Below, one piece after another: positions 1-64,000 of a stretch of DNA of 64,000 nucleotides. The notes beneath the pieces are model-generated. The model saw only the letters and a program-made list of their open reading frames with translations. It did not search any database and was not told the origin of the DNA. Position numbers and translations under genes: made by a program. The DNA is from Anaerolineae bacterium (lineage in GTDB: Bacteria; Chloroflexota; Anaerolineae; Promineifilales; Promineifilaceae): assembly GCA_007123775.1 (NCBI GenBank), contig SLGK01000114.1, positions 28,642-92,641 of the forward strand, in the 5' to 3' direction. Positions within the stretch are counted from its first letter, which is position 1, and each line of letters opens with the position of its first letter.

Positions 1-160
1 CCGGGCGGATCCAGTCACGGAATTGTGCTGCCACCCAGCGCAACGTAGCTTCGGGGATACGTCTGTTGGGCGGATTACCCAACCAACAATGCCGGCAGCG
101 GTTGGGACAACCGGCCATGTCCAGCGTGACGGCAATCTTGCGTGACTTGAAACTCGGCAT
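1..160 (-). CDS. Radical SAM protein, N-terminal fragment
   Basis: Only the first 53 codons are present; the gene leaves the window at its left edge. The start codon is the ATG at 158-160. After a short hydrophobic strand (KIAVTLDMAG) come Cys18, Cys22 and Cys25 in the context GCPNRCRHCW, the CxxxCxxC triad that binds the [4Fe-4S] cluster and S-adenosylmethionine in the radical SAM superfamily. The substrate and subfamily cannot be read from this piece: accessory domains such as SPASM or B12-binding would lie outside the window. It is transcribed away from the AspRS gene. The superfamily call is firm because of motif and position; nothing more specific is justified. Confidence 0.8.
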   Translation of the reverse strand, partial: MPSFKSRKIAVTLDMAGCPNRCRHCWLGNPPNRRIPEATLRWVAAQFRDWIRP

Positions 161-303
161 GTTATTGTTGGACGGCCGTTTCACTTGAATCTAGCCAGGT
201 CAATGACGGTAATTACCGGCCGTTCCACTATACCGTTAAAAGCATTCTCGACAATTGTCAGCAGTTTGTCAAGAGTCCGTTATGGATCTGTGCCCAATCT
301 CTG

Positions 304-333
304 TTGACAAGCGGTGGGCGTTTTTGCTACTAT
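304..333 (+). promoter_or_regulatory. Sigma-70-type promoter of the T-box/aspS unit
   Basis: TTGACA at 304-309 and TACTAT at 328-333 are separated by 18 bases. Transcription would begin near 340, just before the conserved T-box leader elements and about 310 bases upstream of the AspRS start codon. The -35 matches the consensus fully and the -10 at four of six positions. Confidence 0.7.
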
Positions 334-339
334 GGTCTC

Positions 340-628
340 CAACAATTTGATCATCACAAAGGCAATGAAGGGGACATGCTGTTGGGTCACCTGAACGACT
401 TAGAGAGCTGTGTCATGTCATAGGCTGCAAACACGGCCGTTTAGCCCCCAGAGTGACACCCCAGAGCTGGCCGGTGAACTACTAGTAGCCGGTTTCCGGG
501 CGCGCCCGTTATTGCGCATAGGGTGGTATCCATAAATCACCCGCAAGAGGCCCCTGTGTTGGGGCAAATGGTGGTGGCACCACGAAGGCATAATTGGCCC
601 TCGTCCTCCAAAGGACGGGGGCTTTTTT
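340..628 (+). promoter_or_regulatory. T-box leader with intrinsic terminator
   Basis: GGTGGCACCACG at 573-584 matches the T-box consensus (GGTGGNACCGCG) at all but one position. Its UGGC would pair with a tRNA ending GCCA, as expected for tRNA-Asn or tRNA-Asp (discriminator G73). It is followed by a terminator: stem 597-606/613-622 (GCCCTCGTCC with GGACGGGGGC, one wobble pair) and six T at 623-628. AGAGAG near 400 and GGCTGCAAAC near 423-432 resemble conserved stem I elements. This is a tRNA-sensing riboswitch: uncharged tRNA should favour the antiterminator and allow aspS expression. Both GAC (Asp) and AAC (Asn) triplets occur in stem I, so the specifier codon is not resolved without folding. 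Confidence 0.85.
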
Positions 629-650
629 GTATTAAGGAGGAGAAGCTGTT

Positions 651-1952
651 ATGAAACGTATTCGTACCACAGAAGTAGCTCACCACGTAGGACAACGGGT
701 TTACCTGCAAGGGTGGCTGCAGAATGTGCGCCGTCTGGGGGGTGTTAATTTTGTCCTGCTGCGTGATGGGTGGGGCACAATCCAGGCCGTAACAGAAGCG
801 GCCGTTGATCTGGAGCCGCTGGCCGGGGTAGGCCTGGAGAGCGTCATTGGCTTGACGGGTGTGGTGGTGGCCACTACCCAAACGGCTGCTGGCCTGGAAT
901 TGCACCAGCCCCAGATAGAGGTGATTACGCCCGTAACGGCCGAACTCCCGCTTACTCTGCACAAACCGACCTTAGTTGCCACCCTACCCGTTCTGTTGGA
1001 CCAGGCCGTGTTGGCCAATCGCCACCCGATACGCCGGGCTATTTTTCGCCTGGCCGCGGCCGCTATGGCCGGTTTTCGCCAAGCGCTGCAAGCGCGCCAC
1101 TTCACTGAGATACAGTCGCCCAAGCTGGTGGCCTCGGCCACAGAAGGGGGCGCCAACGTGTTTCGTCTCGATTATTTTGGCGGCGAGGCATTTCTGGCCC
1201 AAAGCCCCCAATTTTACAAGCAGATCATGGTGAGCGTGTTTGAACGTGTTTATGAGGTGGGGCCGGTTTTTCGGGCCGAACCCCACGATACATCGCGCCA
1301 CATCAACGAATACGTCAGCCTGGACGTAGAATTGGGTTTCATTGAAGATCATTTTACGGTCATGGAACTGGTGCAGGTGCTGCTGGCGGCCATAATGAAG
1401 CAGATGGCCCAAACGGCCGTGACTGACCTCCACCTGCTCGACGTCACACTGCCGGTCGTACCCCAACCCATTCCCCACATCCACTTCCGCGAGGCCAAGG
1501 AACTGGTCTGGCAGCAGCATGGGTTAGATGGCCGGGCCGAACCAGACCTGTCGCCCCAAGAGGAGCGCTGGCTGGGTGAATGGGCTAAAGCTGAGCATGG
1601 CAGTGATTTTCTGTTTGTGACCGGCTACCCCATGACCAAACGCCCCTTTTACACCCATCCCGATCCGGCCGATCCCATTTACTCCAACTCTTTCGACCTG
1701 CTTTTTCGCGGATTAGAGTTAATTACCGGTGGGCAGCGGCTCCACCGCTACCAGGATTACCAGGCGGCCCTGACCCAGGCCGGTTTGCCGGAGGCAGCTT
1801 TTAGCCACTACCTGGATGCCTTTCGCTACGGCATGCCGCCACACGGTGGTTTTGCCATTGGCCTGGAACGGCTGCTCATGCAGTTGTTGGGTGTATCCAA
1901 CTTACGCCTAACCACGCTGTTCCCCCGCGACCAAACGCGCCTGGCGCCCTGA
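651..1952 (+). CDS. aspS: Archaeal-type aspartyl-tRNA synthetase, probably non-discriminating
   Basis: A class IIb aminoacyl-tRNA synthetase of 433 residues. It has an N-terminal OB-fold anticodon domain (about 1-105), motif 1 around 145-165, motif 2 around 197-228 with FRAE at 207-210, and motif 3 with GLER at 404-407. The signature blocks TEGGANVF and LAQSPQFYKQ are those of the archaeal/eukaryotic AspRS branch, not AsnRS. Aligned from memory with Thermococcus AspRS, the position that reads anticodon base 36 is Gln24 instead of Trp, and a Pro (Pro113) occupies the Lys85 position. Both changes are linked to non-discriminating enzymes that also charge tRNA-Asn, which then needs GatCAB (inference). 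AAGGAGGAG precedes the ATG. The T-box upstream controls it. Confidence 0.88.
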   Translation: MKRIRTTEVAHHVGQRVYLQGWLQNVRRLGGVNFVLLRDGWGTIQAVTEAAVDLEPLAGVGLESVIGLTGVVVATTQTAAGLELHQPQIEVITPVTAELPLTLHKPTLVATLPVLLDQAVLANRHPIRRAIFRLAAAAMAGFRQALQARHFTEIQSPKLVASATEGGANVFRLDYFGGEAFLAQSPQFYKQIMVSVFERVYEVGPVFRAEPHDTSRHINEYVSLDVELGFIEDHFTVMELVQVLLAAIMKQMAQTAVTDLHLLDVTLPVVPQPIPHIHFREAKELVWQQHGLDGRAEPDLSPQEERWLGEWAKAEHGSDFLFVTGYPMTKRPFYTHPDPADPIYSNSFDLLFRGLELITGGQRLHRYQDYQAALTQAGLPEAAFSHYLDAFRYGMPPHGGFAIGLERLLMQLLGVSNLRLTTLFPRDQTRLAP

Positions 1953-1970
1953 TTTTCTTGGGATTGAACC

Positions 1971-1994
1971 GCTGCCTAAACTATCTTAGGCAGC
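1971..1994. terminator. Hairpin between convergent genes
   Basis: GCTGCCTAA (1971-1979) and TTAGGCAGC (1986-1994) form a perfect 9-bp stem with a 6-base loop, between the end of aspS and the end of the convergent gene at 2103. There is no T-run on either strand, so it is at best a factor-assisted or bidirectional terminator or a protective 3' hairpin. Confidence 0.45.
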
Positions 1995-2102
1995 ATACTC
2001 GTCATAAATGGAAATGACGGATGACCGAGGATGGAACATGTAGAATGCCCTTCCGTTTCTTCGACACGCGCAGTGCAAGCTTTCGGTCCTTTGTCCTCCG
2101 TC

Positions 2103-2726
2103 CTATTCACGAGTGAGCGCCTCACGGCCGTACCATAGATAGGCGACCAGGAACATGGCGCGTTGCAGCAGGCCAATGATGTCTGGTTGGGTGGCCATGA
2201 GGAGGGGCAGGAAGGTGGCAGCGGCCACGGCCGTTACGTCCAGCAGCCGCCCCATTTTATCACCTTTCTCACGCTGCAAGAAACGGACCACCACGCCAAA
2301 GGCAAAGGCAAAGCCCAGCACCGTGGCCGTCAAGGAGTGGAGAAAATTCTCCACGGGGTCAAAGGGAACGCCGGCCAGCCAGGGTGAGTGGGAGAAAGCG
2401 GCCGTGCCCACCATGCAGACGCCAAAAGCGAGGTGAAACCAAACGGCCGCGCGGGCCCAAACGGCCGTTTTGAAAGAAGCCAACCAGATAACGGTCAGGC
2501 CAAACAAGATAAACCCCAGGCGGGCCAGCCAGGCCCCCTCCAGCGCCTGCGCCGCCGATTCGCTGGTGGTGTGGGTTAACCAGGAGTAGCCGGGCGGCAT
2601 GAGCAGCGGCGCGGCCAGCAGCGCCACCGCCGAGAGCAGCAACAGACCGGAAATGCCCCATTTTGTCACCACCGGATGGCCTGTTTCAGCGGACGCAAGA
2701 AGCGTTGTCATCAAAGACGTTCTCAT
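2103..2726 (-). CDS. DUF998-like membrane protein
   Basis: A 207-residue integral membrane protein with about six hydrophobic segments (roughly 22-45, 68-85, 92-110, 125-150, 160-180, 185-203). The arrangement of a long first loop, a HSP motif near the centre and a conserved helix ending in a basic RFLQREKG loop resembles the DUF998 family, whose function is unknown. It is the last gene of a minus-strand run starting near 7.2 kb and converges on aspS. No enzymatic motif is visible. The family call is from general resemblance only. Confidence 0.55.
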   Translation of the reverse strand: MRTSLMTTLLASAETGHPVVTKWGISGLLLLSAVALLAAPLLMPPGYSWLTHTTSESAAQALEGAWLARLGFILFGLTVIWLASFKTAVWARAAVWFHLAFGVCMVGTAAFSHSPWLAGVPFDPVENFLHSLTATVLGFAFAFGVVVRFLQREKGDKMGRLLDVTAVAAATFLPLLMATQPDIIGLLQRAMFLVAYLWYGREALTRE

Positions 2727-2768
2727 AGTTGCCCAGACCTATTTACTGTGGTTTGCCATCAGGTGTGG

Positions 2769-3497
2769 CTAAAATCCTTGCCAACCTGGCTGTTCATATT
2801 CCCAGAACAACATCTCGGCCCCCTTTACAAAGCCCAAGGAATGAGCCAGGGCATACGAAGCGGCATTCGTTAGCCTGTCTGGGATGAAAACCGGGAGTTG
2901 CTCCTGGGCCAATATTTCAGTGACGGCCGTGGCTACAACGGCCGTACCCATACCTTTACGCCGGTAGGCCGATCCTACGCCCACGGCAATTTCACGTAGT
3001 ATACCCTTTTTCTTGATGCCGGCATGGGCCACAATTTGTTCTGCCTGGTTACGGACAACAAAAACCGGGCCATCAAACGCCTTCAGGATCGCCTCGCCCG
3101 CTATGCCGGGCCTCAGTTTTTCAACCGGATATGGTCGCATATGGGCTGATCTAAAAACAGGCGGTAGTTCTTGTGCGGGAAAGTAAAGAATCTCTCGTTG
3201 CTGCCACCCTTCGGCGTTGATGAGCTGGCGTGCCTTGCCCGCCATTGCCGGACTGAGCAGGCTTTCGTTTTTAAGGGACTCGACGAGCGTTTGGGCCACG
3301 GCCGTGTACCGTGGCGCTACCGAACAGATGACGGCCGGCCCCATAGAAAGCAACCAGAGGGTTATGACCCAATTAGCCCATTCGGGCAGCTCGCGTTTAC
3401 CGGTTTCGACGAACGTCAGGCCAGGCGATTCAAATGCGGCCACGGGCGCATCCAGCAGGTGGGCATAACCCTGCTTCAATTTCTGGATAGGTTCCAT
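2769..3497 (-). CDS. GNAT-family N-acetyltransferase
   Basis: A 242-residue protein. The C-terminal half (about 130-235) is a GNAT acetyl-CoA-dependent acyltransferase fold. Motif A reads AVGVGSAYRRKGMGTAVV, including the R/Q-x-x-G-x-G/A pyrophosphate loop, followed by the typical SLGFVKGAEM strand near the end. The N-terminal 120 residues are an extra region, as in GNATs that carry a substrate-recognition domain. The ATG at 3497 fits better than the GTG at 3515, because the upstream small gene stops at 3503. The acyl acceptor cannot be predicted. Confidence 0.75.
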   Translation of the reverse strand: MEPIQKLKQGYAHLLDAPVAAFESPGLTFVETGKRELPEWANWVITLWLLSMGPAVICSVAPRYTAVAQTLVESLKNESLLSPAMAGKARQLINAEGWQQREILYFPAQELPPVFRSAHMRPYPVEKLRPGIAGEAILKAFDGPVFVVRNQAEQIVAHAGIKKKGILREIAVGVGSAYRRKGMGTAVVATAVTEILAQEQLPVFIPDRLTNAASYALAHSLGFVKGAEMLFWEYEQPGWQGF

Positions 3498-3502
3498 CTT
3501 GC

Positions 3503-3712
3503 TTACAAGCGCCACTCAAAACGGCTAAGCCCCAGCGCCTTATACCTCAATCTTGATCGGCAACAAGTGCCTGTGTCGAGGTCATAGATGAAGAACTGTT
3601 CATCTTTGACAATGGCTACCGGGAACAGTTTTTCCAGGAAGGGGTGAATGTCCCGGATGGTTTGCTGTACGGTAAAGATTTGTTGAAGCTGCGGTATGTA
3701 CTTTGTCGTCAT
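3503..3712 (-). CDS. Small hypothetical protein
   Basis: A 69-residue protein with no family I recognise. It reads like a folded soluble protein (alternating hydrophobic and charged residues, FLEKLFPVAIVKDEQFFIYD) rather than a shadow frame. It has AGGA 10 bases before its ATG and fits tightly between the methyltransferase and the GNAT gene with 5 bases before the GNAT start. The C-terminal 25 residues are rich in Arg, Cys and Leu and look less coding-like, so it may be a decayed or truncated gene. Confidence 0.45.
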   Translation of the reverse strand: MTTKYIPQLQQIFTVQQTIRDIHPFLEKLFPVAIVKDEQFFIYDLDTGTCCRSRLRYKALGLSRFEWRL

Positions 3713-3733
3713 ATATGTAATCCTGCGACAAGA

Positions 3734-4561
3734 TCAGTTTGCGGGCCGCAACCGGCCGGCCAACACCGGCGGTATTTGCCAGAGGCTCGACCAGCTTAAC
3801 GGCCGTTGCGGATCAGCGTCTTCCGGTGCAAAAGCTGGCTCCTCCAGGGCGTCCAAAACCAGGCCAGCAGCAAAGGCTTCACCGAGAAGTTGGTATAACG
3901 GGCGGTGATAATAAACGTGCGGTGTTGGTTCACCAACCGCGCCACCCGCTTTGACCGGCGGTATAGATAGGTAGGCGCTGATCTTCACGGCCGTGGTCGT
4001 CACCAACTGTCCACCCTGATCGGCCATCTCGGCCACAAACACGTGGTTGGCGTTAAAGGCCGGGTGAGTAGTGGCAAAGACGAAACGGCCGTTCTCGACC
4101 AACAAACGACGAGCGGCACGATAAAGGGGGGCGATGACGGGCATATCCATCAGGGCCATCGTGCAGACGACGGCCGCAAATTGCCCCTCTCCCAGGGCCG
4201 CCAGCGCCTCTTCATCGGTCGCATCCACCACGCTATACTGGATCGGTTCGCCGGCTGGCTGGCCCCGCTGCTGCGCTTTTTCGATCAAGGCCGGGCTAAA
4301 GTCAACGGCCGTGACCCGCCCGCCCAACGCCGCCAGCCGTCGGGCCATGACCCCATTGCCGCAGGCGATATCCAACACGCGCTCGCCCGGCCGCAACTCA
4401 AGCAGCCGCTCCACGGCCGGGGCAACCAGGCGGCGATGGAACCGGTTGCCTTCGTCGCCGTGTAGCGCGTCCCAGAAAGCTGCCTTTTGCTCCCACAATT
4501 CCCGCCCTTCTTCCTTCTGCCTTCTTACTTCTGCCTTTGTGTAAAAGTTTGATCCGTTCAT
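3734..4561 (-). CDS. Class I SAM-dependent methyltransferase
   Basis: A 275-residue protein with a Rossmann-type methyltransferase fold. Motif I VLDIACGNG is at 62-70, the acidic end of strand 2 is in TAVDFSPALIEKA, and the post-motif segment is VVCTMALMDMP. This is the UbiE/Methyltransf_11/25 pattern that transfers a methyl group from S-adenosylmethionine to a small molecule. The N-terminus (about 1-40) is a charged, Lys/Glu/Arg-rich helix. The gene lies in a minus-strand run with a CPBP protease upstream. The substrate is unknown. Confidence 0.82.
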   Translation of the reverse strand: MNGSNFYTKAEVRRQKEEGRELWEQKAAFWDALHGDEGNRFHRRLVAPAVERLLELRPGERVLDIACGNGVMARRLAALGGRVTAVDFSPALIEKAQQRGQPAGEPIQYSVVDATDEEALAALGEGQFAAVVCTMALMDMPVIAPLYRAARRLLVENGRFVFATTHPAFNANHVFVAEMADQGGQLVTTTAVKISAYLSIPPVKAGGAVGEPTPHVYYHRPLYQLLGEAFAAGLVLDALEEPAFAPEDADPQRPLSWSSLWQIPPVLAGRLRPAN

Positions 4562-4576
4562 CTTGTGAATCCCCGT

Positions 4577-5278
4577 TCACCCAGCCAACAATGGTATGGC
4601 GTTAAACAGGATGTGAATGAAAACGGGCAGGTAAAGGGATTTGGTGCGCTCGTACAGGTAGCTCATGGCCACGCCAAAGATGAAGGCGAAAAGGACCCAG
4701 GCGATGGCCGCTATCCAGGGATAATCGGGCCACAGCAGGGTTAACTGGACGGCGTGGCGCACGGCAAAAAAAACGGCCGATACCAGCATGGCCACCCGAA
4801 AACCGCGCAACGGCCGTAAGGCTCCCTGCACATACCCCCGGTAAAACAACTCCTCGCCCACGCCCGCCCACAGAAAAATGAAGAGCAGGTAGGCGCTCTG
4901 GATGGCGGCCGGCGAGCTGTTGAGGCGGGTCGCGGCCGCTTCCCACATTGCCGGCAGGGCCGCGCCAATGTCATAAAAGGCATTGCCCAGCACGTCGCCA
5001 AACAGGAGCGGCACCAGCCCCACAAAAATGATGGCCCCGACCAGTTGGAACAAAACGGCGGCTGCAATCCCGGCCGGCCAATGCCACCATTTCACGGCCC
5101 GGATAGCGCCAAAGCGGTAGCTGCCCAGCCAGAGCGGGAGAGCCAGGGCCAGCAGGGCGTAAACAACGTAAAACGGTGCCCAGGGCAGCAGGCTGTTTTC
5201 CAATAAGGCGATCAGGGTGAGGCTAACGGCCGTAATCCACACCCCCCTTTCCGACAAAAACCACTCTTTCCACAGCAT
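4577..5278 (-). CDS. CPBP-family intramembrane protease
   Basis: A 233-residue membrane protein with about seven hydrophobic segments. The first signature is GVGEELFYRGYVQ (Glu142-Glu143, Arg147), and the second is the Phe/His/Asn-containing helices ending HILFNA. These match CPBP (Abi/CAAX-like) intramembrane glutamic endopeptidases. In other bacteria this family serves in bacteriocin self-immunity, prenyl-protein processing or regulated proteolysis; the role here is open. The start at 5278 was chosen because AGGAGGG lies 5 bases upstream; a longer in-frame start at 5299 lacks this. Confidence 0.85.
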   Translation of the reverse strand: MLWKEWFLSERGVWITAVSLTLIALLENSLLPWAPFYVVYALLALALPLWLGSYRFGAIRAVKWWHWPAGIAAAVLFQLVGAIIFVGLVPLLFGDVLGNAFYDIGAALPAMWEAAATRLNSSPAAIQSAYLLFIFLWAGVGEELFYRGYVQGALRPLRGFRVAMLVSAVFFAVRHAVQLTLLWPDYPWIAAIAWVLFAFIFGVAMSYLYERTKSLYLPVFIHILFNAIPLLAG

Positions 5279-5300
5279 GATTACCCTCCTACAGGTCAAA

Positions 5301-6101
5301 CTACACCGTCAAATGTTTGACGTAGACAATTTCCGGGTCGCCCGGATCCAGGTTGTAGATGATGCCTGAACGCTCATAGCCCAGCTTCTCCAGCACGTGC
5401 TGCATGTGGCCGTTGGACTCGTTGGTGGAGGTGAAAAATGTGTCTGAGCGGGATTGGGTTTCCATGAAGCGGATGAGCTGTGGCCCCAGGCCCTGGCCCC
5501 GCTGCTCAGCGGCAACGTAGACCATCTCCAGGAAGGAACGGCCGAAAAACTCATGCCCCATCACGCCATAACCACACACTCGCCCGGCCGGCACCATGAC
5601 CCAGGCGCGTCCCTCCCTCACCGACCGGGTAATAAAGGCGCGGCGTTCGGCGTCGGAGCGGGCAATGTGGTCTAATTGGTAAAGAGAGGGTAGGTCAACG
5701 GCCGTTGCCGGGCGAATGGGCATTGGGTCCGGCGACGCTTCTTTTTCCTCCTGATACACCTTGTCATTTACCGACGGGGCGCGAATCATCAGCGTCTCTA
5801 CCGGCGGCCGGACTTCCACAATGGCGTGATACTGCTCGGCCGGAAAGCAACAAAATTCACGCGGGCCAATGGTGAAGCGACGGCCGTCTACCTCAACCAC
5901 CAGGCTGCCGCGCAGAACGATAAAACATTCGTCGCTGTGCAGATGTTTATGCGGTCGTTCGCCGTCGCCGACCCAGCTCTCGCCGGTGTGGTTGTACCAG
6001 ATTTGCAGTTGGCTTGATGGGAAACCAACCTCATTCGGTGGCGTATGGCCGGCGAGCAAAGTGGAGTATGGCGGCAGTTGGCGGTGGTGAAATTGGGTCA
6101 T
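5301..6101 (-). CDS. Cupin-GNAT fusion protein
   Basis: A 266-residue two-domain protein. Residues about 20-112 form a cupin barrel with HKHLHSDE and GPREFCCFPAEQYH as its two metal-binding motifs. Residues about 128-262 form a GNAT acetyltransferase with motif A VYVAAEQRGQGLGPQLI. Cupins often act as small-molecule isomerases, oxygenases or binding domains, and GNATs as acetyl-CoA-dependent acyltransferases, so the fusion may link sensing or conversion of a ligand to its acetylation (inference). The start overlaps the stop of the isochorismatase-like gene (ATGA at 6098-6101), implying translational coupling. Confidence 0.82.
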   Translation of the reverse strand: MTQFHHRQLPPYSTLLAGHTPPNEVGFPSSQLQIWYNHTGESWVGDGERPHKHLHSDECFIVLRGSLVVEVDGRRFTIGPREFCCFPAEQYHAIVEVRPPVETLMIRAPSVNDKVYQEEKEASPDPMPIRPATAVDLPSLYQLDHIARSDAERRAFITRSVREGRAWVMVPAGRVCGYGVMGHEFFGRSFLEMVYVAAEQRGQGLGPQLIRFMETQSRSDTFFTSTNESNGHMQHVLEKLGYERSGIIYNLDPGDPEIVYVKHLTV

Positions 6102-6766
6102 GCCTGTGCTTCCTTTGCCAGGCGCAAGCCATCAACAAACGATTGGGCGCTGGCCACGGTGCCGAAAATACCATTTTCAACTTTGACCGACTCGATGGCC
6201 CAGCGGTGCAAACCATCATTGACTGCGCCGCAGCCATCGGCCAGGAGTAAACACTCGTAACCCAGATCAACGGCCGTGCGCAGCGTCGAATGTACACAAA
6301 CATCAATCGTATTGCCACACAAGGCCAGGTGGGTAATTGGCTTGTGCCGTAAAACGCGGTCCAGTTCGCCGGAGATGAAGGCACTGCACGTTGACTTTTC
6401 AATGATGGTCTCACCTGCCTGGGGCAGCAGTTCCGGCACAATTTGCCAGCCGGGTTCACCGGGAGCGGCCGTTTTCGGGCCGGGCGAATGGCTCGCTTCA
6501 ACACGGCCGTGACGAGTATACAGCACGTGCAGGCCGTGGACGCGGGCAGCCGCCAATACCTGCCGGATAGGCCGGATCGGCGCTCGCAGTCGTTTGGTAT
6601 CATAACCGGCCTGCGCGATGTAATAGCCGGGCGAGCAATAATCATGCTGCATGTCCACCACCAGAACAGCGCAGGCTGCGGCCGGCGTCCGGCCATTATG
6701 CGGCCAGGGGTGGGGATCGCCCTGAACCTGGAAATACATCTCATTCTTATCGTATGAATGGCCCAT
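6098..6766 (-). CDS. Isochorismatase-family cysteine hydrolase
   Basis: A 222-residue alpha/beta hydrolase of the isochorismatase/nicotinamidase family. The Asp-Lys-Cys triad is visible: Asp38 in VVDMQHDY, Lys124 in IIEKSTCSAF and Cys157 in CGNTIDVCVHSTLR. Members cleave amides or vinyl ethers such as nicotinamide, N-carbamoyl compounds, ureidoacrylate or isochorismate; the substrate here is unknown. The ATG at 6766 has AGGAG 9 bases upstream, so I prefer it to a longer frame starting at 6853 that would run into the Nudix gene. It is coupled to the cupin-GNAT gene downstream. Confidence 0.85.
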   Translation of the reverse strand: MGHSYDKNEMYFQVQGDPHPWPHNGRTPAAACAVLVVDMQHDYCSPGYYIAQAGYDTKRLRAPIRPIRQVLAAARVHGLHVLYTRHGRVEASHSPGPKTAAPGEPGWQIVPELLPQAGETIIEKSTCSAFISGELDRVLRHKPITHLALCGNTIDVCVHSTLRTAVDLGYECLLLADGCGAVNDGLHRWAIESVKVENGIFGTVASAQSFVDGLRLAKEAQA

Positions 6767-6776
6767 CGTCACGCTC

Positions 6777-7214
6777 CTATATATCCTGAATACGTTCGGT
6801 ATGCGGTTCGATAACATCCATGTTTGCAATTTCCGCTCGATCAAAATAGCCATAGGCGGTCGTCTCGTTGCTGAGTTGCAGTTCTCCCCCTACCTGCACT
6901 ACCTCAAAGTTGAGGGAAACGAGATGGTAACGATTGCCGTCGGCATATTCAAGAAGCCGGTGCGGACTGCTGTATACGCCTAAAAGGCGCACCACTTGAA
7001 CACGCAGACCGGTTTCTTCCCACATCTCCCGTATGCAAGTTTCGGCCACGCTTTCACCGGCCTCAACCTGGCCGCCGGGCAAACACCAGCGCTGGTTATC
7101 GGCGCGGCGGGTGAGCAAAACTTTGGCCCCCTGCTCATCAAACAAAGTGGCCGAACAGCCCAATAAGAGCCGTCCGTTACGGCCGATGCGGTCGCCTTCA
7201 TAGTAGCGTGCCAA
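6777..7214 (-). CDS. Nudix hydrolase
   Basis: A 145-residue protein with a complete Nudix box at 48-70 (G-x5-E-x7-REMWEETGL), the metal-binding site for hydrolysis of nucleoside diphosphate derivatives. LPGGQVEAGES precedes it in the usual way. It is of ordinary length for a small single-domain Nudix enzyme; the substrate is not predictable. It begins at a TTG (7214) and is the first gene of the minus-strand run; a palindromic repeat sits immediately upstream. Confidence 0.85.
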   Translation of the reverse strand: MARYYEGDRIGRNGRLLLGCSATLFDEQGAKVLLTRRADNQRWCLPGGQVEAGESVAETCIREMWEETGLRVQVVRLLGVYSSPHRLLEYADGNRYHLVSLNFEVVQVGGELQLSNETTAYGYFDRAEIANMDVIEPHTERIQDI

Positions 7215-7218
7215 TTTA

Positions 7219-7280
7219 GTACCCTCCGTAAAGCGGGCATCCCTGCCCGCTGCGTGCCCGGACAGGGATGTCCAGGGTAC
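7219..7280. repeat. Nested palindromic (REP-like) element
   Basis: Outer arms GTACCCT (7219-7225) and AGGGTAC (7274-7280) enclose a hairpin AGCGGGCA (7232-7239)/TGCCCGCT (7244-7251). It lies 5 bases upstream of the Nudix start, so it would also form a structure in that leader RNA. No second copy is in the window. Confidence 0.6.
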
Positions 7281-7471
7281 GATTCTATTAGCGGGCCAAT
7301 CCTACCGCATAAACCGGTGTTTGACGATAGGCGTCACTTCGTTTATGAAAAGAAGCGGATGAAAAACCTGGCAAACGGCTGTTGCCATACGGCCGTTCCC
7401 CATCTATACTTTCTTTACCTTGCTTATTGACAGGCAGACACAGCTGTTTCTGCTACGGCCGTTTTTCCATA

Positions 7472-7560
7472 ATCAGTAGATCGAAGTGGAGCGCGGACAG
7501 CCCTGTCCGCCACTTGCGGGCAAAGCTGCCCTCGCTCCGAAGTTGTTTCGATCTACTGAT
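7472..7560. repeat. Palindromic repeat, family A, copy 1
   Basis: Left arm ATCAGTAGATCGAA (7472-7485) and right arm TTCGATCTACTGAT (7547-7560) are perfect inverted repeats. The interior holds another hairpin, GCGGACAG/TGTCCGC. The same 14-base arms recur at 18025-18089 with an unrelated interior, which marks a dispersed REP/MITE-like element. Confidence 0.75.
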
Positions 7561-7623
7561 AATCCACCATGCAACCTGGAATAATCGTGAAAGACCAAAC
7601 TTTTATGCACGAGGAGAACTGAA

Positions 7624-7994
7624 TTGAAGCCAACTTACCCGTTCCTGACCCCATCCCAACGCACCTGGCTCATCGCCCTGATTGTCCTCTGGGCCATTTT
7701 TCTCTTCGGCGGCTTCCTTTTTGGCTCACCCAATCAAAGTTACAGGCATCGTATGCCCTCCTGCTGGCGGGCACGGCCGGTTTGGGGTCGGCGCTGGCCT
7801 GGCAAGACCGGCGTTTCGTACTGCTGGCGTTGGGAGGGGCGTTATTTTTGCTGAGCGACTTGATTCTTGCCGGAGATATGTTTGGCGACCTTTTCTTTCC
7901 CCTGATTGGAGACGTTGTCTGGCTGACCTATGGGCCGGGGCAGATGCTCATCGTTTATTCGATAGGGGCAGCCTGGCAAAAAGCGACGTCTTAG
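7624..7994 (+). pseudogene. Frameshifted YhhN/lysoplasmalogenase-like remnant
   Basis: A TTG at 7624 with GAGGAG upstream opens a frame whose first 36 codons encode a membrane segment (LIALIVLWAIFLFGGFLF). Coding quality then moves to a different frame (about 7722-7994) that reads LQASYALLLAGTAGLGSAL, a segment ending ALFLLSDLILAG, and WLTYGPGQMLIVYSIGA. The latter blocks resemble the last helices of YhhN/TMEM86 lysoplasmalogenases (GALLFxxSD and YxxGQxLI). The combined product would be about 120 residues against about 200 for the family, so a frameshift and an internal deletion are both likely. It is on the opposite strand to its neighbours. Confidence 0.5.
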
Positions 7995-8087
7995 CCATCT
8001 CGACTACAAGAGGCTGCCTGCTGGTGGGTTGTGTCAGCGCTGTGCAAAATGACACGGTCGGGCTTTTGACCGCCTACTTACGGCAGG

Positions 8088-9056
8088 CTAGAGCAGGAGT
8101 GCTGCCAAAGGGAAGAAGACAGAAACGAGCAGTGCCCGCAGCATACCGGTGTCGTAGGGCCAGGTAGAGATTTGCCGTAGCCGTTGTTCATAGGCCAGTA
8201 CGGCCGCTACCGTCGTACTGAGCTTATCAACCTTTTCACCGCTGTCCAACCGGTCAAGTAACTGTTGGGACAGTTCGGGGATATGGCGGCGTACTTTGAC
8301 TAACTCAGCTTTTCTAGCGGCAGCAATCAGGCGGTGGGTGGGGTACATATTGAAAAAGAAGATAGCGATTGGCATCAACAAAAGAGGTACATAGAACAGC
8401 CAGAAATCAAGCCGCTGGCCAAATGTCCGATCGACGGTCACAAAGAGCAGGCTGACAGCAATACCCCCTACAAAAGCCAGAGCCAGCAGCAGGCTCTGAC
8501 GACCGACGACGATAAGTGGGCTAAGGTCAAACAGATTGACACGGAGCGGCTGCTTGAGCAAAACGGCCGTAAAATCCACGCTCAGCATTGACACATAGAT
8601 AATCCAGGCCAACAACCCCCCGATAACGGCCGTTGACACCAATGAGTATATCCCCAGCCAACTCCAGCTAAAGTCTGCATTGACAAGAACTATCAGGCTG
8701 CCCACCACCAGGCCCACCCCTACGCTGGCCCACTCGTACAGCGGTTTATTGGTTGTACTGTCTCGAAGCAGCTTCGCCAGTTGACGCTGATCTAATGTTG
8801 TCAGAGGGGACAGAGCCTTCACGACTTCCGCCTCTGTCTGGTTCAGTCTAGGCGCGACCAACAAAACAAAGAGTATAATTGATGGCGCACGAAAAATAGC
8901 GCGCCATACACCATCGCTAAACAAGTCTGGTAATCCGTATACCAAATAGCCAACCAGAAAAGCCACGCCATATAGAAGCAAGCCAACAGCGGCTATAGTG
9001 GTCGTGGGCCATGAACGGCCCAACCATTTGTCAAACTCTGTTTGTGGTAGATTCAT
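8088..9056 (-). CDS. Membrane protein of unknown function
   Basis: About 322 residues starting at the ATG at 9056 (MNLPQTEFDKW). It has seven or eight hydrophobic segments in pairs: about 23-50 and 60-80, then 115-180, then 200-265, and a last one at the C-terminus. Between the final two segments is a soluble helical stretch with LSQQLLDRLDSGEKVDKL. An open frame extends upstream to 9194, but that part is Gly/Arg-rich and not protein-like. I recognise no family. It lies just outside the lanthipeptide export genes on the same strand, with about 0.5 kb of decayed DNA between them. Confidence 0.6.
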   Translation of the reverse strand: MNLPQTEFDKWLGRSWPTTTIAAVGLLLYGVAFLVGYLVYGLPDLFSDGVWRAIFRAPSIILFVLLVAPRLNQTEAEVVKALSPLTTLDQRQLAKLLRDSTTNKPLYEWASVGVGLVVGSLIVLVNADFSWSWLGIYSLVSTAVIGGLLAWIIYVSMLSVDFTAVLLKQPLRVNLFDLSPLIVVGRQSLLLALAFVGGIAVSLLFVTVDRTFGQRLDFWLFYVPLLLMPIAIFFFNMYPTHRLIAAARKAELVKVRRHIPELSQQLLDRLDSGEKVDKLSTTVAAVLAYEQRLRQISTWPYDTGMLRALLVSVFFPLAALLL

Positions 9057-9565
9057 CTCTTTATGTAACCTGGCCGTCCTGCCTCTTGCCTCGCCACCTG
9101 TCGGTAATGCACCAGCAGTGCCTACTCCGACGCTGGCACGGCCTTCTTTACCGCCAGACAGTCCTGGAAGATCCCGATTTCGGTCTGGTTGCATGGAAAA
9201 TGTCGCAATTGGGGGCGTTGGCCCTTACCCCTCTAGCGATTTCCACGCCACCAGTGGCCACCAGCAGCCCACGAAAGGCGGCGACACGCTTTCGGCAAAA
9301 GTAGGCAACCGGCGTAGCTAACGTTTTATAGCTGAAGAAGAAGGAGCCGGCAAGCTTGGCCGCGGCCAGGTCGCTACAGGTAGGGTTTTGGCTGGTCACG
9401 GCCGTCAGTCGGTTGGGCAGAGATGAGTTGCCCGCCACCGAGAGGATGAGAGTACGCCGTTGTCCTGCTGGCCAGGTAGGCCCGGCGCTGAATGAGGTTA
9501 TCTGAAACTTCAGCCCCTTTATCTACCAGCGGCACGTACCGGACATAAGCATGATAGACAACGGG
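9057..9565. other. Gene-free stretch with decayed coding traces
   Basis: No intact gene is supported. On the minus strand, protein-like pieces appear in shifting frames: VYHAYVRYVPLVDKGAEV near 9550-9500, then SDLAAAKLAG near 9375-9345, then AAFRGLLVATGGVE near 9290-9240. This fits a broken gene I cannot identify. An 18-base string at 9358-9375 (GGCCGCGGCCAGGTCGCT) recurs at 31770-31787 at the other side of the lanthipeptide locus. Confidence 0.4.
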
Positions 9566-10690
9566 CTAAGCTTTGACACTAATTCGCAGTTGCTCCACCT
9601 TGCTTTCAAGCTGTTGGAAATAGTCAGTTTCTACAATACTGGCCACTTCATTAGCCGTTTTGCTTTTATCAATCTTAATGTGCAACTGTCGAATCTGACG
9701 CTTCATGTTTTCTTGGCGCAGGCGCGTTTCCTGTGCCATTTGCCCAAATATACGGCAAAGATGGCTAATCTCATCATTGCCTGGTGTTTGTTTCAAATCT
9801 CGAATGTGGTCGGTTGACAAGCGATCCGCTTCCATTAGTTGGGCCGCATCACTCAGGTTAACAATGACACCAGACAACCGCTGCGCGATCATACTGGCAT
9901 TTACCACCACGAATAACATAGTCAGAATGATAGTAAATAGCAGTTTGAACAGGATTTCACCTTGCTCGCTGCTGCCCCCGGCCATATCTGGCTGAACCAG
10001 AAATAAACCGAGCAAAATAATGGGCAGTGCGGTTGCACTCAGGAGCAAGAACAGCAGGCGCCGCATAAATGGGGAGCGAAAGGCTTTGAAGGCGTTGATG
10101 TCAAAGTTTTGAAAATTATAGAGCAGCACCGGCAGCAGAAAAACGATGTTATATACGTTGCTCCAAACGGCTGGTATAAAATATTGGCTAAATACAAAGC
10201 TGGCATCGAGGACACCAAGCGTGACTGTCAACCAGGACGCTGTTCCCATACCAATGACGATGGCAATAATGGCAATAGCGATAGCGACAAGATAATCCTT
10301 GACGACATTGAACTGAGGTACAAACCGTCTGGCAAAACCAGGAATCATGCCCATAAGCCCATTGCCAATTTGCCACGGCAAGAAGGTGCCCATCGCAAAA
10401 TCTACAAAAGCGTTTCCAGTCAAGGTGGCTACCGGAAAGGAGACAACCCCTGACATTAAGTCGCCCAGTATGTTCCCCCCCATGCCAGTCAGAAAGCCGA
10501 TGGCCGGGCCAAAGGCAAAACCGAAGAAAATCGGAACGACCACGCCCGGACGAATATTGACATCACCGGCTGCCGCCAGCGGGAATATGGTTGTTAACCA
10601 GTTCAGCGAGGCGTAAAGAAGGATACCAACAACTGGTATAATCAAATTCTTGCCGATAGTAAATGTGCCTGATTGTGAATTCTGCGCCAT
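9566..10690 (-). CDS. ECF-S-like membrane protein with coiled-coil tail
   Basis: A 374-residue protein. Residues about 15-195 form six hydrophobic segments with the small-residue loops (FGFAFGPAIGFLTGMGGNILGD) of energy-coupling-factor S components, which bind vitamins. A further pair of membrane segments (about 213-265) follows, then a HAMP-like helix pair (about 270-315, RLSGVIVNLSDAAQLMEADR) and a C-terminal coiled coil (about 318-374). No ECF ATPase or T protein lies nearby. It is the last gene of the NHLM export operon, 20 bases after the ABC gene. The layout looks like a ligand sensor that passes a signal through a coiled coil rather than a transporter (inference). Confidence 0.65.
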   Translation of the reverse strand: MAQNSQSGTFTIGKNLIIPVVGILLYASLNWLTTIFPLAAAGDVNIRPGVVVPIFFGFAFGPAIGFLTGMGGNILGDLMSGVVSFPVATLTGNAFVDFAMGTFLPWQIGNGLMGMIPGFARRFVPQFNVVKDYLVAIAIAIIAIVIGMGTASWLTVTLGVLDASFVFSQYFIPAVWSNVYNIVFLLPVLLYNFQNFDINAFKAFRSPFMRRLLFLLLSATALPIILLGLFLVQPDMAGGSSEQGEILFKLLFTIILTMLFVVVNASMIAQRLSGVIVNLSDAAQLMEADRLSTDHIRDLKQTPGNDEISHLCRIFGQMAQETRLRQENMKRQIRQLHIKIDKSKTANEVASIVETDYFQQLESKVEQLRISVKA

Positions 10691-10710
10691 CTTTCCTTCC
10701 TCCGATAACC

Positions 10711-13698
10711 TTATGCCATTTGTCGTTTTGCCAGGTCAGCAAACAAACCCTCTTCGTTTATGAGTTCGTCATAGGTGCCTTGTTGGACAATACGGCCGTT
10801 TTCCAACACAAAAATCTTGTCAGCCCCTTTGATCGTACTCAGCCGGTGGGCAATAACAACCCGCGTTGCTTGCAAATCCTCCAGGCTTTGGCTGACAATG
10901 GCCTGGGTATGATTATCCAGAGCGCTGGTAGCCTCATCGAAAAAGAGGATGCGGGGCCGGTTAACGATGGCGCGGGCAATCAGTAAACGCTGGCGCTGGC
11001 CACCGGACAGGGTGCCGCCGCCATTACTCAGCATTGTGTGCATCCCCATGGGCATCTTTTTGAGGTCATCGGCCATGCCTGCCATCTCAGCCGCACGCCA
11101 GGCGTCGTCTACAGTCAAGGGCAGCGAACCAACGATGTTGGTAAAGATGTCACCGGCCATTATCTTGCCATTTTGCAAGACTACGCCTAACTGCCGCCGC
11201 ACCTCACGTATATCAAGGCTGTCCAGGTCGCGCCCGTCGTAATAGATGCTGCCAGATAACGGCCGTTCAAAGCCCAACAGCAGGCGGAACAAGGTGGATT
11301 TACCGGAACCCGAAGCCCCAACCAGTGCTACATAATCACCGGGGTTAATCTCCAGCGACACATCTCTCAGAATAATAGGGCCGTCTTCGGTGTACCGGAA
11401 AGAAAGGTTGGCTACTTCGATCCCGCCTACCAGTTCACCCGGATGCTCTTTGAGTTCATTTATCTCTGGTGTGGCCTGCAAAATGGGGCGTGCCCGTTCA
11501 TACATGGGAATAATGTTGAGAAAGGTCAAAAAGGCCCCACTTAAGGTCAAAACAGCCATCGTAAATTGGATAAAAGCCGTGTTAAACGCCAGAAATTGAC
11601 CAATCGTCAACGCTTCTCTGCCCGACAGAATGACCACAGTAAAAATAACCATCGTCATAATGACCTGATAACCGGCATTGAAAGCCTGCAAGTTATTGGA
11701 GACATCACGCGCCTGGTAACTAACCTGCTTGGCCTGGCTAAATTCGGCCGCCCAGGTGGCAAAGGCACGTCCCTCAGCCGCGGCCGCCCGAAACTTGGAG
11801 ATACCTTCAATGGCTTGCAAGACAATCCCCGATATTTTGCCTTGCAAGTGGACCAACTGCCGGTAAAAGGCCATCTGACGCTGGCCGGCGTAAATCATGG
11901 CGGCCACGGATACGACAACCAATCCCGTCGCGGTCCACGCCAGGCCACTGTGATAGTAGAAAAGAAGGAAGAAGCTGAAAATCGAGAAGATGCCGGCCAA
12001 CAGTGCACTCATAACCGTCCCGGAAAGAATCTGTTGAATACGGCGAATACCCATGATGCGATTTCCCAAATCACCAGAGGTATAGTCACGGAAAAATGAA
12101 ACCGGCAGGCTCAGCACCCGCTGCCACACGGCCGCTTCCAGGTCAGCCCCCATCCGTTCTTGCAAGCGTAGCAAAGCCAAGTTTTGGACCACCTGGAAAA
12201 GACCCATAGCCACCACGATAGCCATTAGAAAGAAACCAATTTGAAGAAGCTGTAGGCGTTCTGCCTGGGGAATAACCTGGTCAAAAATAATACCGGTAGC
12301 GATAGGAATGAGCATACCCAAGATACCACCAGCTACACCAGCCAACAAAACTAGACGCAGGTCGCTGGTATCCCCGGCCATCCCAAATTTGAGCAGTTCC
12401 CAGGCACCAATAGGCTTGTTGGGCAAGGCGCGGTAAAACATGTGGGCAAAGGGTCTGAGGGTCTCTGCCGTTTCTGCGGTGACTTTTTGGTAATGACGTT
12501 TGCCGGGATCGTATAGTTGGTATCCTTTTTTGTAAGGAATCAACACGACCGGCTGCTCTGTTTCTTCCCAAAATCCGAGCAGGGGGCCATTGTCTTGCCG
12601 CCACCATTCTCCCTTCAGAACCACCTGCCGCGTTTGAAAATGAGAGGCCCGTGCAATATCAGACAGGGCAAGTGTCTCGTCTTGTTGCGCTTGTTTAGAC
12701 GGCGCAGCTATCTCAATCCCCAACTGTTGGCCTATGATGCGACAGGCCTGCAACAGCAAGTTATCATCACTGCTCTCAGGTGTAATGGGCGTGGCCGGTG
12801 ATAGGAAAGGGCCTGCCAGGCGTGTAAGCGCTTCGCTGACGATTGATTGATCGGATTCCTGTTTGCTTCGCAGCCGTTCTATATCTTGTTGGCGCGTTTG
12901 CTCTAGCCACTGGGCAATGTGTTGCAGCATGTGGCGATGGAAATCGGCCAGATCAGGCCAGGGTATTGCCTGGGTCAAAAAGGTTGGGGTGTCGATGAGA
13001 TCAAGCTGACTGTTTTCGGCCGTTTGAATCCAGGCCCGTTCAGAAATCGGCCAGCGCATATTGCCGTTTAAGAGGGGCAACTGGTTGTTGCTGCCCATAA
13101 AACGGGAATGGCCTTGTTGGTGTTTGACCCACAGCACACCACGCCGGGCGCAAACAGTGCTGGCCGCTTCGATAGCAATAGCAGAGCCAGCATTTAGGCG
13201 GCGGCAATCTTTGGGTGGTAAGCTGTCTAGCAGGCAGGTTGAGAGCTGATGCACCCAGTTGTCGATCAACGTTGTTACCGGCTGCCGAAAATCATTATCC
13301 TGAGACAAATAGTATAGGCGCTCGGTTGACAGGCGCAGCAGTCTGGTTTGTTTGCCACCAACCAGCAACAACCCTACGTTATGCTGTTCAGAAAGCAGGT
13401 CCATGCCAAAAATAGCTTGACCAGCCTCGACGCGAAACAAATGGGTTCTGGCCCCAACTGCCTGACCCTCGTGCAAAGTGACGGCAAAAAGATCGGCCCA
13501 GCCGGTATAAACAACCCAGCAGTCAGCCGGATTATCCAGCAGGATAGGGTTGTTGCCGCCGCTTTCCACCATTTGTGCTTCTTTATAGCGCAGGTGGAGG
13601 AGGAACAGTTCCTCTACGGGCATTCCATCTGGTTGTTCATCATCGGGCATAGCTTGGATGCCTGATTGGTCCGTTTGGCTTACTCGTTGCGTTTTCAT
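10711..13698 (-). CDS. NHLM bacteriocin system ABC transporter, second ATP-binding/permease protein
   Basis: 995 residues. The first 400 residues or so are a soluble region typical of the second ABC protein of NHLM microcin/bacteriocin systems and unlike C39. A six-helix exporter membrane domain (about 430-745) follows, then an ATPase domain with Walker A LVGASGSGKST (Lys800), signature LSGGQRQRL and Walker B ILFFDEATSALD. No Cys protease motif is present. It overlaps the stop of the C39-ABC gene by 4 bases (ATGA at 13695-13698), so the two are co-translated and may form a heterodimeric exporter for the matured peptide (inference). Confidence 0.88.
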   Translation of the reverse strand: MKTQRVSQTDQSGIQAMPDDEQPDGMPVEELFLLHLRYKEAQMVESGGNNPILLDNPADCWVVYTGWADLFAVTLHEGQAVGARTHLFRVEAGQAIFGMDLLSEQHNVGLLLVGGKQTRLLRLSTERLYYLSQDNDFRQPVTTLIDNWVHQLSTCLLDSLPPKDCRRLNAGSAIAIEAASTVCARRGVLWVKHQQGHSRFMGSNNQLPLLNGNMRWPISERAWIQTAENSQLDLIDTPTFLTQAIPWPDLADFHRHMLQHIAQWLEQTRQQDIERLRSKQESDQSIVSEALTRLAGPFLSPATPITPESSDDNLLLQACRIIGQQLGIEIAAPSKQAQQDETLALSDIARASHFQTRQVVLKGEWWRQDNGPLLGFWEETEQPVVLIPYKKGYQLYDPGKRHYQKVTAETAETLRPFAHMFYRALPNKPIGAWELLKFGMAGDTSDLRLVLLAGVAGGILGMLIPIATGIIFDQVIPQAERLQLLQIGFFLMAIVVAMGLFQVVQNLALLRLQERMGADLEAAVWQRVLSLPVSFFRDYTSGDLGNRIMGIRRIQQILSGTVMSALLAGIFSIFSFFLLFYYHSGLAWTATGLVVVSVAAMIYAGQRQMAFYRQLVHLQGKISGIVLQAIEGISKFRAAAAEGRAFATWAAEFSQAKQVSYQARDVSNNLQAFNAGYQVIMTMVIFTVVILSGREALTIGQFLAFNTAFIQFTMAVLTLSGAFLTFLNIIPMYERARPILQATPEINELKEHPGELVGGIEVANLSFRYTEDGPIILRDVSLEINPGDYVALVGASGSGKSTLFRLLLGFERPLSGSIYYDGRDLDSLDIREVRRQLGVVLQNGKIMAGDIFTNIVGSLPLTVDDAWRAAEMAGMADDLKKMPMGMHTMLSNGGGTLSGGQRQRLLIARAIVNRPRILFFDEATSALDNHTQAIVSQSLEDLQATRVVIAHRLSTIKGADKIFVLENGRIVQQGTYDELINEEGLFADLAKRQMA

Positions 13699-15962
13699 AC
13701 GTACAGCTTCTCCAAAATTGAATCAAGCAGTCGTTCTGATTCCGGTGTTTCTGCCTTGATCAGGCGCGTGTATTCACCACCGCGCCGCCATAGTTCCTCA
13801 TGCGTACCTCGTTCGACGACCTGGCCATTGTTGAGGACTATGATTTCATCACAATCACGAATGGTGCTTAAGCGATGGGCTACAATCAGGCAGGTGCAGC
13901 CACGGCGGCGCAGATTACCGTCGATAATCTTTTCCGTAATGGGATCCAGGGCGCTGGTGGCCTCGTCGAGTATTAAAATAGAAGGATGGCTAACCAGGGC
14001 GCGGGCGATTTCCAGCCGCTGCCGCTGCCCACCGCTAAAGTTGCGTCCTTCTTCTTCGATCAGATGGTCATAACCGGCGGCCTGGGCAGTTATTTCATTA
14101 TGGATATGGGCATCTTTGGCCGCCCGGATGATGGCTTCTTCCGGTATTTGCTTGTCCCACATGGTGAGGTTGTCGCGGACCGAACCTTCAAACAGAAATA
14201 GTTCCTGGTCAACAATCCGCAGCGAGTGGCTAATGATGGCCCGAGGGAACTCCTCTCGCTCTCGGCCGTCAAACAATATCTGACCCTCCCAGGGCAGGTA
14301 TAGACCAGCCACCAGGCGGGCAATGGTAGATTTACCGCTGCCGCTGCCGCCAACCAGGGCTACGCGCATACCTGGTTCTAACCTCAGGTTAAAATCCTGA
14401 ATCAGCGGAGGAGACAGGCGGCTGTAGCCAAAGGTCAGGTTGCGTATTTCGATGCTGCCTATCAGTTTTTGCAGGGGTTGGGAGGTGTCAATAGTGGCGT
14501 CGGCTAGATGGACTCGCGGGTCTGGCTCATAATTGGCTACGTCATTGAGGCGACGTACAATGCCGTCTATTTCTTGGAGCTGTGTACCCAGGCCAACAAC
14601 CTGATTGACCGGGGCTAAAAAGCTGGCCATCAAGGTTTGAAAGGCAACCAGAATACCGGCCGTCATTTGGCCTTCTAAAATGAGAAATGCGCCGACAACC
14701 AGGATGACAACGGTGGTTACTTGTGTGAGCAAGAAAGGAACGACGTTGACCATCTGTGTGGTAGCGCCCAATTCCTGGTTGGCGTTGAATACTTTGGCTT
14801 GATACCCGGCCCAGGTAGCAAAGGAATCGGCTTCACGACCGGTTGATTTGACGGTTTCGATTTGGGTCAGGCTGTTAAATGTGGTTGAAGAGAGCTTGCC
14901 CTGTTCCTGAACCAAACGCTGATTGACATCTTTGCGTCGGCGGGCTACGGTGCGGAGGGCGACAAAGTTGAGGGCAGCCATTACAATGCCAATTACCGTG
15001 AGCGTCACGCTGTATTGGAACATCAGGATGGCGTAAAAACCTATCAAAATAACGTTGAGTAGGGTGGTAGCCAGGTCGCCCGAAAGCAGTTCGGCTACGC
15101 GGTCATTTTGTTCGATACGGGAGCTGATGTCGCCGGCGCCACGCTGGCTAAAAAATTCAATCGGCAGGCGCAAAATATGCCAGGTAAGCTGGCTGGCTTT
15201 GGTTAGGGCCAGGCGTGTTTCTAACCGCAGTAGGTAGCGCTGCTGCATCCAGGTCAGGGCGGAACGCAAAACGGCCGTTAACACCATCCCTATCAGCAAG
15301 GGGATCATCCATTCCTGGCGGCCGGCACCCAGATAATAATCGACAAAGACTTGTGAGAATGCGGGGATGAGCAGGCCGGGAATGACCAGCACCAGGCTGA
15401 TCAATACGACAAAGGTTAAGGCTGTTTCTAAACCGGATAGCTGCGGCAACAAAGCGGATAGCAGGCTGGGCTTCTTGCCCTGGGGCTGAAAATTTTCCCC
15501 TTTACTAAAGGTTAAGACCACGCCGGTAAAGGCTTCATCAAATTCTTGGGCGGAGACGGTGCGTGGACCGCTGGCGGGGTCATTCAGGTAGACGGTATCT
15601 TTGTAAAAGCCTTCCAGCACAACAAAATGATTGAAGTTCCAATGAATAATAGCCGGTAAGGGCATATCGCGTAATCCGGCTGGCTCTTGTCGGTAGCCTT
15701 TGGCTACCAGACCATATTTGCGGGCAGCTTTGAGCATATTACTGGCTTTGCTGCCGTCTCGATTGACACCGCACGCTGTTCGCAGCTCTTCCAGCGGGAT
15801 GTAGCTGCCGTGATAGCCCAAGATGCTGCCTAAGGCGGCAGCGCCACATTCCACCATTTCCATTTGTATAACGGTGGGTGTCTTGGCGCGATGCTGGCCT
15901 AACATGCGCTTTTTTACTTCCGGCCACATCTCGGTTACTCTCTTGCTCCAGCTTTTACTCAT
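13695..15962 (-). CDS. NHLM bacteriocin system C39 peptidase-ABC exporter
   Basis: A 755-residue peptidase-containing ABC transporter. The N-terminal C39 protease has Gln33, Cys39 (MVECGAAALG), His112 (NFNHFVVLEG) and Asp128 (NDPASG), which cleaves after a double-glycine leader. Membrane helices fill about 165-445. The ATPase has Walker A GGSGSGKST (Lys544), signature FSGGQRQRLE and Walker B ILILDEATSALD. The precursor at 18387 ends its leader in VAGG, the site expected for this protease. GAGG lies a few bases upstream of the ATG. It acts at the cytoplasmic membrane, coupling leader removal to export. Confidence 0.93.
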   Translation of the reverse strand: MSKSWSKRVTEMWPEVKKRMLGQHRAKTPTVIQMEMVECGAAALGSILGYHGSYIPLEELRTACGVNRDGSKASNMLKAARKYGLVAKGYRQEPAGLRDMPLPAIIHWNFNHFVVLEGFYKDTVYLNDPASGPRTVSAQEFDEAFTGVVLTFSKGENFQPQGKKPSLLSALLPQLSGLETALTFVVLISLVLVIPGLLIPAFSQVFVDYYLGAGRQEWMIPLLIGMVLTAVLRSALTWMQQRYLLRLETRLALTKASQLTWHILRLPIEFFSQRGAGDISSRIEQNDRVAELLSGDLATTLLNVILIGFYAILMFQYSVTLTVIGIVMAALNFVALRTVARRRKDVNQRLVQEQGKLSSTTFNSLTQIETVKSTGREADSFATWAGYQAKVFNANQELGATTQMVNVVPFLLTQVTTVVILVVGAFLILEGQMTAGILVAFQTLMASFLAPVNQVVGLGTQLQEIDGIVRRLNDVANYEPDPRVHLADATIDTSQPLQKLIGSIEIRNLTFGYSRLSPPLIQDFNLRLEPGMRVALVGGSGSGKSTIARLVAGLYLPWEGQILFDGREREEFPRAIISHSLRIVDQELFLFEGSVRDNLTMWDKQIPEEAIIRAAKDAHIHNEITAQAAGYDHLIEEEGRNFSGGQRQRLEIARALVSHPSILILDEATSALDPITEKIIDGNLRRRGCTCLIVAHRLSTIRDCDEIIVLNNGQVVERGTHEELWRRGGEYTRLIKAETPESERLLDSILEKLYV

Positions 15963-15990
15963 AAGATCACCTCGGAATGGTTATGGAATA

Positions 15991-16779
15991 TTAACGAACG
16001 GGTAGTACCAGTTCGACCGGACGCTGTGTACCCATTTGAACGGTAGCAGAGGCAATCGTGCCAATGAGACCAGGGGGCAGTTGGTCGGCAGCGGTCTCTG
16101 TTTCCAGGAAGACACGCACCTCAATGGGTTGCTCTGCTTGAAGCAGGGTATGGCCCAAAGCGTGGCTCCCCAGCAAGTTGTTGATTTGCTGGGTGGAAAC
16201 AGGGAATTCGCTAATCGTAGCAATGGTGCCTGACAGTGGGCCGATATTGGCCGCCGAGACAGGCTCGACGACGACGGGCATGCCGGCTTCGAGCTGACGG
16301 GCCTGGTCTGGCGAGAGGTAGAGGACGGCTTCTAAGCGCACGTCTGGCCCCACAAATTGGAGATTAGCCAGTGAATCCCCTGCCTGAACCATTTGACCAA
16401 CAGCAGCGCTTAGGCTCAGAATACGGCCGTCGTACAAACTGCGTACCGGGACAGGTGTATCCTGACCGAGGGGCAATATTTCAGCAATGGTCTGATTTTT
16501 TGTGACGGTCTGGCCGGGTTCTACATGCCAGGCATATAGTTGACCGTTGTCTACGCCGATGATGTTTTTGATGCCGCCGGTGGTGATGAGGGCGGCCGGG
16601 GCTGTCTGTTGTAATGGTATGTACCCAAAGATGCCCCAGTAAACGGCCGTAGCCACCAATATTGTCAGGCCCAGAAAGGCCAGCCAGCTTCGAGGGCTGG
16701 TGACACGCATCAATAAATCAAGCTGCTCCGGGGATGAGAGCCGGTCAAGAGCTACTTTACGAAAAATGGCAGAATTCAT
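15991..16779 (-). CDS. NHLM bacteriocin system secretion protein, HlyD family
   Basis: 262 residues, short for an HlyD-type adaptor. One membrane helix (about 33-53, LAFLGLTILVATAVYWGIFG) anchors it. The rest is a lipoyl/beta-barrel periplasmic adaptor (WHVEPGQTVTKNQTIAEI; LYLSPDQARQLEAGMPVVV) without a long coiled-coil arm, as in the NHLM subtype. It should join the ABC exporter to the cell envelope. AGGAGG sits 7 bases before the ATG. It is the second gene of the divergent minus-strand export operon. Confidence 0.85.
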   Translation of the reverse strand: MNSAIFRKVALDRLSSPEQLDLLMRVTSPRSWLAFLGLTILVATAVYWGIFGYIPLQQTAPAALITTGGIKNIIGVDNGQLYAWHVEPGQTVTKNQTIAEILPLGQDTPVPVRSLYDGRILSLSAAVGQMVQAGDSLANLQFVGPDVRLEAVLYLSPDQARQLEAGMPVVVEPVSAANIGPLSGTIATISEFPVSTQQINNLLGSHALGHTLLQAEQPIEVRVFLETETAADQLPPGLIGTIASATVQMGTQRPVELVLPVR

Positions 16780-16797
16780 ACTTTCCTCCTTTTACCA

Positions 16798-17979
16798 TCA
16801 AGCGAAAGATGGGACTGTGGGTTCGGTTTCATTGGTTGAGGCAGAAACGGCCGTTGGCTGGCTGTCCAAAATAACTTCTTGCCAAACACACACTTTCTCT
16901 GCTAACAGGGCAGGTCCTTTCGTGGCAGCCAGTTGGTCTAACCCAATACTGGCCAGCCCGCACAAAACAGCGGCTTGCAAAGACTCATCCCGCTCCTGGC
17001 CGGGCAACGTGTGGTCAAATCGCTCCAGATTATGAGCTGCCCTGACCACGACTTGCTTTACTTCGGTAAAGACCGGTTCCTGCCGCCAGGCTGGTTCTAG
17101 GTAGTTTTCCAGGCGGGCACCGGGCCGGTAATGGGGATAATTTTCCAGACCCATAAATCGGAGAAACCAATCGGCCCGGTAACGGCCGTTGGCGGCCACA
17201 ATACCGGCATAATCAGCCAGCAGTTCATCATGCACATGCTGGCGAATGACGCCAAAAACCCGTTTGGTGAAGTAGTGGGCGCATTCGTGTTCCAGCCGTA
17301 TTTGTAGAGAGAGCGAGAGCCATTCATCCTCTGCCAGCCCCAACGCACCGGCCGCCACATTACTGTACGGTCCCCGGCTCAAAATAATAAAACGGTCCTG
17401 ATAGAGATGCTTTTGGGGAATCAGCTCCCGAAATGCCTGGGGCCAGTCTGCCGGGGTGCGCTGGGGATCGGCTGCCAGCCATTCCCGGCGATAGGTACGG
17501 ATGCGGTCCCAATTGTTGTAACCGGCGACCATGCAGGCCCCCATAGAGTCGGGAATAGGCACCGGTTCGTTGCGTTTGGTCAGGGCCTGTACCAGCGCAC
17601 AAAAATCGGCCCGTGTAGCCGGGATGAGAACGGGGATGGTCCCGGCTAAGCTTTGGTGAATTCGTAATTCAAGGTCTTCCGGCTGCTCCAGAATCAATCC
17701 GCTGGCTTCGGGCCAATTGGATACATCTACCCCTTGTTTAGTGGCGGCGCGGTAAACGGCCGTTTGGCTTATGCCTTGCCGAATAGGAAATTGTAACTGC
17801 ACCAGTCGTTCACATAAAAAGTCCCAAGCATTTTCATTCACACCCTGGTTTAGATATTGTTGCCACATGGAGATATCTACCTCTTTTGGCAAAAAGGCTA
17901 CCCTAGCATACCTGCTCCAAACTGAGATTAACTTTTCATCAAGTGGTATATATAGGGAAACCCTATCTTTATGATCCAT
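16798..17979 (-). CDS. Putative zincin-like protein of the lanthipeptide locus (HExxH)
   Basis: A 393-residue soluble protein, first gene of the export operon, with GAGG a few bases before its ATG. It carries HECAH at 231-235 (His231, Glu232, His235) followed by HDELLADYAG with Glu252, a spacing of 16 residues after the second His, compatible with a gluzincin-type zinc site. There is no signal peptide or membrane helix. I recognise no named family. In this position it could be a leader or follower protease, an immunity factor or a degenerate binding protein. The metal site is visible; proteolytic activity is inference. Confidence 0.6.
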   Translation of the reverse strand: MDHKDRVSLYIPLDEKLISVWSRYARVAFLPKEVDISMWQQYLNQGVNENAWDFLCERLVQLQFPIRQGISQTAVYRAATKQGVDVSNWPEASGLILEQPEDLELRIHQSLAGTIPVLIPATRADFCALVQALTKRNEPVPIPDSMGACMVAGYNNWDRIRTYRREWLAADPQRTPADWPQAFRELIPQKHLYQDRFIILSRGPYSNVAAGALGLAEDEWLSLSLQIRLEHECAHYFTKRVFGVIRQHVHDELLADYAGIVAANGRYRADWFLRFMGLENYPHYRPGARLENYLEPAWRQEPVFTEVKQVVVRAAHNLERFDHTLPGQERDESLQAAVLCGLASIGLDQLAATKGPALLAEKVCVWQEVILDSQPTAVSASTNETEPTVPSFA

Positions 17980-18386
17980 GATTCCTCTGCCTAGGCATTA
18001 TGAAGAATGATTACGCTATTTAGTATCAGTAGATCGAAACCCGAACCGAGCTTACCCAGGAAAGCTCACTGGTCATTTCGATCTACTGAGTATAGAGAAT
18101 CGATTACCTTATCTATATTCTTCTGAAAGCCCATCATTTTCAATGATGTAATAGACACGAATTGATCAGGTCAATAGACTAGTTTTATTAGGCTGTAAGT
18201 CACGGTGATATGGATGAGAGTAATATAATCCAATATGTTATACGTTTGTTACAACACATGATTTATTGCACAGGCAAAATATTGCTCACACCTCATGTAA
18301 ATCACGCATGTACCAATTATAATCTAATCAGTCATTGCAATAGGGTAGTGACATAATCCACTTTTATCATAATAAAGGAGAGTAAA
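17980..18386. promoter_or_regulatory. Divergent control region between lanA and the export operon
   Basis: An AT-rich 407-base region between genes transcribed away from each other. It contains a family A palindrome (18025-18089). On the plus strand it has TATAAT at 18318-18323 without a good -35 hexamer, which suits activator-dependent transcription. TTGC-ACAG-GCAA at 18266-18277 is a dyad centred about 50 bases upstream of that -10. AAAGGAGAG precedes the lanA ATG. Base composition differs sharply from the GC-rich flanks and no ACGGCCGT motif occurs here. Confidence 0.5.
18025..18089. repeat. Palindromic repeat, family A, copy 2
   Basis: ATCAGTAGATCGAA (18025-18038) and TTCGATCTACTGA (18077-18089) repeat the arms of the element at 7472-7560; the last base of the right arm differs (G for T). 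The interior is shorter and unrelated in sequence. It lies in the export-operon leader. Confidence 0.75.
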
Positions 18387-18728
18387 ATGTCTACACATGT
18401 TGGTGATCGCTTTGTGGCGCAAGAGCAAGTTTATATCAAAGCTGCAACTGATGAGAGTTTCCGCAACGCACTTTTTGAGGATGCCCATCAAGCCCTCGCT
18501 GCCGAAGGGATTAATATTCCTGCTGATACTGAAGTTGAGCTTGTTTCAGAGAATCCAAGCAATGGCATCAAGTTTATTGTCCCAGAACTACTCGTTTCAG
18601 AAATTGAACTAACAGACGAAGAGTTAGAAGTCGTTGCCGGTGGTGCTGCTTCACCAGATTGTACCGTACTCAGTTGTTGGACCTGGTCCTGCATCATTAA
18701 CTCAAGTCGAGCGCAACTTCAAGAGTAG
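18387..18728 (+). CDS. lanA: NHLP-leader lanthipeptide precursor
   Basis: A 113-residue precursor. Residues 1-86 are a nitrile-hydratase-like leader peptide (NHLP): FRNALFEDAHQALAAEGINI, then VELVSENPS, then LTDEELEVVAGG, ending in a double glycine for C39 cleavage. The predicted core (87-113) has Cys at core positions 6, 11 and 16, exactly five apart, with Ser3, Thr7, Ser10, Thr13, Ser15, Ser20 and Ser21 as possible dehydration sites. Ser3-Cys6, Thr7-Cys11 and Thr13-Cys16 rings are plausible but not proven. Two Trp flank Thr13. A LanM, a C39 exporter and an HlyD adaptor are all nearby. AAGGAG precedes the start. Confidence 0.9.
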   Translation: MSTHVGDRFVAQEQVYIKAATDESFRNALFEDAHQALAAEGINIPADTEVELVSENPSNGIKFIVPELLVSEIELTDEELEVVAGGAASPDCTVLSCWTWSCIINSSRAQLQE

Positions 18729-18770
18729 CGATTCTAGTCAAAATGTAAATAGTGCAATGCTTAATAAGAT

Positions 18771-18799
18771 GAGCCATCGAGAGATGGCTCATTTTAGTT
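18771..18799 (+). terminator. Intrinsic terminator after lanA
   Basis: GAGCCATC (18771-18778), loop GAGA, GATGGCTC (18783-18790), then ATTTTAGTTCTTTT. The 8-bp stem and T-rich tail form a moderate terminator between lanA and the next plus-strand gene. It would lower expression of that gene relative to the precursor, a common layout for peptide loci. Confidence 0.75.
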
Positions 18800-18839
18800 C
18801 TTTTGTTTAGCTGTTCAGCTTTGCTTTAAAGGAGAATAC

Positions 18840-19859
18840 ATGTCAATCCATACACCTGAATCTAACGGGATTTTTCGTCATATACTGTACAGTTATCGAA
18901 TTGGCCGTAAGAAGACCGCCATGAAAATGACTGTTGAAGACGGTGATAGGGAAAAACAGGCTATGAAGTGGCTTATTTCGCAGACTTCTGTTTCCCAATC
19001 ACAAATGGATGCACTTACTCATATATCGCGATGGCGTGCGATTGGGTTAAGGCGTGCCCATCAGTCTGATATAGAGGGTGCTGAGAAAGTTATGCATGTC
19101 GCTAGAAGTAAACTAGACCTAGTTGGCTTACCTCAGCTTGCTTATCTTTTTGGAAATACTTTCCAGCTTGCAGCGGAAGCTTATATAGATTACCGGTTAC
19201 ATGAATACGAAGAGGCCAACAAGAAGATGCAATGGTCATTAGAAATCAATAACCAGTTAGTTAAACTGGGATGTACGCCTCTTGAGCCGCGGCGGGTACA
19301 TTTATGCCGTAACAAAGTGCGCGTTGATGCCTTTGCACAGCGTTATGATGCCGCCATGTCATTGGCTGCTAAAGAACTTAGTTATCTAATGGGAAACTAT
19401 GTCAACGGAAATTTCAAGGCCGACTTAAATCGACAACTCTTGAATGAGATGACCCGTGAAGAACGTTGGGCCTTATGTTACCAGCTCTTTAAAGAGGTAG
19501 CTTTGATTCTTACCAAAGTTGATGATGCAACCGGCTCAAAATTGCTAACTATTCTCATTTCTGAATTTGGCAGTCTGGACAAACTGGAAGATGAGCAGTT
19601 TGTGTTTGAACCCGCGCTTAAGTGGCTAAGACTCAAACAAACCTATTATTTTGACTCAAGAGATCGTTACCTGGAAGCGGCAGCAGACTTTATCAAAGAA
19701 GGGGAAGGCGAATGGCCTGTGTTATGGCAAGCTGTACGATTTGATATGTACAATTCTTGTCAGTCACTTGATCATCCTGAAGCTTATGAATTGCAGCAGA
19801 TAATTCGAAGAGACGTGATGAATTCGACCGATTTACCTAAACCGCTTCAACCAGCATGA
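18840..19859 (+). CDS. Unknown helical protein of the lanthipeptide locus
   Basis: 339 residues, no family recognised. It is predicted to be almost all alpha-helical, with TPR-like helix pairs (for example AYIDYRLHEYEEANKKMQWSL and YDAAMSLAAKELSYLMGNY), no signal peptide and no membrane helix. AAAGGAGAATAC precedes the ATG. It lies between the precursor and the convergent LanM and is shut off by a strong terminator. Possible roles are immunity, peptide binding or regulation. The base composition is AT-rich like lanA and LanM and unlike the flanks, suggesting the three arrived together. Confidence 0.7.
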   Translation: MSIHTPESNGIFRHILYSYRIGRKKTAMKMTVEDGDREKQAMKWLISQTSVSQSQMDALTHISRWRAIGLRRAHQSDIEGAEKVMHVARSKLDLVGLPQLAYLFGNTFQLAAEAYIDYRLHEYEEANKKMQWSLEINNQLVKLGCTPLEPRRVHLCRNKVRVDAFAQRYDAAMSLAAKELSYLMGNYVNGNFKADLNRQLLNEMTREERWALCYQLFKEVALILTKVDDATGSKLLTILISEFGSLDKLEDEQFVFEPALKWLRLKQTYYFDSRDRYLEAAADFIKEGEGEWPVLWQAVRFDMYNSCQSLDHPEAYELQQIIRRDVMNSTDLPKPLQPA

Positions 19860-19888
19860 AATACACTCACTTCCCATTAAGATCAAGA

Positions 19889-19914
19889 AAAGCACCTTCA
19901 CAAGGTGCTTTTTT
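19889..19914. terminator. Bidirectional terminator between convergent genes
   Basis: AAAGCACCTT (19889-19898) and AAGGTGCTTT (19902-19911) form a 10-bp stem with a 3-base loop, followed by T on the plus strand and, read on the minus strand, also by a short T-run. It separates the 339-residue gene from LanM. Confidence 0.85.
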
Positions 19915-19939
19915 GAACCTCTTGCAAAAAAACACAGGA

Positions 19940-22900
19940 TTATTGGATAGCCAAAATATCTGGTAGGGTTGGATCAGCAAGATAAAGAAGACTATAACCA
20001 ATTCCCGCGAGACCTTGGAACATACCTAGACAGTAGGTCAGCGGGAATTTTGAGGATACTGTATAATGGCCACGAGAATATTTGCGCTTAATAACTAATT
20101 GTAACCGGTTACGAAGTTGGGCTTGTAATTCAGAGTCTTTGATAGTGCGGGCTAATGACTGCAGTATGAAGAGACGCCCGAGATTTCCGCAACATAAATG
20201 ATCGACACCCCTAATTGGTTGTGACAGTGTAAAATCTACTGCGCGTTGAATGTCACTGCGAACCAAATCTGAATCCAGGACTGCTAATCCGGCTGCCCGG
20301 CCAATTGCAATGCCGGGGGCACCATTACACCAACTGCTGTTACTAACGTAGTTGATTTCATTCGGGTTTCTGAGATCGGGCCAATTGCCGTATTCGGTAG
20401 AAAACGTTGCGTGTTCATAGGCAATGCCTTCTTTAGCCGCTTCCAGATACCGATTATCCCGCGTCACGGCATAAAGTCTCACCAAAGCAAGTATAATTCC
20501 CGCAGCGCCATGCGACAAACCGGTACCCAGTTGCCCGGCTACGGTTGGCCAGGCGCGAAGACCATCATAGGGTGATGGTTGCCTCGTTGCCAGTAAATGC
20601 TCGCCACAATGTCGAGCAAGTGACAGTACGCGGTTACTATTGTTCAGATTATGCAGAGATAAAAGGGCTAGAGCTGTTCCAGCCACACCACGTAGTAAAT
20701 CAATATGAGTATCTTGATATATATATTCAGGTGAAATCAGGTCTGCAAACTTCTCAGCGGAATCGAGCAAGTCTTTATGTGCAGATAAGCGGGCCAATGT
20801 AGCAAACGAATAGACCAGACTGCTGGCTCCACGAGAAGTGCCCAGTTCTTCTGCACGATAAAACTTACTCAATTGACGTTTATTCTTTGCATCAAGTTCA
20901 TTAAGCCGCTGGGTGATCCCCTTAATAACTTTGTTGGTGACAAGTTCTTCAATTTCTGAATTGCCTGTTACTTTCGCATACGCCATCAGAAATACGGCAA
21001 CCCCAGATAAACCTTCATAGAAACCATGTTTCAGGGGACCTAGTTGATAACGTCCTATTTCGTCAAAATACTGCATGCCGTACCAATTCAAGTAAGAATT
21101 GCTATCAGTTTTAGCGAGCTGAAGAATGAAATCGGCAATCTGTTTGGCTTCACCTAACAATAGTTGCTTCGAAATATCTACAGATGATTTTGTATCAAAA
21201 TCTAAGGAAGAATCTGTAGCATACTCATCAGACAGACCGTGGAAGTCCATCCTGTTTTGAGATGACAGTGCCGTTTTGACAATATCAAGCTGCTGTGCCA
21301 AATCATCTGCTCCGAGTCTGTGCAAACGCTGCAAAACGTTGTCTAGACTAGGAGAGGCAAAATAATTATCTATCGTATCTCCCGTACTGGTGTATAAGAC
21401 AGTATCAATAGGACGGGAGGCAAAAAATGGTATGTCGCCTTGCAACATGTCATGCACTTCTGCACGCTGTATCAACCACTCGGCCGGCTGTTCTTTTAGT
21501 GACATAAAGGCTATTGCTGTACGATCTAGCTCCAGGCTGGTTGCAATGCCATGTTGCAAGAACTGAGGATGAACTGTTCGTTGCAACAGTTTGCCATAAA
21601 CGTCTGTATTGCGAAAGAGAAATCTCGTTGGATATGCTGCCAATCTTGCTAGAAGTTCCGTCTGAATTAATTGCTGTCTATTGTCAACCAGAAAGTGATA
21701 CATCTGCTCAAACCCCCAACAGATTTCGGCGACATATTTTGATGACGGCTGTATTTCATCGTGTAACTGAACAACATTGGTTCCCAGTGTTGTCTCTTTC
21801 TCCAAAATTGTTCGCTTCATTGTATCCTGGTTAATATTTTTCCATCCCGGCATTTTTGTTTTGCCCGTTTTCATTAAACCAAGCCCGCTTAGATCATTTT
21901 TTGTGTCTAAGTTTTGGCTAGGAAGTAATCCTGTTGTGATTACCGTATCAAAGGAAAGGTTATGAAATTCAGACAAACCATTTTTACCCATTTCTTTTGG
22001 AAGGGGGGCCATCAATGTCTCTAAATCAAAAAGAACAGGGTATTCGCCATGGACAATCACATTCTCATGATGACCATCGCTACCCCCTAGAACGTACCAA
22101 AGGCATAACAAAGTGCCAGCTCGTTGATAATACTGTTTTACATCTCCGATTGTTCCACAGGGCTTTTGCTCAATAAATTCCACCCAGCCATATTCCGTTC
22201 GGGCAATCACTTGCCACTTTTTGAAGTCAAGGGGAAATCCTTGTTCTTCAATCCAATCAACAATTGCAAAATAGGCTGCATCTATTGCAATAGGTTTTGG
22301 TTTGTAAACAACTCGTGTTTGATCATCAATTGTTAAAATATGAACCGTACGACCGCGATTGTGTGGATCAGATAACTCCAGCCTGAAGTCAGTTACACAG
22401 TGACAACCACCAAACTTCTTGGTTATATCGTCCCAATCTATTTCAAGTCTTTGTAAAAATTCCGCATAGCTTTCTTGCCATATCTCAATGCTTTGCCCCC
22501 AAAATTTGGCCAGCACCGGGTAGTTTAGAAAGATTTGATGCAAACCATCATCTAGTAAATAGTCAATAAATGATTGGTAGATAGCATCTCCGTTTTGCTC
22601 TGGCAGCTTTGCATCTTTAGCTTGTATGCGAAATTGATCAAATATGGCGAAAAACACAAATTCGCTTAAACTTCCCAGTTTCTTCGATAGGCTGTAAGCT
22701 AATTTTGCCTGTGCCTTGTCGCTCAACCGTGACCAGATGAAATCGACTTTATCAGACAATTCGCGCATTGCTCGATTGACAATGGGATAGAATATATGTT
22801 GAAAAGGAACTGGGTCATTTCCTAATTCGATCATCAGATAATCATCGATTAACGGTTTACACTCTAGGCTAAGCTCTGTTAAGTAGTTGTCTAAAATTGA

Positions 22901-23173
22901 CATCCACCTGCATTCGTTTACCGGTCCATTCCATACCATATCGCCAAGAAGTTGCCTGGCCTCATCTTCTGTAAAATTGTCCCAAGCTAATCGCTTGTGT
23001 AGTGCGTCCTGGTTATGGGTACCCAAGGCCTTGCGCCATTGAGATAAGATCTGTTCAATCTTTTCAGATGATTGTGACGATATGGGCTGGTACCTACTAT
23101 CTGTTGCCCGTTCAATGAATGTTGCTGACTGACCAATAATTAGAGCTTGTTCTTGTTGGTTAAAAAATGACAT
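19940..23173 (-). CDS. lanM: Class II lanthipeptide synthetase LanM, CCG type
   Basis: About 1077 residues from the ATG at 23173; an in-frame TTG at 23215 would add 14. The N-terminal dehydratase domain phosphorylates and eliminates Ser/Thr (RVVYKPKPIAID; GGSDGHHENVIV; LFDLETLM). The C-terminal LanC-like cyclase has GTGLSHGAAG, SSWCNGAPG with Cys949 and HLCCGNLG with Cys994-Cys995. Cys-Cys-Gly in place of Cys-His-Gly gives a three-cysteine zinc site, the type seen in ProcM, which is associated with fast cyclisation and relaxed substrate use. It lies downstream of the MinD-like gene, with a long dyad between them. AT-rich, without the ACGGCCGT motif. Confidence 0.94.
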   Translation of the reverse strand: MSFFNQQEQALIIGQSATFIERATDSRYQPISSQSSEKIEQILSQWRKALGTHNQDALHKRLAWDNFTEDEARQLLGDMVWNGPVNECRWMSILDNYLTELSLECKPLIDDYLMIELGNDPVPFQHIFYPIVNRAMRELSDKVDFIWSRLSDKAQAKLAYSLSKKLGSLSEFVFFAIFDQFRIQAKDAKLPEQNGDAIYQSFIDYLLDDGLHQIFLNYPVLAKFWGQSIEIWQESYAEFLQRLEIDWDDITKKFGGCHCVTDFRLELSDPHNRGRTVHILTIDDQTRVVYKPKPIAIDAAYFAIVDWIEEQGFPLDFKKWQVIARTEYGWVEFIEQKPCGTIGDVKQYYQRAGTLLCLWYVLGGSDGHHENVIVHGEYPVLFDLETLMAPLPKEMGKNGLSEFHNLSFDTVITTGLLPSQNLDTKNDLSGLGLMKTGKTKMPGWKNINQDTMKRTILEKETTLGTNVVQLHDEIQPSSKYVAEICWGFEQMYHFLVDNRQQLIQTELLARLAAYPTRFLFRNTDVYGKLLQRTVHPQFLQHGIATSLELDRTAIAFMSLKEQPAEWLIQRAEVHDMLQGDIPFFASRPIDTVLYTSTGDTIDNYFASPSLDNVLQRLHRLGADDLAQQLDIVKTALSSQNRMDFHGLSDEYATDSSLDFDTKSSVDISKQLLLGEAKQIADFILQLAKTDSNSYLNWYGMQYFDEIGRYQLGPLKHGFYEGLSGVAVFLMAYAKVTGNSEIEELVTNKVIKGITQRLNELDAKNKRQLSKFYRAEELGTSRGASSLVYSFATLARLSAHKDLLDSAEKFADLISPEYIYQDTHIDLLRGVAGTALALLSLHNLNNSNRVLSLARHCGEHLLATRQPSPYDGLRAWPTVAGQLGTGLSHGAAGIILALVRLYAVTRDNRYLEAAKEGIAYEHATFSTEYGNWPDLRNPNEINYVSNSSWCNGAPGIAIGRAAGLAVLDSDLVRSDIQRAVDFTLSQPIRGVDHLCCGNLGRLFILQSLARTIKDSELQAQLRNRLQLVIKRKYSRGHYTVSSKFPLTYCLGMFQGLAGIGYSLLYLADPTLPDILAIQ

Positions 23174-23236
23174 GGTTAACTGGCTGTTCCTTTTCGTGAT
23201 GAAGCAACTCCTCAATCAAGCGGGGTGAAAGCCATT

Positions 23237-23270
23237 AGCATTCTCAGATACGTACGTATCCAAGAATGCT
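23237..23270. promoter_or_regulatory. 34-base concentric dyad upstream of lanM
   Basis: AGCATTCT (23237-23244) and AGAATGCT (23263-23270) enclose a perfect 12-base palindrome, ATACGTACGTAT (23248-23259), with the same centre of symmetry. It lies 64 bases upstream of the LanM ATG and 45 bases after the MinD-like gene. It could be an operator for a dimeric regulator or an RNA hairpin; there is no T-run. Confidence 0.55.
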
Positions 23271-23314
23271 GACCTCTACAAACACAGGAAATGGATGAAC
23301 ATGGATGCTATCGA

Positions 23315-24082
23315 TCAGGCCGACATCAATTCTGGGGTTTCCAGCAGTCGTTGAGTTAGGACATATACACCCTCTGTAAATGGATGACCAGGATGGTTAA
23401 TGGAGAATAGTGATGCACTCCCGTTTTCAGCAATGTCGATTGATAGGGGTAGCAGAGCGGCTGCGTCACACTGATAGGCCTCTTCTACCTGTTCTCTTAC
23501 CGCTTCAAAATCGTATTCTGGCGGGACCTTGTTGACTACCAGAGTAATTTCAGGCACGCGCAGGCGGCGGGCCACGTCCACGGTGACGCTGGTACCCTGG
23601 AAGTCCTGCTGGTCGGGGCGCAGGATGATGACTAGGCTGTCGGAAATGGCAATGGAGAGCAGCGTTTCTTCGTTGAGGCCGGGATGGGTATCGATAAGCA
23701 GGTAATCGAGTGATAGGGCAGCAATCAAGTCACGGAAAGCGCCGTGCATATCGCTGGCATCATATTTTTCGCGCAGAATGCGAGCGATGTCGTTAGGGTC
23801 TAAACTGGAAGGGACCAGGTAAACTTCGCCACCTTGCTCGGCCTCGTATACCTTATGAGCAGCATCTTCAATGGTGCAGTTGCCCCAGAGAAAGTCGTTG
23901 AGGGTATGGGTGATCGTTGTATCGGTCAACCCAAAAATCACATGTATGCCAGGCGATTGGATGTCGGTGTCAAAAACACCCACTCGATAGCCTTCCTGCG
24001 CCAGGAGCGCGGCCAGGTTAGCGGTCACGTTGGATTTGCCAGTGCCGCCACGAAAAGAGTGTGTTGAAATTATTTTGGTCAT
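23315..24082 (-). CDS. MinD/ParA-like ATPase
   Basis: 255 residues from the ATG at 24082, which has GGAGG 6 bases upstream (a longer frame to 24100 lacks support). The deviant Walker A reads FRGGTGKSN at 10-18: the catalytic Lys16 is present, but the signature Lys of MinD/ParA proteins is Arg11. The A' and switch regions VFDTDIQSPG and LLIDTHPGL are intact. No amphipathic membrane tail is evident. Such ATPases position or regulate protein complexes at membranes or on DNA. It follows the winged-helix/cNMP/ATPase gene by 14 bases, so the two are probably partners. Confidence 0.85.
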   Translation of the reverse strand: MTKIISTHSFRGGTGKSNVTANLAALLAQEGYRVGVFDTDIQSPGIHVIFGLTDTTITHTLNDFLWGNCTIEDAAHKVYEAEQGGEVYLVPSSLDPNDIARILREKYDASDMHGAFRDLIAALSLDYLLIDTHPGLNEETLLSIAISDSLVIILRPDQQDFQGTSVTVDVARRLRVPEITLVVNKVPPEYDFEAVREQVEEAYQCDAAALLPLSIDIAENGSASLFSINHPGHPFTEGVYVLTQRLLETPELMSA

Positions 24083-24096
24083 GGGATGCCTCCATC

Positions 24097-25782
24097 TCAA
24101 ACTAGAATAAGTTGATTGTCTACGCTTACGGCAACGGCTTCTTGCTTCATATCCCGCTTCAAGTCCGTCGCAAAATGAATAACGTCATCGAGGTGCGTAT
24201 CGAGCGCCTTTTTAGAAACGAAGGTACGCACGATTGTTACTTGCTCTGTTACCAGGCCACTGTCTTCGCTGCGCCAGGCACCCTCTGCATCACTGCTGGT
24301 GGCCCCGCCAAACAGGTTGCCTAGAAATGAAAGGGTGGCTTTTACCTGCTGGCTGTTATCAACTTCCTGGTCTACATCAACTGTTGAGGGTACGAATAGG
24401 GCCACCGCATGGTTGAGCGAGAGCCGCCGGTACACTTCGTGTAATGCTTCTGATAGCGGGTTGTCCAAGTCCGCTTTTACCAGCGGTTTGTTTTGGGCGG
24501 CGCTGGTGGTCAGCGCCTCTTTATCATCTGGTAGGGCAAGATGAAACCGGGGATCGATGTTGGCAGCTTGTTGGCTGGTAGCGTTGAGTGCTAATACACG
24601 CTTTTGGCCAGGGAAAGAGTAAGGCTGTAGTTTTGACCACCTCTGTAAACCTTCGTCAGCCCCATTTTCATCTTTCGTGAGTGTAAGCAAGGTCTGGGCC
24701 TGTCCGCGCAGGCGCAGCGTTAGTTCACTTTGGGTTTCGCTGCCGCTATCGCAGATAATGTATTCATATTGCGCCTGCAGGTCACTCAAAAGCATGTCGA
24801 GTTGGACCTGGGGCGCATAACTGCTTGGGTCTATTTTGGTGAGCCGATCCGGGCCGTCGCTGTAAACGGTGATAGTCGCCAGCCCTACTTTTTTGTGGGA
24901 CACGGCCGTTACGTCACCCAAATCTTGTAAAGCAGAGGCTTGTTCTGTAGCCCAGAACAGTGTTTTTCCACCCTGTTCTGAATCACTTTGCTGCTGAGCC
25001 AGCCAGGCCAAATTAAGGGCAAATGTTGTCACGCCAGCTTGAGAGTGTACACCTTCTACCACCCACAGCTTGCTCTGCTGTTGTAAGTGAGCCTGCTGAC
25101 AAATGGTCAACTGCTGGCTCAAGTAATGGGACAACGCGTGGCCAAGCTGGCTATACTCCTGGGCAAAGGCAAAGAAGTCTGAGGCGGGCCAGGTGAGTAG
25201 GGTGGTGGGGGTAGCGGCCGTATACGTCGTCATAATTGGTGTTTGACTCAAGCTCTCAGCCAAACCGACCCAGCTCCCACGATGCAAATAGCCACTCCTC
25301 TGTTTCGTGTACCTGCTTTTTAGCCGCGCCTGTGCCAATAACCCCTGCTTCACCAGCCAAACATGCTCCGTCTTTTGCCCTTGCCAAACCATTACTTCAT
25401 CGGGCAACAACGTGTGTTCTTGACCCAACTCCAACAGTTTCTCCCTTTCGGCTAGTGGCAATACTGAGGTAACAGGCACTTCAGCCAAAAACGCATTGGG
25501 TGTTTGCTCCAATAAATTGACAATTTTAGCCGGCATGTTGCGAACGGTACGCTGCTTGAACTGGAATCGCGTCGAAAAAACACGTTGACCATTTAGCAAC
25601 TGTTCAACAACACGCCCCTGACCTAACAAATTGTTAACTGTTTTCTCTACAGCAGCCGTTGCCAGATTCAATTTGGCAGACAGGTCGAAAACAGTCAATT
25701 TGGGATGCCGGGTCAGGCAGCGCAAAATCGTCTGTTCATCAGACGACATAGATAGCAGGTCAATGGGAGAAAGAGCGGACAT
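24097..25782 (-). CDS. Winged helix - cNMP-like - degenerate ParA-like fusion protein
   Basis: 561 residues in three parts. Residues 1-75 form a winged-helix region (DEQTILRCLTRHPKLTVFDLS) related to the small protein encoded just upstream. Residues about 100-230 form a cyclic-nucleotide-binding-like beta barrel (LLPDEVMVWQGQKTEHVWLVKQG). Residues about 240-470 form a ParA/MinD-like fold whose P-loop is degenerate (VHSQAGVTT, no catalytic Lys) but which retains LNLAWLAQQ and YIICDSGSETQ. A tail to 561 is unclassified. It reads as a transcription factor or scaffold whose inactive ATPase could pair with the active MinD-like protein downstream (inference). One ACGGCCGT occurs at 24902. Confidence 0.65.
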   Translation of the reverse strand: MSALSPIDLLSMSSDEQTILRCLTRHPKLTVFDLSAKLNLATAAVEKTVNNLLGQGRVVEQLLNGQRVFSTRFQFKQRTVRNMPAKIVNLLEQTPNAFLAEVPVTSVLPLAEREKLLELGQEHTLLPDEVMVWQGQKTEHVWLVKQGLLAQARLKSRYTKQRSGYLHRGSWVGLAESLSQTPIMTTYTAATPTTLLTWPASDFFAFAQEYSQLGHALSHYLSQQLTICQQAHLQQQSKLWVVEGVHSQAGVTTFALNLAWLAQQQSDSEQGGKTLFWATEQASALQDLGDVTAVSHKKVGLATITVYSDGPDRLTKIDPSSYAPQVQLDMLLSDLQAQYEYIICDSGSETQSELTLRLRGQAQTLLTLTKDENGADEGLQRWSKLQPYSFPGQKRVLALNATSQQAANIDPRFHLALPDDKEALTTSAAQNKPLVKADLDNPLSEALHEVYRRLSLNHAVALFVPSTVDVDQEVDNSQQVKATLSFLGNLFGGATSSDAEGAWRSEDSGLVTEQVTIVRTFVSKKALDTHLDDVIHFATDLKRDMKQEAVAVSVDNQLILV

Positions 25783-25783
25783 C

Positions 25784-26053
25784 TTAATTGAAAAGTGTAT
25801 CTAGCAAGCCAACACTGCTGCGTTTAGGTTTAGGCTTGCCCTGCATTTGAACTTGATATTTTCTATCGCTATCTATATTTAACCGTGATTCTTTAACCAT
25901 CTTGTAGACTACACCTTCCAGCTCATCTACCGGAATTCTGGTCAAGCCGGCAATTTCTTGCAAAGTCAGCTGGGGTTTTCGTATCAAACACCGAATAACA
26001 TCTTGCTCCGTATTTGTAACAGTTAATAAATCCAGTGGAGACAACATAGCCAT
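25784..26053 (-). CDS. Small winged-helix protein
   Basis: 89 residues from the ATG at 26053, which has AAGGAG 11 bases upstream. It is similar over its whole length to the N-terminus of the next protein: both begin M-x-x-LSPxDLL and continue EQxxxRCLxRxPxLT, so they are a duplication. The C-terminus is basic (GKPKPKRSS). It ends one base before the start of the larger gene. Probably a DNA- or protein-binding modulator of the same circuit (inference). Confidence 0.65.
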   Translation of the reverse strand: MAMLSPLDLLTVTNTEQDVIRCLIRKPQLTLQEIAGLTRIPVDELEGVVYKMVKESRLNIDSDRKYQVQMQGKPKPKRSSVGLLDTLFN

Positions 26054-26218
26054 AACGTGCTTCTCCTTCACTTATAATTGAGCTCCGTTAATTAACATTC
26101 TCGTGCAAGTACTACAATACTAATTATCGGCAAACGTAACAAAGATTACCTGATATAATAATCATCTTTCGGTTGTGATTCTTTATACAAGAGTGGTGTG
26201 ACTTTGACCCTATGCTCG

Positions 26219-26926
26219 TTAACGATAGACAATCCGGTTGATTCTGGCCCAAGCCGCTGCCTCTGCTCTAGATCGGATCCAGGGGATTTTGCGATACGTG
26301 TTGTGAATATGGGATTGAACGGTATTGGGAGCTATTTGTAGCTGCCGGGCAATTTCCTCGTCTGTCAAACCTTTAGCTAACAACTTAATCACATTTAATT
26401 CCGTCGGGCTCAAATCTTGATATAGTTCAGGGATATAGCGAAGCAGTGTATTTTGAACTTGCTGATTCAATACCGTTTGCCCAGCAACCACGGCCCGAAT
26501 ACCATCTAGGACAGTAGCTAGCAGGTCACTTTTTAGAAGATACCCCCTAACGCCAGCAGCCAACATACTCCAAATATACTGCTTGTCCTGATAACTGCTA
26601 AAAACGAGAATCTGGGGATGCCCGTTGATTGATTCCTGCTGTCTTAACAGATTTAGCTGGCGGGCCACCTGAATACCCCCCAACCGCGACAGGTTAATGT
26701 CGAGTACAATTACCTGTGGAGATAAGGTTTGAGCCAACCGCATGGCTTCTTGGCCGTCACCTGTTTCTCCGAGGACAACAATATCTTGCTGCCTTTCGAT
26801 TTCCTGCCGCAAACCTTCGCGGATTATCTGGTGCGCGTCAGCAAGCAAGACACCAATTGTGTTGACGGTATGAAAACGCGGATCATGGCCTAAACCTGAA
26901 CGTGCCGGCAGCAAGGATTCAATCAT
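26219..26926 (-). CDS. NarL/LuxR-type response regulator, second copy
   Basis: 235 residues from the ATG at 26926; a TTG at 26992 would add 22 N-terminal residues. The receiver domain (about 24-145) has phosphoacceptor Asp76 (VIVLDINLS) and the Lys of YLLKSD, but the usual acidic pair is Asp30-Ala31, so metal binding may be weaker. The C-terminal LuxR helix-turn-helix (about 165-230) reads LSPTELNVIKLLAKGLTDEEIARQLQIA. It lies after the ComA-like gene and may be a target-specific or decoy regulator of the same kinase. Confidence 0.85.
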   Translation of the reverse strand: MIESLLPARSGLGHDPRFHTVNTIGVLLADAHQIIREGLRQEIERQQDIVVLGETGDGQEAMRLAQTLSPQVIVLDINLSRLGGIQVARQLNLLRQQESINGHPQILVFSSYQDKQYIWSMLAAGVRGYLLKSDLLATVLDGIRAVVAGQTVLNQQVQNTLLRYIPELYQDLSPTELNVIKLLAKGLTDEEIARQLQIAPNTVQSHIHNTYRKIPWIRSRAEAAAWARINRIVYR

Positions 26927-27089
26927 ACCGGCTATTGTCCCCACTTTTTTCAGGAAGTGTTGAAGAGACCAACCTATTTTGATTGTGACCAAGTCACTAG
27001 TCGATTGTGACTTTGAGCTTACTTTCTTCTGGCGCGACTGGATTGAAGATTGTTTAAAGCCTGTTCATTGGTTTCGTCTAGCTTTTGGG

Positions 27090-27788
27090 TTATTCAATTT
27101 CAACAATCCGATTCTCCCAGGCCCAGGCTACTGCCTCAGAACGTGTGCGAACATTTGGCAGCTTTTTATATATGTTCATGACATGGTTTTTGACCGTACC
27201 GACGGCGATTATCAAAGCCTCAGCGATTTCGTCGTTGGTGTAACCTTTGGCCATCAAACGCAGCACTTCTAACTCTCGCTCGCTCAGACTATGTTTCGGT
27301 TCGTCGCGGCGGGTCAAGAGCAACTTTTGCACCGGCAGGCTCAAGGCTGGTTCTCCTTTCGCCACCTGCCGGATTCCGACGACAATGCGGTCTGCTGATT
27401 CATCTTTCAATAAGTAACCTTTCGCGCCGGCCGCAAACAGACTATAGACATATTCAGGCTCACAATATGCGCTGAGAATCAAGATATGCGGTGGCCAGGG
27501 AGCTGAGGTATCAGTCCGATCATTTGCATCAACCGTCATGTGGGTAATCTTTTCGGCCACATCGGTCCCTTGTAGCCCTGGCATATTGATGTCCAGAAGG
27601 AGAACATCCGGACGTAGCGACTGGACTATTTGCAATGCTTGTTCTCCGTCTGTAGCTTCCCCAATCACCTCTATATCGGCGTGCCGTTCCAGCGCACTGC
27701 GAATGCCGGAACGCACAACATGATGGTCATCGGCCAAAATTATACGGATTCTTCTGGCGTCTGTTTTGGATGCTTCATCTACGGTCAT
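27090..27788 (-). CDS. comA: ComA-like NarL/LuxR response regulator
   Basis: 232 residues. Receiver domain about 14-140 with the acidic pair Asp20-Asp21, phosphoacceptor Asp66 (VLLLDINMPG) and Lys in YLLKDES. LuxR helix-turn-helix about 160-228 (LSERELEVLRLMAKGYTNDEIAEAL). GGAGG sits 9 bases before the ATG. It follows the ComP-like kinase by 24 bases, as comA follows comP in Bacillus. It should bind promoters when phosphorylated; the lanA and comX promoters are the obvious candidates (inference). The symbol is by analogy. Confidence 0.85.
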   Translation of the reverse strand: MTVDEASKTDARRIRIILADDHHVVRSGIRSALERHADIEVIGEATDGEQALQIVQSLRPDVLLLDINMPGLQGTDVAEKITHMTVDANDRTDTSAPWPPHILILSAYCEPEYVYSLFAAGAKGYLLKDESADRIVVGIRQVAKGEPALSLPVQKLLLTRRDEPKHSLSERELEVLRLMAKGYTNDEIAEALIIAVGTVKNHVMNIYKKLPNVRTRSEAVAWAWENRIVEIE

Positions 27789-27812
27789 AATTGTCCTCCA
27801 AAATGATGTGGT

Positions 27813-30206
27813 TTAAACAGGAATAGAAACTTCCAGTCGAGTGCCAAGAGCCGGAGCAGAGACTATATCAAATGTACCCTGTAACAGTTCAACCCTTTCC
27901 CGCATCCCTACCAATCCAAAATGATCGTTGTTCATCAGCCTACCTAAACGCTGTGGAACCTCAAAGCCTGTCCCGTTGTCGCCAATAGTCAGCCTGACCC
28001 GTTCTGGTTGAATAGTCAGGTCAATATCAATTTGGGTAGCAGATGCGTGTTTGCGAATGTTGGATAATGCTTCGCCCGTGCAGCGGAAAAGACAAAGGGC
28101 AGTATCCTCATCAATGGGCAGCTTGCGATCTCCCTCTATGTTCAGATTCACGCCAATGCTGTGGTCCATTTCAAAGCGATTTACCAAAGAGCGAATAGCA
28201 GGTATCAACCCCAGGTCTAGAGCCGCCGGCCGCAAATCCTGGCATAAGTGGCGAGTTGTTTCAATGAGCGCACCGATTTCGCTTTCTAAGTCTAGTCTTT
28301 GCTGCCCATTGTCAGTAGAGGCTGTCTGATAATGCACAGCAGTCGCCTCAATCTGGGCTGTATGGTACTTCAAACCAACCAGTTGTTGAATGATCTGGTC
28401 GTGCAGCTCACGGGCAATACGTTTTCTTTCTTCCTCCCGTGTTCTGAAAATTTCCTTTTGGTATTGCTCGTTTTCATTAACTTTTTCTTCCAATTCGCCA
28501 ATAAGCTGGGCATTCTGGAAGATAACGCTGGCTTGACGAGACACAACGTCCAGAATTTCCAAGTCTTCGGCGTTAAATAAATCACCACCATATTTTGGAC
28601 CTAGGAGCAGGAGGCCAAGCGATTGTTTTAGCCCTTGTATTGGTATCCACAAGCGAACTGAATCGCTTTCAATCAGTTGTGCTTCTTCGTCAGTTAAATC
28701 CCAATCAGCTGCTTTGTGCCGAATTTGCTGGTTATTTACTGGCTGGGTTTGTTGTTTCAAGAAACGGATGATACTTGGCAATCCGTCTGAGTACAGCGTG
28801 TCGAGCAACAAAGGATTTTCGGTGTTTTCAGACGCATAGATACTGGTGGGTGTATCGATGTCTTCTTGCCACAGTAAATAGACCCAGTTGACGCGCATCG
28901 TTTTTTGTACGCTCATGGTCAACGTTTGGGCAATGGTTTCAATACCTGTGGTTGATTCTAGTGTATGTGTTACTTGGCTGACAACTGTGGGGTAGTCATA
29001 CCATCCACCATACATCAGGTAATCAACCAGGTTTTGTAAGCGACGGTAAAGTGGATTGTAAACGACAACAAGTGTCATGACCATTAGCAAGTTTACAAGC
29101 GGGTTAGTCAGTACATTGTCATCTGACAAGGATTGAAGCAGATAGGAAATGGCAAAATATAAGACGCAAAGAGTACCAATTACGTAAACGGCCGTTGCAC
29201 TGCGGCTGATATAACGCTCCAATCGGATAAACTGATAGCGTCTGATGGCATAGCCGTAACCTAAAGGCAACACAATCAAAAACAGCAAGGAAAATGGTAT
29301 GGGCAGCAACGCCTCGCCAAATAGAATAGCGGGAAAAATTGACAATGTTAGCAAAGGCACACCGGCCACGAAACCACACAGTGCAACCATACCAACCTGC
29401 CGTTTGGTAACGGGCGAGTAACTGTTACGATACGCTCTGACCAATAACCAAAGTACCAGAATAAGGCCAACTAACAACCACAGGTTTAGGGTGAGGGCAT
29501 ATGTCGTTGCTAAGATGCCAGAGGGTGTTGACTCAAGGGCCAAAACCAATCTCAAAGTAACACCCAACAACGTGATGCCATAGACACCAATAATCGGCTT
29601 GCTTGTTTGCCAGAGAGTCTGGGCTACCGGAAAGATCAGGTGAAAATGAATCGCCAATCCTATGGCCCACCAGGTAGCAATGTGAGAAAAGTGGCCGGCC
29701 CAGGCCTGACTCGTTACAGCCCCTAAGGCAAGGCTTGCTCCCAATGCCTGGCACCACAAGAAGAAGAGAATATTTTGCTTGGTAAACGTCGGCGACAGCA
29801 AAATGACGGCCAGGCCAACCAGCCAAAACGCTAGGGCAACAAAATTGAGCGAGAGACGAACGATTAAGATAAAAGGTGGCGCTGGTTCTGTATAGAGCGT
29901 TTCAATGATAAGTCGCTCACCAGCACGCTCTACCTCAAGTTGTAAGATATCTCCATGCTGCCACTGGTAATAGGGAAAACTGCTGTCAGCTAAGAGAACA
30001 CCGTCAATACGAAGGACCTGATCGTCAACCAGCAGGTCTGAGTTCTGATGGGCATAATAGACCACGCCATTGTCTGCCCATAAGGCACCGAGGTCTGGTT
30101 GGATAATTACTTGCCAGGCCGACCAAATTATGACAAACAGCGACACGGCCGTTACAAACGCAAGGCAAATTTGAGCTGCAATTGTCTTTTGGTAGGTTCT
30201 GAACAT
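27813..30206 (-). CDS. comP: ComP-like membrane sensor histidine kinase
   Basis: 797 residues with the layout of Bacillus ComP. A first membrane helix (about 10-32) is followed by an outside PDZ-like segment (about 45-105, DDQVLRIDGVLL with QHGDILQLEV), a multi-helix membrane domain (about 110-365), a GAF-like domain (about 410-560), a HisKA_3 dimerisation helix with His602 in RIARELHDQIIQQL, and an HATPase domain (about 690-795) with GDNGTGFEV and HFGLVGMRERVELL. It should sense an extracellular signal and phosphorylate the ComA-like protein. It is flanked by comQ-like and comA-like genes in one direction. ACGGCCGT at 29188 and 30145 shows it is resident DNA. Confidence 0.88.
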   Translation of the reverse strand: MFRTYQKTIAAQICLAFVTAVSLFVIIWSAWQVIIQPDLGALWADNGVVYYAHQNSDLLVDDQVLRIDGVLLADSSFPYYQWQHGDILQLEVERAGERLIIETLYTEPAPPFILIVRLSLNFVALAFWLVGLAVILLSPTFTKQNILFFLWCQALGASLALGAVTSQAWAGHFSHIATWWAIGLAIHFHLIFPVAQTLWQTSKPIIGVYGITLLGVTLRLVLALESTPSGILATTYALTLNLWLLVGLILVLWLLVRAYRNSYSPVTKRQVGMVALCGFVAGVPLLTLSIFPAILFGEALLPIPFSLLFLIVLPLGYGYAIRRYQFIRLERYISRSATAVYVIGTLCVLYFAISYLLQSLSDDNVLTNPLVNLLMVMTLVVVYNPLYRRLQNLVDYLMYGGWYDYPTVVSQVTHTLESTTGIETIAQTLTMSVQKTMRVNWVYLLWQEDIDTPTSIYASENTENPLLLDTLYSDGLPSIIRFLKQQTQPVNNQQIRHKAADWDLTDEEAQLIESDSVRLWIPIQGLKQSLGLLLLGPKYGGDLFNAEDLEILDVVSRQASVIFQNAQLIGELEEKVNENEQYQKEIFRTREEERKRIARELHDQIIQQLVGLKYHTAQIEATAVHYQTASTDNGQQRLDLESEIGALIETTRHLCQDLRPAALDLGLIPAIRSLVNRFEMDHSIGVNLNIEGDRKLPIDEDTALCLFRCTGEALSNIRKHASATQIDIDLTIQPERVRLTIGDNGTGFEVPQRLGRLMNNDHFGLVGMRERVELLQGTFDIVSAPALGTRLEVSIPV

Positions 30207-30230
30207 TGCCCCGATATTTGTTGGGTAACA

Positions 30231-31163
30231 CTAACCTGCCCTTGGTACAGATTGTGGTGCGATATGGTCCAATATACGCTGCAACTGAGCTTTGATGTCT
30301 GGTGCGAGCTGCATTGTTTGCACAAGCTGGTATGCTTCCTGCCGGATAAGTGACATTTGGGTCACTAAGTAAACTACAGCACCACTACCAATAATCAGCC
30401 GATGGGCCAACTCTGCCTTTTCTGATTCAGAAACGGCCGTATCAAGCAACGCCAGTAAAGCTTCTTTTTGGGCCTGTGGCAGCACGGTTACTGCATAACC
30501 AACAGGTAAACTATGCTTTGCAGCAGCAAATAAATCCTCTTTTGAAGCCAAATCAACTAGATCATCATGAATTTGGTCCAACAAACCCAGTTTGTGACCA
30601 AATTGACGATATAAGTTTAACTCCTGATGGTCAGCACAGGCAACATAGCCACCAGCCCAACAAACCAAGCCTAGACTGGTACCAGATTTTGTCTCAGCGA
30701 TTTGCCAACTTTTCTCCAGCGAGGGTGACGATAGGGACAGGTCTTCATGTTGACCAGCACAAGTCTGTAACAAGCCAACATGAAAGCCTTCACGAATTGC
30801 TTGAGCCGATTCCACAGCTACCCCGCTTGCTTCTAGCTGACTGAGCAAGTAGCCGGCTGTGAAGATAAGCCCCGTGGACACGTTTAAGTCCACGGGCATG
30901 GTTCCCGTTTCGGCGTTGCCATCCTCAATATCGTCGAGTATGCGGGCCGCGTGCCTTAGCAAATGCCACGCTGACACAATTGGCATAACCTGTTGGCGAC
31001 TACCGCCATTTGCCTCACATAGCAGTATTGGTAGTGCCGACAGTTTATGTCCAGCTTCGTTATTTGGTTGGGTCAGTTTGCAACTTCGTCTTAGGGCATC
31101 TGCGTAAGCTTGATTGATATGAGGATTAGACCATAGTGGGTCGACCAGTGAAGGTTCAATCAT
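30231..31163 (-). CDS. comQ: ComQ-like isoprenyl transferase (polyprenyl synthetase fold)
   Basis: 310 residues, an all-helical polyprenyl-synthetase fold. The first aspartate motif DDIED is at 77-81 (HAARILDDIED), and the second is DQIHDD at 196-201 (KLGLLDQIHDDLVDL). In a chain-length synthase this family makes prenyl diphosphates. Next to a ComX-like peptide gene, 18 bases downstream of it and followed by a ComP-like kinase, it is best read as ComQ, which attaches a farnesyl or geranyl group to the Trp of pro-ComX and processes it. A quinone- or carotenoid-type prenyl synthase is the alternative, but no such pathway genes are near. Confidence 0.82.
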   Translation of the reverse strand: MIEPSLVDPLWSNPHINQAYADALRRSCKLTQPNNEAGHKLSALPILLCEANGGSRQQVMPIVSAWHLLRHAARILDDIEDGNAETGTMPVDLNVSTGLIFTAGYLLSQLEASGVAVESAQAIREGFHVGLLQTCAGQHEDLSLSSPSLEKSWQIAETKSGTSLGLVCWAGGYVACADHQELNLYRQFGHKLGLLDQIHDDLVDLASKEDLFAAAKHSLPVGYAVTVLPQAQKEALLALLDTAVSESEKAELAHRLIIGSGAVVYLVTQMSLIRQEAYQLVQTMQLAPDIKAQLQRILDHIAPQSVPRAG

Positions 31164-31181
31164 GTAACCATTCTACTCAGC

Positions 31182-31400
31182 TTACGGAACCCACTGCTGA
31201 TCCGGTGACGGGTGGGGGAAGTAATCCTTTGCAAGCAGATCAAAGATGGTTTCTCCGTCTTGGATGAGGGCCAATATTGCTTGAACTTCTGCTGGGGCAA
31301 TATTGAATCGGTCAATAATTACTTGTCCATTTTGGACGATCTCAGCCAGCAAAACAGGGTTGGAGACAATCTGATACACAACTTCATGCAAAGTATTCAT
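31182..31400 (-). CDS. comX: ComX-like pheromone precursor
   Basis: 72 residues. The N-terminal 50 residues fit the ComX prepeptide pattern: VVYQIVSNPVLLAEIVQNG, then IDRFNIAPAEVQAILALIQDG, matching Bacillus ComX (NYPEALKKLKN...IGFDVQETETIIKAYND). The C-terminus SPDQQWVP places Trp70 third from the end, as the modified Trp is in ComX of B. subtilis 168 (RQWGD). AGGAGG-like CGGAGG precedes the ATG. It is the first gene of the com-like run. After processing by the ComQ-like enzyme, the C-terminal decapeptide or so would be the isoprenylated signal (inference). Confidence 0.88.
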   Translation of the reverse strand: MNTLHEVVYQIVSNPVLLAEIVQNGQVIIDRFNIAPAEVQAILALIQDGETIFDLLAKDYFPHPSPDQQWVP

Positions 31401-31895
31401 TTTTTCCTCCGATTACGAATGTATGGACCTAAACTACATTCTACCCCGTCTGTGATTTCTTTCCTAGAAATAAAGTCATTTTCTGACTATGACTTTCGCC
31501 TTATTGGAGAAAGTTGCTCCAGCACCTGCTATCTTTAACGAAGATTTCCAGCAACCCGTATCGTCTGGCACGTGCGGTAGCTGCATTTCGTACCGTTTGA
31601 AGCTGACGTTACCGGCCGTTGGCACCACAATTACCCCCGTACCGGTCAGCTTGCCAAGATGCAGCTTGTCCCCAATGTGCAAAACCGGGACTGGGTCACG
31701 CCGCAGTGAAACCGCTGCCCGCCGCGAGTTGACCGGGATCAGAAACATCGCCTGGCATTTAGGCGCAACGGCCGCGGCCAGGTCGCTGGTGACGCTTTAC
31801 ACAAAGAGCCTGGCCAGGGCAAATACGACGACTTTTTCGCTAGTTGCAGCAGAGCGCGGCCTGTTGCTGATTGTCTGAGCTGACCCAAGCAAACG
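31401..31895. other. Leader of the com-like operon and unclassified DNA
   Basis: The first 90 bases form the comX leader, AT-rich, with a possible minus-strand -10 (TAGAAT, 31439-31444) but no clear -35. From about 31476 to 31878 open frames exist on both strands. The minus-strand frame (VPVLHIGDKLHLGKLTGTGVI) is the more protein-like and may be the end of a broken gene that I do not recognise. The 18-base string shared with 9358-9375 is at 31770-31787. Confidence 0.4.
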
Positions 31896-32648
31896 TCAAA
31901 GCAACGGCCGTCCCCCATCCACAGGCACGATATTACCCGTCATCAAGGTCAGGGCGGTGGCAATAGCCCACACCGTTTCGGCAACATCTTCCGGCGTGGC
32001 CAGCCGCCCCAGCGGCGTCAGGTCAACCTGCTGCTGCAGGTAAGCCGGGTCCATCCGTTTGGCGTATTCACCCAGAACCCAACCCGGCGCCACCGACACC
32101 ACCCGAATCTCAGGCGCCAGGGCCCGCGCCAGCGAGCGGGTCATGGAATCAATAGCCGCTTTGGAGGCGCAGTAGGCCACGTTACTACCCACGCCAGTTG
32201 TCCCGGCAATTGAGGAGATGTTAATGACCGTTCCCCCAGCGCCCGCCCGCAGCAGCCCTTTGAACGCCCGCACGCAGGCAAAGGAACCGCGCCAGTTGGT
32301 TTGAAAAATGCGGTCAATCCAGTCGTCGGTCAACCCATCCAGATCATCATGGGCTACTGGCGTGGTAATGCCGGCATTGTTAACCAACAAATCTACTCCA
32401 CCATACTGTTCAGCCAGTTGTTCTGCCAGCATTTTCAAAGAAGCGCTGTCAGTGATCGAAGCGGCTGCCGCCAGATGATTTTCACCCGGCAGGTTGTCCA
32501 CCAGCGCCTGCGCCCGCGCTTTCTCCAGCTCAAGCACTACCACCTGCGCTCCGGCACTGGCCAGCCGGCGGCAGATGGCCGAGCCAATACCCCCGGCCCC
32601 GCCGGTGACAAGCGCGACTTTTCCCTGCATTGAGTTATCTTGATTCAT
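31896..32648 (-). CDS. SDR-family oxidoreductase
   Basis: About 250 residues from the ATG at 32648. A classical short-chain dehydrogenase: TGGAGGIGSAI (TGxxxGxG cofactor loop), NNAG in VNNAGITT, the catalytic Ser in INISSIAG and Tyr-x-x-x-Lys in YCASK. The residues after strand 2 (LELEKARA) suggest NAD rather than NADP. It lies downstream of the HisD-like gene in a catabolic run and probably oxidises a hydroxyl group of the same substrate or product. The substrate is unknown. Confidence 0.85.
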   Translation of the reverse strand: MNQDNSMQGKVALVTGGAGGIGSAICRRLASAGAQVVVLELEKARAQALVDNLPGENHLAAAASITDSASLKMLAEQLAEQYGGVDLLVNNAGITTPVAHDDLDGLTDDWIDRIFQTNWRGSFACVRAFKGLLRAGAGGTVINISSIAGTTGVGSNVAYCASKAAIDSMTRSLARALAPEIRVVSVAPGWVLGEYAKRMDPAYLQQQVDLTPLGRLATPEDVAETVWAIATALTLMTGNIVPVDGGRPLL

Positions 32649-32670
32649 GTACACCCACCAGGCGAGCGCA

Positions 32671-32700
32671 GAGATTGGCCGGGCGGACCTGGCCAATCTC
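32671..32700. repeat. Intergenic hairpin
   Basis: GAGATTGGCC (32671-32680) and GGCCAATCTC (32691-32700) form a perfect 10-bp stem with a 10-base GC-rich loop between the HisD-like and SDR genes. There is no T-run, so it more likely shapes mRNA stability or is a REP-like element. Confidence 0.6.
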
Positions 32701-32729
32701 CACGCTCCCAAACAGCGAAAAAAGAAAAA

Positions 32730-34031
32730 CTAATCAGCCGCGACCAGTTCGGGCTGCCCGTAACGCTCAACGCGCAGATCGGCCTGAGCTTTGTGCGCCC
32801 AGAAGCGTTCAATGGCGCACAGCCGGGAGCAGTATTCGCCAATCAGCACGCTGGCTTCATCAGTAAGCACGTGTTGGTAAGTGACCGTCTTGATGTATTT
32901 GCCGACCCAAAGACCGCCAGTGTAGCGCCCTGCCTTTTTCGTGGGCAAGGTGTGATTGGTGCCGATCACTTTGTCGCCATAAGCAACGTTGGTGCGCGGG
33001 CCAATGAAGAGCGAGCCGTAGTTGGTCATGTTTTTGAGGAAGTAATCGTCGTCGGCCGTCATGATTTGCACATGCTCGCTGGCCACTTTGTCGGCTTCAA
33101 CGCACGCTTCTTCCAGACTGTCCACCAGGATAATCTGGCCGTAGTCGCGCCAGGCCACGCCCGCCAGATGGGCTGTAGGCAGTGTTTCCAACTGCCGGGC
33201 GATCTCGGCTTCCGTTTCGCGGGCCAACTTTTCGCTGGTGGTAATGAGAACGGCCGGCGAGGTGGGGCCATGCTCGGCCTGACCCAGCAAGTCGGTGGCC
33301 ACCATTTCGGCGTCTACCGTTTCATCAGCCACAACGAGGACCTCCGTGGGACCGGCCAGCAGGTCAATGCCTACCTTACCAAATAGTTGGCGCTTGGCCT
33401 CGGCCACGTAGGCGTTGCCAGGGCCGACCAGCATGTCAACCGGTTCCATCGTTTCCGTGCCCAAAGCCATGCGGGCAATGGCCTGAACGCCGCCGATGAT
33501 GTGGATTTCGTCGGCGCCAGCAAAGTGCATGGCGGTAATGGTTTCAGCCGGTAACTCCCCTTTGATGGGCGGGGTACAGGCAATGACGCGCTTGACACCG
33601 GCAACTTTGGCCGTCAGTACGCTCATGTGAGCCGAGGCCACCATCGGATATTCGCCGCCGGGCACGTAACAACCAACGCTGTTGACCGGGATATTTTTGT
33701 GGCCCAAAATGACGCCGGGCAGCGTTTCGACCTCCACATCTTGCAGCGCCGCCTTTTGAATTTCGGCAAAGTTACGAATCTGGTCCTGGGCGAACTTGAG
33801 ATCTTCTATGGTTTGGGGGTCCACGGTGGCGACGACCGCTTCAATTTGTTCTGGCGTCATTTTGAAGTCTGGTGGGTTCCAGTTATCAAATTTGACGGAC
33901 AATTCGCGCACGGCAACGTCACCCCGCAGGCGAATATCTTCAAGAATGCCGGCAACAACCTGTTGCACTTTAACGTCGGCAGCGTGGGCGTCGGCGTCAC
34001 TAATCCCATGTTTTAATATTTTAGCCATCAT
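32730..34031 (-). CDS. HisD-family dehydrogenase (HpsN-like, catabolic)
   Basis: 433 residues, the histidinol-dehydrogenase fold: [14 protein letters not shown], a conserved [17 protein letters not shown] block, the zinc-binding Gln/His in [10 protein letters not shown], and GTNHTLPT...[13 protein letters not shown]. No his genes are near. The [17 protein letters not shown] wording is typical of catabolic paralogues such as HpsN (2,3-dihydroxypropane-1-sulfonate dehydrogenase) rather than of biosynthetic HisD. Neighbours are an HpcH aldolase, an SDR and a carbohydrate importer, so it likely oxidises a polyol-type alcohol to the acid in two steps (inference). AAGGAG precedes the start. Confidence 0.8.
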
Positions 34032-34796
34032 TTACTCCTTTATTGTTTTGACAATTGTTTGAGCGGCCGTACTCAGCAGCCGCGTATCGGTGGAAATGGT
34101 AATAAATTGATAGCCCAGTTGGGCCATAGTCTGGCCGGTGGCGGCGTCAGGAACCCAAATGCCGGCGATACGGCCGTGTTCCCGCGTTGTTTGGCCGATG
34201 TGGACCAATGCCTGGGCCAATGTTGGTTCGCGCATGTCCATGCCGGTCTGGCCCGTCAGCGACAGCCCCAGATCGCCCGGCCCGACAAAAACGCCGTCCA
34301 GCCCCGGGGTATTCAGGATGTCGTCCAGGTTATCCAGCGCCGGCTGCGTTTCGATCATGGCCAGGGTAACAATAGTTTCGTTCGCATATCGGGCATAGTC
34401 GGCCCCAGCGTAGACGCTGGCGCGGGTTGGTCCCAGGCTGCGATAACCCAGCGGCGGGTAGCGACAGGCGCCGACAAAGGCTTCCGCCTCGGCGCGGCTG
34501 TTGATCATAGGGCAGATGATGCCGTAAGCGCCGGCATCCAGCAGGCGCATAATCTGCGCCGGGTCGTTCCAGGTAGAGCGGGCCAGGGGCACGGTGTCGG
34601 TAGTGGCGATAGCCTGGAACATCGTGACCGCAGCCTGGTAATCGGCCAGCCCGTGCTGCAAATCAACCGTCAGGCTGTCCCAGCCGGCGTGGGCCATGAT
34701 TTCGGCCGACCAGGAAGAGGGGATGTGCAGCCAGCCGTTAACGGCCGTTTTTCCTGCTGCCCAGATTTCACGTAAGGTGTTCGCACGCATGATCAT
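34032..34796 (-). CDS. HpcH/HpaI-family aldolase
   Basis: 254 residues, a class II TIM-barrel aldolase. DLQHGLADY carries the catalytic His, metal ligands lie in MIETQPALDN (Glu) and GPGDLGLSL (Asp), and the phosphate/anion loop is SLGPTRASVY. Members cleave 2-keto-3-deoxy acids to pyruvate plus an aldehyde. Its stop is directly followed by the HisD-like start, so the two are coupled. The product aldehyde could be handled by the downstream dehydrogenases. Confidence 0.87.
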   Translation of the reverse strand: MIMRANTLREIWAAGKTAVNGWLHIPSSWSAEIMAHAGWDSLTVDLQHGLADYQAAVTMFQAIATTDTVPLARSTWNDPAQIMRLLDAGAYGIICPMINSRAEAEAFVGACRYPPLGYRSLGPTRASVYAGADYARYANETIVTLAMIETQPALDNLDDILNTPGLDGVFVGPGDLGLSLTGQTGMDMREPTLAQALVHIGQTTREHGRIAGIWVPDAATGQTMAQLGYQFITISTDTRLLSTAAQTIVKTIKE

Positions 34797-34807
34797 TTTT
34801 CCTTATC

Positions 34808-35920
34808 TCAGGCCTTGCTGCCCACCAGCCAGTGGCCAATACTGGCCGATTTGCTGTGCTGGCTGCGCATCCGACCAAAAACATCTACCCCCATCTGGAG
34901 CAACAGGTGGGGAATATCAAACGGGACCCAATTTTCGACAATGGTGTTTTCATCACAGCGATAAAAATCCATCACGCGCATGGCCACCCGCCTGCCCGTA
35001 GCCGGCACACCGAGAAAATCGTGGCCCAGATGCGTGGCTTGCAGGTAAGCCCAGCCGCCGGTAACGGCGTAACGGCCGTCGCCGATACGGATAAAGTGTC
35101 CCACGTCACTACCGCCCCGATCCGGAAAAGCCACCAGAAACGGAATCTGGTGGTAGTCCTCAAACCCCTTTAAGCCCCGTGTGGTGCCAATGCCGGCCGG
35201 ACCGTACCACATGAAATGGGGATGCCAATGCCTTACCATCTCCATTTCATCCAGCACTGCACGGGTCGGCGGCCGGCCGCTATATTGCCCCAGGGCGGCG
35301 TGCATGTTGAGAACGCGCTCAATAGATTGCTGCGACACGGCATTATCCTGCGGCTGCAAAAGCACACCATCATGCGTTCGAGGCGGCAACCAACGCATTT
35401 CTCGTCCCAGACTGGGCACCAGCGGCCAGTAGCCCGCCTGCCGCATCAGGTCGAGGAAATCAAGGAACACGTAGCTCCGCACGATTTTGCCGTCGCGCAG
35501 GGCGTGGCCTTCGCCATAGCGCACGCTGACAACGCCGCCCGTCGCCGGGATAGCCAACCAGTCATTGGCGAAGGTGCCAACGTAGTGACCCAGGCAGCCA
35601 ATCCAGTGGGCGTTCTGATAACAGCCGCCGGCCACAATCTCATCCCGTCGCTCTACGTCGGGCAAGGCGTGGCGCAGCGGCTGCCAGAGTTGCGTATGGA
35701 TGGCCTCTAACCCCACGCAACCGTTAATCGGGTGCGTCACGTCAACGCGGGCGTCGGCGTGATAAGCGGCCCGCAGCGCGTCAGCCAGCTCGGCCGGCGG
35801 GGCCTGGGTTAGCTGCTGCATGGTGGTCACCAACCGTCGTTTATGGGCGACGTTTTCAGCCTGATCGATCGGATGATAGTGGAAGGGCGTGGTGAATCGG
35901 TTATCTGGCTCAATGGTCAT
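34808..35920 (-). CDS. Tandem SnoaL-like domain protein 1
   Basis: About 370 residues from the ATG at 35920, preceded by AGGA. It holds two NTF2/SnoaL-like alpha+beta barrels (about 35-165 and 195-350); the second begins with a helix, then FMWYGPAGIGTTRGLKGF. SnoaL domains bind or isomerise small hydrophobic or polyketide-like molecules. It is one of three related proteins here (also 35958-36980 and 40694-41806) interleaved with a carbohydrate ABC importer and an aldolase. The function in sugar-type catabolism is unknown. Confidence 0.75.
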   Translation of the reverse strand: MTIEPDNRFTTPFHYHPIDQAENVAHKRRLVTTMQQLTQAPPAELADALRAAYHADARVDVTHPINGCVGLEAIHTQLWQPLRHALPDVERRDEIVAGGCYQNAHWIGCLGHYVGTFANDWLAIPATGGVVSVRYGEGHALRDGKIVRSYVFLDFLDLMRQAGYWPLVPSLGREMRWLPPRTHDGVLLQPQDNAVSQQSIERVLNMHAALGQYSGRPPTRAVLDEMEMVRHWHPHFMWYGPAGIGTTRGLKGFEDYHQIPFLVAFPDRGGSDVGHFIRIGDGRYAVTGGWAYLQATHLGHDFLGVPATGRRVAMRVMDFYRCDENTIVENWVPFDIPHLLLQMGVDVFGRMRSQHSKSASIGHWLVGSKA

Positions 35921-35957
35921 GTGGGGTTTCCTAGGCTTGCTTCTTCTGTTTCCTGCG

Positions 35958-36980
35958 TTAATGGCGCGGCTGGCGGGCAACCGTCATCTCGCGCATACGG
36001 GTAAAAACGTCAACGCCGATTTGGTGGTACATGTGCAGCAGATCGACCAGCACCCAGTTTTCGCGGATCAAGCCGCCTTCACAGCGCCAGAAGTCCAGAC
36101 TGCGCAAGGTAATCGCCTTGTTGACCGGGGGAATCCCTAGCCAGCCATCGCCGCTGAGGGTCATCTGCATATTGGGCCAGCCGGTCGTGCCGACGTAGGC
36201 GGCATCGGCGAAGAAGATTCGGGACCTGCTCACTGCGCCCCGGCGGTCCGGCATGGCCTTCAAGAAGGGAATCTGGTGCCAGCGGCGGAAGCCGTTAATG
36301 CCGCGCATGGAGCCGATGCCCGCTGGCCCGTACCAGCAGAATTTGGGATGCCAGTAGCGGGCCAGCCGCATCACTTCCGGACCGCCGCTGAGCGGATGTT
36401 TGCCCATGTCGGCCAGCATGTCCAGCACAAGCTGCCGGTTGGCCTCAGCCTGGGCCTGGTCATAGGGGGTGGTGACAATACCGTCCTGGGTGGCGGGAGC
36501 CGGGGCCTGCCAGTTGACGCCCAGGCTGGGGGTCAGGGGCCAGGCGTTGGCCTGCATCATCAGTTGGGGGATGTCCCAGAGCGCCTGCATTTCTACGACC
36601 TGGTCGCCGGCCATGCGAAAGAACTCGTGGTAACGCATAGCGATGAGGTGTTGGGTGGGGGGGATGTCCAGAAACGGCCGTTCCATCACCCCCACATAAT
36701 GCCCGGCGCAGCCTACCCAGTCGTCATCACCTGATTCACCAGCGATAACAATGAAGTCGCGCCGCTCCAGGTCAGGAACGGCCGTCAGCAACGGCCGGTA
36801 CGCAGCCTCGTACAACCCATCCGGTCCGCTCAGATCCTCAAAAGGGAAGGCCAGACGTATCTGGCAATCAGGGGCAAACACCTGGCGCAGTTGGTCGGGC
36901 AACGCCGGCGCATGGCAATCATAGAGAGCGGCCCTAAATTTGCCGATTATCTGCTTATGGCGTTGATGCCTGGCGACCAT
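35958..36980 (-). CDS. Tandem SnoaL-like domain protein 2
   Basis: 340 residues with the same two-barrel plan as its neighbour: SGPDGLYEAAYRPLLTAVPDLERRDF in the first domain and FCWYGPAGIGSMRGINGF in the second. The shared WYGPAGIG block and the matching C-terminal QIGVDVFxRMR show that the two genes arose by duplication. It lies 7 bases upstream-side of the importer permease stop in one operon. Catalytic residues are not identifiable. Confidence 0.75.
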   Translation of the reverse strand: MVARHQRHKQIIGKFRAALYDCHAPALPDQLRQVFAPDCQIRLAFPFEDLSGPDGLYEAAYRPLLTAVPDLERRDFIVIAGESGDDDWVGCAGHYVGVMERPFLDIPPTQHLIAMRYHEFFRMAGDQVVEMQALWDIPQLMMQANAWPLTPSLGVNWQAPAPATQDGIVTTPYDQAQAEANRQLVLDMLADMGKHPLSGGPEVMRLARYWHPKFCWYGPAGIGSMRGINGFRRWHQIPFLKAMPDRRGAVSRSRIFFADAAYVGTTGWPNMQMTLSGDGWLGIPPVNKAITLRSLDFWRCEGGLIRENWVLVDLLHMYHQIGVDVFTRMREMTVARQPRH

Positions 36981-36987
36981 CGCTCAG

Positions 36988-37992
36988 TTACCCCTTCACC
37001 GCGCCGGCTGCCAGCCCCTTCACCAGGTGCTTTTGGAAGAAGAGAATTACCACCATAATGGGAATTGTAGCCGAAATGGAGGCGGCCGCCGCCAGCGTCA
37101 GATGGCGTGGGTCTTCCCCGCCCGTAAAGCGGGAAATGGCCACCGGCAACGTCCAGTTGGTCTGGGTTAAGACGCGCACCAGCAAGAACTCGTTATAAGC
37201 CAGCAATAAAGTGAAAAGCGCCGTGGAAACAATCCCCGGCCACATAATGGGGATAATCACGCTGCGGAAAGCGGTCAGCCGGCTGGCCCCATCGACCATA
37301 GCCGACTCCTCCAACTCCTTTGGTATTTCCATGAAGAAGCTGCGCAACATCCAGATGGTAAACGGCTGATTCACGGCAACCAGGGTCAAGATCACCAGCA
37401 AGTGCGTGTCGAGCAGGTTAGTCGCCGCACCAATCCAGTAATAGGGCAAAATGAAGGCCAGACGCGGCAGCGCTCGGAAGCCGAGCGCGGCGATAAGGAT
37501 GACAACGCCGGCAAAGCCAACATAGCGGGCCAGCGAATAGCCTGCCAAACAGCCGATGGTAATGGAAACGGCCACCGTGCCAACCGTGACAATGATGGTG
37601 TTGAGAAAGTAGTCGTAGAATCGGGCGGTATCAATGAACTGGGGTATTCCCCAAAACAGCCCGAAAAACCCTAACGTGACCACGCTATAGACAATGTCGT
37701 TACGCACGGGAATATGCTCGGCAAAAAGCAGCATACAGATCAGCAGCACCACCACCATCAGCAGAAAATAGGCGATCATGGCTCCGTTTTCTGGCGAAGA
37801 GCGCAGCCATAACGCCTCATAGTTTTCCCAGGTAGGCGTGAAAAAGAAGAGCGGTGTACGGGAGTTGGCGTCTCGCAGCGTTTTGAATGACTGCAAAGCG
37901 GTCCAGTAGAAAGGTATGATGCTATAAACAGCAAACAGAATCAGGACCGTATGGATGATCACACGTTCAATTGGTTTTTTCCTTTTCTCCAT
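36988..37992 (-). CDS. Carbohydrate ABC transporter permease, MalG type
   Basis: 334 residues. It has the usual six MalG-type helices plus additional hydrophobic segments near 75-120, making it about 50 residues longer than typical (about 280). The EAA loop that docks the ATPase reads EELEESAMVDGASRLTAFRS. AGGA precedes the ATG. It pairs with the MalF-type permease one base upstream and the solute-binding protein beyond. No ATPase gene is in this cluster, so a shared MsmK/UgpC-type ATPase elsewhere is expected. Confidence 0.88.
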   Translation of the reverse strand: MEKRKKPIERVIIHTVLILFAVYSIIPFYWTALQSFKTLRDANSRTPLFFFTPTWENYEALWLRSSPENGAMIAYFLLMVVVLLICMLLFAEHIPVRNDIVYSVVTLGFFGLFWGIPQFIDTARFYDYFLNTIIVTVGTVAVSITIGCLAGYSLARYVGFAGVVILIAALGFRALPRLAFILPYYWIGAATNLLDTHLLVILTLVAVNQPFTIWMLRSFFMEIPKELEESAMVDGASRLTAFRSVIIPIMWPGIVSTALFTLLLAYNEFLLVRVLTQTNWTLPVAISRFTGGEDPRHLTLAAAASISATIPIMVVILFFQKHLVKGLAAGAVKG

Positions 37993-37993
37993 C

Positions 37994-38857
37994 TTAACGT
38001 TCCTCCATTTGCTCTTTATAGGACTGAATCAGGTTGGGAATCAAGACGATCATAATCCCGACGACGGTCAATATGGCCATGGCGTTGGCCTTACCCAGTC
38101 GCTGCACCGTGATGGCCGTTTGGAAGGTATAGGTCATCAGCGTATCTGCCCTGTAAATCGGGTTGAGTTCCGTCAGCACAAACACGCTATCAAAGATACG
38201 GTAGGAATCCATGATAGAAATCACGAGAATAAAAATCGTCAGTGACCGCACGTGAGGAATCACGATACTGCGAATTTTTTGCCAGGTAGAAGCACCGTCA
38301 ATGGAAGCCGCTTCTAACAAATCCTGCGACAGGGTTTGTAAACCGGCAAAATAAGTCACCAGGGCGAAGGGGGTAGCGTACCAGATACCATGAATGATAA
38401 TCAACGTTTTGACGGTAAGCTCGTTGTAGCGGAATCGCGTCTCAAAAATAAGCTGGTAGAGCCAATTGAATAGGCCCGATGGTTCAAAGAGCTGCTTGAA
38501 CATGATTGTGCCCACAATAGGCACAATGATGAACGGCAGCAAAAAAAGCGATAGATAGATACCCCGCGTAAATTTTGAAACCTGATCCAGGAGCAGGGCT
38601 ATGACGAAACCAATGACAATGCGGCCTGGCACTACAATGACCGTGAATAGCAGCGTAAAGCGGAAAGATTGCCAAAAGCGGGGATCGTTGAGTACCTCAA
38701 TATAGTTTCTCAGGCCAACAAACTGAGGCGAGGTAATGTTTTGGAACGTCATAAATTGCATGCCCAGCCAAATTGCCATGACCAGTGGAATGGCCATCAG
38801 GAGAACCATGATGACAATGCTGGGAGCCGCAAAGCGAAAGAAGGTGCCGCGCTTCAT
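37994..38857 (-). CDS. Carbohydrate ABC transporter permease, MalF type
   Basis: 287 residues, six membrane helices, with an EAA loop QDLLEAASIDGASTWQKIR. GGGAG precedes the ATG. It is the first permease of the importer, downstream of the lipoprotein gene, with a stable hairpin in the 127-base gap that probably sets the higher level of the binding protein. Confidence 0.9.
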   Translation of the reverse strand: MKRGTFFRFAAPSIVIMVLLMAIPLVMAIWLGMQFMTFQNITSPQFVGLRNYIEVLNDPRFWQSFRFTLLFTVIVVPGRIVIGFVIALLLDQVSKFTRGIYLSLFLLPFIIVPIVGTIMFKQLFEPSGLFNWLYQLIFETRFRYNELTVKTLIIIHGIWYATPFALVTYFAGLQTLSQDLLEAASIDGASTWQKIRSIVIPHVRSLTIFILVISIMDSYRIFDSVFVLTELNPIYRADTLMTYTFQTAITVQRLGKANAMAILTVVGIMIVLIPNLIQSYKEQMEER

Positions 38858-38884
38858 AATTCACTCTCCCTCAAGAATGAAAAC

Positions 38885-38947
38885 GGAGCACCGGCTTTCT
38901 GCCGGCCCACTGGCCAACCGGCCTGACCAGCAAAACGCTGGTGCTCC
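38885..38947 (-). repeat. Intercistronic hairpin after the binding-protein gene
   Basis: GGAGCACC (38885-38892) and GGTGCTCC (38940-38947) are outer arms; GCCGGCC/GGCCAACCGGC lies inside. Stem-loops at this place in ABC import operons commonly protect the upstream mRNA segment or partly stop transcription, favouring the binding protein over the permeases. Confidence 0.6.
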
Positions 38948-38984
38948 ATTTGCGTGGGCGTAAACGCCCTTACAGTACAGACTG

Positions 38985-40361
38985 TTAGTCGATATAACCT
39001 TGGGCCCTTGCCTCTTGGATGTAATCGGCGGCGGCGGCAGCAAGCGCTTCTTGGGCTGTCATATCACCGGTACCCACCAGGGGCAAGAACTCAGACAGTT
39101 TGGCGCGAACAATACCAATGGCGGGGTTCCTGTCATAGCTGCCAATGCCTTCGGCTACGGTTTGGGTAGCGGCCGGCAGGTATGGACCACCAAATTCAGC
39201 CACAGACAGGCGGGTAGGCATACCCACTTCGGCCGCACCCCGCTGACTGTGTTCGTTAGCGGCCTCCATAATGATACGGAAGATCAGGTCGGGATCGTTC
39301 TGGGTGTTGGCCGGAATCATGTAATAGTCGTTCCAGGCCGAACCGGCGCGAGGGCTGCCGGCCGTGACGCGCGGTGCCGGTGCGTAGGCGATAACATCAA
39401 CCAGGTCGGTCCGTTCCGGGTCGCTCATGTTGGCGGCCCGGCTGGCCCACATATTGGTAGCTGGCAGCGTGCCCAGCTGCATGGCGATTTCCTGAGCGTT
39501 CAGGTTGAAGGAGTAGCCGTCGATCCCCATACAGGCATCGGCCACTTCAACCAGGCGGTTGAGCGCGGTTACGCCAGCTTCACCGTCAAAGGCGGGCATA
39601 TTGTTCTCATCAAGAAAATCACCACCATAGGCGCGTAAGAACTGGAAGAACTCAATCTCCCAGGCCCAGCCGGCAGACAGGTTGATGGTAAAGGGCATAT
39701 CAAAGTCACGATTGTCCAGACCAATCACACCGCACATCTCAATAACGTCATCATAAGTGTCGGGTACAGCCAGTCCAAATTCTTCGAAGACGTCCTGGCG
39801 GTAGATGAGGTGCAGGGAATTACCTACGATGGGTATGCCATAGATGTTGCCGTCAAGGGTGGCCCCGGCCCAGGCTGCTTCGGGAATGTCGCTCAGGTTG
39901 TACTCATCCCAATATTTTTCTACCAGGTCGTTGAGCGGCATCAGCCAGCCAGGCGAACCCCACTCGGCTACCTGACCATCAGCCCCATGAACGATGTCAA
40001 AGGGAGAGGCACCACCGGCCGAAAGGGCCAGGCGCACCTGCTCCTGGGCGTCACTAGAAGCCAGCAGGCTGGTGTTGACGGTGAGGTTTTGGACGCGGCT
40101 GCATTTTTCCAGCTCGGCCGCATAGTAATCGGTAATGGGGAAAGACCAGCCGATCATGCTGATGGTGGTTCGGTTAGCCGGTGCTTCCAGATTGCAGGCA
40201 GCAGGGTCAACCACCGGTTCCGGTTCTGCTGCTTCTTCAGCTACTTCTACTTCGGCGGCGGGCGGCTGCTCGGCCGGCTCTTCAGCAGTGGGTTGACAGG
40301 CGACCAGGATCAGGCCGCTTATTAGAATAATCAGTAAGGTAATCAGATGCCGTTTGCGCAT
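38985..40361 (-). CDS. ABC transporter extracellular solute-binding protein (lipoprotein)
   Basis: 458 residues. The signal peptide ends in a lipobox LVAC (Cys22), followed by a Glu/Pro-rich linker (about 25-50), then a class I-type carbohydrate-binding fold (SVLLASSDAQ-like region, FDIVHGADGQVAEWG, LNDLVEKYWDEYN, TNMWASRAANM). It would be lipid-anchored on the outer face of the membrane and deliver ligand to the two permeases. The family (bacterial extracellular solute-binding protein 1) handles sugars, polyols or glycosides; the ligand is unknown. Confidence 0.9.
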   Translation of the reverse strand: MRKRHLITLLIILISGLILVACQPTAEEPAEQPPAAEVEVAEEAAEPEPVVDPAACNLEAPANRTTISMIGWSFPITDYYAAELEKCSRVQNLTVNTSLLASSDAQEQVRLALSAGGASPFDIVHGADGQVAEWGSPGWLMPLNDLVEKYWDEYNLSDIPEAAWAGATLDGNIYGIPIVGNSLHLIYRQDVFEEFGLAVPDTYDDVIEMCGVIGLDNRDFDMPFTINLSAGWAWEIEFFQFLRAYGGDFLDENNMPAFDGEAGVTALNRLVEVADACMGIDGYSFNLNAQEIAMQLGTLPATNMWASRAANMSDPERTDLVDVIAYAPAPRVTAGSPRAGSAWNDYYMIPANTQNDPDLIFRIIMEAANEHSQRGAAEVGMPTRLSVAEFGGPYLPAATQTVAEGIGSYDRNPAIGIVRAKLSEFLPLVGTGDMTAQEALAAAAADYIQEARAQGYID

Positions 40362-40477
40362 GATTCTCTCTTCTCCTTATGTATCGAGGTATCTATTCAG
40401 AAACAAATAGTTTGTCAATCGTTTACTTTCTCGCCAGAGCTTCACCTCCTCGTTCGTTTCTGACGGAATGCACGCTG

Positions 40478-40591
40478 TTGGGCAATAACGGCCGTATCTT
40501 GTTATACTACTGCCGCACTCAGGCGCATTCCGCCTGCGGTTGCTTAGAGCCACTCACCATGCTTGGCGGCTGACTGGGTGGCTCTTTTTTT
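40478..40591 (+). ncRNA. Candidate small RNA with intrinsic terminator
   Basis: On the plus strand, opposite to all neighbours: TTGGGC (40478-40483), a 19-base gap, TATACT (40503-40508), then a hairpin CAGGCG/CGCCTG (40520-40525/40531-40536) and a strong terminator AGAGCCAC (40546-40553)/GTGGCTCT (40578-40585) with eight T. No reading frame fits. It would give an RNA of about 75 bases in the upstream region of the binding-protein gene. The -35 and spacing are weak. Confidence 0.35.
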
Positions 40592-40594
40592 AAT

Positions 40595-40654
40595 ACCTGC
40601 GAGGGTTTTCCTCTGGGGGCAACTGATACTGAGCGGTCATGAAACCTCGCAGGT
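40595..40654. repeat. Palindromic repeat, family B, copy 1
   Basis: ACCTGCGAGG (40595-40604) and CCTCGCAGGT (40645-40654) are inverted repeats 40 bases apart. The same arms recur as a compact hairpin at 44682-44714. It is intergenic, after the SnoaL-like gene at 40694. Confidence 0.65.
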
Positions 40655-40693
40655 CTTCTCTGATAAGACAAGAACCGCCAGTGTCCAGTAGCT

Positions 40694-41806
40694 TTAGCCG
40701 GGTCGATACAACTGCTTTAGCAAGGCAAATTCGTCAAAGAGTGTCCACTCCTGCACAAATTTGCCGTTTTCTACTAAATGATGGCTGACGCCCATGATGC
40801 GAATCGACTGGCCAGTTGGCGGGCCGTAGAGACCGGGGCCGGTGTGACTGCCCTGCATGGTCCAGCGGGTAGCGGTGCGGTAGCGGTCCGGACCATCGGG
40901 CAAAGCACAGAAATGATCGACAGAGACGGCCAGGTCGGGGAAGGGGGAGAGAAGCGATAGAACGTAAGTGACAAACTGGTTACGGCCGTATAATCGCCGA
41001 CCTGATGCCGATTCACAAATATATCGCGGGCTATAGTAAGTCTCCACCTGATTGAGTAAGCGCCAGTTCCACACCTCGTGCAGCGCCCGTGTCACAAAAT
41101 GGGCAATATCAAATTCAGCGGGCGCGGCCGGTAACGGCTGTGGCGGCAACTGCCCCCGCAGCCGGTCCGGTTCCGCCGGTACGGTTACTAATCGGGCCGC
41201 GTCATCTTCCTGTTGGGCTATCGTGCGGGCCATTTCATGCACGTCATAGCCAAGCTGATACAGCAAAGACAATTCGTCACGCACCAGCCACTCTTCAACG
41301 ATGACGCCTGCCTGAACAACACAGTCGGCAATGGCGCGATAGCTCACTCGCTTACCGGTCGGCGGCCCATAGCGCGTATGGCCCCAGTTATGGCCCTCAT
41401 GGGTTAGCCGGTGTGAAGTGTAATAGCCATCCGCATCATTACCGCACCAAATCACCTCATCGGTGTAAAGGCGACGATCGGGGTAAGCGGCCAGCGCCTG
41501 AATCGTGCTTTCAATCACCTTGTCCCGTGTGTAGATGTCGCCGCTTGAGGTGTGGATACGCATGTTGGTGCCGTAATAATCATATAGACGGCCGATACCC
41601 CGTTCCTCCCAAATCTCATGGGTGATCTTCACAATATAGTCCACAATATCCCGAAACTTAGGGGCAAAGCCCTGCATCGCCGGCAGGTTTCTGCCAGCAT
41701 CCGGCTGACCATCGGACGCCAAGATGTGGGTCAAATCCCCTTTGTGCCGCAGTGTTGGTCGGGGAGCAACGGGACCGGCTTTGCTTGAATCTTTTTCTTG
41801 TGCCAT
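40694..41806 (-). CDS. Tandem SnoaL-like domain protein 3
   Basis: 370 residues with two SnoaL/NTF2-like domains (about 45-185 and 228-365). Both contain the block R(Y/L)YGPPTG (HTRYGPPTGKRVSY and GPGLYGPPTGQSIRI), an internal duplication more obvious than in the other two. It is related to the genes at 34.8 and 36.0 kb but more distant. It lies between the LacI gene and the importer operon and is likely in the same regulon. Confidence 0.75.
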   Translation of the reverse strand: MAQEKDSSKAGPVAPRPTLRHKGDLTHILASDGQPDAGRNLPAMQGFAPKFRDIVDYIVKITHEIWEERGIGRLYDYYGTNMRIHTSSGDIYTRDKVIESTIQALAAYPDRRLYTDEVIWCGNDADGYYTSHRLTHEGHNWGHTRYGPPTGKRVSYRAIADCVVQAGVIVEEWLVRDELSLLYQLGYDVHEMARTIAQQEDDAARLVTVPAEPDRLRGQLPPQPLPAAPAEFDIAHFVTRALHEVWNWRLLNQVETYYSPRYICESASGRRLYGRNQFVTYVLSLLSPFPDLAVSVDHFCALPDGPDRYRTATRWTMQGSHTGPGLYGPPTGQSIRIMGVSHHLVENGKFVQEWTLFDEFALLKQLYRPG

Positions 41807-41821
41807 GAGAATAGAACCTTT

Positions 41822-42832
41822 TTACCTTTTTTGAGGCTGTCGGGTTGACTGCCGGATGACCAGCTCAACGGGAAATATCTCGGCAGCAGCCGGCTGCTGG
41901 TTATCTTCAATACGTGCTAATAGTAACTCCATAGCCCGCCGGCCCATGAGCGGCAGCGGCTGTTGCACCGTAGTCAGGCGTGGCTTGGTCAGCAGCGAGG
42001 AGCGCAGCCCGTCAAAACCGGCAATGGCCACATCTTGGGGCACACGCAAGCCTCTGGCCTGCGCCGCATCAAGGGCGTCAACGGCCATCAGGTCATAAAA
42101 AGCAAAAACGGCCGTTGGCGGCTGGTCCAAATCTAAAAATGTCGTCATCGCTTTGTAACCGCTCAACGGTTCGATGGCTGTGGGCACAACTAGTTCCGGA
42201 ACCAGGGGCAAACCAGCCTCGGCCAACGCCTGTTGATAGCCGGCAAAGCGGTCGTCACTGACAACGCCTAGCTCAGGGCGGGTGGTGAAACCAATCCGTT
42301 CATGCCCCTGCGCCAGCAAATGCCGGGTCAGGGTATAGGCACCGGCCTGGTTGTCGGGGGCGACAAAAGAGACACCCAACCGCTCTACCCGACGCCCAAA
42401 GACAATAAAGGGCATTTTTTCCTCTTCCAACACGGCTACGGCCTCTGGGGATGGGGCAAAAATGAGGATCAAGCCGTCTACTTCACGGGCACGACAGATT
42501 CGTTTCAGCTCGTCAGGATATTGCACGGCCGTTGTGTACAGAACTAGATTCTGGCGATAGGTCTCGGCACTCAGGGCCATGCCCGCCATGACTTCGGAGA
42601 TATATTCACTTAAGAAAGAAATGGGATTATTTAAGAGGAGACCAATTCTGTCAGTCCGTCCCCGCCGCAAATTGCGGGCCGCCGCGCTAGGATGGTAGTC
42701 TAGATCACGCGCCGCAGCCAGCACCCGCTGCCGCGTCCCCTCGGCCACATCAGGATAAGCATTGAGTGCCTTAGAGACAGTGGAAACGGAAATACCAAGC
42801 TGTCGGGAAATGTCTTCAATCGTTACAGACAT
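41822..42832 (-). CDS. LacI-family repressor 1
   Basis: 336 residues from the ATG at 42832 (MSVTIEDISRQLGISVSTVSKALN). N-terminal helix-turn-helix about 3-50, hinge, then a periplasmic-binding-protein-like ligand domain (about 60-330). An upstream frame to 42919 would include the promoter and is rejected. Its own promoter carries two symmetric operators (42864-42877, 42900-42913), so it is autoregulated, and probably controls the adjacent importer and SnoaL genes in response to the imported sugar. Confidence 0.9.
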   Translation of the reverse strand: MSVTIEDISRQLGISVSTVSKALNAYPDVAEGTRQRVLAAARDLDYHPSAAARNLRRGRTDRIGLLLNNPISFLSEYISEVMAGMALSAETYRQNLVLYTTAVQYPDELKRICRAREVDGLILIFAPSPEAVAVLEEEKMPFIVFGRRVERLGVSFVAPDNQAGAYTLTRHLLAQGHERIGFTTRPELGVVSDDRFAGYQQALAEAGLPLVPELVVPTAIEPLSGYKAMTTFLDLDQPPTAVFAFYDLMAVDALDAAQARGLRVPQDVAIAGFDGLRSSLLTKPRLTTVQQPLPLMGRRAMELLLARIEDNQQPAAAEIFPVELVIRQSTRQPQKR

Positions 42833-42863
42833 AGCAATTTGGATGTAAAGTTGACGGATTTGT

Positions 42864-42920
42864 CGAAATCGTTTTCGATGAGGTGTAAATAGCATACATC
42901 GAAAACGATTTCGTGTCAAC
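42864..42920 (-). promoter_or_regulatory. LacI-1 promoter with two operators
   Basis: Read on the minus strand: -35 TTGACA (42920-42915), 18-base spacer, -10 TATGCT (42896-42891). Operator 2 (CGAAAACGATTTCG on the plus strand, 42900-42913) fills the spacer exactly. Operator 1 (CGAAATCGTTTTCG, 42864-42877) lies just downstream of the start point. The two sites are reverse complements of each other, and the central CG is the usual LacI-family signature. Confidence 0.88.
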
Positions 42921-42922
42921 AG

Positions 42923-44662
42923 TTAACGGCAAATTAGCACCGGCCGACTGCGGCTGCGCAGCACCTCGTCCACTACGCTGCCGGTCATAATGGCCAGCAC
43001 CGGTTGCAGTCCGTAGCCGCCCATGATAATCAGGTCACAATCATGCTGGCGAGCCGTGGCCAGAATGAGCGCGGCCGGTTTTTCGTTCTCAACAACGTAC
43101 CGCGCTGCTATCCCCTGTTGCTCCAGGGCAGAGCGGACACGCACGGCCGTTTCTTCTGTGACCTGCTTTTCCAGAGCGACGACCACCGTTAGCGGTGCCT
43201 GCCACTGGCCCGCCAAATAGGCGGCCACAAAGAGCGCTTCCTCCGCTTTAGGACTGCCGTCATAAGCCAGCAGCAGCCGGTCCAGGCCGGCATGGGTGCG
43301 CGGTATGGCCAGTACCGGGCGGGGGCAGCGGCGCAAAAGCTGCCCAAACCGGGAACTGAGTCGATCCACCGGCTGGGGGCCAGGCGGGTGGCTGAGGCTG
43401 ACCACAACCAGGTCGGACCAGCGGGCGCGGTAGCAGATAGTACCGGTGGTTGGGCCGGTAGTGACGCTGATTTCGCCGGCAACGCCCGCTTCCAGACAGC
43501 GGCGCTCAAATTCAGCCTTGACGGCCAGGGCCGCCGGCCTAGCCTGGTCTTCGGAGGCGCCGACCACGTGTACACCAAACAGCCTGCCCTCCTCACGCTG
43601 GGCCACACGAGCCGCCTGCCGGAAAGCGTGCCAGCCGCTGTCCTGGCCATCGAGGGCAACCAGAATGTGGCTAAACAAGCGGTCGTTGCGGTGCGTAGAC
43701 AGCCAGGATTCGCGCCACTCACCCACGGTCGGTCCCGCTTCCAGTGCGTGGGGAACAAGCGCCTGGCTCAACTTCTTGCCGAGACGCTGAATGATCTGCT
43801 TAGGGGTTACCGCCTGTTTGTCGGCCAGGTCGAGTACGGCCGTTTCCGCAGCCACCGACCAGCCCAGGCGCTCAACCAGCTTCTCCCGATGCTTGATCAG
43901 CCAGACGTACAGGTCGGTTTCGGTGCGGTTGGGAAAGTCGCGCAAAATGCCGCGCTGCCGGATAAGCTGCACCACCGGCCAATAGACCTCTTCGTACCAG
44001 CGGCGGGCGGCTGCGGGATAGGCGATGTCTGCCCCGGATTGCTGCTCTAGCCACTGCTGGTGGCCCCAGATTTGCTCTTCCAGCACGCGGTAGTTGCCGG
44101 CCGCGCTCATGGTCAGGTCCAGGTCCGGCACAGCCTCTACTAACTGCGTCTTTGCCAGGAAGCGGGCATAGCGGGCTTTGATAATGAGATCGTCAGGGCT
44201 AACGTCTGGCGTCAAGGGAACGGCCGTGGCTACTTCGGTCACGTAGGCTTCAATGTGCGAGGCCCCTTGCCGACGAGCTACGGACACCCGATGATTACCA
44301 TCGCGCACAAAGTAAGCCTCGCCAACTTTGTAAACCTCAATCGGGGGCAACCCTTCCATCGTTTCCATCTTTGACCAGACGCCTGCCCACCGTCGCTCAT
44401 CCCCTTCAACGCGCGGCAGGAAACTGCGCGTAAAGTCGGTGTAGCGCCCCACGCTGCCCACGATAGCCGTCAACGGAATCTCGCGCAGGTCGCGCCGGGC
44501 GGTTTCTCGGGCGCCGACGGCCTCGCGCACCGCCTCGTATGAGAGCAGGTCAGCCGTCTGACCGGTAAGATTGGTCCAGATTTCCTCTAGCGTGGCTTGC
44601 CAATGGGCTTTGCGAAACGCTTGAATCGCCGACACCCATTGACGTTTGCTGAAATCACTCAT
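42923..44662 (-). CDS. ParB-like / UspA / UspA fusion protein
   Basis: 579 residues. Residues about 60-150 resemble a ParB/Srx-type nuclease-like fold (IPLTAIVGSVGRY; YFVRDGNHRVSVARRQG). A helical middle follows (about 160-320). Then come two universal-stress-protein domains: about 328-452 (ILVALDGQDSGWHA) and about 455-579 (LLLAYDGSPKAEEA and GSVVDEVLRSRSRPVLI). The second keeps the G-x2-G-x9-GS(T/V) nucleotide-binding motif (GGYGLQPVLAIMTGSV). USPs respond to stress and may bind ATP or AMP. The ParB-like domain may give nucleotide-dependent or DNA-linked activity (inference). Confidence 0.82.
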   Translation of the reverse strand: MSDFSKRQWVSAIQAFRKAHWQATLEEIWTNLTGQTADLLSYEAVREAVGARETARRDLREIPLTAIVGSVGRYTDFTRSFLPRVEGDERRWAGVWSKMETMEGLPPIEVYKVGEAYFVRDGNHRVSVARRQGASHIEAYVTEVATAVPLTPDVSPDDLIIKARYARFLAKTQLVEAVPDLDLTMSAAGNYRVLEEQIWGHQQWLEQQSGADIAYPAAARRWYEEVYWPVVQLIRQRGILRDFPNRTETDLYVWLIKHREKLVERLGWSVAAETAVLDLADKQAVTPKQIIQRLGKKLSQALVPHALEAGPTVGEWRESWLSTHRNDRLFSHILVALDGQDSGWHAFRQAARVAQREEGRLFGVHVVGASEDQARPAALAVKAEFERRCLEAGVAGEISVTTGPTTGTICYRARWSDLVVVSLSHPPGPQPVDRLSSRFGQLLRRCPRPVLAIPRTHAGLDRLLLAYDGSPKAEEALFVAAYLAGQWQAPLTVVVALEKQVTEETAVRVRSALEQQGIAARYVVENEKPAALILATARQHDCDLIIMGGYGLQPVLAIMTGSVVDEVLRSRSRPVLICR

Positions 44663-44681
44663 TTATCACTCGATCTAATTC

Positions 44682-44714
44682 AAACCTGCGCGGTCTTGGA
44701 GACCTCGCAGGTTT
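44682..44714. repeat. Palindromic repeat, family B, copy 2
   Basis: AAACCTGCG (44682-44690) and CGCAGGTTT (44706-44714), with GGTCT/AGACC inside, form a near-perfect 14-bp hairpin with a 3-base loop. The right end overlaps the metF stop codon by two bases. It shares arms with the element at 40595-40654. Confidence 0.75.
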
Positions 44715-45693
44715 AGGCTGGCGCAACGGCCGTTCGTGACCGCACCTGAACATCAATCCCGCGCGGCCGGGGCAGCAGGCCGGCCGCCTGCACAATTTCG
44801 GCTACCAGCTCTTCCTGCCGGTAGGCCATCAGATGAATCCCGGCCACCCCTTCTATCTCGCGCACCTGCTGGATAATCTCCACGCAAATCTGCTTGCCCA
44901 CTTCCCGCTGGCGCTCCTTAGGCGTCTGGCGCAGGCGCGTCACAATTTCGTCCGGGATGACCACGCCCGGCACTTTGCGGCGCATGAATTCGGCCGCTTT
45001 GTCGGAGCGCAAGGGGCCAACGCCCACCAGGATAAACGCCTTGTCAGGCAGCCCCAGGTCGCGCGCGCGCTGCATGTAGGCGCGCAGCCGGTCTACGTCA
45101 AAGCAGTATTGCGTCTGGATGAAGTCGGCGCCGGCGGCGATTTTCTTGGCCAACCGTTCTGGCCGCCAGTCGTACGGGGGGGCAAAGGGATTGGCGGCGG
45201 CGCCCAGGAAAAAGCGCGGCGGCGCAGTCAGCTTGCGGCCGCTGAGGAAAACGGCCTGGTCGCGCATGATGCGCGCCGTTTGCAGCAGTTGGATGGAATC
45301 GAAGTCGAACACGCGCCTGGCTTCCGGCTGGTCGCCGTTGGTGACGTCGTCGCCGGTGATGCACAAGACGTTTTTGACGCCCATAGCCGCCGCGCCCAGC
45401 AGGTCGCCCTGGATGGCGATGCGGTTGCGGTCGCGGCAGGCGACCTGGTAAACCGGCTCGTAACCGGCGCGCGTGAGCAGGGCGCAGATGGCCACGCTGG
45501 ACATGTGGCAGTTGGCCCCGGAGGCGTCAACGGCGTTGATGCCGTCGCACACTTCGGAAAGAACCAGGGCCGCCCGGTAAACGTCTTCGGGATCGGCGCT
45601 GTCGGGCGGGTTGAGTTCGGCGGTGACGGCAAAACGGCCGCTGCGCAGCACACGCTCTAACCGGCTGCCGGCTTTAAGGGGCGGGGGGATCAT
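44713..45693 (-). CDS. metF: Methylenetetrahydrofolate reductase
   Basis: 326 residues from the ATG at 45693, overlapping the MetV-like gene by 20 bases. A TIM-barrel flavoprotein of the MetF family: FAVTAELNPPDSAD, a VDASGANCHMSS segment, NVLCITGDDVTNGDQ and ADFIQTQYCFDVDRL. It interconverts 5,10-methylene- and 5-methyl-tetrahydrofolate. With MetV, a corrinoid protein and MeTr next to it, the likely direction here is oxidation of methyl groups taken from a substrate, rather than methionine synthesis (inference). Confidence 0.9.
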   Translation of the reverse strand: MIPPPLKAGSRLERVLRSGRFAVTAELNPPDSADPEDVYRAALVLSEVCDGINAVDASGANCHMSSVAICALLTRAGYEPVYQVACRDRNRIAIQGDLLGAAAMGVKNVLCITGDDVTNGDQPEARRVFDFDSIQLLQTARIMRDQAVFLSGRKLTAPPRFFLGAAANPFAPPYDWRPERLAKKIAAGADFIQTQYCFDVDRLRAYMQRARDLGLPDKAFILVGVGPLRSDKAAEFMRRKVPGVVIPDEIVTRLRQTPKERQREVGKQICVEIIQQVREIEGVAGIHLMAYRQEELVAEIVQAAGLLPRPRGIDVQVRSRTAVAPA

Positions 45694-46150
45694 CGGGAAG
45701 CCATCCTTTAGGCACGACCGTATCCAGGCCGTGCAGCATATTGATCCAGGAAGCGCTGCCTTCCAGACGCCGGTTGAGGGGCGGCTGGATAACATGCAGC
45801 TCATGGCCGCTGACGGGCATCTTCTGGGCGCGCTCGTAAGCCTGCACCCAGATGCAGCCCATCTCCGGCTTGACTTCGCAGCGGCCGTTGGAGCGCACGC
45901 CGCCGCACGGACCGTTGCGCAGATTCTTGGGGCAGGTCATGGGGCAGGTCATACCGGTGGAATGCAAGATGCACTGGCCGCACATCTGGCAGTCAAAGAC
46001 GGCCCCTTTGCCCACTCTCTCCAGCCAGATGAGGGGCGGTTCCAGCCGTCCGCCAGGGCGCAGCCAGCGGCGCAGCGGCCGTAAGACTCGCAGCAGCCCG
46101 GCGTAAACCAGCTCCAAAAAGTGGGGGTAGTTTTGCAGAAAGCGCAGCAT
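45674..46150 (-). CDS. metV: MetV-like protein (MTHFR C-terminal zinc domain)
   Basis: 158 residues from the ATG at 46150, which overlaps the stop of the DUF1638 gene (TGATG). It has a Cys-rich block CQMCGQCILHSTGMTCPMTC followed by KNLRNGPCGGV, the signature of the MTHFR_C (MetV) family that partners MetF in acetogen-type methylene-THF reductases and may bind zinc or an Fe-S cluster. It is stacked directly before metF in the operon. Confidence 0.87.
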   Translation of the reverse strand: MLRFLQNYPHFLELVYAGLLRVLRPLRRWLRPGGRLEPPLIWLERVGKGAVFDCQMCGQCILHSTGMTCPMTCPKNLRNGPCGGVRSNGRCEVKPEMGCIWVQAYERAQKMPVSGHELHVIQPPLNRRLEGSASWINMLHGLDTVVPKGWLPDDPPAP

Positions 46151-46737
46151 CAGTTTGCCTCCGCCAGCAGGTCGGCCAGGCGCGTTTCCAGCGCGCCGTA
46201 GCTCGCCGGTCGAATCTCCAGGGGCAGTCCCAAATAGTCGGCCGCCGCCTGCGCCCGCGCCCGTAGGGCGGTTTCGTCCCGCTGCGCCAGGTAGACTGCG
46301 CGCCGGTAATGGCGAAAATAATCGTCGCGCAGTTCGGGATGCCTGTCCAGCCCCAGCCCTTCGATAACCAAATGGTCGAACGACTGCGCCAGGTAGTCGG
46401 TGAGAAAGTAGCTGCCCGGTTCGGCCGTCATCAAGGCGGCAAACTGCGCCCCGGCGAACATTTCGTAACAGTGCGGCCCGGCCACGCGGGTCACATTTTC
46501 CGCCGCCAGCATCTTGTCCAGTTGGCCGCCCGTGCCGCAGTCGCCGTAGACGACGATCAGCCGGTCGTAAGCCCCGCGCAGCTCGCGAATGCGGCGCTGC
46601 ACGGCCGTTACAATTTGCGGCGGCGTGTTGTGCAGCAGGGCAGGCACGCCCCACACGTCTGCTTCCCAGCCGTGTTTCTCCTTCAGGGCCAGTACTTCCC
46701 GCGCCAGGGCGCCGCAGACAATCAGGCCGGTTTTCAT
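46150..46737 (-). CDS. DUF1638 protein
   Basis: 195 residues. It starts MKTGLIVCGALAREV and contains YGDCGTGGQLDKML and AGPHCYEMFAG, typical of DUF1638, a family seen in corrinoid methyltransferase operons and without an assigned reaction. Conserved Cys and His suggest metal or corrinoid handling. It overlaps the activator gene upstream by 4 bases (ATGA at 46734-46737) and MetV downstream by 1 base, so translation of all three is coupled. Confidence 0.82.
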   Translation of the reverse strand: MKTGLIVCGALAREVLALKEKHGWEADVWGVPALLHNTPPQIVTAVQRRIRELRGAYDRLIVVYGDCGTGGQLDKMLAAENVTRVAGPHCYEMFAGAQFAALMTAEPGSYFLTDYLAQSFDHLVIEGLGLDRHPELRDDYFRHYRRAVYLAQRDETALRARAQAAADYLGLPLEIRPASYGALETRLADLLAEAN

Positions 46738-48758
46738 GCGGCCTCCCGGCGGCGGGGGCGGCGCTCGGCGGCCACGGCTGTGGTGGCCGGCAGCAGGTTC
46801 CCCAGGTCTGGAAATGCATCTGTGGCGTGGGGGATGTGGATGGCGTTGGCAAACTCTTCCTGGAAGGCGGCGTCCACGGCCGTTTCCACGTAAATGACTT
46901 GTGCGGCTACCTGCTGCGCTTCCAGCCGCGCCGCCCGATTGAGCAGAGCAATCCGCGCCCCGTCCCCGGCGGCGTTGCCCACGGCGTGGATGCGCGCCGG
47001 GTCGCAGTTGGGAATCAGCCCCAGCGCCAGCGCGTGGCGGGGATCGAGCAGGCTGCCGAAGGCCCCGGCCAAGCGCACGCCGTCCACCTGGGTCACCCCG
47101 GCTTGGCGCATGAGCAGCTTGGCCCCGGCGTAGAGCGCGGCTTTGGCCAGTTGGATGTTGCGAATATCTTTCTGCGTGATGAGGACGGGCCGGCCGCTGG
47201 CCGACTGCGCCGCCGTGGCCAGGATGTAGGCGCTCCTAGGCCCGTCCCGGAGCAGACGTGGGGAACGGCAGTTGGGATTGAAACGGCCGTTGGGCAGGAC
47301 CACCCCGGTCATCACCAGCTCGGCCACCGCTTCAATAATGCCAGACCCGCAGATACCCGCCGCCAGATGGGCGGGCTGCCGCGCCAACGGCGCTTCCGGC
47401 GACAAATCCCACTCGTCAGACCAGCGTTCTTCGCCAATCACGCGGAAGCGCGGCTCTTGTGTGACCGGGTCCAGGCGCACGCGCTCAATGGCCCCCGGCG
47501 CGGCGCGCATACCATGTTCAATTTGCGCCCCCTCAAAGGCGGGTCCGGTGGGACTGGAAGCGCTGTAGAGCCGCTCCCGGGTGCCCAGGACAATCTCCGC
47601 ATTGGTGCCCACATCAACGATCAGCAGCATGTCGTCTTGCTGATGGGGCGCTTCGGCCAGAAGCACGGCCACGTTGTCTGCGCCCACATGACCGGCCTCG
47701 GCCGGCAGCAGGTGCAGCCGCGCCCCCGGATGCAGCCGCAGCCCCAGTTCCCGCGCGCGGACGTCGTAGCCCTCCCGGTTGGCCAGGGCGAAAGGCGCCC
47801 GGCCCAACTCCTGGGGCGGCAATCCCAGCAGCAGGTGGGTCATGGTCGTATTGCCCACGCAGACCGCATCCTGAATTTGCTCGACGGTCAGCCCGGCGGC
47901 GCTGGCGGCCGCGGCCGCCAGCTTGTTGAGCGCGGCAATGACGGCCGTATGCAGCTTCTGCGTTCCCTGGGGGCGCTCATTGGCGTAAGCGATGCGGCTC
48001 ATCAAATCTTCGCCGTAGGTAACCTGGGGGTTCATGGCCGACTCAGTGGCCAAAATATCGCCGGTGCGCAGGTCGCACAGATAGACGGCCAGGGTCGTTG
48101 AGCCGACGTCCACGGCCAGACCGTAGCGCCCCTCCGCGTAGCCGGGCTGCACGTCAATCACCTCTTGCGCCTGCCAGAGGGTGACGGTGACGCGCCACTC
48201 CCCCTGGCGCAGGGCCGCTTGCAGCCGGCGCAGCGCGGGCAGGTCAATGGTCAGATTGTCTAGCCGCCACTGCTGGCGCAGGGCGTCCTGCAGCCGGCCC
48301 CAATCGCCGTGATGCTGGCCCAAGGCCGCAGCGTCTACGCTGACGTAAACCTGACGAATGGCTGGATCAATGGGGATCGGCCGTTCGGTGGCCGCCTTGC
48401 GGATGACCTGTTTGTGCGCCCGGCTTTCTTCCGGAACGTAGATGAGGAGGTCCCCCAGCGCCCGCGCCTGGCAGGCGAGACGGGCGTCTGGCTGGCCCAA
48501 TTTTTGCAGCAGCCGGACCTCGTCTGGCTGGGGCGGGCTGAGGTGATCTGGGGTGGAGTGGATGGCCTGCCTGGCGAAATGGCCCGTTTCCACGCGCACC
48601 AGGCATTTGTTGCAGGTTACCCGGCCGCCGCAGAGACTCTCGATGCCCACGCCCAACTGGCGCGCCGCTTCCAGCAGCGTGGTGCCGGCCGTCACCGTTC
48701 CGCGCCGGCCGGCGGGCATGAAAATCAGTTGGCAGGCATGGTTGTCGGATTCAGCCAT
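46734..48758 (-). CDS. Corrinoid reductive activator (RACo/RamA-like, ASKHA)
   Basis: 674 residues. The N-terminal [2Fe-2S] ferredoxin domain has Cys43-x5-Cys49-x2-Cys52 (SLCGGRVTCNKC) and a fourth Cys near 96. A linker region follows, then an ASKHA ATPase-type domain (about 205-640) with VDVGSTTLAVYL, DVGTNAEIVLG and AAGICGSGI. These proteins use ATP to reduce inactive Co(II) corrinoid back to Co(I). The partner is the corrinoid protein encoded just upstream (48772-49422). Confidence 0.92.
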   Translation of the reverse strand: MAESDNHACQLIFMPAGRRGTVTAGTTLLEAARQLGVGIESLCGGRVTCNKCLVRVETGHFARQAIHSTPDHLSPPQPDEVRLLQKLGQPDARLACQARALGDLLIYVPEESRAHKQVIRKAATERPIPIDPAIRQVYVSVDAAALGQHHGDWGRLQDALRQQWRLDNLTIDLPALRRLQAALRQGEWRVTVTLWQAQEVIDVQPGYAEGRYGLAVDVGSTTLAVYLCDLRTGDILATESAMNPQVTYGEDLMSRIAYANERPQGTQKLHTAVIAALNKLAAAAASAAGLTVEQIQDAVCVGNTTMTHLLLGLPPQELGRAPFALANREGYDVRARELGLRLHPGARLHLLPAEAGHVGADNVAVLLAEAPHQQDDMLLIVDVGTNAEIVLGTRERLYSASSPTGPAFEGAQIEHGMRAAPGAIERVRLDPVTQEPRFRVIGEERWSDEWDLSPEAPLARQPAHLAAGICGSGIIEAVAELVMTGVVLPNGRFNPNCRSPRLLRDGPRSAYILATAAQSASGRPVLITQKDIRNIQLAKAALYAGAKLLMRQAGVTQVDGVRLAGAFGSLLDPRHALALGLIPNCDPARIHAVGNAAGDGARIALLNRAARLEAQQVAAQVIYVETAVDAAFQEEFANAIHIPHATDAFPDLGNLLPATTAVAAERRPRRREAA

Positions 48759-48771
48759 CGTTTTCCGTAGG

Positions 48772-49422
48772 TCAGGCCAGGCCCATTTTGGCCTTCAGTT
48801 CGCGCACCAGGGCGCTGGCGTTAGGCGCGTAGCCGTCGGCGCCCACCTGTTGGGCATACTCGGCCGTGACCGGCGCGCCGCCGACGAAGATCAACAGGTC
48901 GTCCCGCAGCCCGGCGGCGCTGATGGCCTCAATGGTAGGGATGAACATGGGAATGGTGGTGGTGAGAAAGGCGCTCAGGCCCACGGCGTCGGGCCGGTGC
49001 TGCTGAATCGCTTCCACAAACTGCTGTTCGGGCACGTTGACGCCCAGGTCAATGACCTGGAACCCGGCCCCTTCCAGCATGATGTTGCACAAATTTTTGC
49101 CGACGTCGTGGATGTCGCCTTTGACCGTACCCATGACAAAGACGCCCAGCGGTTCGGTCCCGGTTTGGGCCAGCAACGGCCGTAACTCGTCCATCGCCCC
49201 CTGCATCGCCTTAGCCGCCACCAGCATCTCCGGCACAAAAAAGGTGCCCTCCTCAAAAAGGCGTCCCACCTCTTCCAGCCCCGGAATCAGGGCGTCAAAC
49301 AGAATGACCAGCGGGTCCATACCGGCGGCCAGGGCCTCTTTGGTCAGGGTAACTACCTCGGCCCGCTTGCCGTCAATCGTGTTGTCATACAATTCATCTA
49401 AAATTTCATCTTCACGACTCAT
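48772..49422 (-). CDS. Methyltransferase corrinoid protein
   Basis: 216 residues: a helical cap (about 1-88) followed by the B12-binding Rossmann domain (about 90-215). Lower-ligand motif D-x-H-x2-G lies at Asp103, His105, Gly108 (KGDIHDVGKN), with SAFLTTT and GGAPV further on. This is the MtaC/MtbC/MttC type that shuttles a methyl group. GGAGA precedes the ATG. It takes a methyl group from the substrate methyltransferase and gives it to tetrahydrofolate via MeTr. Confidence 0.93.
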   Translation of the reverse strand: MSREDEILDELYDNTIDGKRAEVVTLTKEALAAGMDPLVILFDALIPGLEEVGRLFEEGTFFVPEMLVAAKAMQGAMDELRPLLAQTGTEPLGVFVMGTVKGDIHDVGKNLCNIMLEGAGFQVIDLGVNVPEQQFVEAIQQHRPDAVGLSAFLTTTIPMFIPTIEAISAAGLRDDLLIFVGGAPVTAEYAQQVGADGYAPNASALVRELKAKMGLA

Positions 49423-49449
49423 GGGATTATCTCCATTGTCAGCCAGCCA

Positions 49450-50685
49450 TTAGCGGCGCGGCCGGGAGCGGCGCTCCAGTTTGGGCGGCGCGGCCTGGGC
49501 GGCAATCTGGTCGGCGGTTGGTTTTGCTTTGTGTTCGGCTTGCAGAATGTGGTCCAGTTGCAGCGGGTAACGGCCGTATTCCGCCGCCGCTTCGTACATC
49601 GCTTCAATATTTGCTGGCGGCACGTCGGCGCCGATGTTGTGACAAGGGGCCAGGATGTAGCCGCCGCCCCGGCCCAGGTCGTAGAGGCGCCGCGCCACAT
49701 CGTAGCGCACCTCCTCTGGCGTGGCAAAGGGGAGCAACTGCTGCACGTCTACCGCCCCGTGGAAACAGAGACGGCCGTGATATTGCTCCTTGAGAACGGC
49801 CGTGTCCATGCCCAGCGCCGACGTCTGGATCGGATTAAGTACGTCTACCCCCATTTCGATAATGTCTTCAATCACCGGCGTCACCGTGCCGTCCGTGTGG
49901 TACATAAACTTCACGTCGGCCTCGCTCTTGATGTGGTCAATCAAGGCGGCCAGGCGCGGCTTGATTAACTGCCGGAAGGTGTCGGGCGAAATCATCATCG
50001 AAGATTGGCCGCCGATGTCGTCGGTAAAGTAGACCATCTGCACGTAGGGGCCGACCGCTTTGAGGAAAGCGCTCCAAAACTGCTTGTAAAGGTCGAGCAG
50101 CTTATCCAGCAGCGCCTCAGCCAGGGCCGGATTAGCCACCAGATCGGCAAAGGTCTGCTCATAGCCGCGAATTTGCAGCGCTTTGGTGAGGATGCCCCCT
50201 TTGATGGCGTCGGCTACCAGCACGTAGTCGCTGTTTTCGTACAGCCATTTGGCCCGCTCGGCCAGCCCTGTCACCAGCCGGGGATCGGTGGGATCGGGCC
50301 AGGGGTGGTTGGCGATGTCGGCCGCCGTTTGGGCCTGGCTGAGCGGCGAGGCGGAAACGCTGTAGGCGTCGAGCATGTGCTGCCACTCGATGCCCCACAT
50401 GTCGCGATAGCAGTCGTCGCCGATCTCGACGACGTTCAGCCAGTTGGGGGCTATCCAGCGGAAGTCAACGTTATAGCGCCGCAGCAGCTTTTCGTCAGGG
50501 ACCACGTTTTGCACCATGCGGTCCAGGATCGCATTCTCGTTTTGCAGATCGGGGTCATTGAGGTAACGCTTCAAATTGGCGTAGGCCAGCCGGTGGATAG
50601 AAGCCACATGGCTGCCCAGATCTACCGGAACCCGGTCCGCCTCTTGAAATGAGGTGATTCGCTTAAATCGCTCGCGTCTGTCCAT
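49450..50685 (-). CDS. UroD-family corrinoid methyltransferase
   Basis: 411 residues, a uroporphyrinogen-decarboxylase-type TIM barrel (MtaA/MtbA/VdmB-like). It contains DLGSHVASIHRLAY, MYHTDGTVTPVIEDI, LCFHGAVDVQQLLPF and ILAPCHNIGADVP. His and Cys in the last two blocks are candidate zinc ligands that activate the methyl acceptor or donor. No heme genes are near, and the corrinoid protein follows directly, so true UroD activity is unlikely. It is either the substrate:corrinoid demethylase or the corrinoid:acceptor enzyme. GGAGG precedes the ATG. Confidence 0.88.
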   Translation of the reverse strand: MDRRERFKRITSFQEADRVPVDLGSHVASIHRLAYANLKRYLNDPDLQNENAILDRMVQNVVPDEKLLRRYNVDFRWIAPNWLNVVEIGDDCYRDMWGIEWQHMLDAYSVSASPLSQAQTAADIANHPWPDPTDPRLVTGLAERAKWLYENSDYVLVADAIKGGILTKALQIRGYEQTFADLVANPALAEALLDKLLDLYKQFWSAFLKAVGPYVQMVYFTDDIGGQSSMMISPDTFRQLIKPRLAALIDHIKSEADVKFMYHTDGTVTPVIEDIIEMGVDVLNPIQTSALGMDTAVLKEQYHGRLCFHGAVDVQQLLPFATPEEVRYDVARRLYDLGRGGGYILAPCHNIGADVPPANIEAMYEAAAEYGRYPLQLDHILQAEHKAKPTADQIAAQAAPPKLERRSRPRR

Positions 50686-50713
50686 CTCTTTCCTCCATCA
50701 ATCGTTAACTGGA

Positions 50714-50771
50714 CACTGGCGTTTTGGTTTGCCGCCAGTGTAGCGCGATTTGCCAAATCGCGTTACGCTAC
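50714..50771. repeat. Double palindromic element
   Basis: Two adjacent hairpins: CACTGGCG (50714-50721)/CGCCAGTG (50733-50740), and CGCGATTTG (50744-50752)/CAAATCGCG (50754-50762) with outer GTAG/CTAC. It fills the 121-base gap between the fucose-isomerase-like and methyltransferase genes and is REP-like in form. Confidence 0.65.
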
Positions 50772-50806
50772 CAGAGGTCGGCACAATTTTCGTCAGACTC
50801 CAATCG

Positions 50807-52222
50807 TTAATCAAAAAAAGCGGGTTCGATGGCCATCATCCGGCAAAAATGGATCAATTCCTCGACGTGGTTTCCGGCGACGCCCATGATGTGGTTGGAG
50901 CCGAACTCGCCAATCAGCCGCTCGACGTTGACGTCCATCTTGATGAAGGCGGTGGGCAACTGGTGGCTGCCCCGCGCCTGGACGAAGGTCTCGTATTCCT
51001 GTGGGGAGATGTTGACTGTTTCGCCAGGGATAATGGCCAGGCGGTAACGGCCGTCTTCCCGGTACAATCTGGCCAGCGTCAGCGGTCCGGGCGCCGTGGT
51101 GAAGTAGGTGATGGCCCCGCCGCCAGGCCGGTTGGCCGGCCGCAGCTCCACCTGTCGCATATTTTCCGCCGGGTCATCGGAGCGCGCCGCATACCAGGCA
51201 CAAAACGCGCCGCAGTTGGGGAAGTAAAACGTGCCCCGCTCGTCGTCAATGTAGCTGACATCCATGAACAACACCGGCAGCCCACCGGAAATCTCTTTCA
51301 AGATTTCCATTGTCAGCGCCGCGTCGCCGTCCGCTTCACAGGCCATCATGATTGGCTCGCGACGGCCGTTGTGGTCAAACGGGCCGGGCAGCAGCGCCGC
51401 CGAGATGCACTGGGGCACAAAGTGGGTCGTCAAGTCGGGCATACATTTGATGGCCACAAAATCCAGGCCCATCTCGTTGATGATTGCCAGCGTCGCCAGG
51501 TAGCAGCGTGCCTGGAAGGCCAGCTTCTCCGGCGTGAATTTGGCGTCATTGTAGGCGACCTTGCCGGCCGCGCGCGTCAGCCAGGTCGTCATGCGCTCGG
51601 TATCCTCAGCCGCTACCAGCTCGGCGCGGCGGATGATTTCCAACTGGTCAATGTGTTCGGTGTCCACGCCAAACAGCTTCTTCCACTGCATGGGGTCGAA
51701 GGTGCCGGTGTCAATGCCCAGCGAACGGCCGCCGAACAGGCCAAAGGTTTTACCCATCAGCCGGGATTTAACGGCCGTGCCCCGCAAAAAGGGGAGCGCT
51801 TTAGCCGCCAGATCGTCGTTGAAATCTTCGCGCAGGCGCAGGTGAGGGAAGCCGATCTGGCTCAGCGCCCCGCCCGCCCCCAGCAGCCCCACCGTACTGT
51901 GGGTGCCGGGATGTTTATTACCCAACAGCAGCGTGGGCAGATTGAGCCGCTGCACGCCGCGCAGGACCAGGTTGGGCGAGGTCCAGCAGGGGGTGTGGGC
52001 GATGAGGGCCTCTACGCCGGCCGCGCGCAGGCCGTCCACCTGGGCGTCAATTTGGGCTTTGGTGCGGGCCACGGCCGTATCGGCCGTCAGTTCCAGCGGC
52101 AGCCCCTCAAAAAAGGCCACCGCGGCGGCATGACGCGGCTCCGTCATCTTTTGAAAAACGTGTTCCCATTCGTGCGCCCGGTGGTCGCCGAAGGTGATTA
52201 AGCCAACTTTGGGCTGGGTCAT
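50807..52222 (-). CDS. L-fucose/L-arabinose isomerase-like protein
   Basis: 471 residues from the ATG at 52222, preceded by AGGAAG. It has the FucI/AraA-type N-terminal fold (MTQPKVGLITFGDHR; NKHPGTHSTVGLLGAGGALSQIG), central GLFGGRSLGIDTG with KKLFGVD, and C-terminal CEADGDAALTMEILKEISG and FGSNHIMGVAGN. Metal ligands would be Glu, Asp and His in the central and C-terminal parts. It should interconvert an aldose and ketose or a related sugar. In the methyl-transfer cluster it points to a methylated sugar as substrate (inference). Confidence 0.85.
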   Translation of the reverse strand: MTQPKVGLITFGDHRAHEWEHVFQKMTEPRHAAAVAFFEGLPLELTADTAVARTKAQIDAQVDGLRAAGVEALIAHTPCWTSPNLVLRGVQRLNLPTLLLGNKHPGTHSTVGLLGAGGALSQIGFPHLRLREDFNDDLAAKALPFLRGTAVKSRLMGKTFGLFGGRSLGIDTGTFDPMQWKKLFGVDTEHIDQLEIIRRAELVAAEDTERMTTWLTRAAGKVAYNDAKFTPEKLAFQARCYLATLAIINEMGLDFVAIKCMPDLTTHFVPQCISAALLPGPFDHNGRREPIMMACEADGDAALTMEILKEISGGLPVLFMDVSYIDDERGTFYFPNCGAFCAWYAARSDDPAENMRQVELRPANRPGGGAITYFTTAPGPLTLARLYREDGRYRLAIIPGETVNISPQEYETFVQARGSHQLPTAFIKMDVNVERLIGEFGSNHIMGVAGNHVEELIHFCRMMAIEPAFFD

Positions 52223-52223
52223 A

Positions 52224-52901
52224 TTACGCTTCCTGAGCCAGGGCGGGACGCAGCACGACAATGCGCGTCTCGCCGGGCAGCGAATCTCTGGTCAGTTCAA
52301 TCTCGGAACTGTCCGGCCAATCTACGGTTTCAGCCGGATAGTAGCTGGTGAAATCGGTCACCGTCCGCATGGCAAAGCGCGGGCCGGGAATGCGGTAGTG
52401 CATGGGAATGACCAGTTTGGGCTGGACAGCGGCAATAACGGCGTGCAAATCTGTCAGGGCGATGGTGGGATGGCCGCCAGCCAGAGCCAGCAGGACATCC
52501 GTCCCGGCCAGGGCCGCCAGTTGCGCCGCCGTCAGCGGGTTGCCCACGTCCCCCATGTGGGTAATGCGCACGCCTTCCAGGGTGAAGCTGTACATGGCGT
52601 TGTCCCGCACGATGTCTTCCTTATAGATACTCTCCTGGGAGTAAACGGCCGTGAACTTAACCCCGCGCACCACCGCCCCCGTTTCCACAATTTCGGTGGC
52701 CGTCACCAGATCAAAACCGGGGGGGATGGTGTCCACAAAGCAGTGAGCTTCATCGTCGTCAGAACTGCGCGCCACGATATCGGCCGTTTCCGTGATGGGC
52801 GGCAAATTGAGGATCGCATTCGGTTCGTAGGGATCGGTGATGATGCGCAGACCATCCCCCTCAATCAGAAATGCGGCGTGGGCCAGCCACCTGATTTTCA
52901 T
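52224..52901 (-). CDS. UlaG-like MBL-fold protein with altered metal motif
   Basis: 225 residues. A metallo-beta-lactamase fold in the UlaG-like branch: MKIRWLAHAAFLIEGDG with TDPY, ITHMGDVG, ALAGGHPTIAL and VIPMHYRIPG. The usual HxHxDH motif is replaced by SSDDDEAH (about residues 45-53), so metal binding must differ or be lost, although the later His and Asp ligands remain. UlaG is a lactonase for L-ascorbate-6-phosphate, and a sugar-lactone hydrolase fits this cluster. It is 1 base from the isomerase-like start. Confidence 0.8.
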   Translation of the reverse strand: MKIRWLAHAAFLIEGDGLRIITDPYEPNAILNLPPITETADIVARSSDDDEAHCFVDTIPPGFDLVTATEIVETGAVVRGVKFTAVYSQESIYKEDIVRDNAMYSFTLEGVRITHMGDVGNPLTAAQLAALAGTDVLLALAGGHPTIALTDLHAVIAAVQPKLVIPMHYRIPGPRFAMRTVTDFTSYYPAETVDWPDSSEIELTRDSLPGETRIVVLRPALAQEA

Positions 52902-52905
52902 CGGG

Positions 52906-53682
52906 CTACTTCTCCATCCGGCGCGGGAAAGCCTGAATACTGCGGCCGCCGTCCGGATATATTGTCTGGCCTACCAGGTATTCAGCCTCTTTACTGGCCA
53001 GGAAGAGGATAATGCGGGCAATTTCCTCGCAGGTGGCGATACGGCCGATAGGCAGCCGGTCCATCAACTGCTTCTGCTTTTCCTCATTGTGGACGACGCG
53101 CTCCATCAGCTCCGTCAGCACCGGGCCGGGCGCGCAGCAGTTGACCTGGATACCCCTATCCACCAGCGACAGGGCCATCGCCTTGGTCAACTGATTGACG
53201 CCCCCCTTGGCCGCGCAGTAGGGAATCTGGTCGGCCAGCGCCAGTTGGGCCATCACCGAGGAGACGTTGACAATCGCGCCTCCCTTGCCCTGTTCGACCA
53301 TGACCCGCGCCGCGCCCTGGCTGACGAAAAAGCTTCCTTTCAGGTCAACGCCCATCACCCAGTCCCAATCCTCTTCGCTGATGTCGAAGAAATCGGCGCT
53401 GTGGTTGACGCCGGCGTTGTTGACCACCACGTCAATCGTGCCGTAATGGTCAACGGTAGCGGCGATCAGAGCGTCAATTTGCGCCTTCTGACCGATGTCG
53501 CAGGCCACAAAAAAGGCGTCGCCGCCGTTGGCCGCCACCTTGGCCACCACCTGCGCGCCCAAATCGGCCGACCGGCCGGTCACAACCACCTTAGCGCCCT
53601 CTTTGGCAAACTCGTAGGCGCAGGCCTCGCCGATACCCTTGGTTGCGCCGGTAACAATGACAACTTTGTCTTTGAATCTCAT
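52906..53682 (-). CDS. SDR-family dehydrogenase
   Basis: 258 residues, classical short-chain dehydrogenase: TGATKGIGEAC, NNAGVNHS, VNVSSVMAQ with catalytic Ser, and Tyr-x-x-x-Lys in YCAAK. It resembles glucose 1-dehydrogenase and 3-oxoacyl-ACP-reductase-like sugar dehydrogenases. It sits between the creatininase-family and MBL genes, consistent with oxidation of a sugar or polyol in a lactone route. Confidence 0.87.
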   Translation of the reverse strand: MRFKDKVVIVTGATKGIGEACAYEFAKEGAKVVVTGRSADLGAQVVAKVAANGGDAFFVACDIGQKAQIDALIAATVDHYGTIDVVVNNAGVNHSADFFDISEEDWDWVMGVDLKGSFFVSQGAARVMVEQGKGGAIVNVSSVMAQLALADQIPYCAAKGGVNQLTKAMALSLVDRGIQVNCCAPGPVLTELMERVVHNEEKQKQLMDRLPIGRIATCEEIARIILFLASKEAEYLVGQTIYPDGGRSIQAFPRRMEK

Positions 53683-53698
53683 CGTAGTTTCCTTTTGG

Positions 53699-53757
53699 AG
53701 AAGCCAGACTTTTACCTCATGTTGAGCAGAGCTGCTATGGAGAAAAGCCTGGCTTCT
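53699..53757. repeat. Intergenic hairpin element
   Basis: AGAAGCCAGACTTTT (53699-53713) and AAAAGCCTGGCTTCT (53743-53757) are 15-base inverted repeats with one mismatch, in the gap between the creatininase-family and SDR genes. No T-run follows. Confidence 0.65.
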
Positions 53758-53772
53758 GGCTTGCGTTATGTT

Positions 53773-54582
53773 TTACGACTCCAGCGGCTTGACGCCGACC
53801 GGGTACCGCTGCCGGATGTCCTCAATCAGCTCGGCCACATGGTTGGTCAAGCGGGTGACAATCTCTTCGCCTTTCTCGCGGGTAGCTTTAGTGGCGTCGC
53901 CGATGATGCCGTTTTTCAGCTCCCGATATTCGGGACGGGCAAAGGTGCCTTCAAAATGGTACATCATGCCCGGACGGGGCCGCATACCGGGGGCAATGAT
54001 GAATTTGCGATCCACCAGCGGCGAGCCGCCGCCTTTGTCCGCTTTGCTCATGTCCACAAACTGCGGGAAGAGGTAGAGCGCCACCGACGTTTCCGCCTCG
54101 TCGGCGTGCCACATCCAATCCTCCAACACATCTTTGTCGTCGCGCAAGAAATCGTACCAGTGCAGCGACAGGGTGAAAATGCCTTCCAGCCCCAGCTTAT
54201 GCACCGCGACGATAGTGGACGAAACCTGTCCGTGGGCCGACAGGATGATGAACTTATTGAAGCCGGTCACAGTCGCCCCGCGAATAATGTCCATGACCAG
54301 GCCAATGTGGGTCTCGTAGGTGAGGGGAATGTTGCCGGGCATGCCCCAATGATGGTACGGATGGGAGCCGTACATGGGGCAGGGAAGCAGCATCACCCCC
54401 GTTTTGCGCGAGATATGTTCGGCCATGCCGATGGCGTTGTAGCTGTCGTCGCCGCAGGGGCAGTGGGGGCCGTGCTGCTCAATGGCCCCTAACGGTAAAA
54501 TAGCAATATCATCTTTTTGGGCGTGAGCGATGATCGCTTCTGCGGTCATCTCTTGCCACCAATAGGCTTTTTGCTCTGACAT
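53773..54582 (-). CDS. Creatininase-family amidohydrolase
   Basis: 269 residues. LPLGAIEQHGPHCPCGDDSYNAIG contains the Glu, His and Asp metal ligands of the creatininase fold, with SAHGQVSSTIVAVH and EDWMWHADEAETSVALYLFP following. The family includes creatininase, formamide hydrolases and 2,5-diketo-gluconate-type or lactam/lactone hydrolases. In this cluster a sugar-derived amide or lactone substrate is possible. An RBS-like AAAGGAG lies upstream. Confidence 0.87.
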   Translation of the reverse strand: MSEQKAYWWQEMTAEAIIAHAQKDDIAILPLGAIEQHGPHCPCGDDSYNAIGMAEHISRKTGVMLLPCPMYGSHPYHHWGMPGNIPLTYETHIGLVMDIIRGATVTGFNKFIILSAHGQVSSTIVAVHKLGLEGIFTLSLHWYDFLRDDKDVLEDWMWHADEAETSVALYLFPQFVDMSKADKGGGSPLVDRKFIIAPGMRPRPGMMYHFEGTFARPEYRELKNGIIGDATKATREKGEEIVTRLTNHVAELIEDIRQRYPVGVKPLES

Positions 54583-54599
54583 GTTGTTCTCCTTTCAAT

Positions 54600-55496
54600 T
54601 TAATTCTCTGTCCGCGCCCGGCGGGCGCGGCGCGTTGGGCCAGCTTCTTCTGAGGGCGCTGGTTTGTGGTAGGTAATCCAGCGTTGGCAGTTGGCGTCGC
54701 GGCCCATAAAGACGTCAGCGGCCAGAATAGCTTTGTACACTTCAGGTTCCAGTGGATTGGTGATGGCGCAGGTCAGGCCGGCGCTAATGGCCATGGCAAT
54801 GAAGGCGGCGTTGAGCGACGGCCGTCCCGGTAGTCCAAACGATACATTGGAGGCGCCGCAGGTCATGTTGACGCCCAAGTCTTCCCGGATGCGGCGGGCC
54901 AGGGTAAAAAAGGCGGCGCCAGCCCCAGGGACGGCGCCGACGGGCATAGCCAGCGGATCAATCACCACGTCCTCACGGGGAATGCCGTAGGCTTCGGCCC
55001 GGGCCACAATCTTCTGGGCCACAGCAAAGCGCACGGCCGGATCGTTAGAGATACCGCTTTCGTCGTTGGCAACGCCGATGACGGCCGCGCCATATTCGGC
55101 GACCAGCGGCAGCACCGCCTCCAGCCGGTCAGTTTCGCCGGTCACGGAATTGACCAACGCTTTGCCCTGGTAGGCCTTCAACCCGGCCGCCAGCGCCGCC
55201 ACAATGGATGAATCCAGCGCCAGCGGCGCATCGACCACCGACTGCACCACACGCACCGCCTCGGCCAGGATAGCCGGCTCATCGGCCATGGGAATACCGG
55301 CGTTTACGTCCAGCATTTGGGCGCCGGCCGCCACCTGGGCCAGGGCGTCGGCGCTCACGCGGTCAAAGTTGCCGGCGGCCATTTCCCGGCCCAGGCTCTT
55401 ACGGCCGGTGGGGTTGATGCGCTCGCCGATGATCACAAACGGCCGTTCGGGGCCAATGACGACTTCTTTTGTGGCTGACCTGACTCTTGTCTCCAT
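54600..55496 (-). CDS. Methyltetrahydrofolate:corrinoid methyltransferase (MeTr)
   Basis: 298 residues from the ATG at 55496, which has AAGGAGG 4 bases upstream. A pterin-binding TIM barrel like AcsE or dihydropteroate synthase: FVIIGERINPTG, QMLDVNAGIP, ALDSS, VNSVTGE and VNMTCGASNVSFGLP. It moves a methyl group between the corrinoid protein and tetrahydrofolate, linking the substrate methyltransferase to MetF. The C-terminal 20 residues are Arg-rich. An operator lies 22 bases upstream of its start. Confidence 0.92.
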   Translation of the reverse strand: METRVRSATKEVVIGPERPFVIIGERINPTGRKSLGREMAAGNFDRVSADALAQVAAGAQMLDVNAGIPMADEPAILAEAVRVVQSVVDAPLALDSSIVAALAAGLKAYQGKALVNSVTGETDRLEAVLPLVAEYGAAVIGVANDESGISNDPAVRFAVAQKIVARAEAYGIPREDVVIDPLAMPVGAVPGAGAAFFTLARRIREDLGVNMTCGASNVSFGLPGRPSLNAAFIAMAISAGLTCAITNPLEPEVYKAILAADVFMGRDANCQRWITYHKPAPSEEAGPTRRARRARTEN

Positions 55497-55517
55497 ATCG
55501 CCTCCTTCGCGCTTATG

Positions 55518-55529
55518 GCATACGTATGC
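55518..55529. promoter_or_regulatory. LacI-type operator before MeTr
   Basis: GCATACGTATGC, a perfect 12-base palindrome with a central CG, in the 49-base gap between the Ldh-like and MeTr genes. The same sequence occurs at 60310-60321. It is probably read by the LacI-family protein at 57476-58495. Confidence 0.75.
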
Positions 55530-55545
55530 AGAAACGGCAAAAAAA

Positions 55546-56601
55546 TTATTGCGGCGCCGGTACGCCCAACGCTTCGCCCAGCGCCAGCAGCTCGGCATAG
55601 AGATTGGCTGGTAGGGGAATGCCTGTTTGCCGCCGCTGTACGGCCGTGCGGTGTTCAATCTCACCGGGAATCATCAACTCCTGGGCGTCATCCCAGGTGG
55701 GGCAGCCCTTGATAGTGGCCATGAAAGCAGCCATCCGCGCCGCCAGTTCCGCCTCGGGCAGCAGCAGGCGCGGATTGATGACGATCATAAAGTGGCCGGT
55801 CAGGCTGGGGTCGTCGGGATGTTTGTACATGCTTCTGATCTCATGCTGGAAGACGCCGCCGGTAATCAGCCCGCAGAGAATGTCAATGACGTAGGCCAGG
55901 CCCAGCCCCTTGTGGCCGCCGACCGGCAGCAGGAAACCGGCAAAGGCCTCGTTGGGATCGTCAGTGGGACGGCCGTTTTTATCCGTGGCCCAATCCAGCG
56001 GAATCTTTTCTCCCTTTTTGCTGGCCAGCAGCAGCTTACCCCCGGCCACGTTAGAGAGCGAGATGTCCAGCACAAAGGGAAATTCGCCCCAGGTAGGCAG
56101 GCCAATAGCCAGCGGGTTGTTGCCGGTAATGGGCTGGCGGCCGCCGGGGGCTACGATGTTGGGAATGACGTTGCTCATCACCAGCCCGATCATGCCCGCC
56201 TCCGCCGCCAGCCGCGCATACAGCCCGGCCGCCCCAAAATGGTTGCTGCCCACCACGCCCACGGCCGCGACGTTGTACTGTTCGGCCAGGACGATGGCCC
56301 GGCGCATTGCCGCCCGGCCCACGATAAAACCGATGCCGTTGTCGCCGTCCAGCAGTTCCAGCGCGCCGCCGCCGCGTATCACGCGGATGTTGGGCGTCAC
56401 ATTTAAGGCGCCGCTTTGCAGCCGCTGCAGGTAAATCGGCGCGCGCAGAACGCCGTGGGAGTCAATGCCCCACAAATTGGTTTCCACCAGGGCCGCAGCG
56501 CAGTAAGCGGCCTCTTCCTGGTTCATCCCGGTGGCGGCAAACAGCGCCGTCAGATAGTCGGCCAGTGTCTGAAAGTCAATAAGCTGATTGGATGTGTCCA
56601 T
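55546..56601 (-). CDS. Ldh-family (malate/L-lactate-type) oxidoreductase
   Basis: 351 residues, the YlbC/ComC/AllD malate-lactate dehydrogenase 2 family: DSHGVLRAPIYLQRL near the start with the active His, VGSNHFGAAGLYARLA, NVIPNIVAPGGRQPITGNNPLAIG and PVGGHKGLGLAYVIDIL. It uses NAD(P) to oxidise 2-hydroxy acids or ureidoglycolate-like compounds. It lies 3 bases after the SMP-30 gene; lactone opening followed by hydroxy-acid oxidation is a reasonable sequence (inference). Confidence 0.9.
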   Translation of the reverse strand: MDTSNQLIDFQTLADYLTALFAATGMNQEEAAYCAAALVETNLWGIDSHGVLRAPIYLQRLQSGALNVTPNIRVIRGGGALELLDGDNGIGFIVGRAAMRRAIVLAEQYNVAAVGVVGSNHFGAAGLYARLAAEAGMIGLVMSNVIPNIVAPGGRQPITGNNPLAIGLPTWGEFPFVLDISLSNVAGGKLLLASKKGEKIPLDWATDKNGRPTDDPNEAFAGFLLPVGGHKGLGLAYVIDILCGLITGGVFQHEIRSMYKHPDDPSLTGHFMIVINPRLLLPEAELAARMAAFMATIKGCPTWDDAQELMIPGEIEHRTAVQRRQTGIPLPANLYAELLALGEALGVPAPQ

Positions 56602-56604
56602 GTT

Positions 56605-57495
56605 TTATCCCGTATAGGTTGCGTGCCCTGGCAGTCGCACGCGCAGCCGGTAGAGACTGGTAGTGGCGGTGATGTAAAGCGTGCGCAAATCTTCATCCCC
56701 AAAAACGAAGTTGGCGGCAAATTCCGGCGTTTCGATAACGCCCAGGCAGTCGCCGGCAGGGGTGAAGAGATGGATGCCGCCCGGCCCGCAGCAGTAGACG
56801 TTGCCCTGACTGTCTACTTTCATGCCGTCGGCCACGCCCGGCTTGTCGCCAGTGAGTTCGGCAAAGAGACGGCCGTTACCCACCCCCCCGTCGGCCGTCA
56901 CCGCAAAGACGCGGATATGCTGCCGCACCGTGTCGTTGACGTACAGTAATGACTCATCTGGCGAAAAACAAAGGCCGTTGGGCTTGGCAAAATCGGCTAC
57001 GAGCAGCGTCAGCTCGCCGCTGTCCGGTTCCAGCCGGAAGACGCCGCTGAAGGGCAGTTCCGGCTCGCGCGGTACGCCGTAACCGGCGCTGCGACCGGAA
57101 GTGGGATCGCTGAAATAGATACGGCCGTCTCGCTTCACCACCACGTCGTTGGGGCTGTTTAACTGTTTGCCCTCATAGTGGCTGGCCAGTACTTCGTAGT
57201 GGCCGGTGGCCAGATCGGTGCGGCTGAGGCGGCTGGTGGCATGTTCGCAGGTTACGAGCCGCCCTTGATGGTCGTAGGCGTTGCCGTTGGCCATATAGCT
57301 GTGCCGCTTGCGCTTTTGTATACCCGCGTCGGCCCGCCAGCTATAGATGGAGTTGCCCAAGATGTCGCTAAAGATGACGCTTTTGTAGCCGGGATGCCAG
57401 ACCGGGCCTTCCAAAAAGTCAAAGCCGGTGGCTATCTGCTCGATAACGGCGTCAGGGGCTGCCAGCTTGTTGAAGTCAGGATGTCTGATTTCCAT
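56605..57495 (-). CDS. SMP-30/gluconolactonase-like protein
   Basis: 296 residues, a six-bladed beta-propeller of the SMP-30/LRE family: DFLEGPVWHP with the metal-binding Glu, NSPNDVVVKRDGRIYFSDP and FSPDESLLYVNDT with Asn and Asp ligands. It hydrolyses sugar lactones. It overlaps the end of the LacI gene by 20 bases, so regulator and enzyme are co-transcribed. Confidence 0.9.
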   Translation of the reverse strand: MEIRHPDFNKLAAPDAVIEQIATGFDFLEGPVWHPGYKSVIFSDILGNSIYSWRADAGIQKRKRHSYMANGNAYDHQGRLVTCEHATSRLSRTDLATGHYEVLASHYEGKQLNSPNDVVVKRDGRIYFSDPTSGRSAGYGVPREPELPFSGVFRLEPDSGELTLLVADFAKPNGLCFSPDESLLYVNDTVRQHIRVFAVTADGGVGNGRLFAELTGDKPGVADGMKVDSQGNVYCCGPGGIHLFTPAGDCLGVIETPEFAANFVFGDEDLRTLYITATTSLYRLRVRLPGHATYTG

Positions 57496-58495
57496 GATTA
57501 CTCCTTACTGAACCGCGCCGGATTAGTTCGCCGGGCAGCAGGTGGGTCTGGCCACTGTCAGGTTCGGCGGCGGCGATGAGGGCAACGGCCGTTGCTACCA
57601 TCTGGGCAATCGGCTGCCGGATTGTGGTCAGGTCATAAGCCGGCCAGCCCGCTACCGGAATATCGTCAAAGCCCACAATAGACAGGTCATCGGGGATAGA
57701 CAAACCGGCCTGGCGGGCGGCATCTATCGCGCCCAGGGCCATGATGTCGGCGGCACAGAAGATGGCGTCCGGCGGCGTCGACAGCGCCAGCAGGCGGCGC
57801 GTCGCTGCCAGACCCGATTCATAGGTGTACGCGCCCTGTTCTCGTAAGGGACGGCCGTAGCCGCGTTCCCGCAGCCGGTCGCTAAACCCCTTTTCGCGCA
57901 TACTATTGGTGGCTGTGCTGGCAATGCCGGCCAGGTAAGCAATTCGTTCATGACCGGCGTCCAGCAACAAGTCGGCCACGCGGCGCCCGCCAGCCACATT
58001 GTCGCAGCAGATGCTGTTGGCGCTGGTTTCCGGGGCGAAGCGGTTGAACAAAATGACCGGCGTCCCTGTCTGGGTACATTCGTCAATAATTTCGCTGCTG
58101 GGCGTCGTAGAGACGATAACCAGAGCGTCCACCCTATACCCCAAAATGCGCGGCAAAATCTCGTCTACCGGCCGGTCCGGGGCGGCGTTGAAGAGCAGGG
58201 TTTGTTTGCCCACCGCTTGCAGCCGTTCCGTAAAAGCATCCAGGACGACCGGGTAGAACTGGCTGTTAGTCAGGTTAGCCATGACCAGACCCACGATGTT
58301 GGTGCGCTGCGTACTCAGGCTGCGGGCGATAACGTTGGGCTGGTAGCCCAGCTTATGGGCCGCCGCCAGTACTCTGGCCCGCGTTTCCGGGGCCACGCTG
58401 GCCTCGGGGTCAAAGGCGCGCGAAACCGTCGGCTGCGACACCCCGGCCAGTTGGGCCACTTCTATCGAGGTAACCGGCTTCTGTACCATAAACAC
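57476..58495 (-). CDS. LacI-family repressor 2
   Basis: 339 residues. Helix-turn-helix about 7-55 (VTSIEVAQLAGVSQPTVSRAFD), hinge, then a sugar-binding effector domain (about 65-335). It lies inside the methyl-transfer/sugar cluster; the two identical GCATACGTATGC operators, before MeTr and before the cupin gene, are its likely targets. It is probably induced by a sugar-like intermediate of the pathway. Confidence 0.9.
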   Translation of the reverse strand: MFMVQKPVTSIEVAQLAGVSQPTVSRAFDPEASVAPETRARVLAAAHKLGYQPNVIARSLSTQRTNIVGLVMANLTNSQFYPVVLDAFTERLQAVGKQTLLFNAAPDRPVDEILPRILGYRVDALVIVSTTPSSEIIDECTQTGTPVILFNRFAPETSANSICCDNVAGGRRVADLLLDAGHERIAYLAGIASTATNSMREKGFSDRLRERGYGRPLREQGAYTYESGLAATRRLLALSTPPDAIFCAADIMALGAIDAARQAGLSIPDDLSIVGFDDIPVAGWPAYDLTTIRQPIAQMVATAVALIAAAEPDSGQTHLLPGELIRRGSVRSNHGNQTS

Positions 58496-58498
58496 CGC

Positions 58499-59653
58499 CT
58501 AAGCAAAGAGGCGCCCTGAGGCCAGCCGTGCGCCCGCGGTCATGGCCTCCAGCTTGGCCCAGCAGATGGTGGGGTGGATAGCGCCAAAACCGGCAAAGGT
58601 GCCAAAGCCGCAGTCCGTGCCGGCAATCACTCGCTCCGGCCCTACGATACGGGCAAATTTCTCAATACGTTCGGCCACCAGCTCAGGATGCTCGACAAAA
58701 TTGGTGGTAGTGTCCAGGACGCCGGGGATAAGCACCTTGTCGCCAGGGATGTCGGCGGCGGCCCAAACCTGCCGCTCGTGGGCGTGGCGCGGGTTGGAGG
58801 CCTCAAACTGAATGGCGGACGGCTTGGCTTGCAGGACAGTGGGCAACACTTTTTGCAGCGGAATGTCATGGGTGTGCGGCCCTTCGTAATTGCCCCAGCA
58901 AAGGTGCATACGCACCCTGTCGGCAGGCACATTTTCCAGCGCGTAGTTAAGCGCCTCCACCTGTAGACCCGCGCTGCGCAGGAACGTGTCGTCGTCCACA
59001 TCGCGGAACTTGATGTGACGGCCCATAGCCAGGTCAGGGCAGTCTACCTGCAAGATGAGACCGGCGTTGACAATGGCCTCGTACTCCACTTTCATGACCT
59101 CGGCCAGGGCTTGCAGATACTCGGCGTGGGAGTCGTAGTACTTGTTGGGCTGAAAGACGGCGACGACGCCGGGCGAAGCCGCGTTCATGAACCCTTCCGC
59201 CACGCCCGCGGCCGCCAGCGCCGCTTTCAGGTTGGCTATATCCTTCTGCAAAGGAGCCAGGTCCTTAACGCCAATGGGGCCGGTGCAAATGGGGCGGTGG
59301 TAGCGAGGCGTACCGCCGGCAGTCGCCAGCCGGTCGCGAAATTCAGGGAATTCATCCAGGTCTTTCGGGGTAGCGCGGGGCACTTCGCCAATCTCAAAGC
59401 CAGTCAGGCGGTGGCGGATGTAGGTGGCGTAGCTAATCTTGCTCATCTCGCCGTCGCTGGGAATGTCAACCCCGGCGCTGACCTGTTTTTGCACCACCTC
59501 GGCCACGTTACGGGCCATGATGGCGTCATATTGAGCGCGTTCAACGGCCGTTAATTCCCCCCGATCCTCGGCAAAAAGTAAGTCCACCACTTCCTGCGGG
59601 CGAGGCATACTGCCTACGTGGGTGGTCAGAATCCGCTCCGTGCTGCGTTGCAT
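58499..59653 (-). CDS. MetE-like (cobalamin-independent methionine synthase II family) methyltransferase
   Basis: 384 residues, only the catalytic C-terminal barrel of MetE: TTHVGSMPRPQEV, DGEMSKISYATY, VDCPDLAMGR, MHLCWGNYEGPHTHDI with the His-x-Cys zinc ligands, and GTDCGFGTFAG with the final Cys. True MetE is about twice as long. Such short forms transfer methyl groups between unidentified donors and thiols or act on sulfur compounds. Its place among methyl-transfer genes hints at a methyl acceptor or donor role (inference). Confidence 0.85.
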   Translation of the reverse strand: MQRSTERILTTHVGSMPRPQEVVDLLFAEDRGELTAVERAQYDAIMARNVAEVVQKQVSAGVDIPSDGEMSKISYATYIRHRLTGFEIGEVPRATPKDLDEFPEFRDRLATAGGTPRYHRPICTGPIGVKDLAPLQKDIANLKAALAAAGVAEGFMNAASPGVVAVFQPNKYYDSHAEYLQALAEVMKVEYEAIVNAGLILQVDCPDLAMGRHIKFRDVDDDTFLRSAGLQVEALNYALENVPADRVRMHLCWGNYEGPHTHDIPLQKVLPTVLQAKPSAIQFEASNPRHAHERQVWAAADIPGDKVLIPGVLDTTTNFVEHPELVAERIEKFARIVGPERVIAGTDCGFGTFAGFGAIHPTICWAKLEAMTAGARLASGRLFA

Positions 59654-59680
59654 AGCGCCTCCTACAGCGTTGAACGCCCG

Positions 59681-60286
59681 TCAGGCGTTAAACATTTCGG
59701 CCAACATGCGGGCGTTTAGCTCATCGTAGTTGGCCGGCTTAATCATGCGCCCCTGTTCGTCCGAGGCAAACCCATATTCTTGCGCCTTGCGCATAACCTG
59801 TGGCGCCCAGTAGGGGTCCTTGCCCTCAAAGACATTGTGCGTTTCCTGTACGGCAAAGCACCAGGCGGGTTCATCGCCGATATTCTCGAAGCCGCGCCAC
59901 AGGCCGGGCGGGAAGGAGATCAGGTCCCACTTCTCCAAAAAGAGTTCACCCTCCGGTTCGCCTTCGGGATCGTTGCCAAAGTAGAAGCGCCACTTGCCTT
60001 CCAGAGGCAGGAATAGCTCGATGTAGTCGTGGGTGTGATAGGCTGGGCCGTTGCCATGGGGCATGGCCTTGAACATACCAATCTGGAAGTTGTGGGGTTG
60101 GGTCAACAGGGGCTTGAAGTCGGGATTTTCGCTGGCGGTGTCGCCAATAACGGCAAAGTTGAGGCGGTGGTGACCAGGCAGCATACTGTCAATAAACATG
60201 AGAGGCACGGCGTTTTCTTCGTTGTAATCGCTAAAGCGGACGACGCGCTGCCTCATTTCGGCCGGGGTGACTTTGGGGTGGGGCAT
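59681..60286 (-). CDS. Cupin-domain protein
   Basis: 201 residues with a single cupin barrel (about 75-170): YHTHDYIELFLPLEGKWRFYFG and WDLISFPPGLWRGFENIGD. Metal ligands His-x-His and Glu are present in the first motif; the second-motif His is not obvious. It is the first gene of the operon and is preceded by a near-consensus promoter and operator. It could be a sugar isomerase, epimerase or dioxygenase-type enzyme. Confidence 0.82.
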   Translation of the reverse strand: MPHPKVTPAEMRQRVVRFSDYNEENAVPLMFIDSMLPGHHRLNFAVIGDTASENPDFKPLLTQPHNFQIGMFKAMPHGNGPAYHTHDYIELFLPLEGKWRFYFGNDPEGEPEGELFLEKWDLISFPPGLWRGFENIGDEPAWCFAVQETHNVFEGKDPYWAPQVMRKAQEYGFASDEQGRMIKPANYDELNARMLAEMFNA

Positions 60287-60308
60287 AAATTATCTCCTCA
60301 AACAGTTC

Positions 60309-60354
60309 TGCATACGTATGCAATCAATTATACAAACGAATCCTTCATTGTCAA
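60309..60354 (-). promoter_or_regulatory. Promoter and operator of the methyl-transfer/sugar operon
   Basis: On the minus strand: -35 TTGACA (60354-60349), 16-base spacer, -10 TATAAT (60332-60327), both perfect consensus. The 14-base palindrome TGCATACGTATGCA (60309-60322) begins 4 bases after the -10, over the start point. A bound repressor would block a very strong promoter. GAGGAG lies a few bases before the cupin ATG. Confidence 0.9.
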
Positions 60355-60405
60355 TCTAGCCGGAGCCTCTTAACGATTCTAACTGGTTTAGCTGACCGGT
60401 TGTTA

Positions 60406-60414
60406 TGGTATACT
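60406..60414 (+). promoter_or_regulatory. Extended -10 promoter, probably leaderless
   Basis: TGGTATACT (TG at 60406-60407, TATACT at 60409-60414) is an extended -10 element. Transcription would begin at about 60421-60422, at the ATG of the sacsin-like gene itself, and there is no Shine-Dalgarno sequence. The -35 position is poor (GTTTAG). Confidence 0.55.
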
Positions 60415-60421
60415 CCTCTCT

Positions 60422-63400
60422 ATGACTAAACGAGAGGCAGATTGGTCCCCAGAGCGTGAGTTCACCTATAAGGCTCAGGATGTCAATTACCTGGGTTTCC
60501 TGGAAGCGCAGTTGCGCGATTTGCAGGGCGTTGACACGCTGGCCTATGAGCTGATTCAAAACGCCGATGATGCCCAAGACGAAAACGGCCGTTTCCCCGC
60601 CACCATTATCTCTTTCGACATTACCGACGAAGCGTTGGTTGTAAGCAACGATGGTCCCTTTCGGCCGGCTGACTTTGCCCGGCTGCAAAGCATTGCCGGT
60701 GGCGACAAGCGGGCCGAAGCCGATACGACCGGTGCCTTTGGTCTGGGTTTTATTGCCGTCTACCAGGTGACCGACGCGCCGGAGATATTTGCCGGTGACC
60801 GCCACTGGATTATCCGGCCCGAAGCCCCGCCGGCGCAGCGCATTCGCGAGCGCCACCTGGAGACAACCGGCACGCGCTTGCGGCTGCCTTGGGCCTTTGA
60901 CGCTGCTTCTACGGTGCGGCGTACTTTACGCCTGGCCGCCATTCGGCAGGAGCAGTTAGACGAATTTGCCGACCAGATAACGGCAGCAATCAAAACGGCC
61001 GTATTCTTTCTGCGCCAGTTACAAACGCTGGAAGTACGGCGCAACGGAGACCTGCTGGTCCGGGTAACGCGGCAGGTTGAAGCAGAAAGCGGCGGCCAGA
61101 CTGAGCTGACGCGCTACGTTTACAATGCCCAAACTGGTCACGAAGAAACGGCCGTCTGGCTGCTGCTCAGCGGCGAATTTGCGGCCGAGGCTGCGACCCT
61201 GCGAGCGACCCACGAGTGGCAAATCGAGGCCCACCGACGCAGCCAGGTACACCTGGCCCTGCCGCTGCACGGCCCGGCCGAACCGGGGCGTCTCTTTGCC
61301 GTCTTGCCCACCGCTGCCACCACGCCGCTGCCCTTCCATATCAACGCCGACTTCTTCCCCACGACCGACCGCAAGCGCATCCATTTCGACAGTGGCTACC
61401 AGGTCGCCTGGAACGAGGCGGCCATCCGCAGCGCGGCGCAACTGTTGGCCGCTAAACTGGCCATCTTGCCGGGCCGGTTAGGCCCGGTCAATTTCTGGCA
61501 TCTCTTGCAGCAAATGGCCGAAACCGGGCGGCAGGCCACCATTGGCGAACTGCCGGCCGTTTTTGCCGCATTCTGGCAAGCCGTCATACCGCGGCTGCCC
61601 CAAACCCCCATTTTCTATACCGCCCAGGGGGAATGGTGCCTGCCGGCTGAGGGGCGTATACCGGCAGGACGGCCGTTTGCGGATACGGCCGTTTCCCTCC
61701 TCACAGCACTGAACATCCCTCTCAGTCATCCTGACCTGACAGCCTACCTGACCCTCATGCGGCGGCCAGAGGTGGGGGCGACCCCCTTAACCGTGCCAGA
61801 CGTGGTCGAGGCGCTGGCCAAAATCGGCCTGACCAAAACGCGCCCCCTGTCGGCAGCGCTCCCTCCTTTAGACACGCTGGACACCTGGCTCGTCTTATGG
61901 CGGCTGCTAGATGGGCTGCTCCTTCAGCTAGAGCGACTGGCGCACCAAACGGCCGCCCTCAATGCCCTCAACCGCTGCGCCATCGTTCTGACCGACAGAA
62001 TGGAGCTAAGCCGCCCCAATTATGTCTACCGGGGCGGCGCAGAAGCACAGGCTCTCTTTCCTAAGGTGGCCTGGCTGCATCCGGCTGTTCCGGCCGACAC
62101 CTTTCCCGGCCGCTTTGTACCTCCCTTTGGCGTGCGCCAGGCCGTTGATTTATTGGCCGAAATGCCCATCGATCAGTTGGAAGAGGCGTGGCGGCTGGGG
62201 CGGCTCGATTTGCCCCGGCTCTGGCGCTGGTTTGAGGCGCAGCAGATAGAAATCCTGGCCGACGATCCCGCGCTGCGGCCGGCCATTCGGCGCCTGCCCC
62301 TGTGCCCGACGGCGGGAGAATTACGACCGTTGGCCCATCTGTACCTGCCCGGCGACTTCCACGATCCGCTCAGGCTGGCCGGGCTGGTAGACCTGGCGGC
62401 CCTGGGCGGACGGCCTCAATTCTTGCGTGACCTGGGCGTGCCGGAACTGACGTTTGACAGCTATGTCCAGCGGGAACTGCCGCGGGTGCTGGCCCAACAT
62501 CCTGATTTGGCCGCCGATGACCGGCAGCGGCTCTTGCAGTTGCTGGCGGCCCGCCTGGGGGAAATTCGTGATGACGATGCGCTGCAAGCCCAGCTTAGCC
62601 AACTGCCCCTGATTCCCTGCATGGACGGCGTTTTTCGCGCCGGGCAGCAGGTGTATGCCTCGCGGGAAGTGATTACCCTGTTAGGCGATGGAGCATACGT
62701 GGCCGAACCGGCCGAAAGCCAGGCCGTGCGGTCGCTGTATGCCTGGCTGGGGGTGCGGACAGAACCAACGCCGGCCGACGTAGCCCAATCGCTGCTGGCC
62801 CTGGCCCGGACGGCTTCGGCCAGACCGCTGGACGCAGGGACGCTGGCCAGGGTAGAACAGTGCTGGCAGACGTTGAATGAACTGGACGCGCCTTTAAGCG
62901 AGGCAACGGCCATCTTACTGCGTGTACAGCCGGTCATTCCCAGCCGCCACCATATCCTGACGCGGCCCGACCACCTGTTCTGGCCAGATCAGGTAGACCT
63001 GGCGCTTAAATTTACGGATTTGGATACCTATTTGCTGCCGGAAACACTGTGGGGGAGGGCGGTAGCGGCAGCGGGGGTACGGCCGTTATCAACAGCCCTA
63101 CAACTACAACTCATCTATCCGGCGAACGCCGTGGCCGATCCGGCGCTGGCCGAACGACTCAGGCAGCGCCGTCCGCTGATTGAGCGGCTTCTGTCTACAG
63201 CGGCTGCCGACCAGCGAACCAGCGACGCCACCGCGTTCTTAGACAGCCTGCGCGTATGGCGCACCCCGCGCTTGCAGGTGCAATACCGGCTGCCGCTGGC
63301 TGCCGCTGGAGCCGTGACGACCCCGCTAGAGGCGGCAATCGCCAGGCTGGATGTCCAGACCAACAGCCTGGTGGTAACAGAATGTAAGCCAGCCCAACTG

Positions 63401-63532
63401 TGGCCGGCCGTCGCTCGTGAATTAGCCCTGGCGCTGGGCGGGGGTGGTCTGTTGGCTCTGGGTCTCAAGGAGGTACTGGTAGCCGAGTCGTATAGCGCGG
63501 CCACCCAATCTTTGACGGAATTGGGCCTGTAA
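60422..63532 (+). CDS. Large sacsin-like HSP90-type ATPase
   Basis: 1036 residues. The N-terminal 210 residues form a Bergerat (GHKL) ATP-binding fold of the sacsin/HSP90 type: YELIQNADDAQD (Asn47, Asp50), VVSNDGPF (Asp77, Gly78) and the glycine-rich TTGAFGLGFIAVYQ (about 102-114). The remaining 800 residues are helical and low in recognisable motifs, ending in a LVVTECKPAQLWPAVARE segment. Family members occur alone or near defence and helicase genes; the function is unknown. It is divergent from the cupin operon and lies next to an IS607 insertion. Confidence 0.82.
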   Translation: MTKREADWSPEREFTYKAQDVNYLGFLEAQLRDLQGVDTLAYELIQNADDAQDENGRFPATIISFDITDEALVVSNDGPFRPADFARLQSIAGGDKRAEADTTGAFGLGFIAVYQVTDAPEIFAGDRHWIIRPEAPPAQRIRERHLETTGTRLRLPWAFDAASTVRRTLRLAAIRQEQLDEFADQITAAIKTAVFFLRQLQTLEVRRNGDLLVRVTRQVEAESGGQTELTRYVYNAQTGHEETAVWLLLSGEFAAEAATLRATHEWQIEAHRRSQVHLALPLHGPAEPGRLFAVLPTAATTPLPFHINADFFPTTDRKRIHFDSGYQVAWNEAAIRSAAQLLAAKLAILPGRLGPVNFWHLLQQMAETGRQATIGELPAVFAAFWQAVIPRLPQTPIFYTAQGEWCLPAEGRIPAGRPFADTAVSLLTALNIPLSHPDLTAYLTLMRRPEVGATPLTVPDVVEALAKIGLTKTRPLSAALPPLDTLDTWLVLWRLLDGLLLQLERLAHQTAALNALNRCAIVLTDRMELSRPNYVYRGGAEAQALFPKVAWLHPAVPADTFPGRFVPPFGVRQAVDLLAEMPIDQLEEAWRLGRLDLPRLWRWFEAQQIEILADDPALRPAIRRLPLCPTAGELRPLAHLYLPGDFHDPLRLAGLVDLAALGGRPQFLRDLGVPELTFDSYVQRELPRVLAQHPDLAADDRQRLLQLLAARLGEIRDDDALQAQLSQLPLIPCMDGVFRAGQQVYASREVITLLGDGAYVAEPAESQAVRSLYAWLGVRTEPTPADVAQSLLALARTASARPLDAGTLARVEQCWQTLNELDAPLSEATAILLRVQPVIPSRHHILTRPDHLFWPDQVDLALKFTDLDTYLLPETLWGRAVAAAGVRPLSTALQLQLIYPANAVADPALAERLRQRRPLIERLLSTAAADQRTSDATAFLDSLRVWRTPRLQVQYRLPLAAAGAVTTPLEAAIARLDVQTNSLVVTECKPAQLWPAVARELALALGGGGLLALGLKEVLVAESYSAATQSLTELGL

Positions 63533-63630
63533 ACGAATCTTTTCAATCATAGTCAGCTTTGCCATCAGGTGTAAACGGCCGTTACTTGAACCATCGCTGC
63601 TGCCATTGAGCAGCAACAAGGAGCCAGATT

Positions 63631-63771
63631 ATGGATACGCAGATTGCCGCTATTAGAAAGCGTCTCGTCCAGAAAATCCTGGACAAACAGGATGATATGT
63701 TCCGATGGCGCTTTGACCCGAAACAGGCCCGCGAACGGCCAGAGTATAATAAAAGCAAATTGATTTCATAG
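63631..63771 (+). pseudogene. Truncated small ORF beside IS607
   Basis: 46 codons with AAGGAG 8 bases before the ATG. The sequence (MDTQIAAIRKRLVQKILDKQ, then FRWRFDPKQARERPEY) reads like a genuine N-terminus, but the frame then enters an AT-rich stretch (NKSKLIS) and stops just before the IS607 transposase. The likely reading is a gene cut off by the insertion near 63745. No family is recognised from this short piece; the rest might resume beyond the element. Confidence 0.5.
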
Positions 63772-64000
63772 TATAGCATTGTAATACGTTGTTTTTTGTT
63801 GTATACTTTAAGCATGAAATTGTCCGACTACGCCAAGTCCATTGGCATCACATACCGTACTGCCTGGAACCACTTTCGCGCTGGTAAAATCCCCGGTGCC
63901 TACCAGCTACCCACCGGGACTATCATCGTACCCGATACCAGCCAAGACAGTACGAGAGAACATCAGGCCGCTATTTACGCCCGTGTCTCCTCAAGCCAAA
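63745..64000 (+). mobile_element. IS607-family element, left end
   Basis: Composition changes from GC-rich to AT-rich at about 63745, followed by a poly-T-containing stretch and then the serine-recombinase gene. IS607 elements lack inverted repeats and duplications, so the exact end cannot be read. The element continues past the window; a tnpB gene may follow. Confidence 0.6.
63814..64000 (+). CDS. tnpA: IS607-family serine recombinase, N-terminal fragment
   Basis: The first 62 codons are present. MKLSDYAKSIGITYRTAWNH with HFRAGKIPGAYQLPTGTIIV is the MerR-like DNA-binding start of IS607 TnpA, and AAIYARVSSS is the start of the serine-recombinase catalytic domain with the nucleophilic Ser. 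The gene runs off the right edge. These enzymes move IS607 elements with little target specificity. Confidence 0.93.
   Translation, partial: MKLSDYAKSIGITYRTAWNHFRAGKIPGAYQLPTGTIIVPDTSQDSTREHQAAIYARVSSSQ

What the first reader, a model, noticed from the sequence alone, without database searches (positions are those of the whole stretch)
27090..31400. ComX-ComQ-ComP-ComA-like quorum-sensing locus outside Firmicutes
Four adjacent same-strand genes match each part of ComQXPA: a 72-residue ComX-like prepeptide with a C-terminal Trp, a polyprenyl-synthetase-fold ComQ-like enzyme, a ComP-architecture kinase (TM helix, outside PDZ-like segment, multi-helix membrane domain, GAF, HisKA_3) and a LuxR-type regulator. 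ComQXPA is known as an isoprenyl-peptide pheromone system of Bacillus and relatives. The flanks look Chloroflexota-like, and the ACGGCCGT motif inside comP and comQ shows the genes are resident. Gene order is X-Q-P-A instead of Q-X-P-A.
Basis: partly seen in the sequence, partly recalled or inferred. Interest (0 to 1): 0.95.

Follow-up and report, generated by a model that had tools for sequence, protein, structure and literature searches.

The report
Prenyl-peptide signalling locus in Chloroflexota
A Chloroflexota genome carries four adjacent genes related to the Bacillus ComQXPA system, so the cell likely makes a short peptide whose tryptophan would be tagged with an isoprenoid and sensed as a population signal, a kind of system that the published census found only in Firmicutes.

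Summary
Confirmed, and larger than reported. Window 27090-31400 (- strand) holds X (72 aa, ...QQWVP), Q, P and A, followed by a second LuxR-type regulator. Q groups with Bacillus ComQ, not with chain-length synthases (100/99), and lacks their IPP-binding Arg and RR motif (0 of 36 Q, 0 of 8 ComQ). P's membrane sensor is homologous to an annotated Anoxybacillus ComP sensor (hhalign E 1e-11; UhpB negative). X does not match the ComX profile; 18 of 30 X-type precursors, not the window's own, match an NHLP-clan RiPP model. Trp stands near the C-terminus in 57 of 60 X homologues and in no leader, while cores vary. Q occurs in at least 29 Chloroflexota genomes, in 27 with P adjacent. Six relatives carry precursors with three or more tandem Trp cores. 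A palindrome, AAGTCAY-N9-RTGACTT, precedes X and the second regulator. In three of four genomes read that far, a lanthipeptide cluster with NHLP exporters lies downstream. Prenylation, secretion and sensing are inferred. New variant of a known kind: ComQXPA-like prenyl-peptide signalling with a different precursor type, outside Firmicutes.

The parts
31182..31400 (-). X: 72-aa peptide precursor ending ...QQWVP
   Evidence: ORF; 2 other homologues at 86 and 82% identity; 60 proteins in the profile search, own included, 57 with Trp in the last 25 aa; leave-one-out leader HMM rank 1 of 965 ORFs
30231..31163 (-). Q: ComQ-clade prenyltransferase, predicted to prenylate the Trp of X
   Evidence: PF00348; tree with ComQ; IPP-binding Arg and RR columns lost; AlphaFold model pLDDT 89.4, Foldseek matches to isoprenyl synthases and Ord1
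27813..30206 (-). P: ComP-type membrane sensor histidine kinase
   Evidence: HisKA_3, HATPase_c; sensor profile vs annotated ComP sensor hhalign prob 97.4, E 1e-11; one match of this sensor in the genome at E 1e-10
27090..27788 (-). A: ComA-type LuxR-family response regulator
   Evidence: Response_reg + GerE; 63-75% identical at the same place in L020, L021, L022, L023, L029
26219..26992 (-). RR2: second LuxR-family response regulator; true start probably the ATG at 26926
   Evidence: Pfam; conserved downstream of A in L020, L021, L022, L029
31473..31495 (-). palindrome AAGTCAT-N9-ATGACTT, predicted regulator site 95 nt upstream of X
   Evidence: same palindrome upstream of X in L020, L021, L022
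26991..27013 (-). palindrome AAGTCAC-N9-GTGACTT, predicted regulator site upstream of RR2
25784..26071 (-). 95-aa helix-turn-helix-like protein, conserved downstream gene
   Evidence: weak Pfam HTH matches; in L020, L021, L022, L029
24097..25782 (-). cNMP-binding protein, conserved downstream gene
   Evidence: PF00027; in L020, L021, L022, L029 and L200
23315..24100 (-). MinD/ParA-family ATPase, conserved downstream gene
   Evidence: 76-80% identical in L197, L198, L199, L029, also in L200
19940..23215 (-). LanM, type 2 lanthipeptide synthetase: predicted output of the system
   Evidence: TIGR03897 E 7e-237; LanM also downstream in L197 and L198, not in L200
18387..18728 (+). lanthipeptide precursor with NHLP leader (VAGG)
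   Evidence: TIGR03793 E 2.1e-16
15991..16779 (-). NHLP secretion protein (HlyD-like)
   Evidence: TIGR03794
13695..15962 (-). NHLP export ABC transporter with peptidase domain
   Evidence: TIGR03796 E 0
10711..13698 (-). NHLP export ABC transporter 2
   Evidence: TIGR03797 E 1.8e-288

Best explanation
The locus encodes a peptide precursor (X), a ComQ-clade enzyme (Q) predicted to prenylate the precursor's tryptophan, a ComP-type sensor kinase (P) that likely detects the released peptide, and two LuxR-type response regulators (A, RR2) that would switch on the locus itself and probably the adjacent lanthipeptide cluster. Shown by sequence: gene content and order, homology of Q to ComQ and of P's sensor to a ComP sensor, the conserved Trp with variable cores, the palindromes upstream of X and RR2, and the neighbouring LanM/NHLP-export genes. 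Inferred: Q attaches a geranyl or farnesyl group to W70 of X; a protease and an exporter (perhaps the neighbouring NHLP exporters) release a C-terminal peptide around ...PSPDQQWVP; P binds it outside the cell and phosphorylates A and/or RR2; the regulator binds AAGTCAY-N9-RTGACTT, giving positive feedback on X and expression of the downstream genes.
For: Q: ML tree of 46 rows splits 26 Q + 6 ComQ from 13 synthases + Ord1 at 100/99. In an alignment of 61 rows the second Arg of GGKRxRP is Arg in 15 of 16 synthase rows, 0 of 36 Q and 0 of 8 ComQ; RR after the first Asp motif is RR in 14 of 16, 0 of 36 and 0 of 8. P: sensor profile vs annotated Anoxybacillus ComP sensor, prob 97.4, E 1e-11, score 89, 309 columns, 17% identity; UhpB, UhpC and YhbE score 12-16, 50 class-preserving shuffles at most 25. 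Linkage: 28 of 31 Q loci readable downstream have an adjacent same-strand P, 26 of 31 a response regulator near (15 of the 28 P built the profile); X-like ORF in 30 of 36 Q loci. X: Trp in the last 25 aa in 57 of 60 proteins, none in the first 45 aa; 25 different C-terminal octamers in 34 full-length members of one subfamily; tandem Trp cores whose copies differ at 23:3, 3:0, 24:0, 4:6, 14:0 and 8:0 synonymous:nonsynonymous codons in six loci. Palindrome upstream of X in the four members of the nearest clade and upstream of RR2 in the window. LanM and NHLP exporters downstream in 3 of 4 genomes read that far.
Against: X of the window itself matches neither ComX nor any NHLP model. The fold does not discriminate: canonical synthases rank as high as Ord1 or higher. 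The window's second Asp-rich motif is intact (QIHDDLVD), so synthase activity is not excluded by that motif, and the Gln before it is also in canonical synthases. In L025 against L027 and L028 the P sensor is more conserved (0.80-0.81) than the kinase (0.59-0.60), unlike what I recall of Bacillus pherotypes. Q loci L026, L033 and L146 show no X; L134 and L145 are doubtful. L033 and L146 also have no P, and in L094 P is not directly downstream. The exact palindrome is absent from the other 24 of 28 X loci. G031 has no LanM in the stretch read, and no Q locus outside the window's family shows one in its fetched flanks. No dedicated protease or exporter for X was identified.
Confidence: 0.8

Rival explanations
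1. X and Q make a prenylated RiPP with antimicrobial or other non-signalling role; P and A merely regulate its production in response to another cue.
For: NHLP-clan leaders belong to RiPP natural products (family descriptions); multi-core precursors are, as I recall, common among RiPP products; a lanthipeptide cluster lies next to it.
Against: The kinase beside Q carries a sensor homologous to ComP's, and its twelve best places in 146 genomes all lie beside Q; the lanthipeptide cluster has its own precursor and exporters; cores are variable behind a conserved leader, as described for ComX.
Confidence: 0.13
2. The Anaerolineae X-Q-P modules descend from a PalXQP-like or other Trp-prenyltransferase lineage and resemble ComQXPA by shared ancestry of a wider family rather than as ComQ proper.
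For: PalX is described as NHLP-type with a histidine kinase neighbour (PMC10853753), like the X family here; 24 of 26 Q in the tree form a clade of their own, beside ComQ + L150 + L151.
Against: C-terminal extension beyond the Trp abolishes PalQ activity (PMC13290415), whereas the Trp of the window's X is third from the end; the sensor of P matches ComP.
Confidence: 0.3
3. Q is an ordinary short-chain isoprenyl diphosphate synthase and X a chance ORF.
For: PF00348 fold, intact FARM and SARM in the window; GGPP synthases among the best fold matches.
Against: Loss of the IPP-binding Arg and of RR in 36 of 36 Q, grouping with ComQ, X leader HMM rank 1 in 25 of 28 loci, Trp conserved in 57 of 60.
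Confidence: 0.03

Closest known systems
ComQXPA of Bacillus subtilis and relatives (census PMC4008528)
   Same: Q of the ComQ clade, P with ComP-type sensor and HisKA_3/HATPase_c, A with Response_reg + GerE, a short precursor with a Trp near the C-terminus, variable cores, four adjacent same-strand genes
   Different: Chloroflexota, not Firmicutes; order X-Q-P-A; X not PF05952, its relatives with NHLP/Os1348-like leaders; second regulator; some relatives have tandem-core precursors; beside a LanM cluster in the window's own family
PalX-PalQ-PalP of Paenibacillus alvei (PMC10853753)
   Same: NHLP-type precursor with a C-terminal Trp, isoprenoid-synthase-fold Trp prenyltransferase, histidine kinase neighbour
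   Different: PalQ does not act on a C-terminal Trp with residues behind it; three genes; Firmicutes; PalQ forms a cluster of its own in the published network
Ord1 (PDB 9v4g-9v4j), described in PMC13290415 as farnesylating free tryptophan
   Same: fold; the Gln and Asp three residues apart that were mutated there (Q216A, D219A in the entry titles) align with Q197 and D200
   Different: keeps RR after the first Asp motif (alignment); groups with synthases in the tree, beside the long IspB branch
ChrPC P domain (PMC13290415)
   Same: trans-IDS-like Trp prenyltransferase on a peptide
   Different: sequence not compared here

Membership tests
ComQXPA | four adjacent same-strand genes for Q, X, P, A | tested here: met
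ComQXPA | gene order Q-X-P-A | tested here: not met
   order is X-Q-P-A
ComQXPA | ComQ: PF00348 protein of the ComQ clade | tested here: met
   PF00348; Q + ComQ clade 100/99
ComQXPA | ComX: match to PF05952 | tested here: not met
   no match for X; control ComX of Anoxybacillus 2.7e-20; 2 of 30 X match weakly, best E 0.05
ComQXPA | ComX: 52-73 residues with a Trp close to the C-terminus | tested here: met
   72 aa, Trp third from the end; conserved in 57 of 60
ComQXPA | ComP: PF07730 + PF02518 behind a multi-helix membrane sensor | tested here: met
   sensor homology to a ComP
ComQXPA | ComA: PF00072 + PF00196 | tested here: met
ComQXPA | Trp of X prenylated by Q and sensed by P | not testable with these tools
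   needs mass spectrometry and a reporter assay
PalXQP | NHLP-type leader of X | tested here: inconclusive
   no NHLP model matches the window's X, 18 of 30 X do; the window's leader is found by the HMM built from the others
PalXQP | Trp as the very last residue | tested here: not met
   ...QWVP
Isoprenyl diphosphate synthase (chain-length) | IPP-binding GGKRxRP Arg and RR after FARM | tested here: not met

NHLP/Os1348 RiPP precursor clan | match of the window's X to NF038399 or TIGR04509 | tested here: not met
   none for the window's X; 18 and 13 of the 30 X

The most novel reading that the evidence does not exclude
Chloroflexota use a widespread family of prenyl-tryptophan peptide pheromones that is the wider kin of ComQXPA: precursors are NHLP-clan RiPPs, some with three to six or more tandem pheromone cores, of which Bacillus ComX is a shrunken relative, and in the window's own family the module governs lanthipeptide production.
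Probability: 0.5. Interest if true: 0.92.

Novelty: new variant of a known kind. Interest (0 to 1): 0.82.

Why it matters
To my knowledge (recalled) ComQXPA is the one described quorum-sensing system with an isoprenylated peptide, and the 2014 census found none outside Firmicutes. If this holds, prenyl-peptide signalling extends to Chloroflexota, for which the listings of my searches showed no such system. The link to NHLP leaders offers an origin for ComX, and variable or tandem cores give ready-made substrates for testing how Trp prenyltransferases choose their site.

Tried and rejected
The phylum-wide profile search with 17 Q was useless as a census: 328 of 400 genomes matched because canonical synthases score too; only G403, G476 and G149 were looked at further, and G149 is canonical. 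The rule 'small ORF with Trp before the gene' alone is weak: 31 of 35 Q loci but also 80 of 225 control genes (p 2e-9), hence the leader HMM. There X ranked second, not first, in L023, L035 and L138, and in the pooled set of 6,045 ORFs the best ORF outside the X list often scored better than the left-out X. With the full HMM the best such ORFs were second X-like ORFs in L138 and L034 and the window's lanthipeptide precursor. In the own-genome search with up to 3 mismatches the longer palindrome pattern gave 30 hits, and 22 read backwards, so no regulon was claimed; the three exact palindromes elsewhere in 146 genomes (G002, G005, G020) lie beside no Q. PF05952 across 60 genomes gave 0 over cut-off, but no control genome, Bacillus subtilis included, was over it either, so that search cannot exclude ComX; one of its weak hits (G104) falls inside the X ORF of L031. 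Row IDS_L003own was a mis-cut fragment. Rows left out: Q_L145, Q_L146, Q_L094, Q_L028, the Priestia row, two ComQ and two IDS rows. Rows then left out: L003own, Acaryochloris, Q_L139, Q_L138, Q_L027, Q_L130, Q_L136, Q_L035 (long branches or near copies). The Acaryochloris plasmid protein had grouped on the Q/ComQ side. The L150 row is a 236-aa fragment; one search warns of odd composition in the six ComQ and L151 and of the long IspB and Ord1 branches. L141, L142, L144 and L147 were recognised as canonical synthases and not counted as Q loci; five badly cut or ComQ-like 'IDS' rows (L057, L059, L062, L071, L076) were dropped, and the regular expression there missed or misplaced the first Asp motif in a few Q (L026, L132, L138, L139, L140), hence the column count. 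A lanthipeptide link for all loci was tested and rejected.

X sequences were chosen by eye from ORF lists; the leave-one-out test is the check on that choice. The profile was built from X that all carry the Trp, and its 60 proteins include the window's own X and other rows of the profile; P0078 counts as having Trp although its tail looks out of frame.
Full report
WHAT IS THERE. Pfam gives PF00348 for Q, HisKA_3 + HATPase_c + GAF below cut-off for P, Response_reg + GerE for A, and only a weak Tex_N match (E 0.034, below cut-off) for X. A fifth gene, a second LuxR-type response regulator (RR2, 26219-26992), follows and is conserved at the same place in four relatives. The Trp of X is third from the C-terminus (...QQWVP).

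WHERE IT LIVES. The genome is a 5.6-Mb assembly. Two genomes of the same family have contigs of the same lengths as contigs of the MAGs 'Ardenticatenaceae bacterium CFX1' and 'Anaerolineae bacterium CHL1'; Ardenticatenaceae is Chloroflexota. Some X homologues are named from 'Candidatus Promineifilaceae', 'Ardenticatenaceae' and 'Anaerolineae'.

HOW COMMON. Q at E <= 1e-20 is in 15 of 148 related genomes, own included. With the Q of locus L025 as query, 22 of 396 genomes of the class match at E <= 1e-33; below that, canonical synthases (L141, L142) mix with further Q (L035, L143). Adding two genomes elsewhere in the phylum (G403, G476) and G644, at least 29 different Chloroflexota genomes carry it, 27 of them with P directly downstream. 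Two further hits are on MAG contigs labelled Deltaproteobacteria (L092, 3.3 kb) and Terriglobia (L098, 42.7 kb, Q cut short by a stop); misbinning cannot be excluded. Of 31 Q loci with at least 900 nt of readable downstream sequence, 28 have an adjacent same-strand P with the same sensor, and 26 a response regulator nearby (15 of these 28 P, the window's included, built that profile). An X-like ORF was found in 30 of 36 Q loci; one of the other six (L028) has no readable upstream sequence. Some genomes hold several loci (G076 four).

Q IS COMQ-LIKE. A careful ML tree of 46 proteins splits 26 Q and 6 ComQ from 13 synthases and Ord1 with 100/99 support; two Chloroflexota loci (L150, L151) group with Bacillus ComQ itself (99/95), the other 24 Q form one clade (100/99). 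In an alignment of 61 rows, the last Arg of GGKRxRP is Arg in 15 of 16 synthase rows but in 0 of 36 Q and 0 of 8 ComQ; RR after the first Asp motif is in 14 of 16, 0 of 36 and 0 of 8; the Lys of GGKRxRP is in 15 of 16, 3 of 36 and 0 of 8 (one synthase row without them is the Acaryochloris protein). D77, D81, N94, Q138, K159, Q197 and D201 are invariant over 17 Q. The AlphaFold model has mean pLDDT 89.4; its Foldseek list mixes GGPP synthases and Ord1, the free-Trp farnesyltransferase, and VIA-align puts GGPP synthases first, so fold alone does not decide. The second Asp-rich motif is intact in the window (DDLVD), unlike the ComQ rows.

P IS COMP-LIKE. As a reference I took an annotated comQXPA locus on an Anoxybacillus plasmid, found by tblastn with a Chloroflexota Q. 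The profile of the P sensor (residues 1-410) aligns to that ComP sensor at prob 97.4, E 1e-11, score 89 over 309 columns at 17% identity; E. coli UhpB, UhpC and YhbE score 12-16 and 50 class-preserving shuffles at most 25. PDZ_2 matches 7 of 15 P at E <= 0.05, and the Anoxybacillus ComP has an N-terminal PDZ match just below Pfam's cut-off. In 146 related genomes the sensor matches in 28 at E <= 1e-10; the best twelve places, to 5e-32, all lie beside Q, and 4 of the other 20 do.

X IS A TRP PEPTIDE PRECURSOR. The single-sequence search found only two other homologues, both ending in QQWVP. The profile search gave 60 proteins, own included: 57 have Trp in the last 25 residues and none has Trp in the first 45; the three without any Trp are short or have an unrelated tail. 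In the largest subfamily (34 full-length members) mean pairwise identity is 0.69-0.84 per ten columns over columns 1-60 and 0.54 over columns 61-70, with 25 different C-terminal octamers around the Trp. A leader HMM built without the locus in question and without near relatives ranks X first among the ORFs of its locus in 25 of 28 loci, including first of 965 in the window. NCBIfam's Os1348 NHLP-clan model matches 18 of 30 X and TIGR04509 13 of 30; Pfam Frankia_peptide 12 and ComX 2, weakly; the window's X matches none of them. The leader profile aligns to the Anoxybacillus ComX with score 21.9, against at most 13.2 in 200 shuffles, though at a probability of only 53%. This hints that ComX is itself a reduced NHLP-clan leader peptide; it rests on one ComX.

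TANDEM CORES. In six relatives the precursor carries repeated Trp cores behind one leader: GPFGWNLPG (4), GPNGPWGWQF (4), GPNGPWDWQF (5), GPNGPWGWQF-like (3), GPQEAWAVSP (3) and GPFPGWQG (six before a run of N in L128, five of them matched by the pattern, and five more after the run in another frame). Copies differ at 23:3, 3:0, 24:0, 4:6, 14:0 and 8:0 synonymous:nonsynonymous codons, so in five of six the peptide is kept while the DNA drifts. L034 and L138 have a second X-like ORF each.

REGULATION. Upstream of X the palindrome AAGTCAT-N9-ATGACTT stands at -95 in the window, -187 in L020, -124 in L021 and -293 in L022; a version with both arms changed in step (AAGTCAC-N9-GTGACTT) precedes RR2 in the window. 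In 146 genomes the exact palindrome occurs 8 times, 5 of them at these loci; the pattern read backwards occurs 6 times. It is not found in the other 24 X loci. I infer autoregulation by A or RR2.

OUTPUT. Downstream of RR2 the same row (HTH protein, cNMP-binding protein, MinD-like ATPase) continues in L020, L021, L022 and L029 (MinD of L020 and L022 is read in L197 and L199), and the last two are in G031 too (L200). Four genomes could be read beyond: the window, G040 and G044 have a LanM lanthipeptide synthetase and NHLP exporters there, with VAGG precursors; G031 has exporter-like matches but no LanM in 33 kb. G024 has a LanM on the other, upstream side (L022:374-3709); its contig ends soon after MinD, as does that of G010. 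The downstream LanMs of G040 and G044 are only 27-29% identical to the window's. No Q locus outside this family shows LanM in the stretches fetched, so the lanthipeptide output is a proposal for the window's family only. A 2025 study (PMC12715929, passages read) reports comX near class II lanthipeptide clusters in 22 genomes, a parallel association.

LITERATURE. The 2014 census (PMC4008528; [quoted passage not shown] PMC8895600 (passages) states that Chloroflexi contain the ComP-ComA kinase-regulator pair. PalXQP (PMC10853753, passages and section 2.1) and the 2026 review PMC13290415 (passages and section 2.4) describe Trp prenyltransferases; a word search of both main texts finds no 'chloroflex'. 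PMC12715784 (passages) concerns other peptide prenyltransferases. The listings of searches show no report of this system (one search lists 20 of 462 papers, one search lists 20 of 56; most listed papers were not opened); the held library lacks most subscription papers.

VERDICT. Homology of Q and P, the Trp-core precursor and the linkage are shown; prenylation, export, sensing and the lanthipeptide output are inferred. As a member of ComQXPA it fails two tested features (PF05952, gene order) and meets the other tested ones; it most likely works like ComQXPA.

Noticed in passing
window 10711-23215: Class II lanthipeptide cluster (LanM, NHLP-leader precursor 18387-18728, NHLP HlyD and two ABC exporters) directly downstream of the signalling module; also downstream in two relatives, but not in a third (G031).
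   Followed up: partly
L092:1331-1594, L035:6729-7019, L128-L131: Precursors with three or more tandem Trp cores, most copies differing silently.
   Followed up: partly
L034 and L138: A second X-like ORF in the locus.
   Followed up: no
L197:1555-3075 and L198:16817-18328: A gene of about 500 aa with a membrane-sensor-like start stands between the cNMP-binding and MinD genes in relatives (also L199, L029) but not in the window.
   Followed up: no
window, 79 sites: ACGGCCGT is about 64-fold over-represented in the window (79 against 1.2 expected).
   Followed up: no
L166:1270-2217 (Acaryochloris plasmid): A polyprenyl-synthetase-family protein without the synthase RR motif that fell on the ComQ/Q side of the quick tree.
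   Followed up: no
L148 (Anoxybacillus plasmid): comQXPA lies between lantibiotic-type genes and a sporulation killing factor gene cluster.
   Followed up: no
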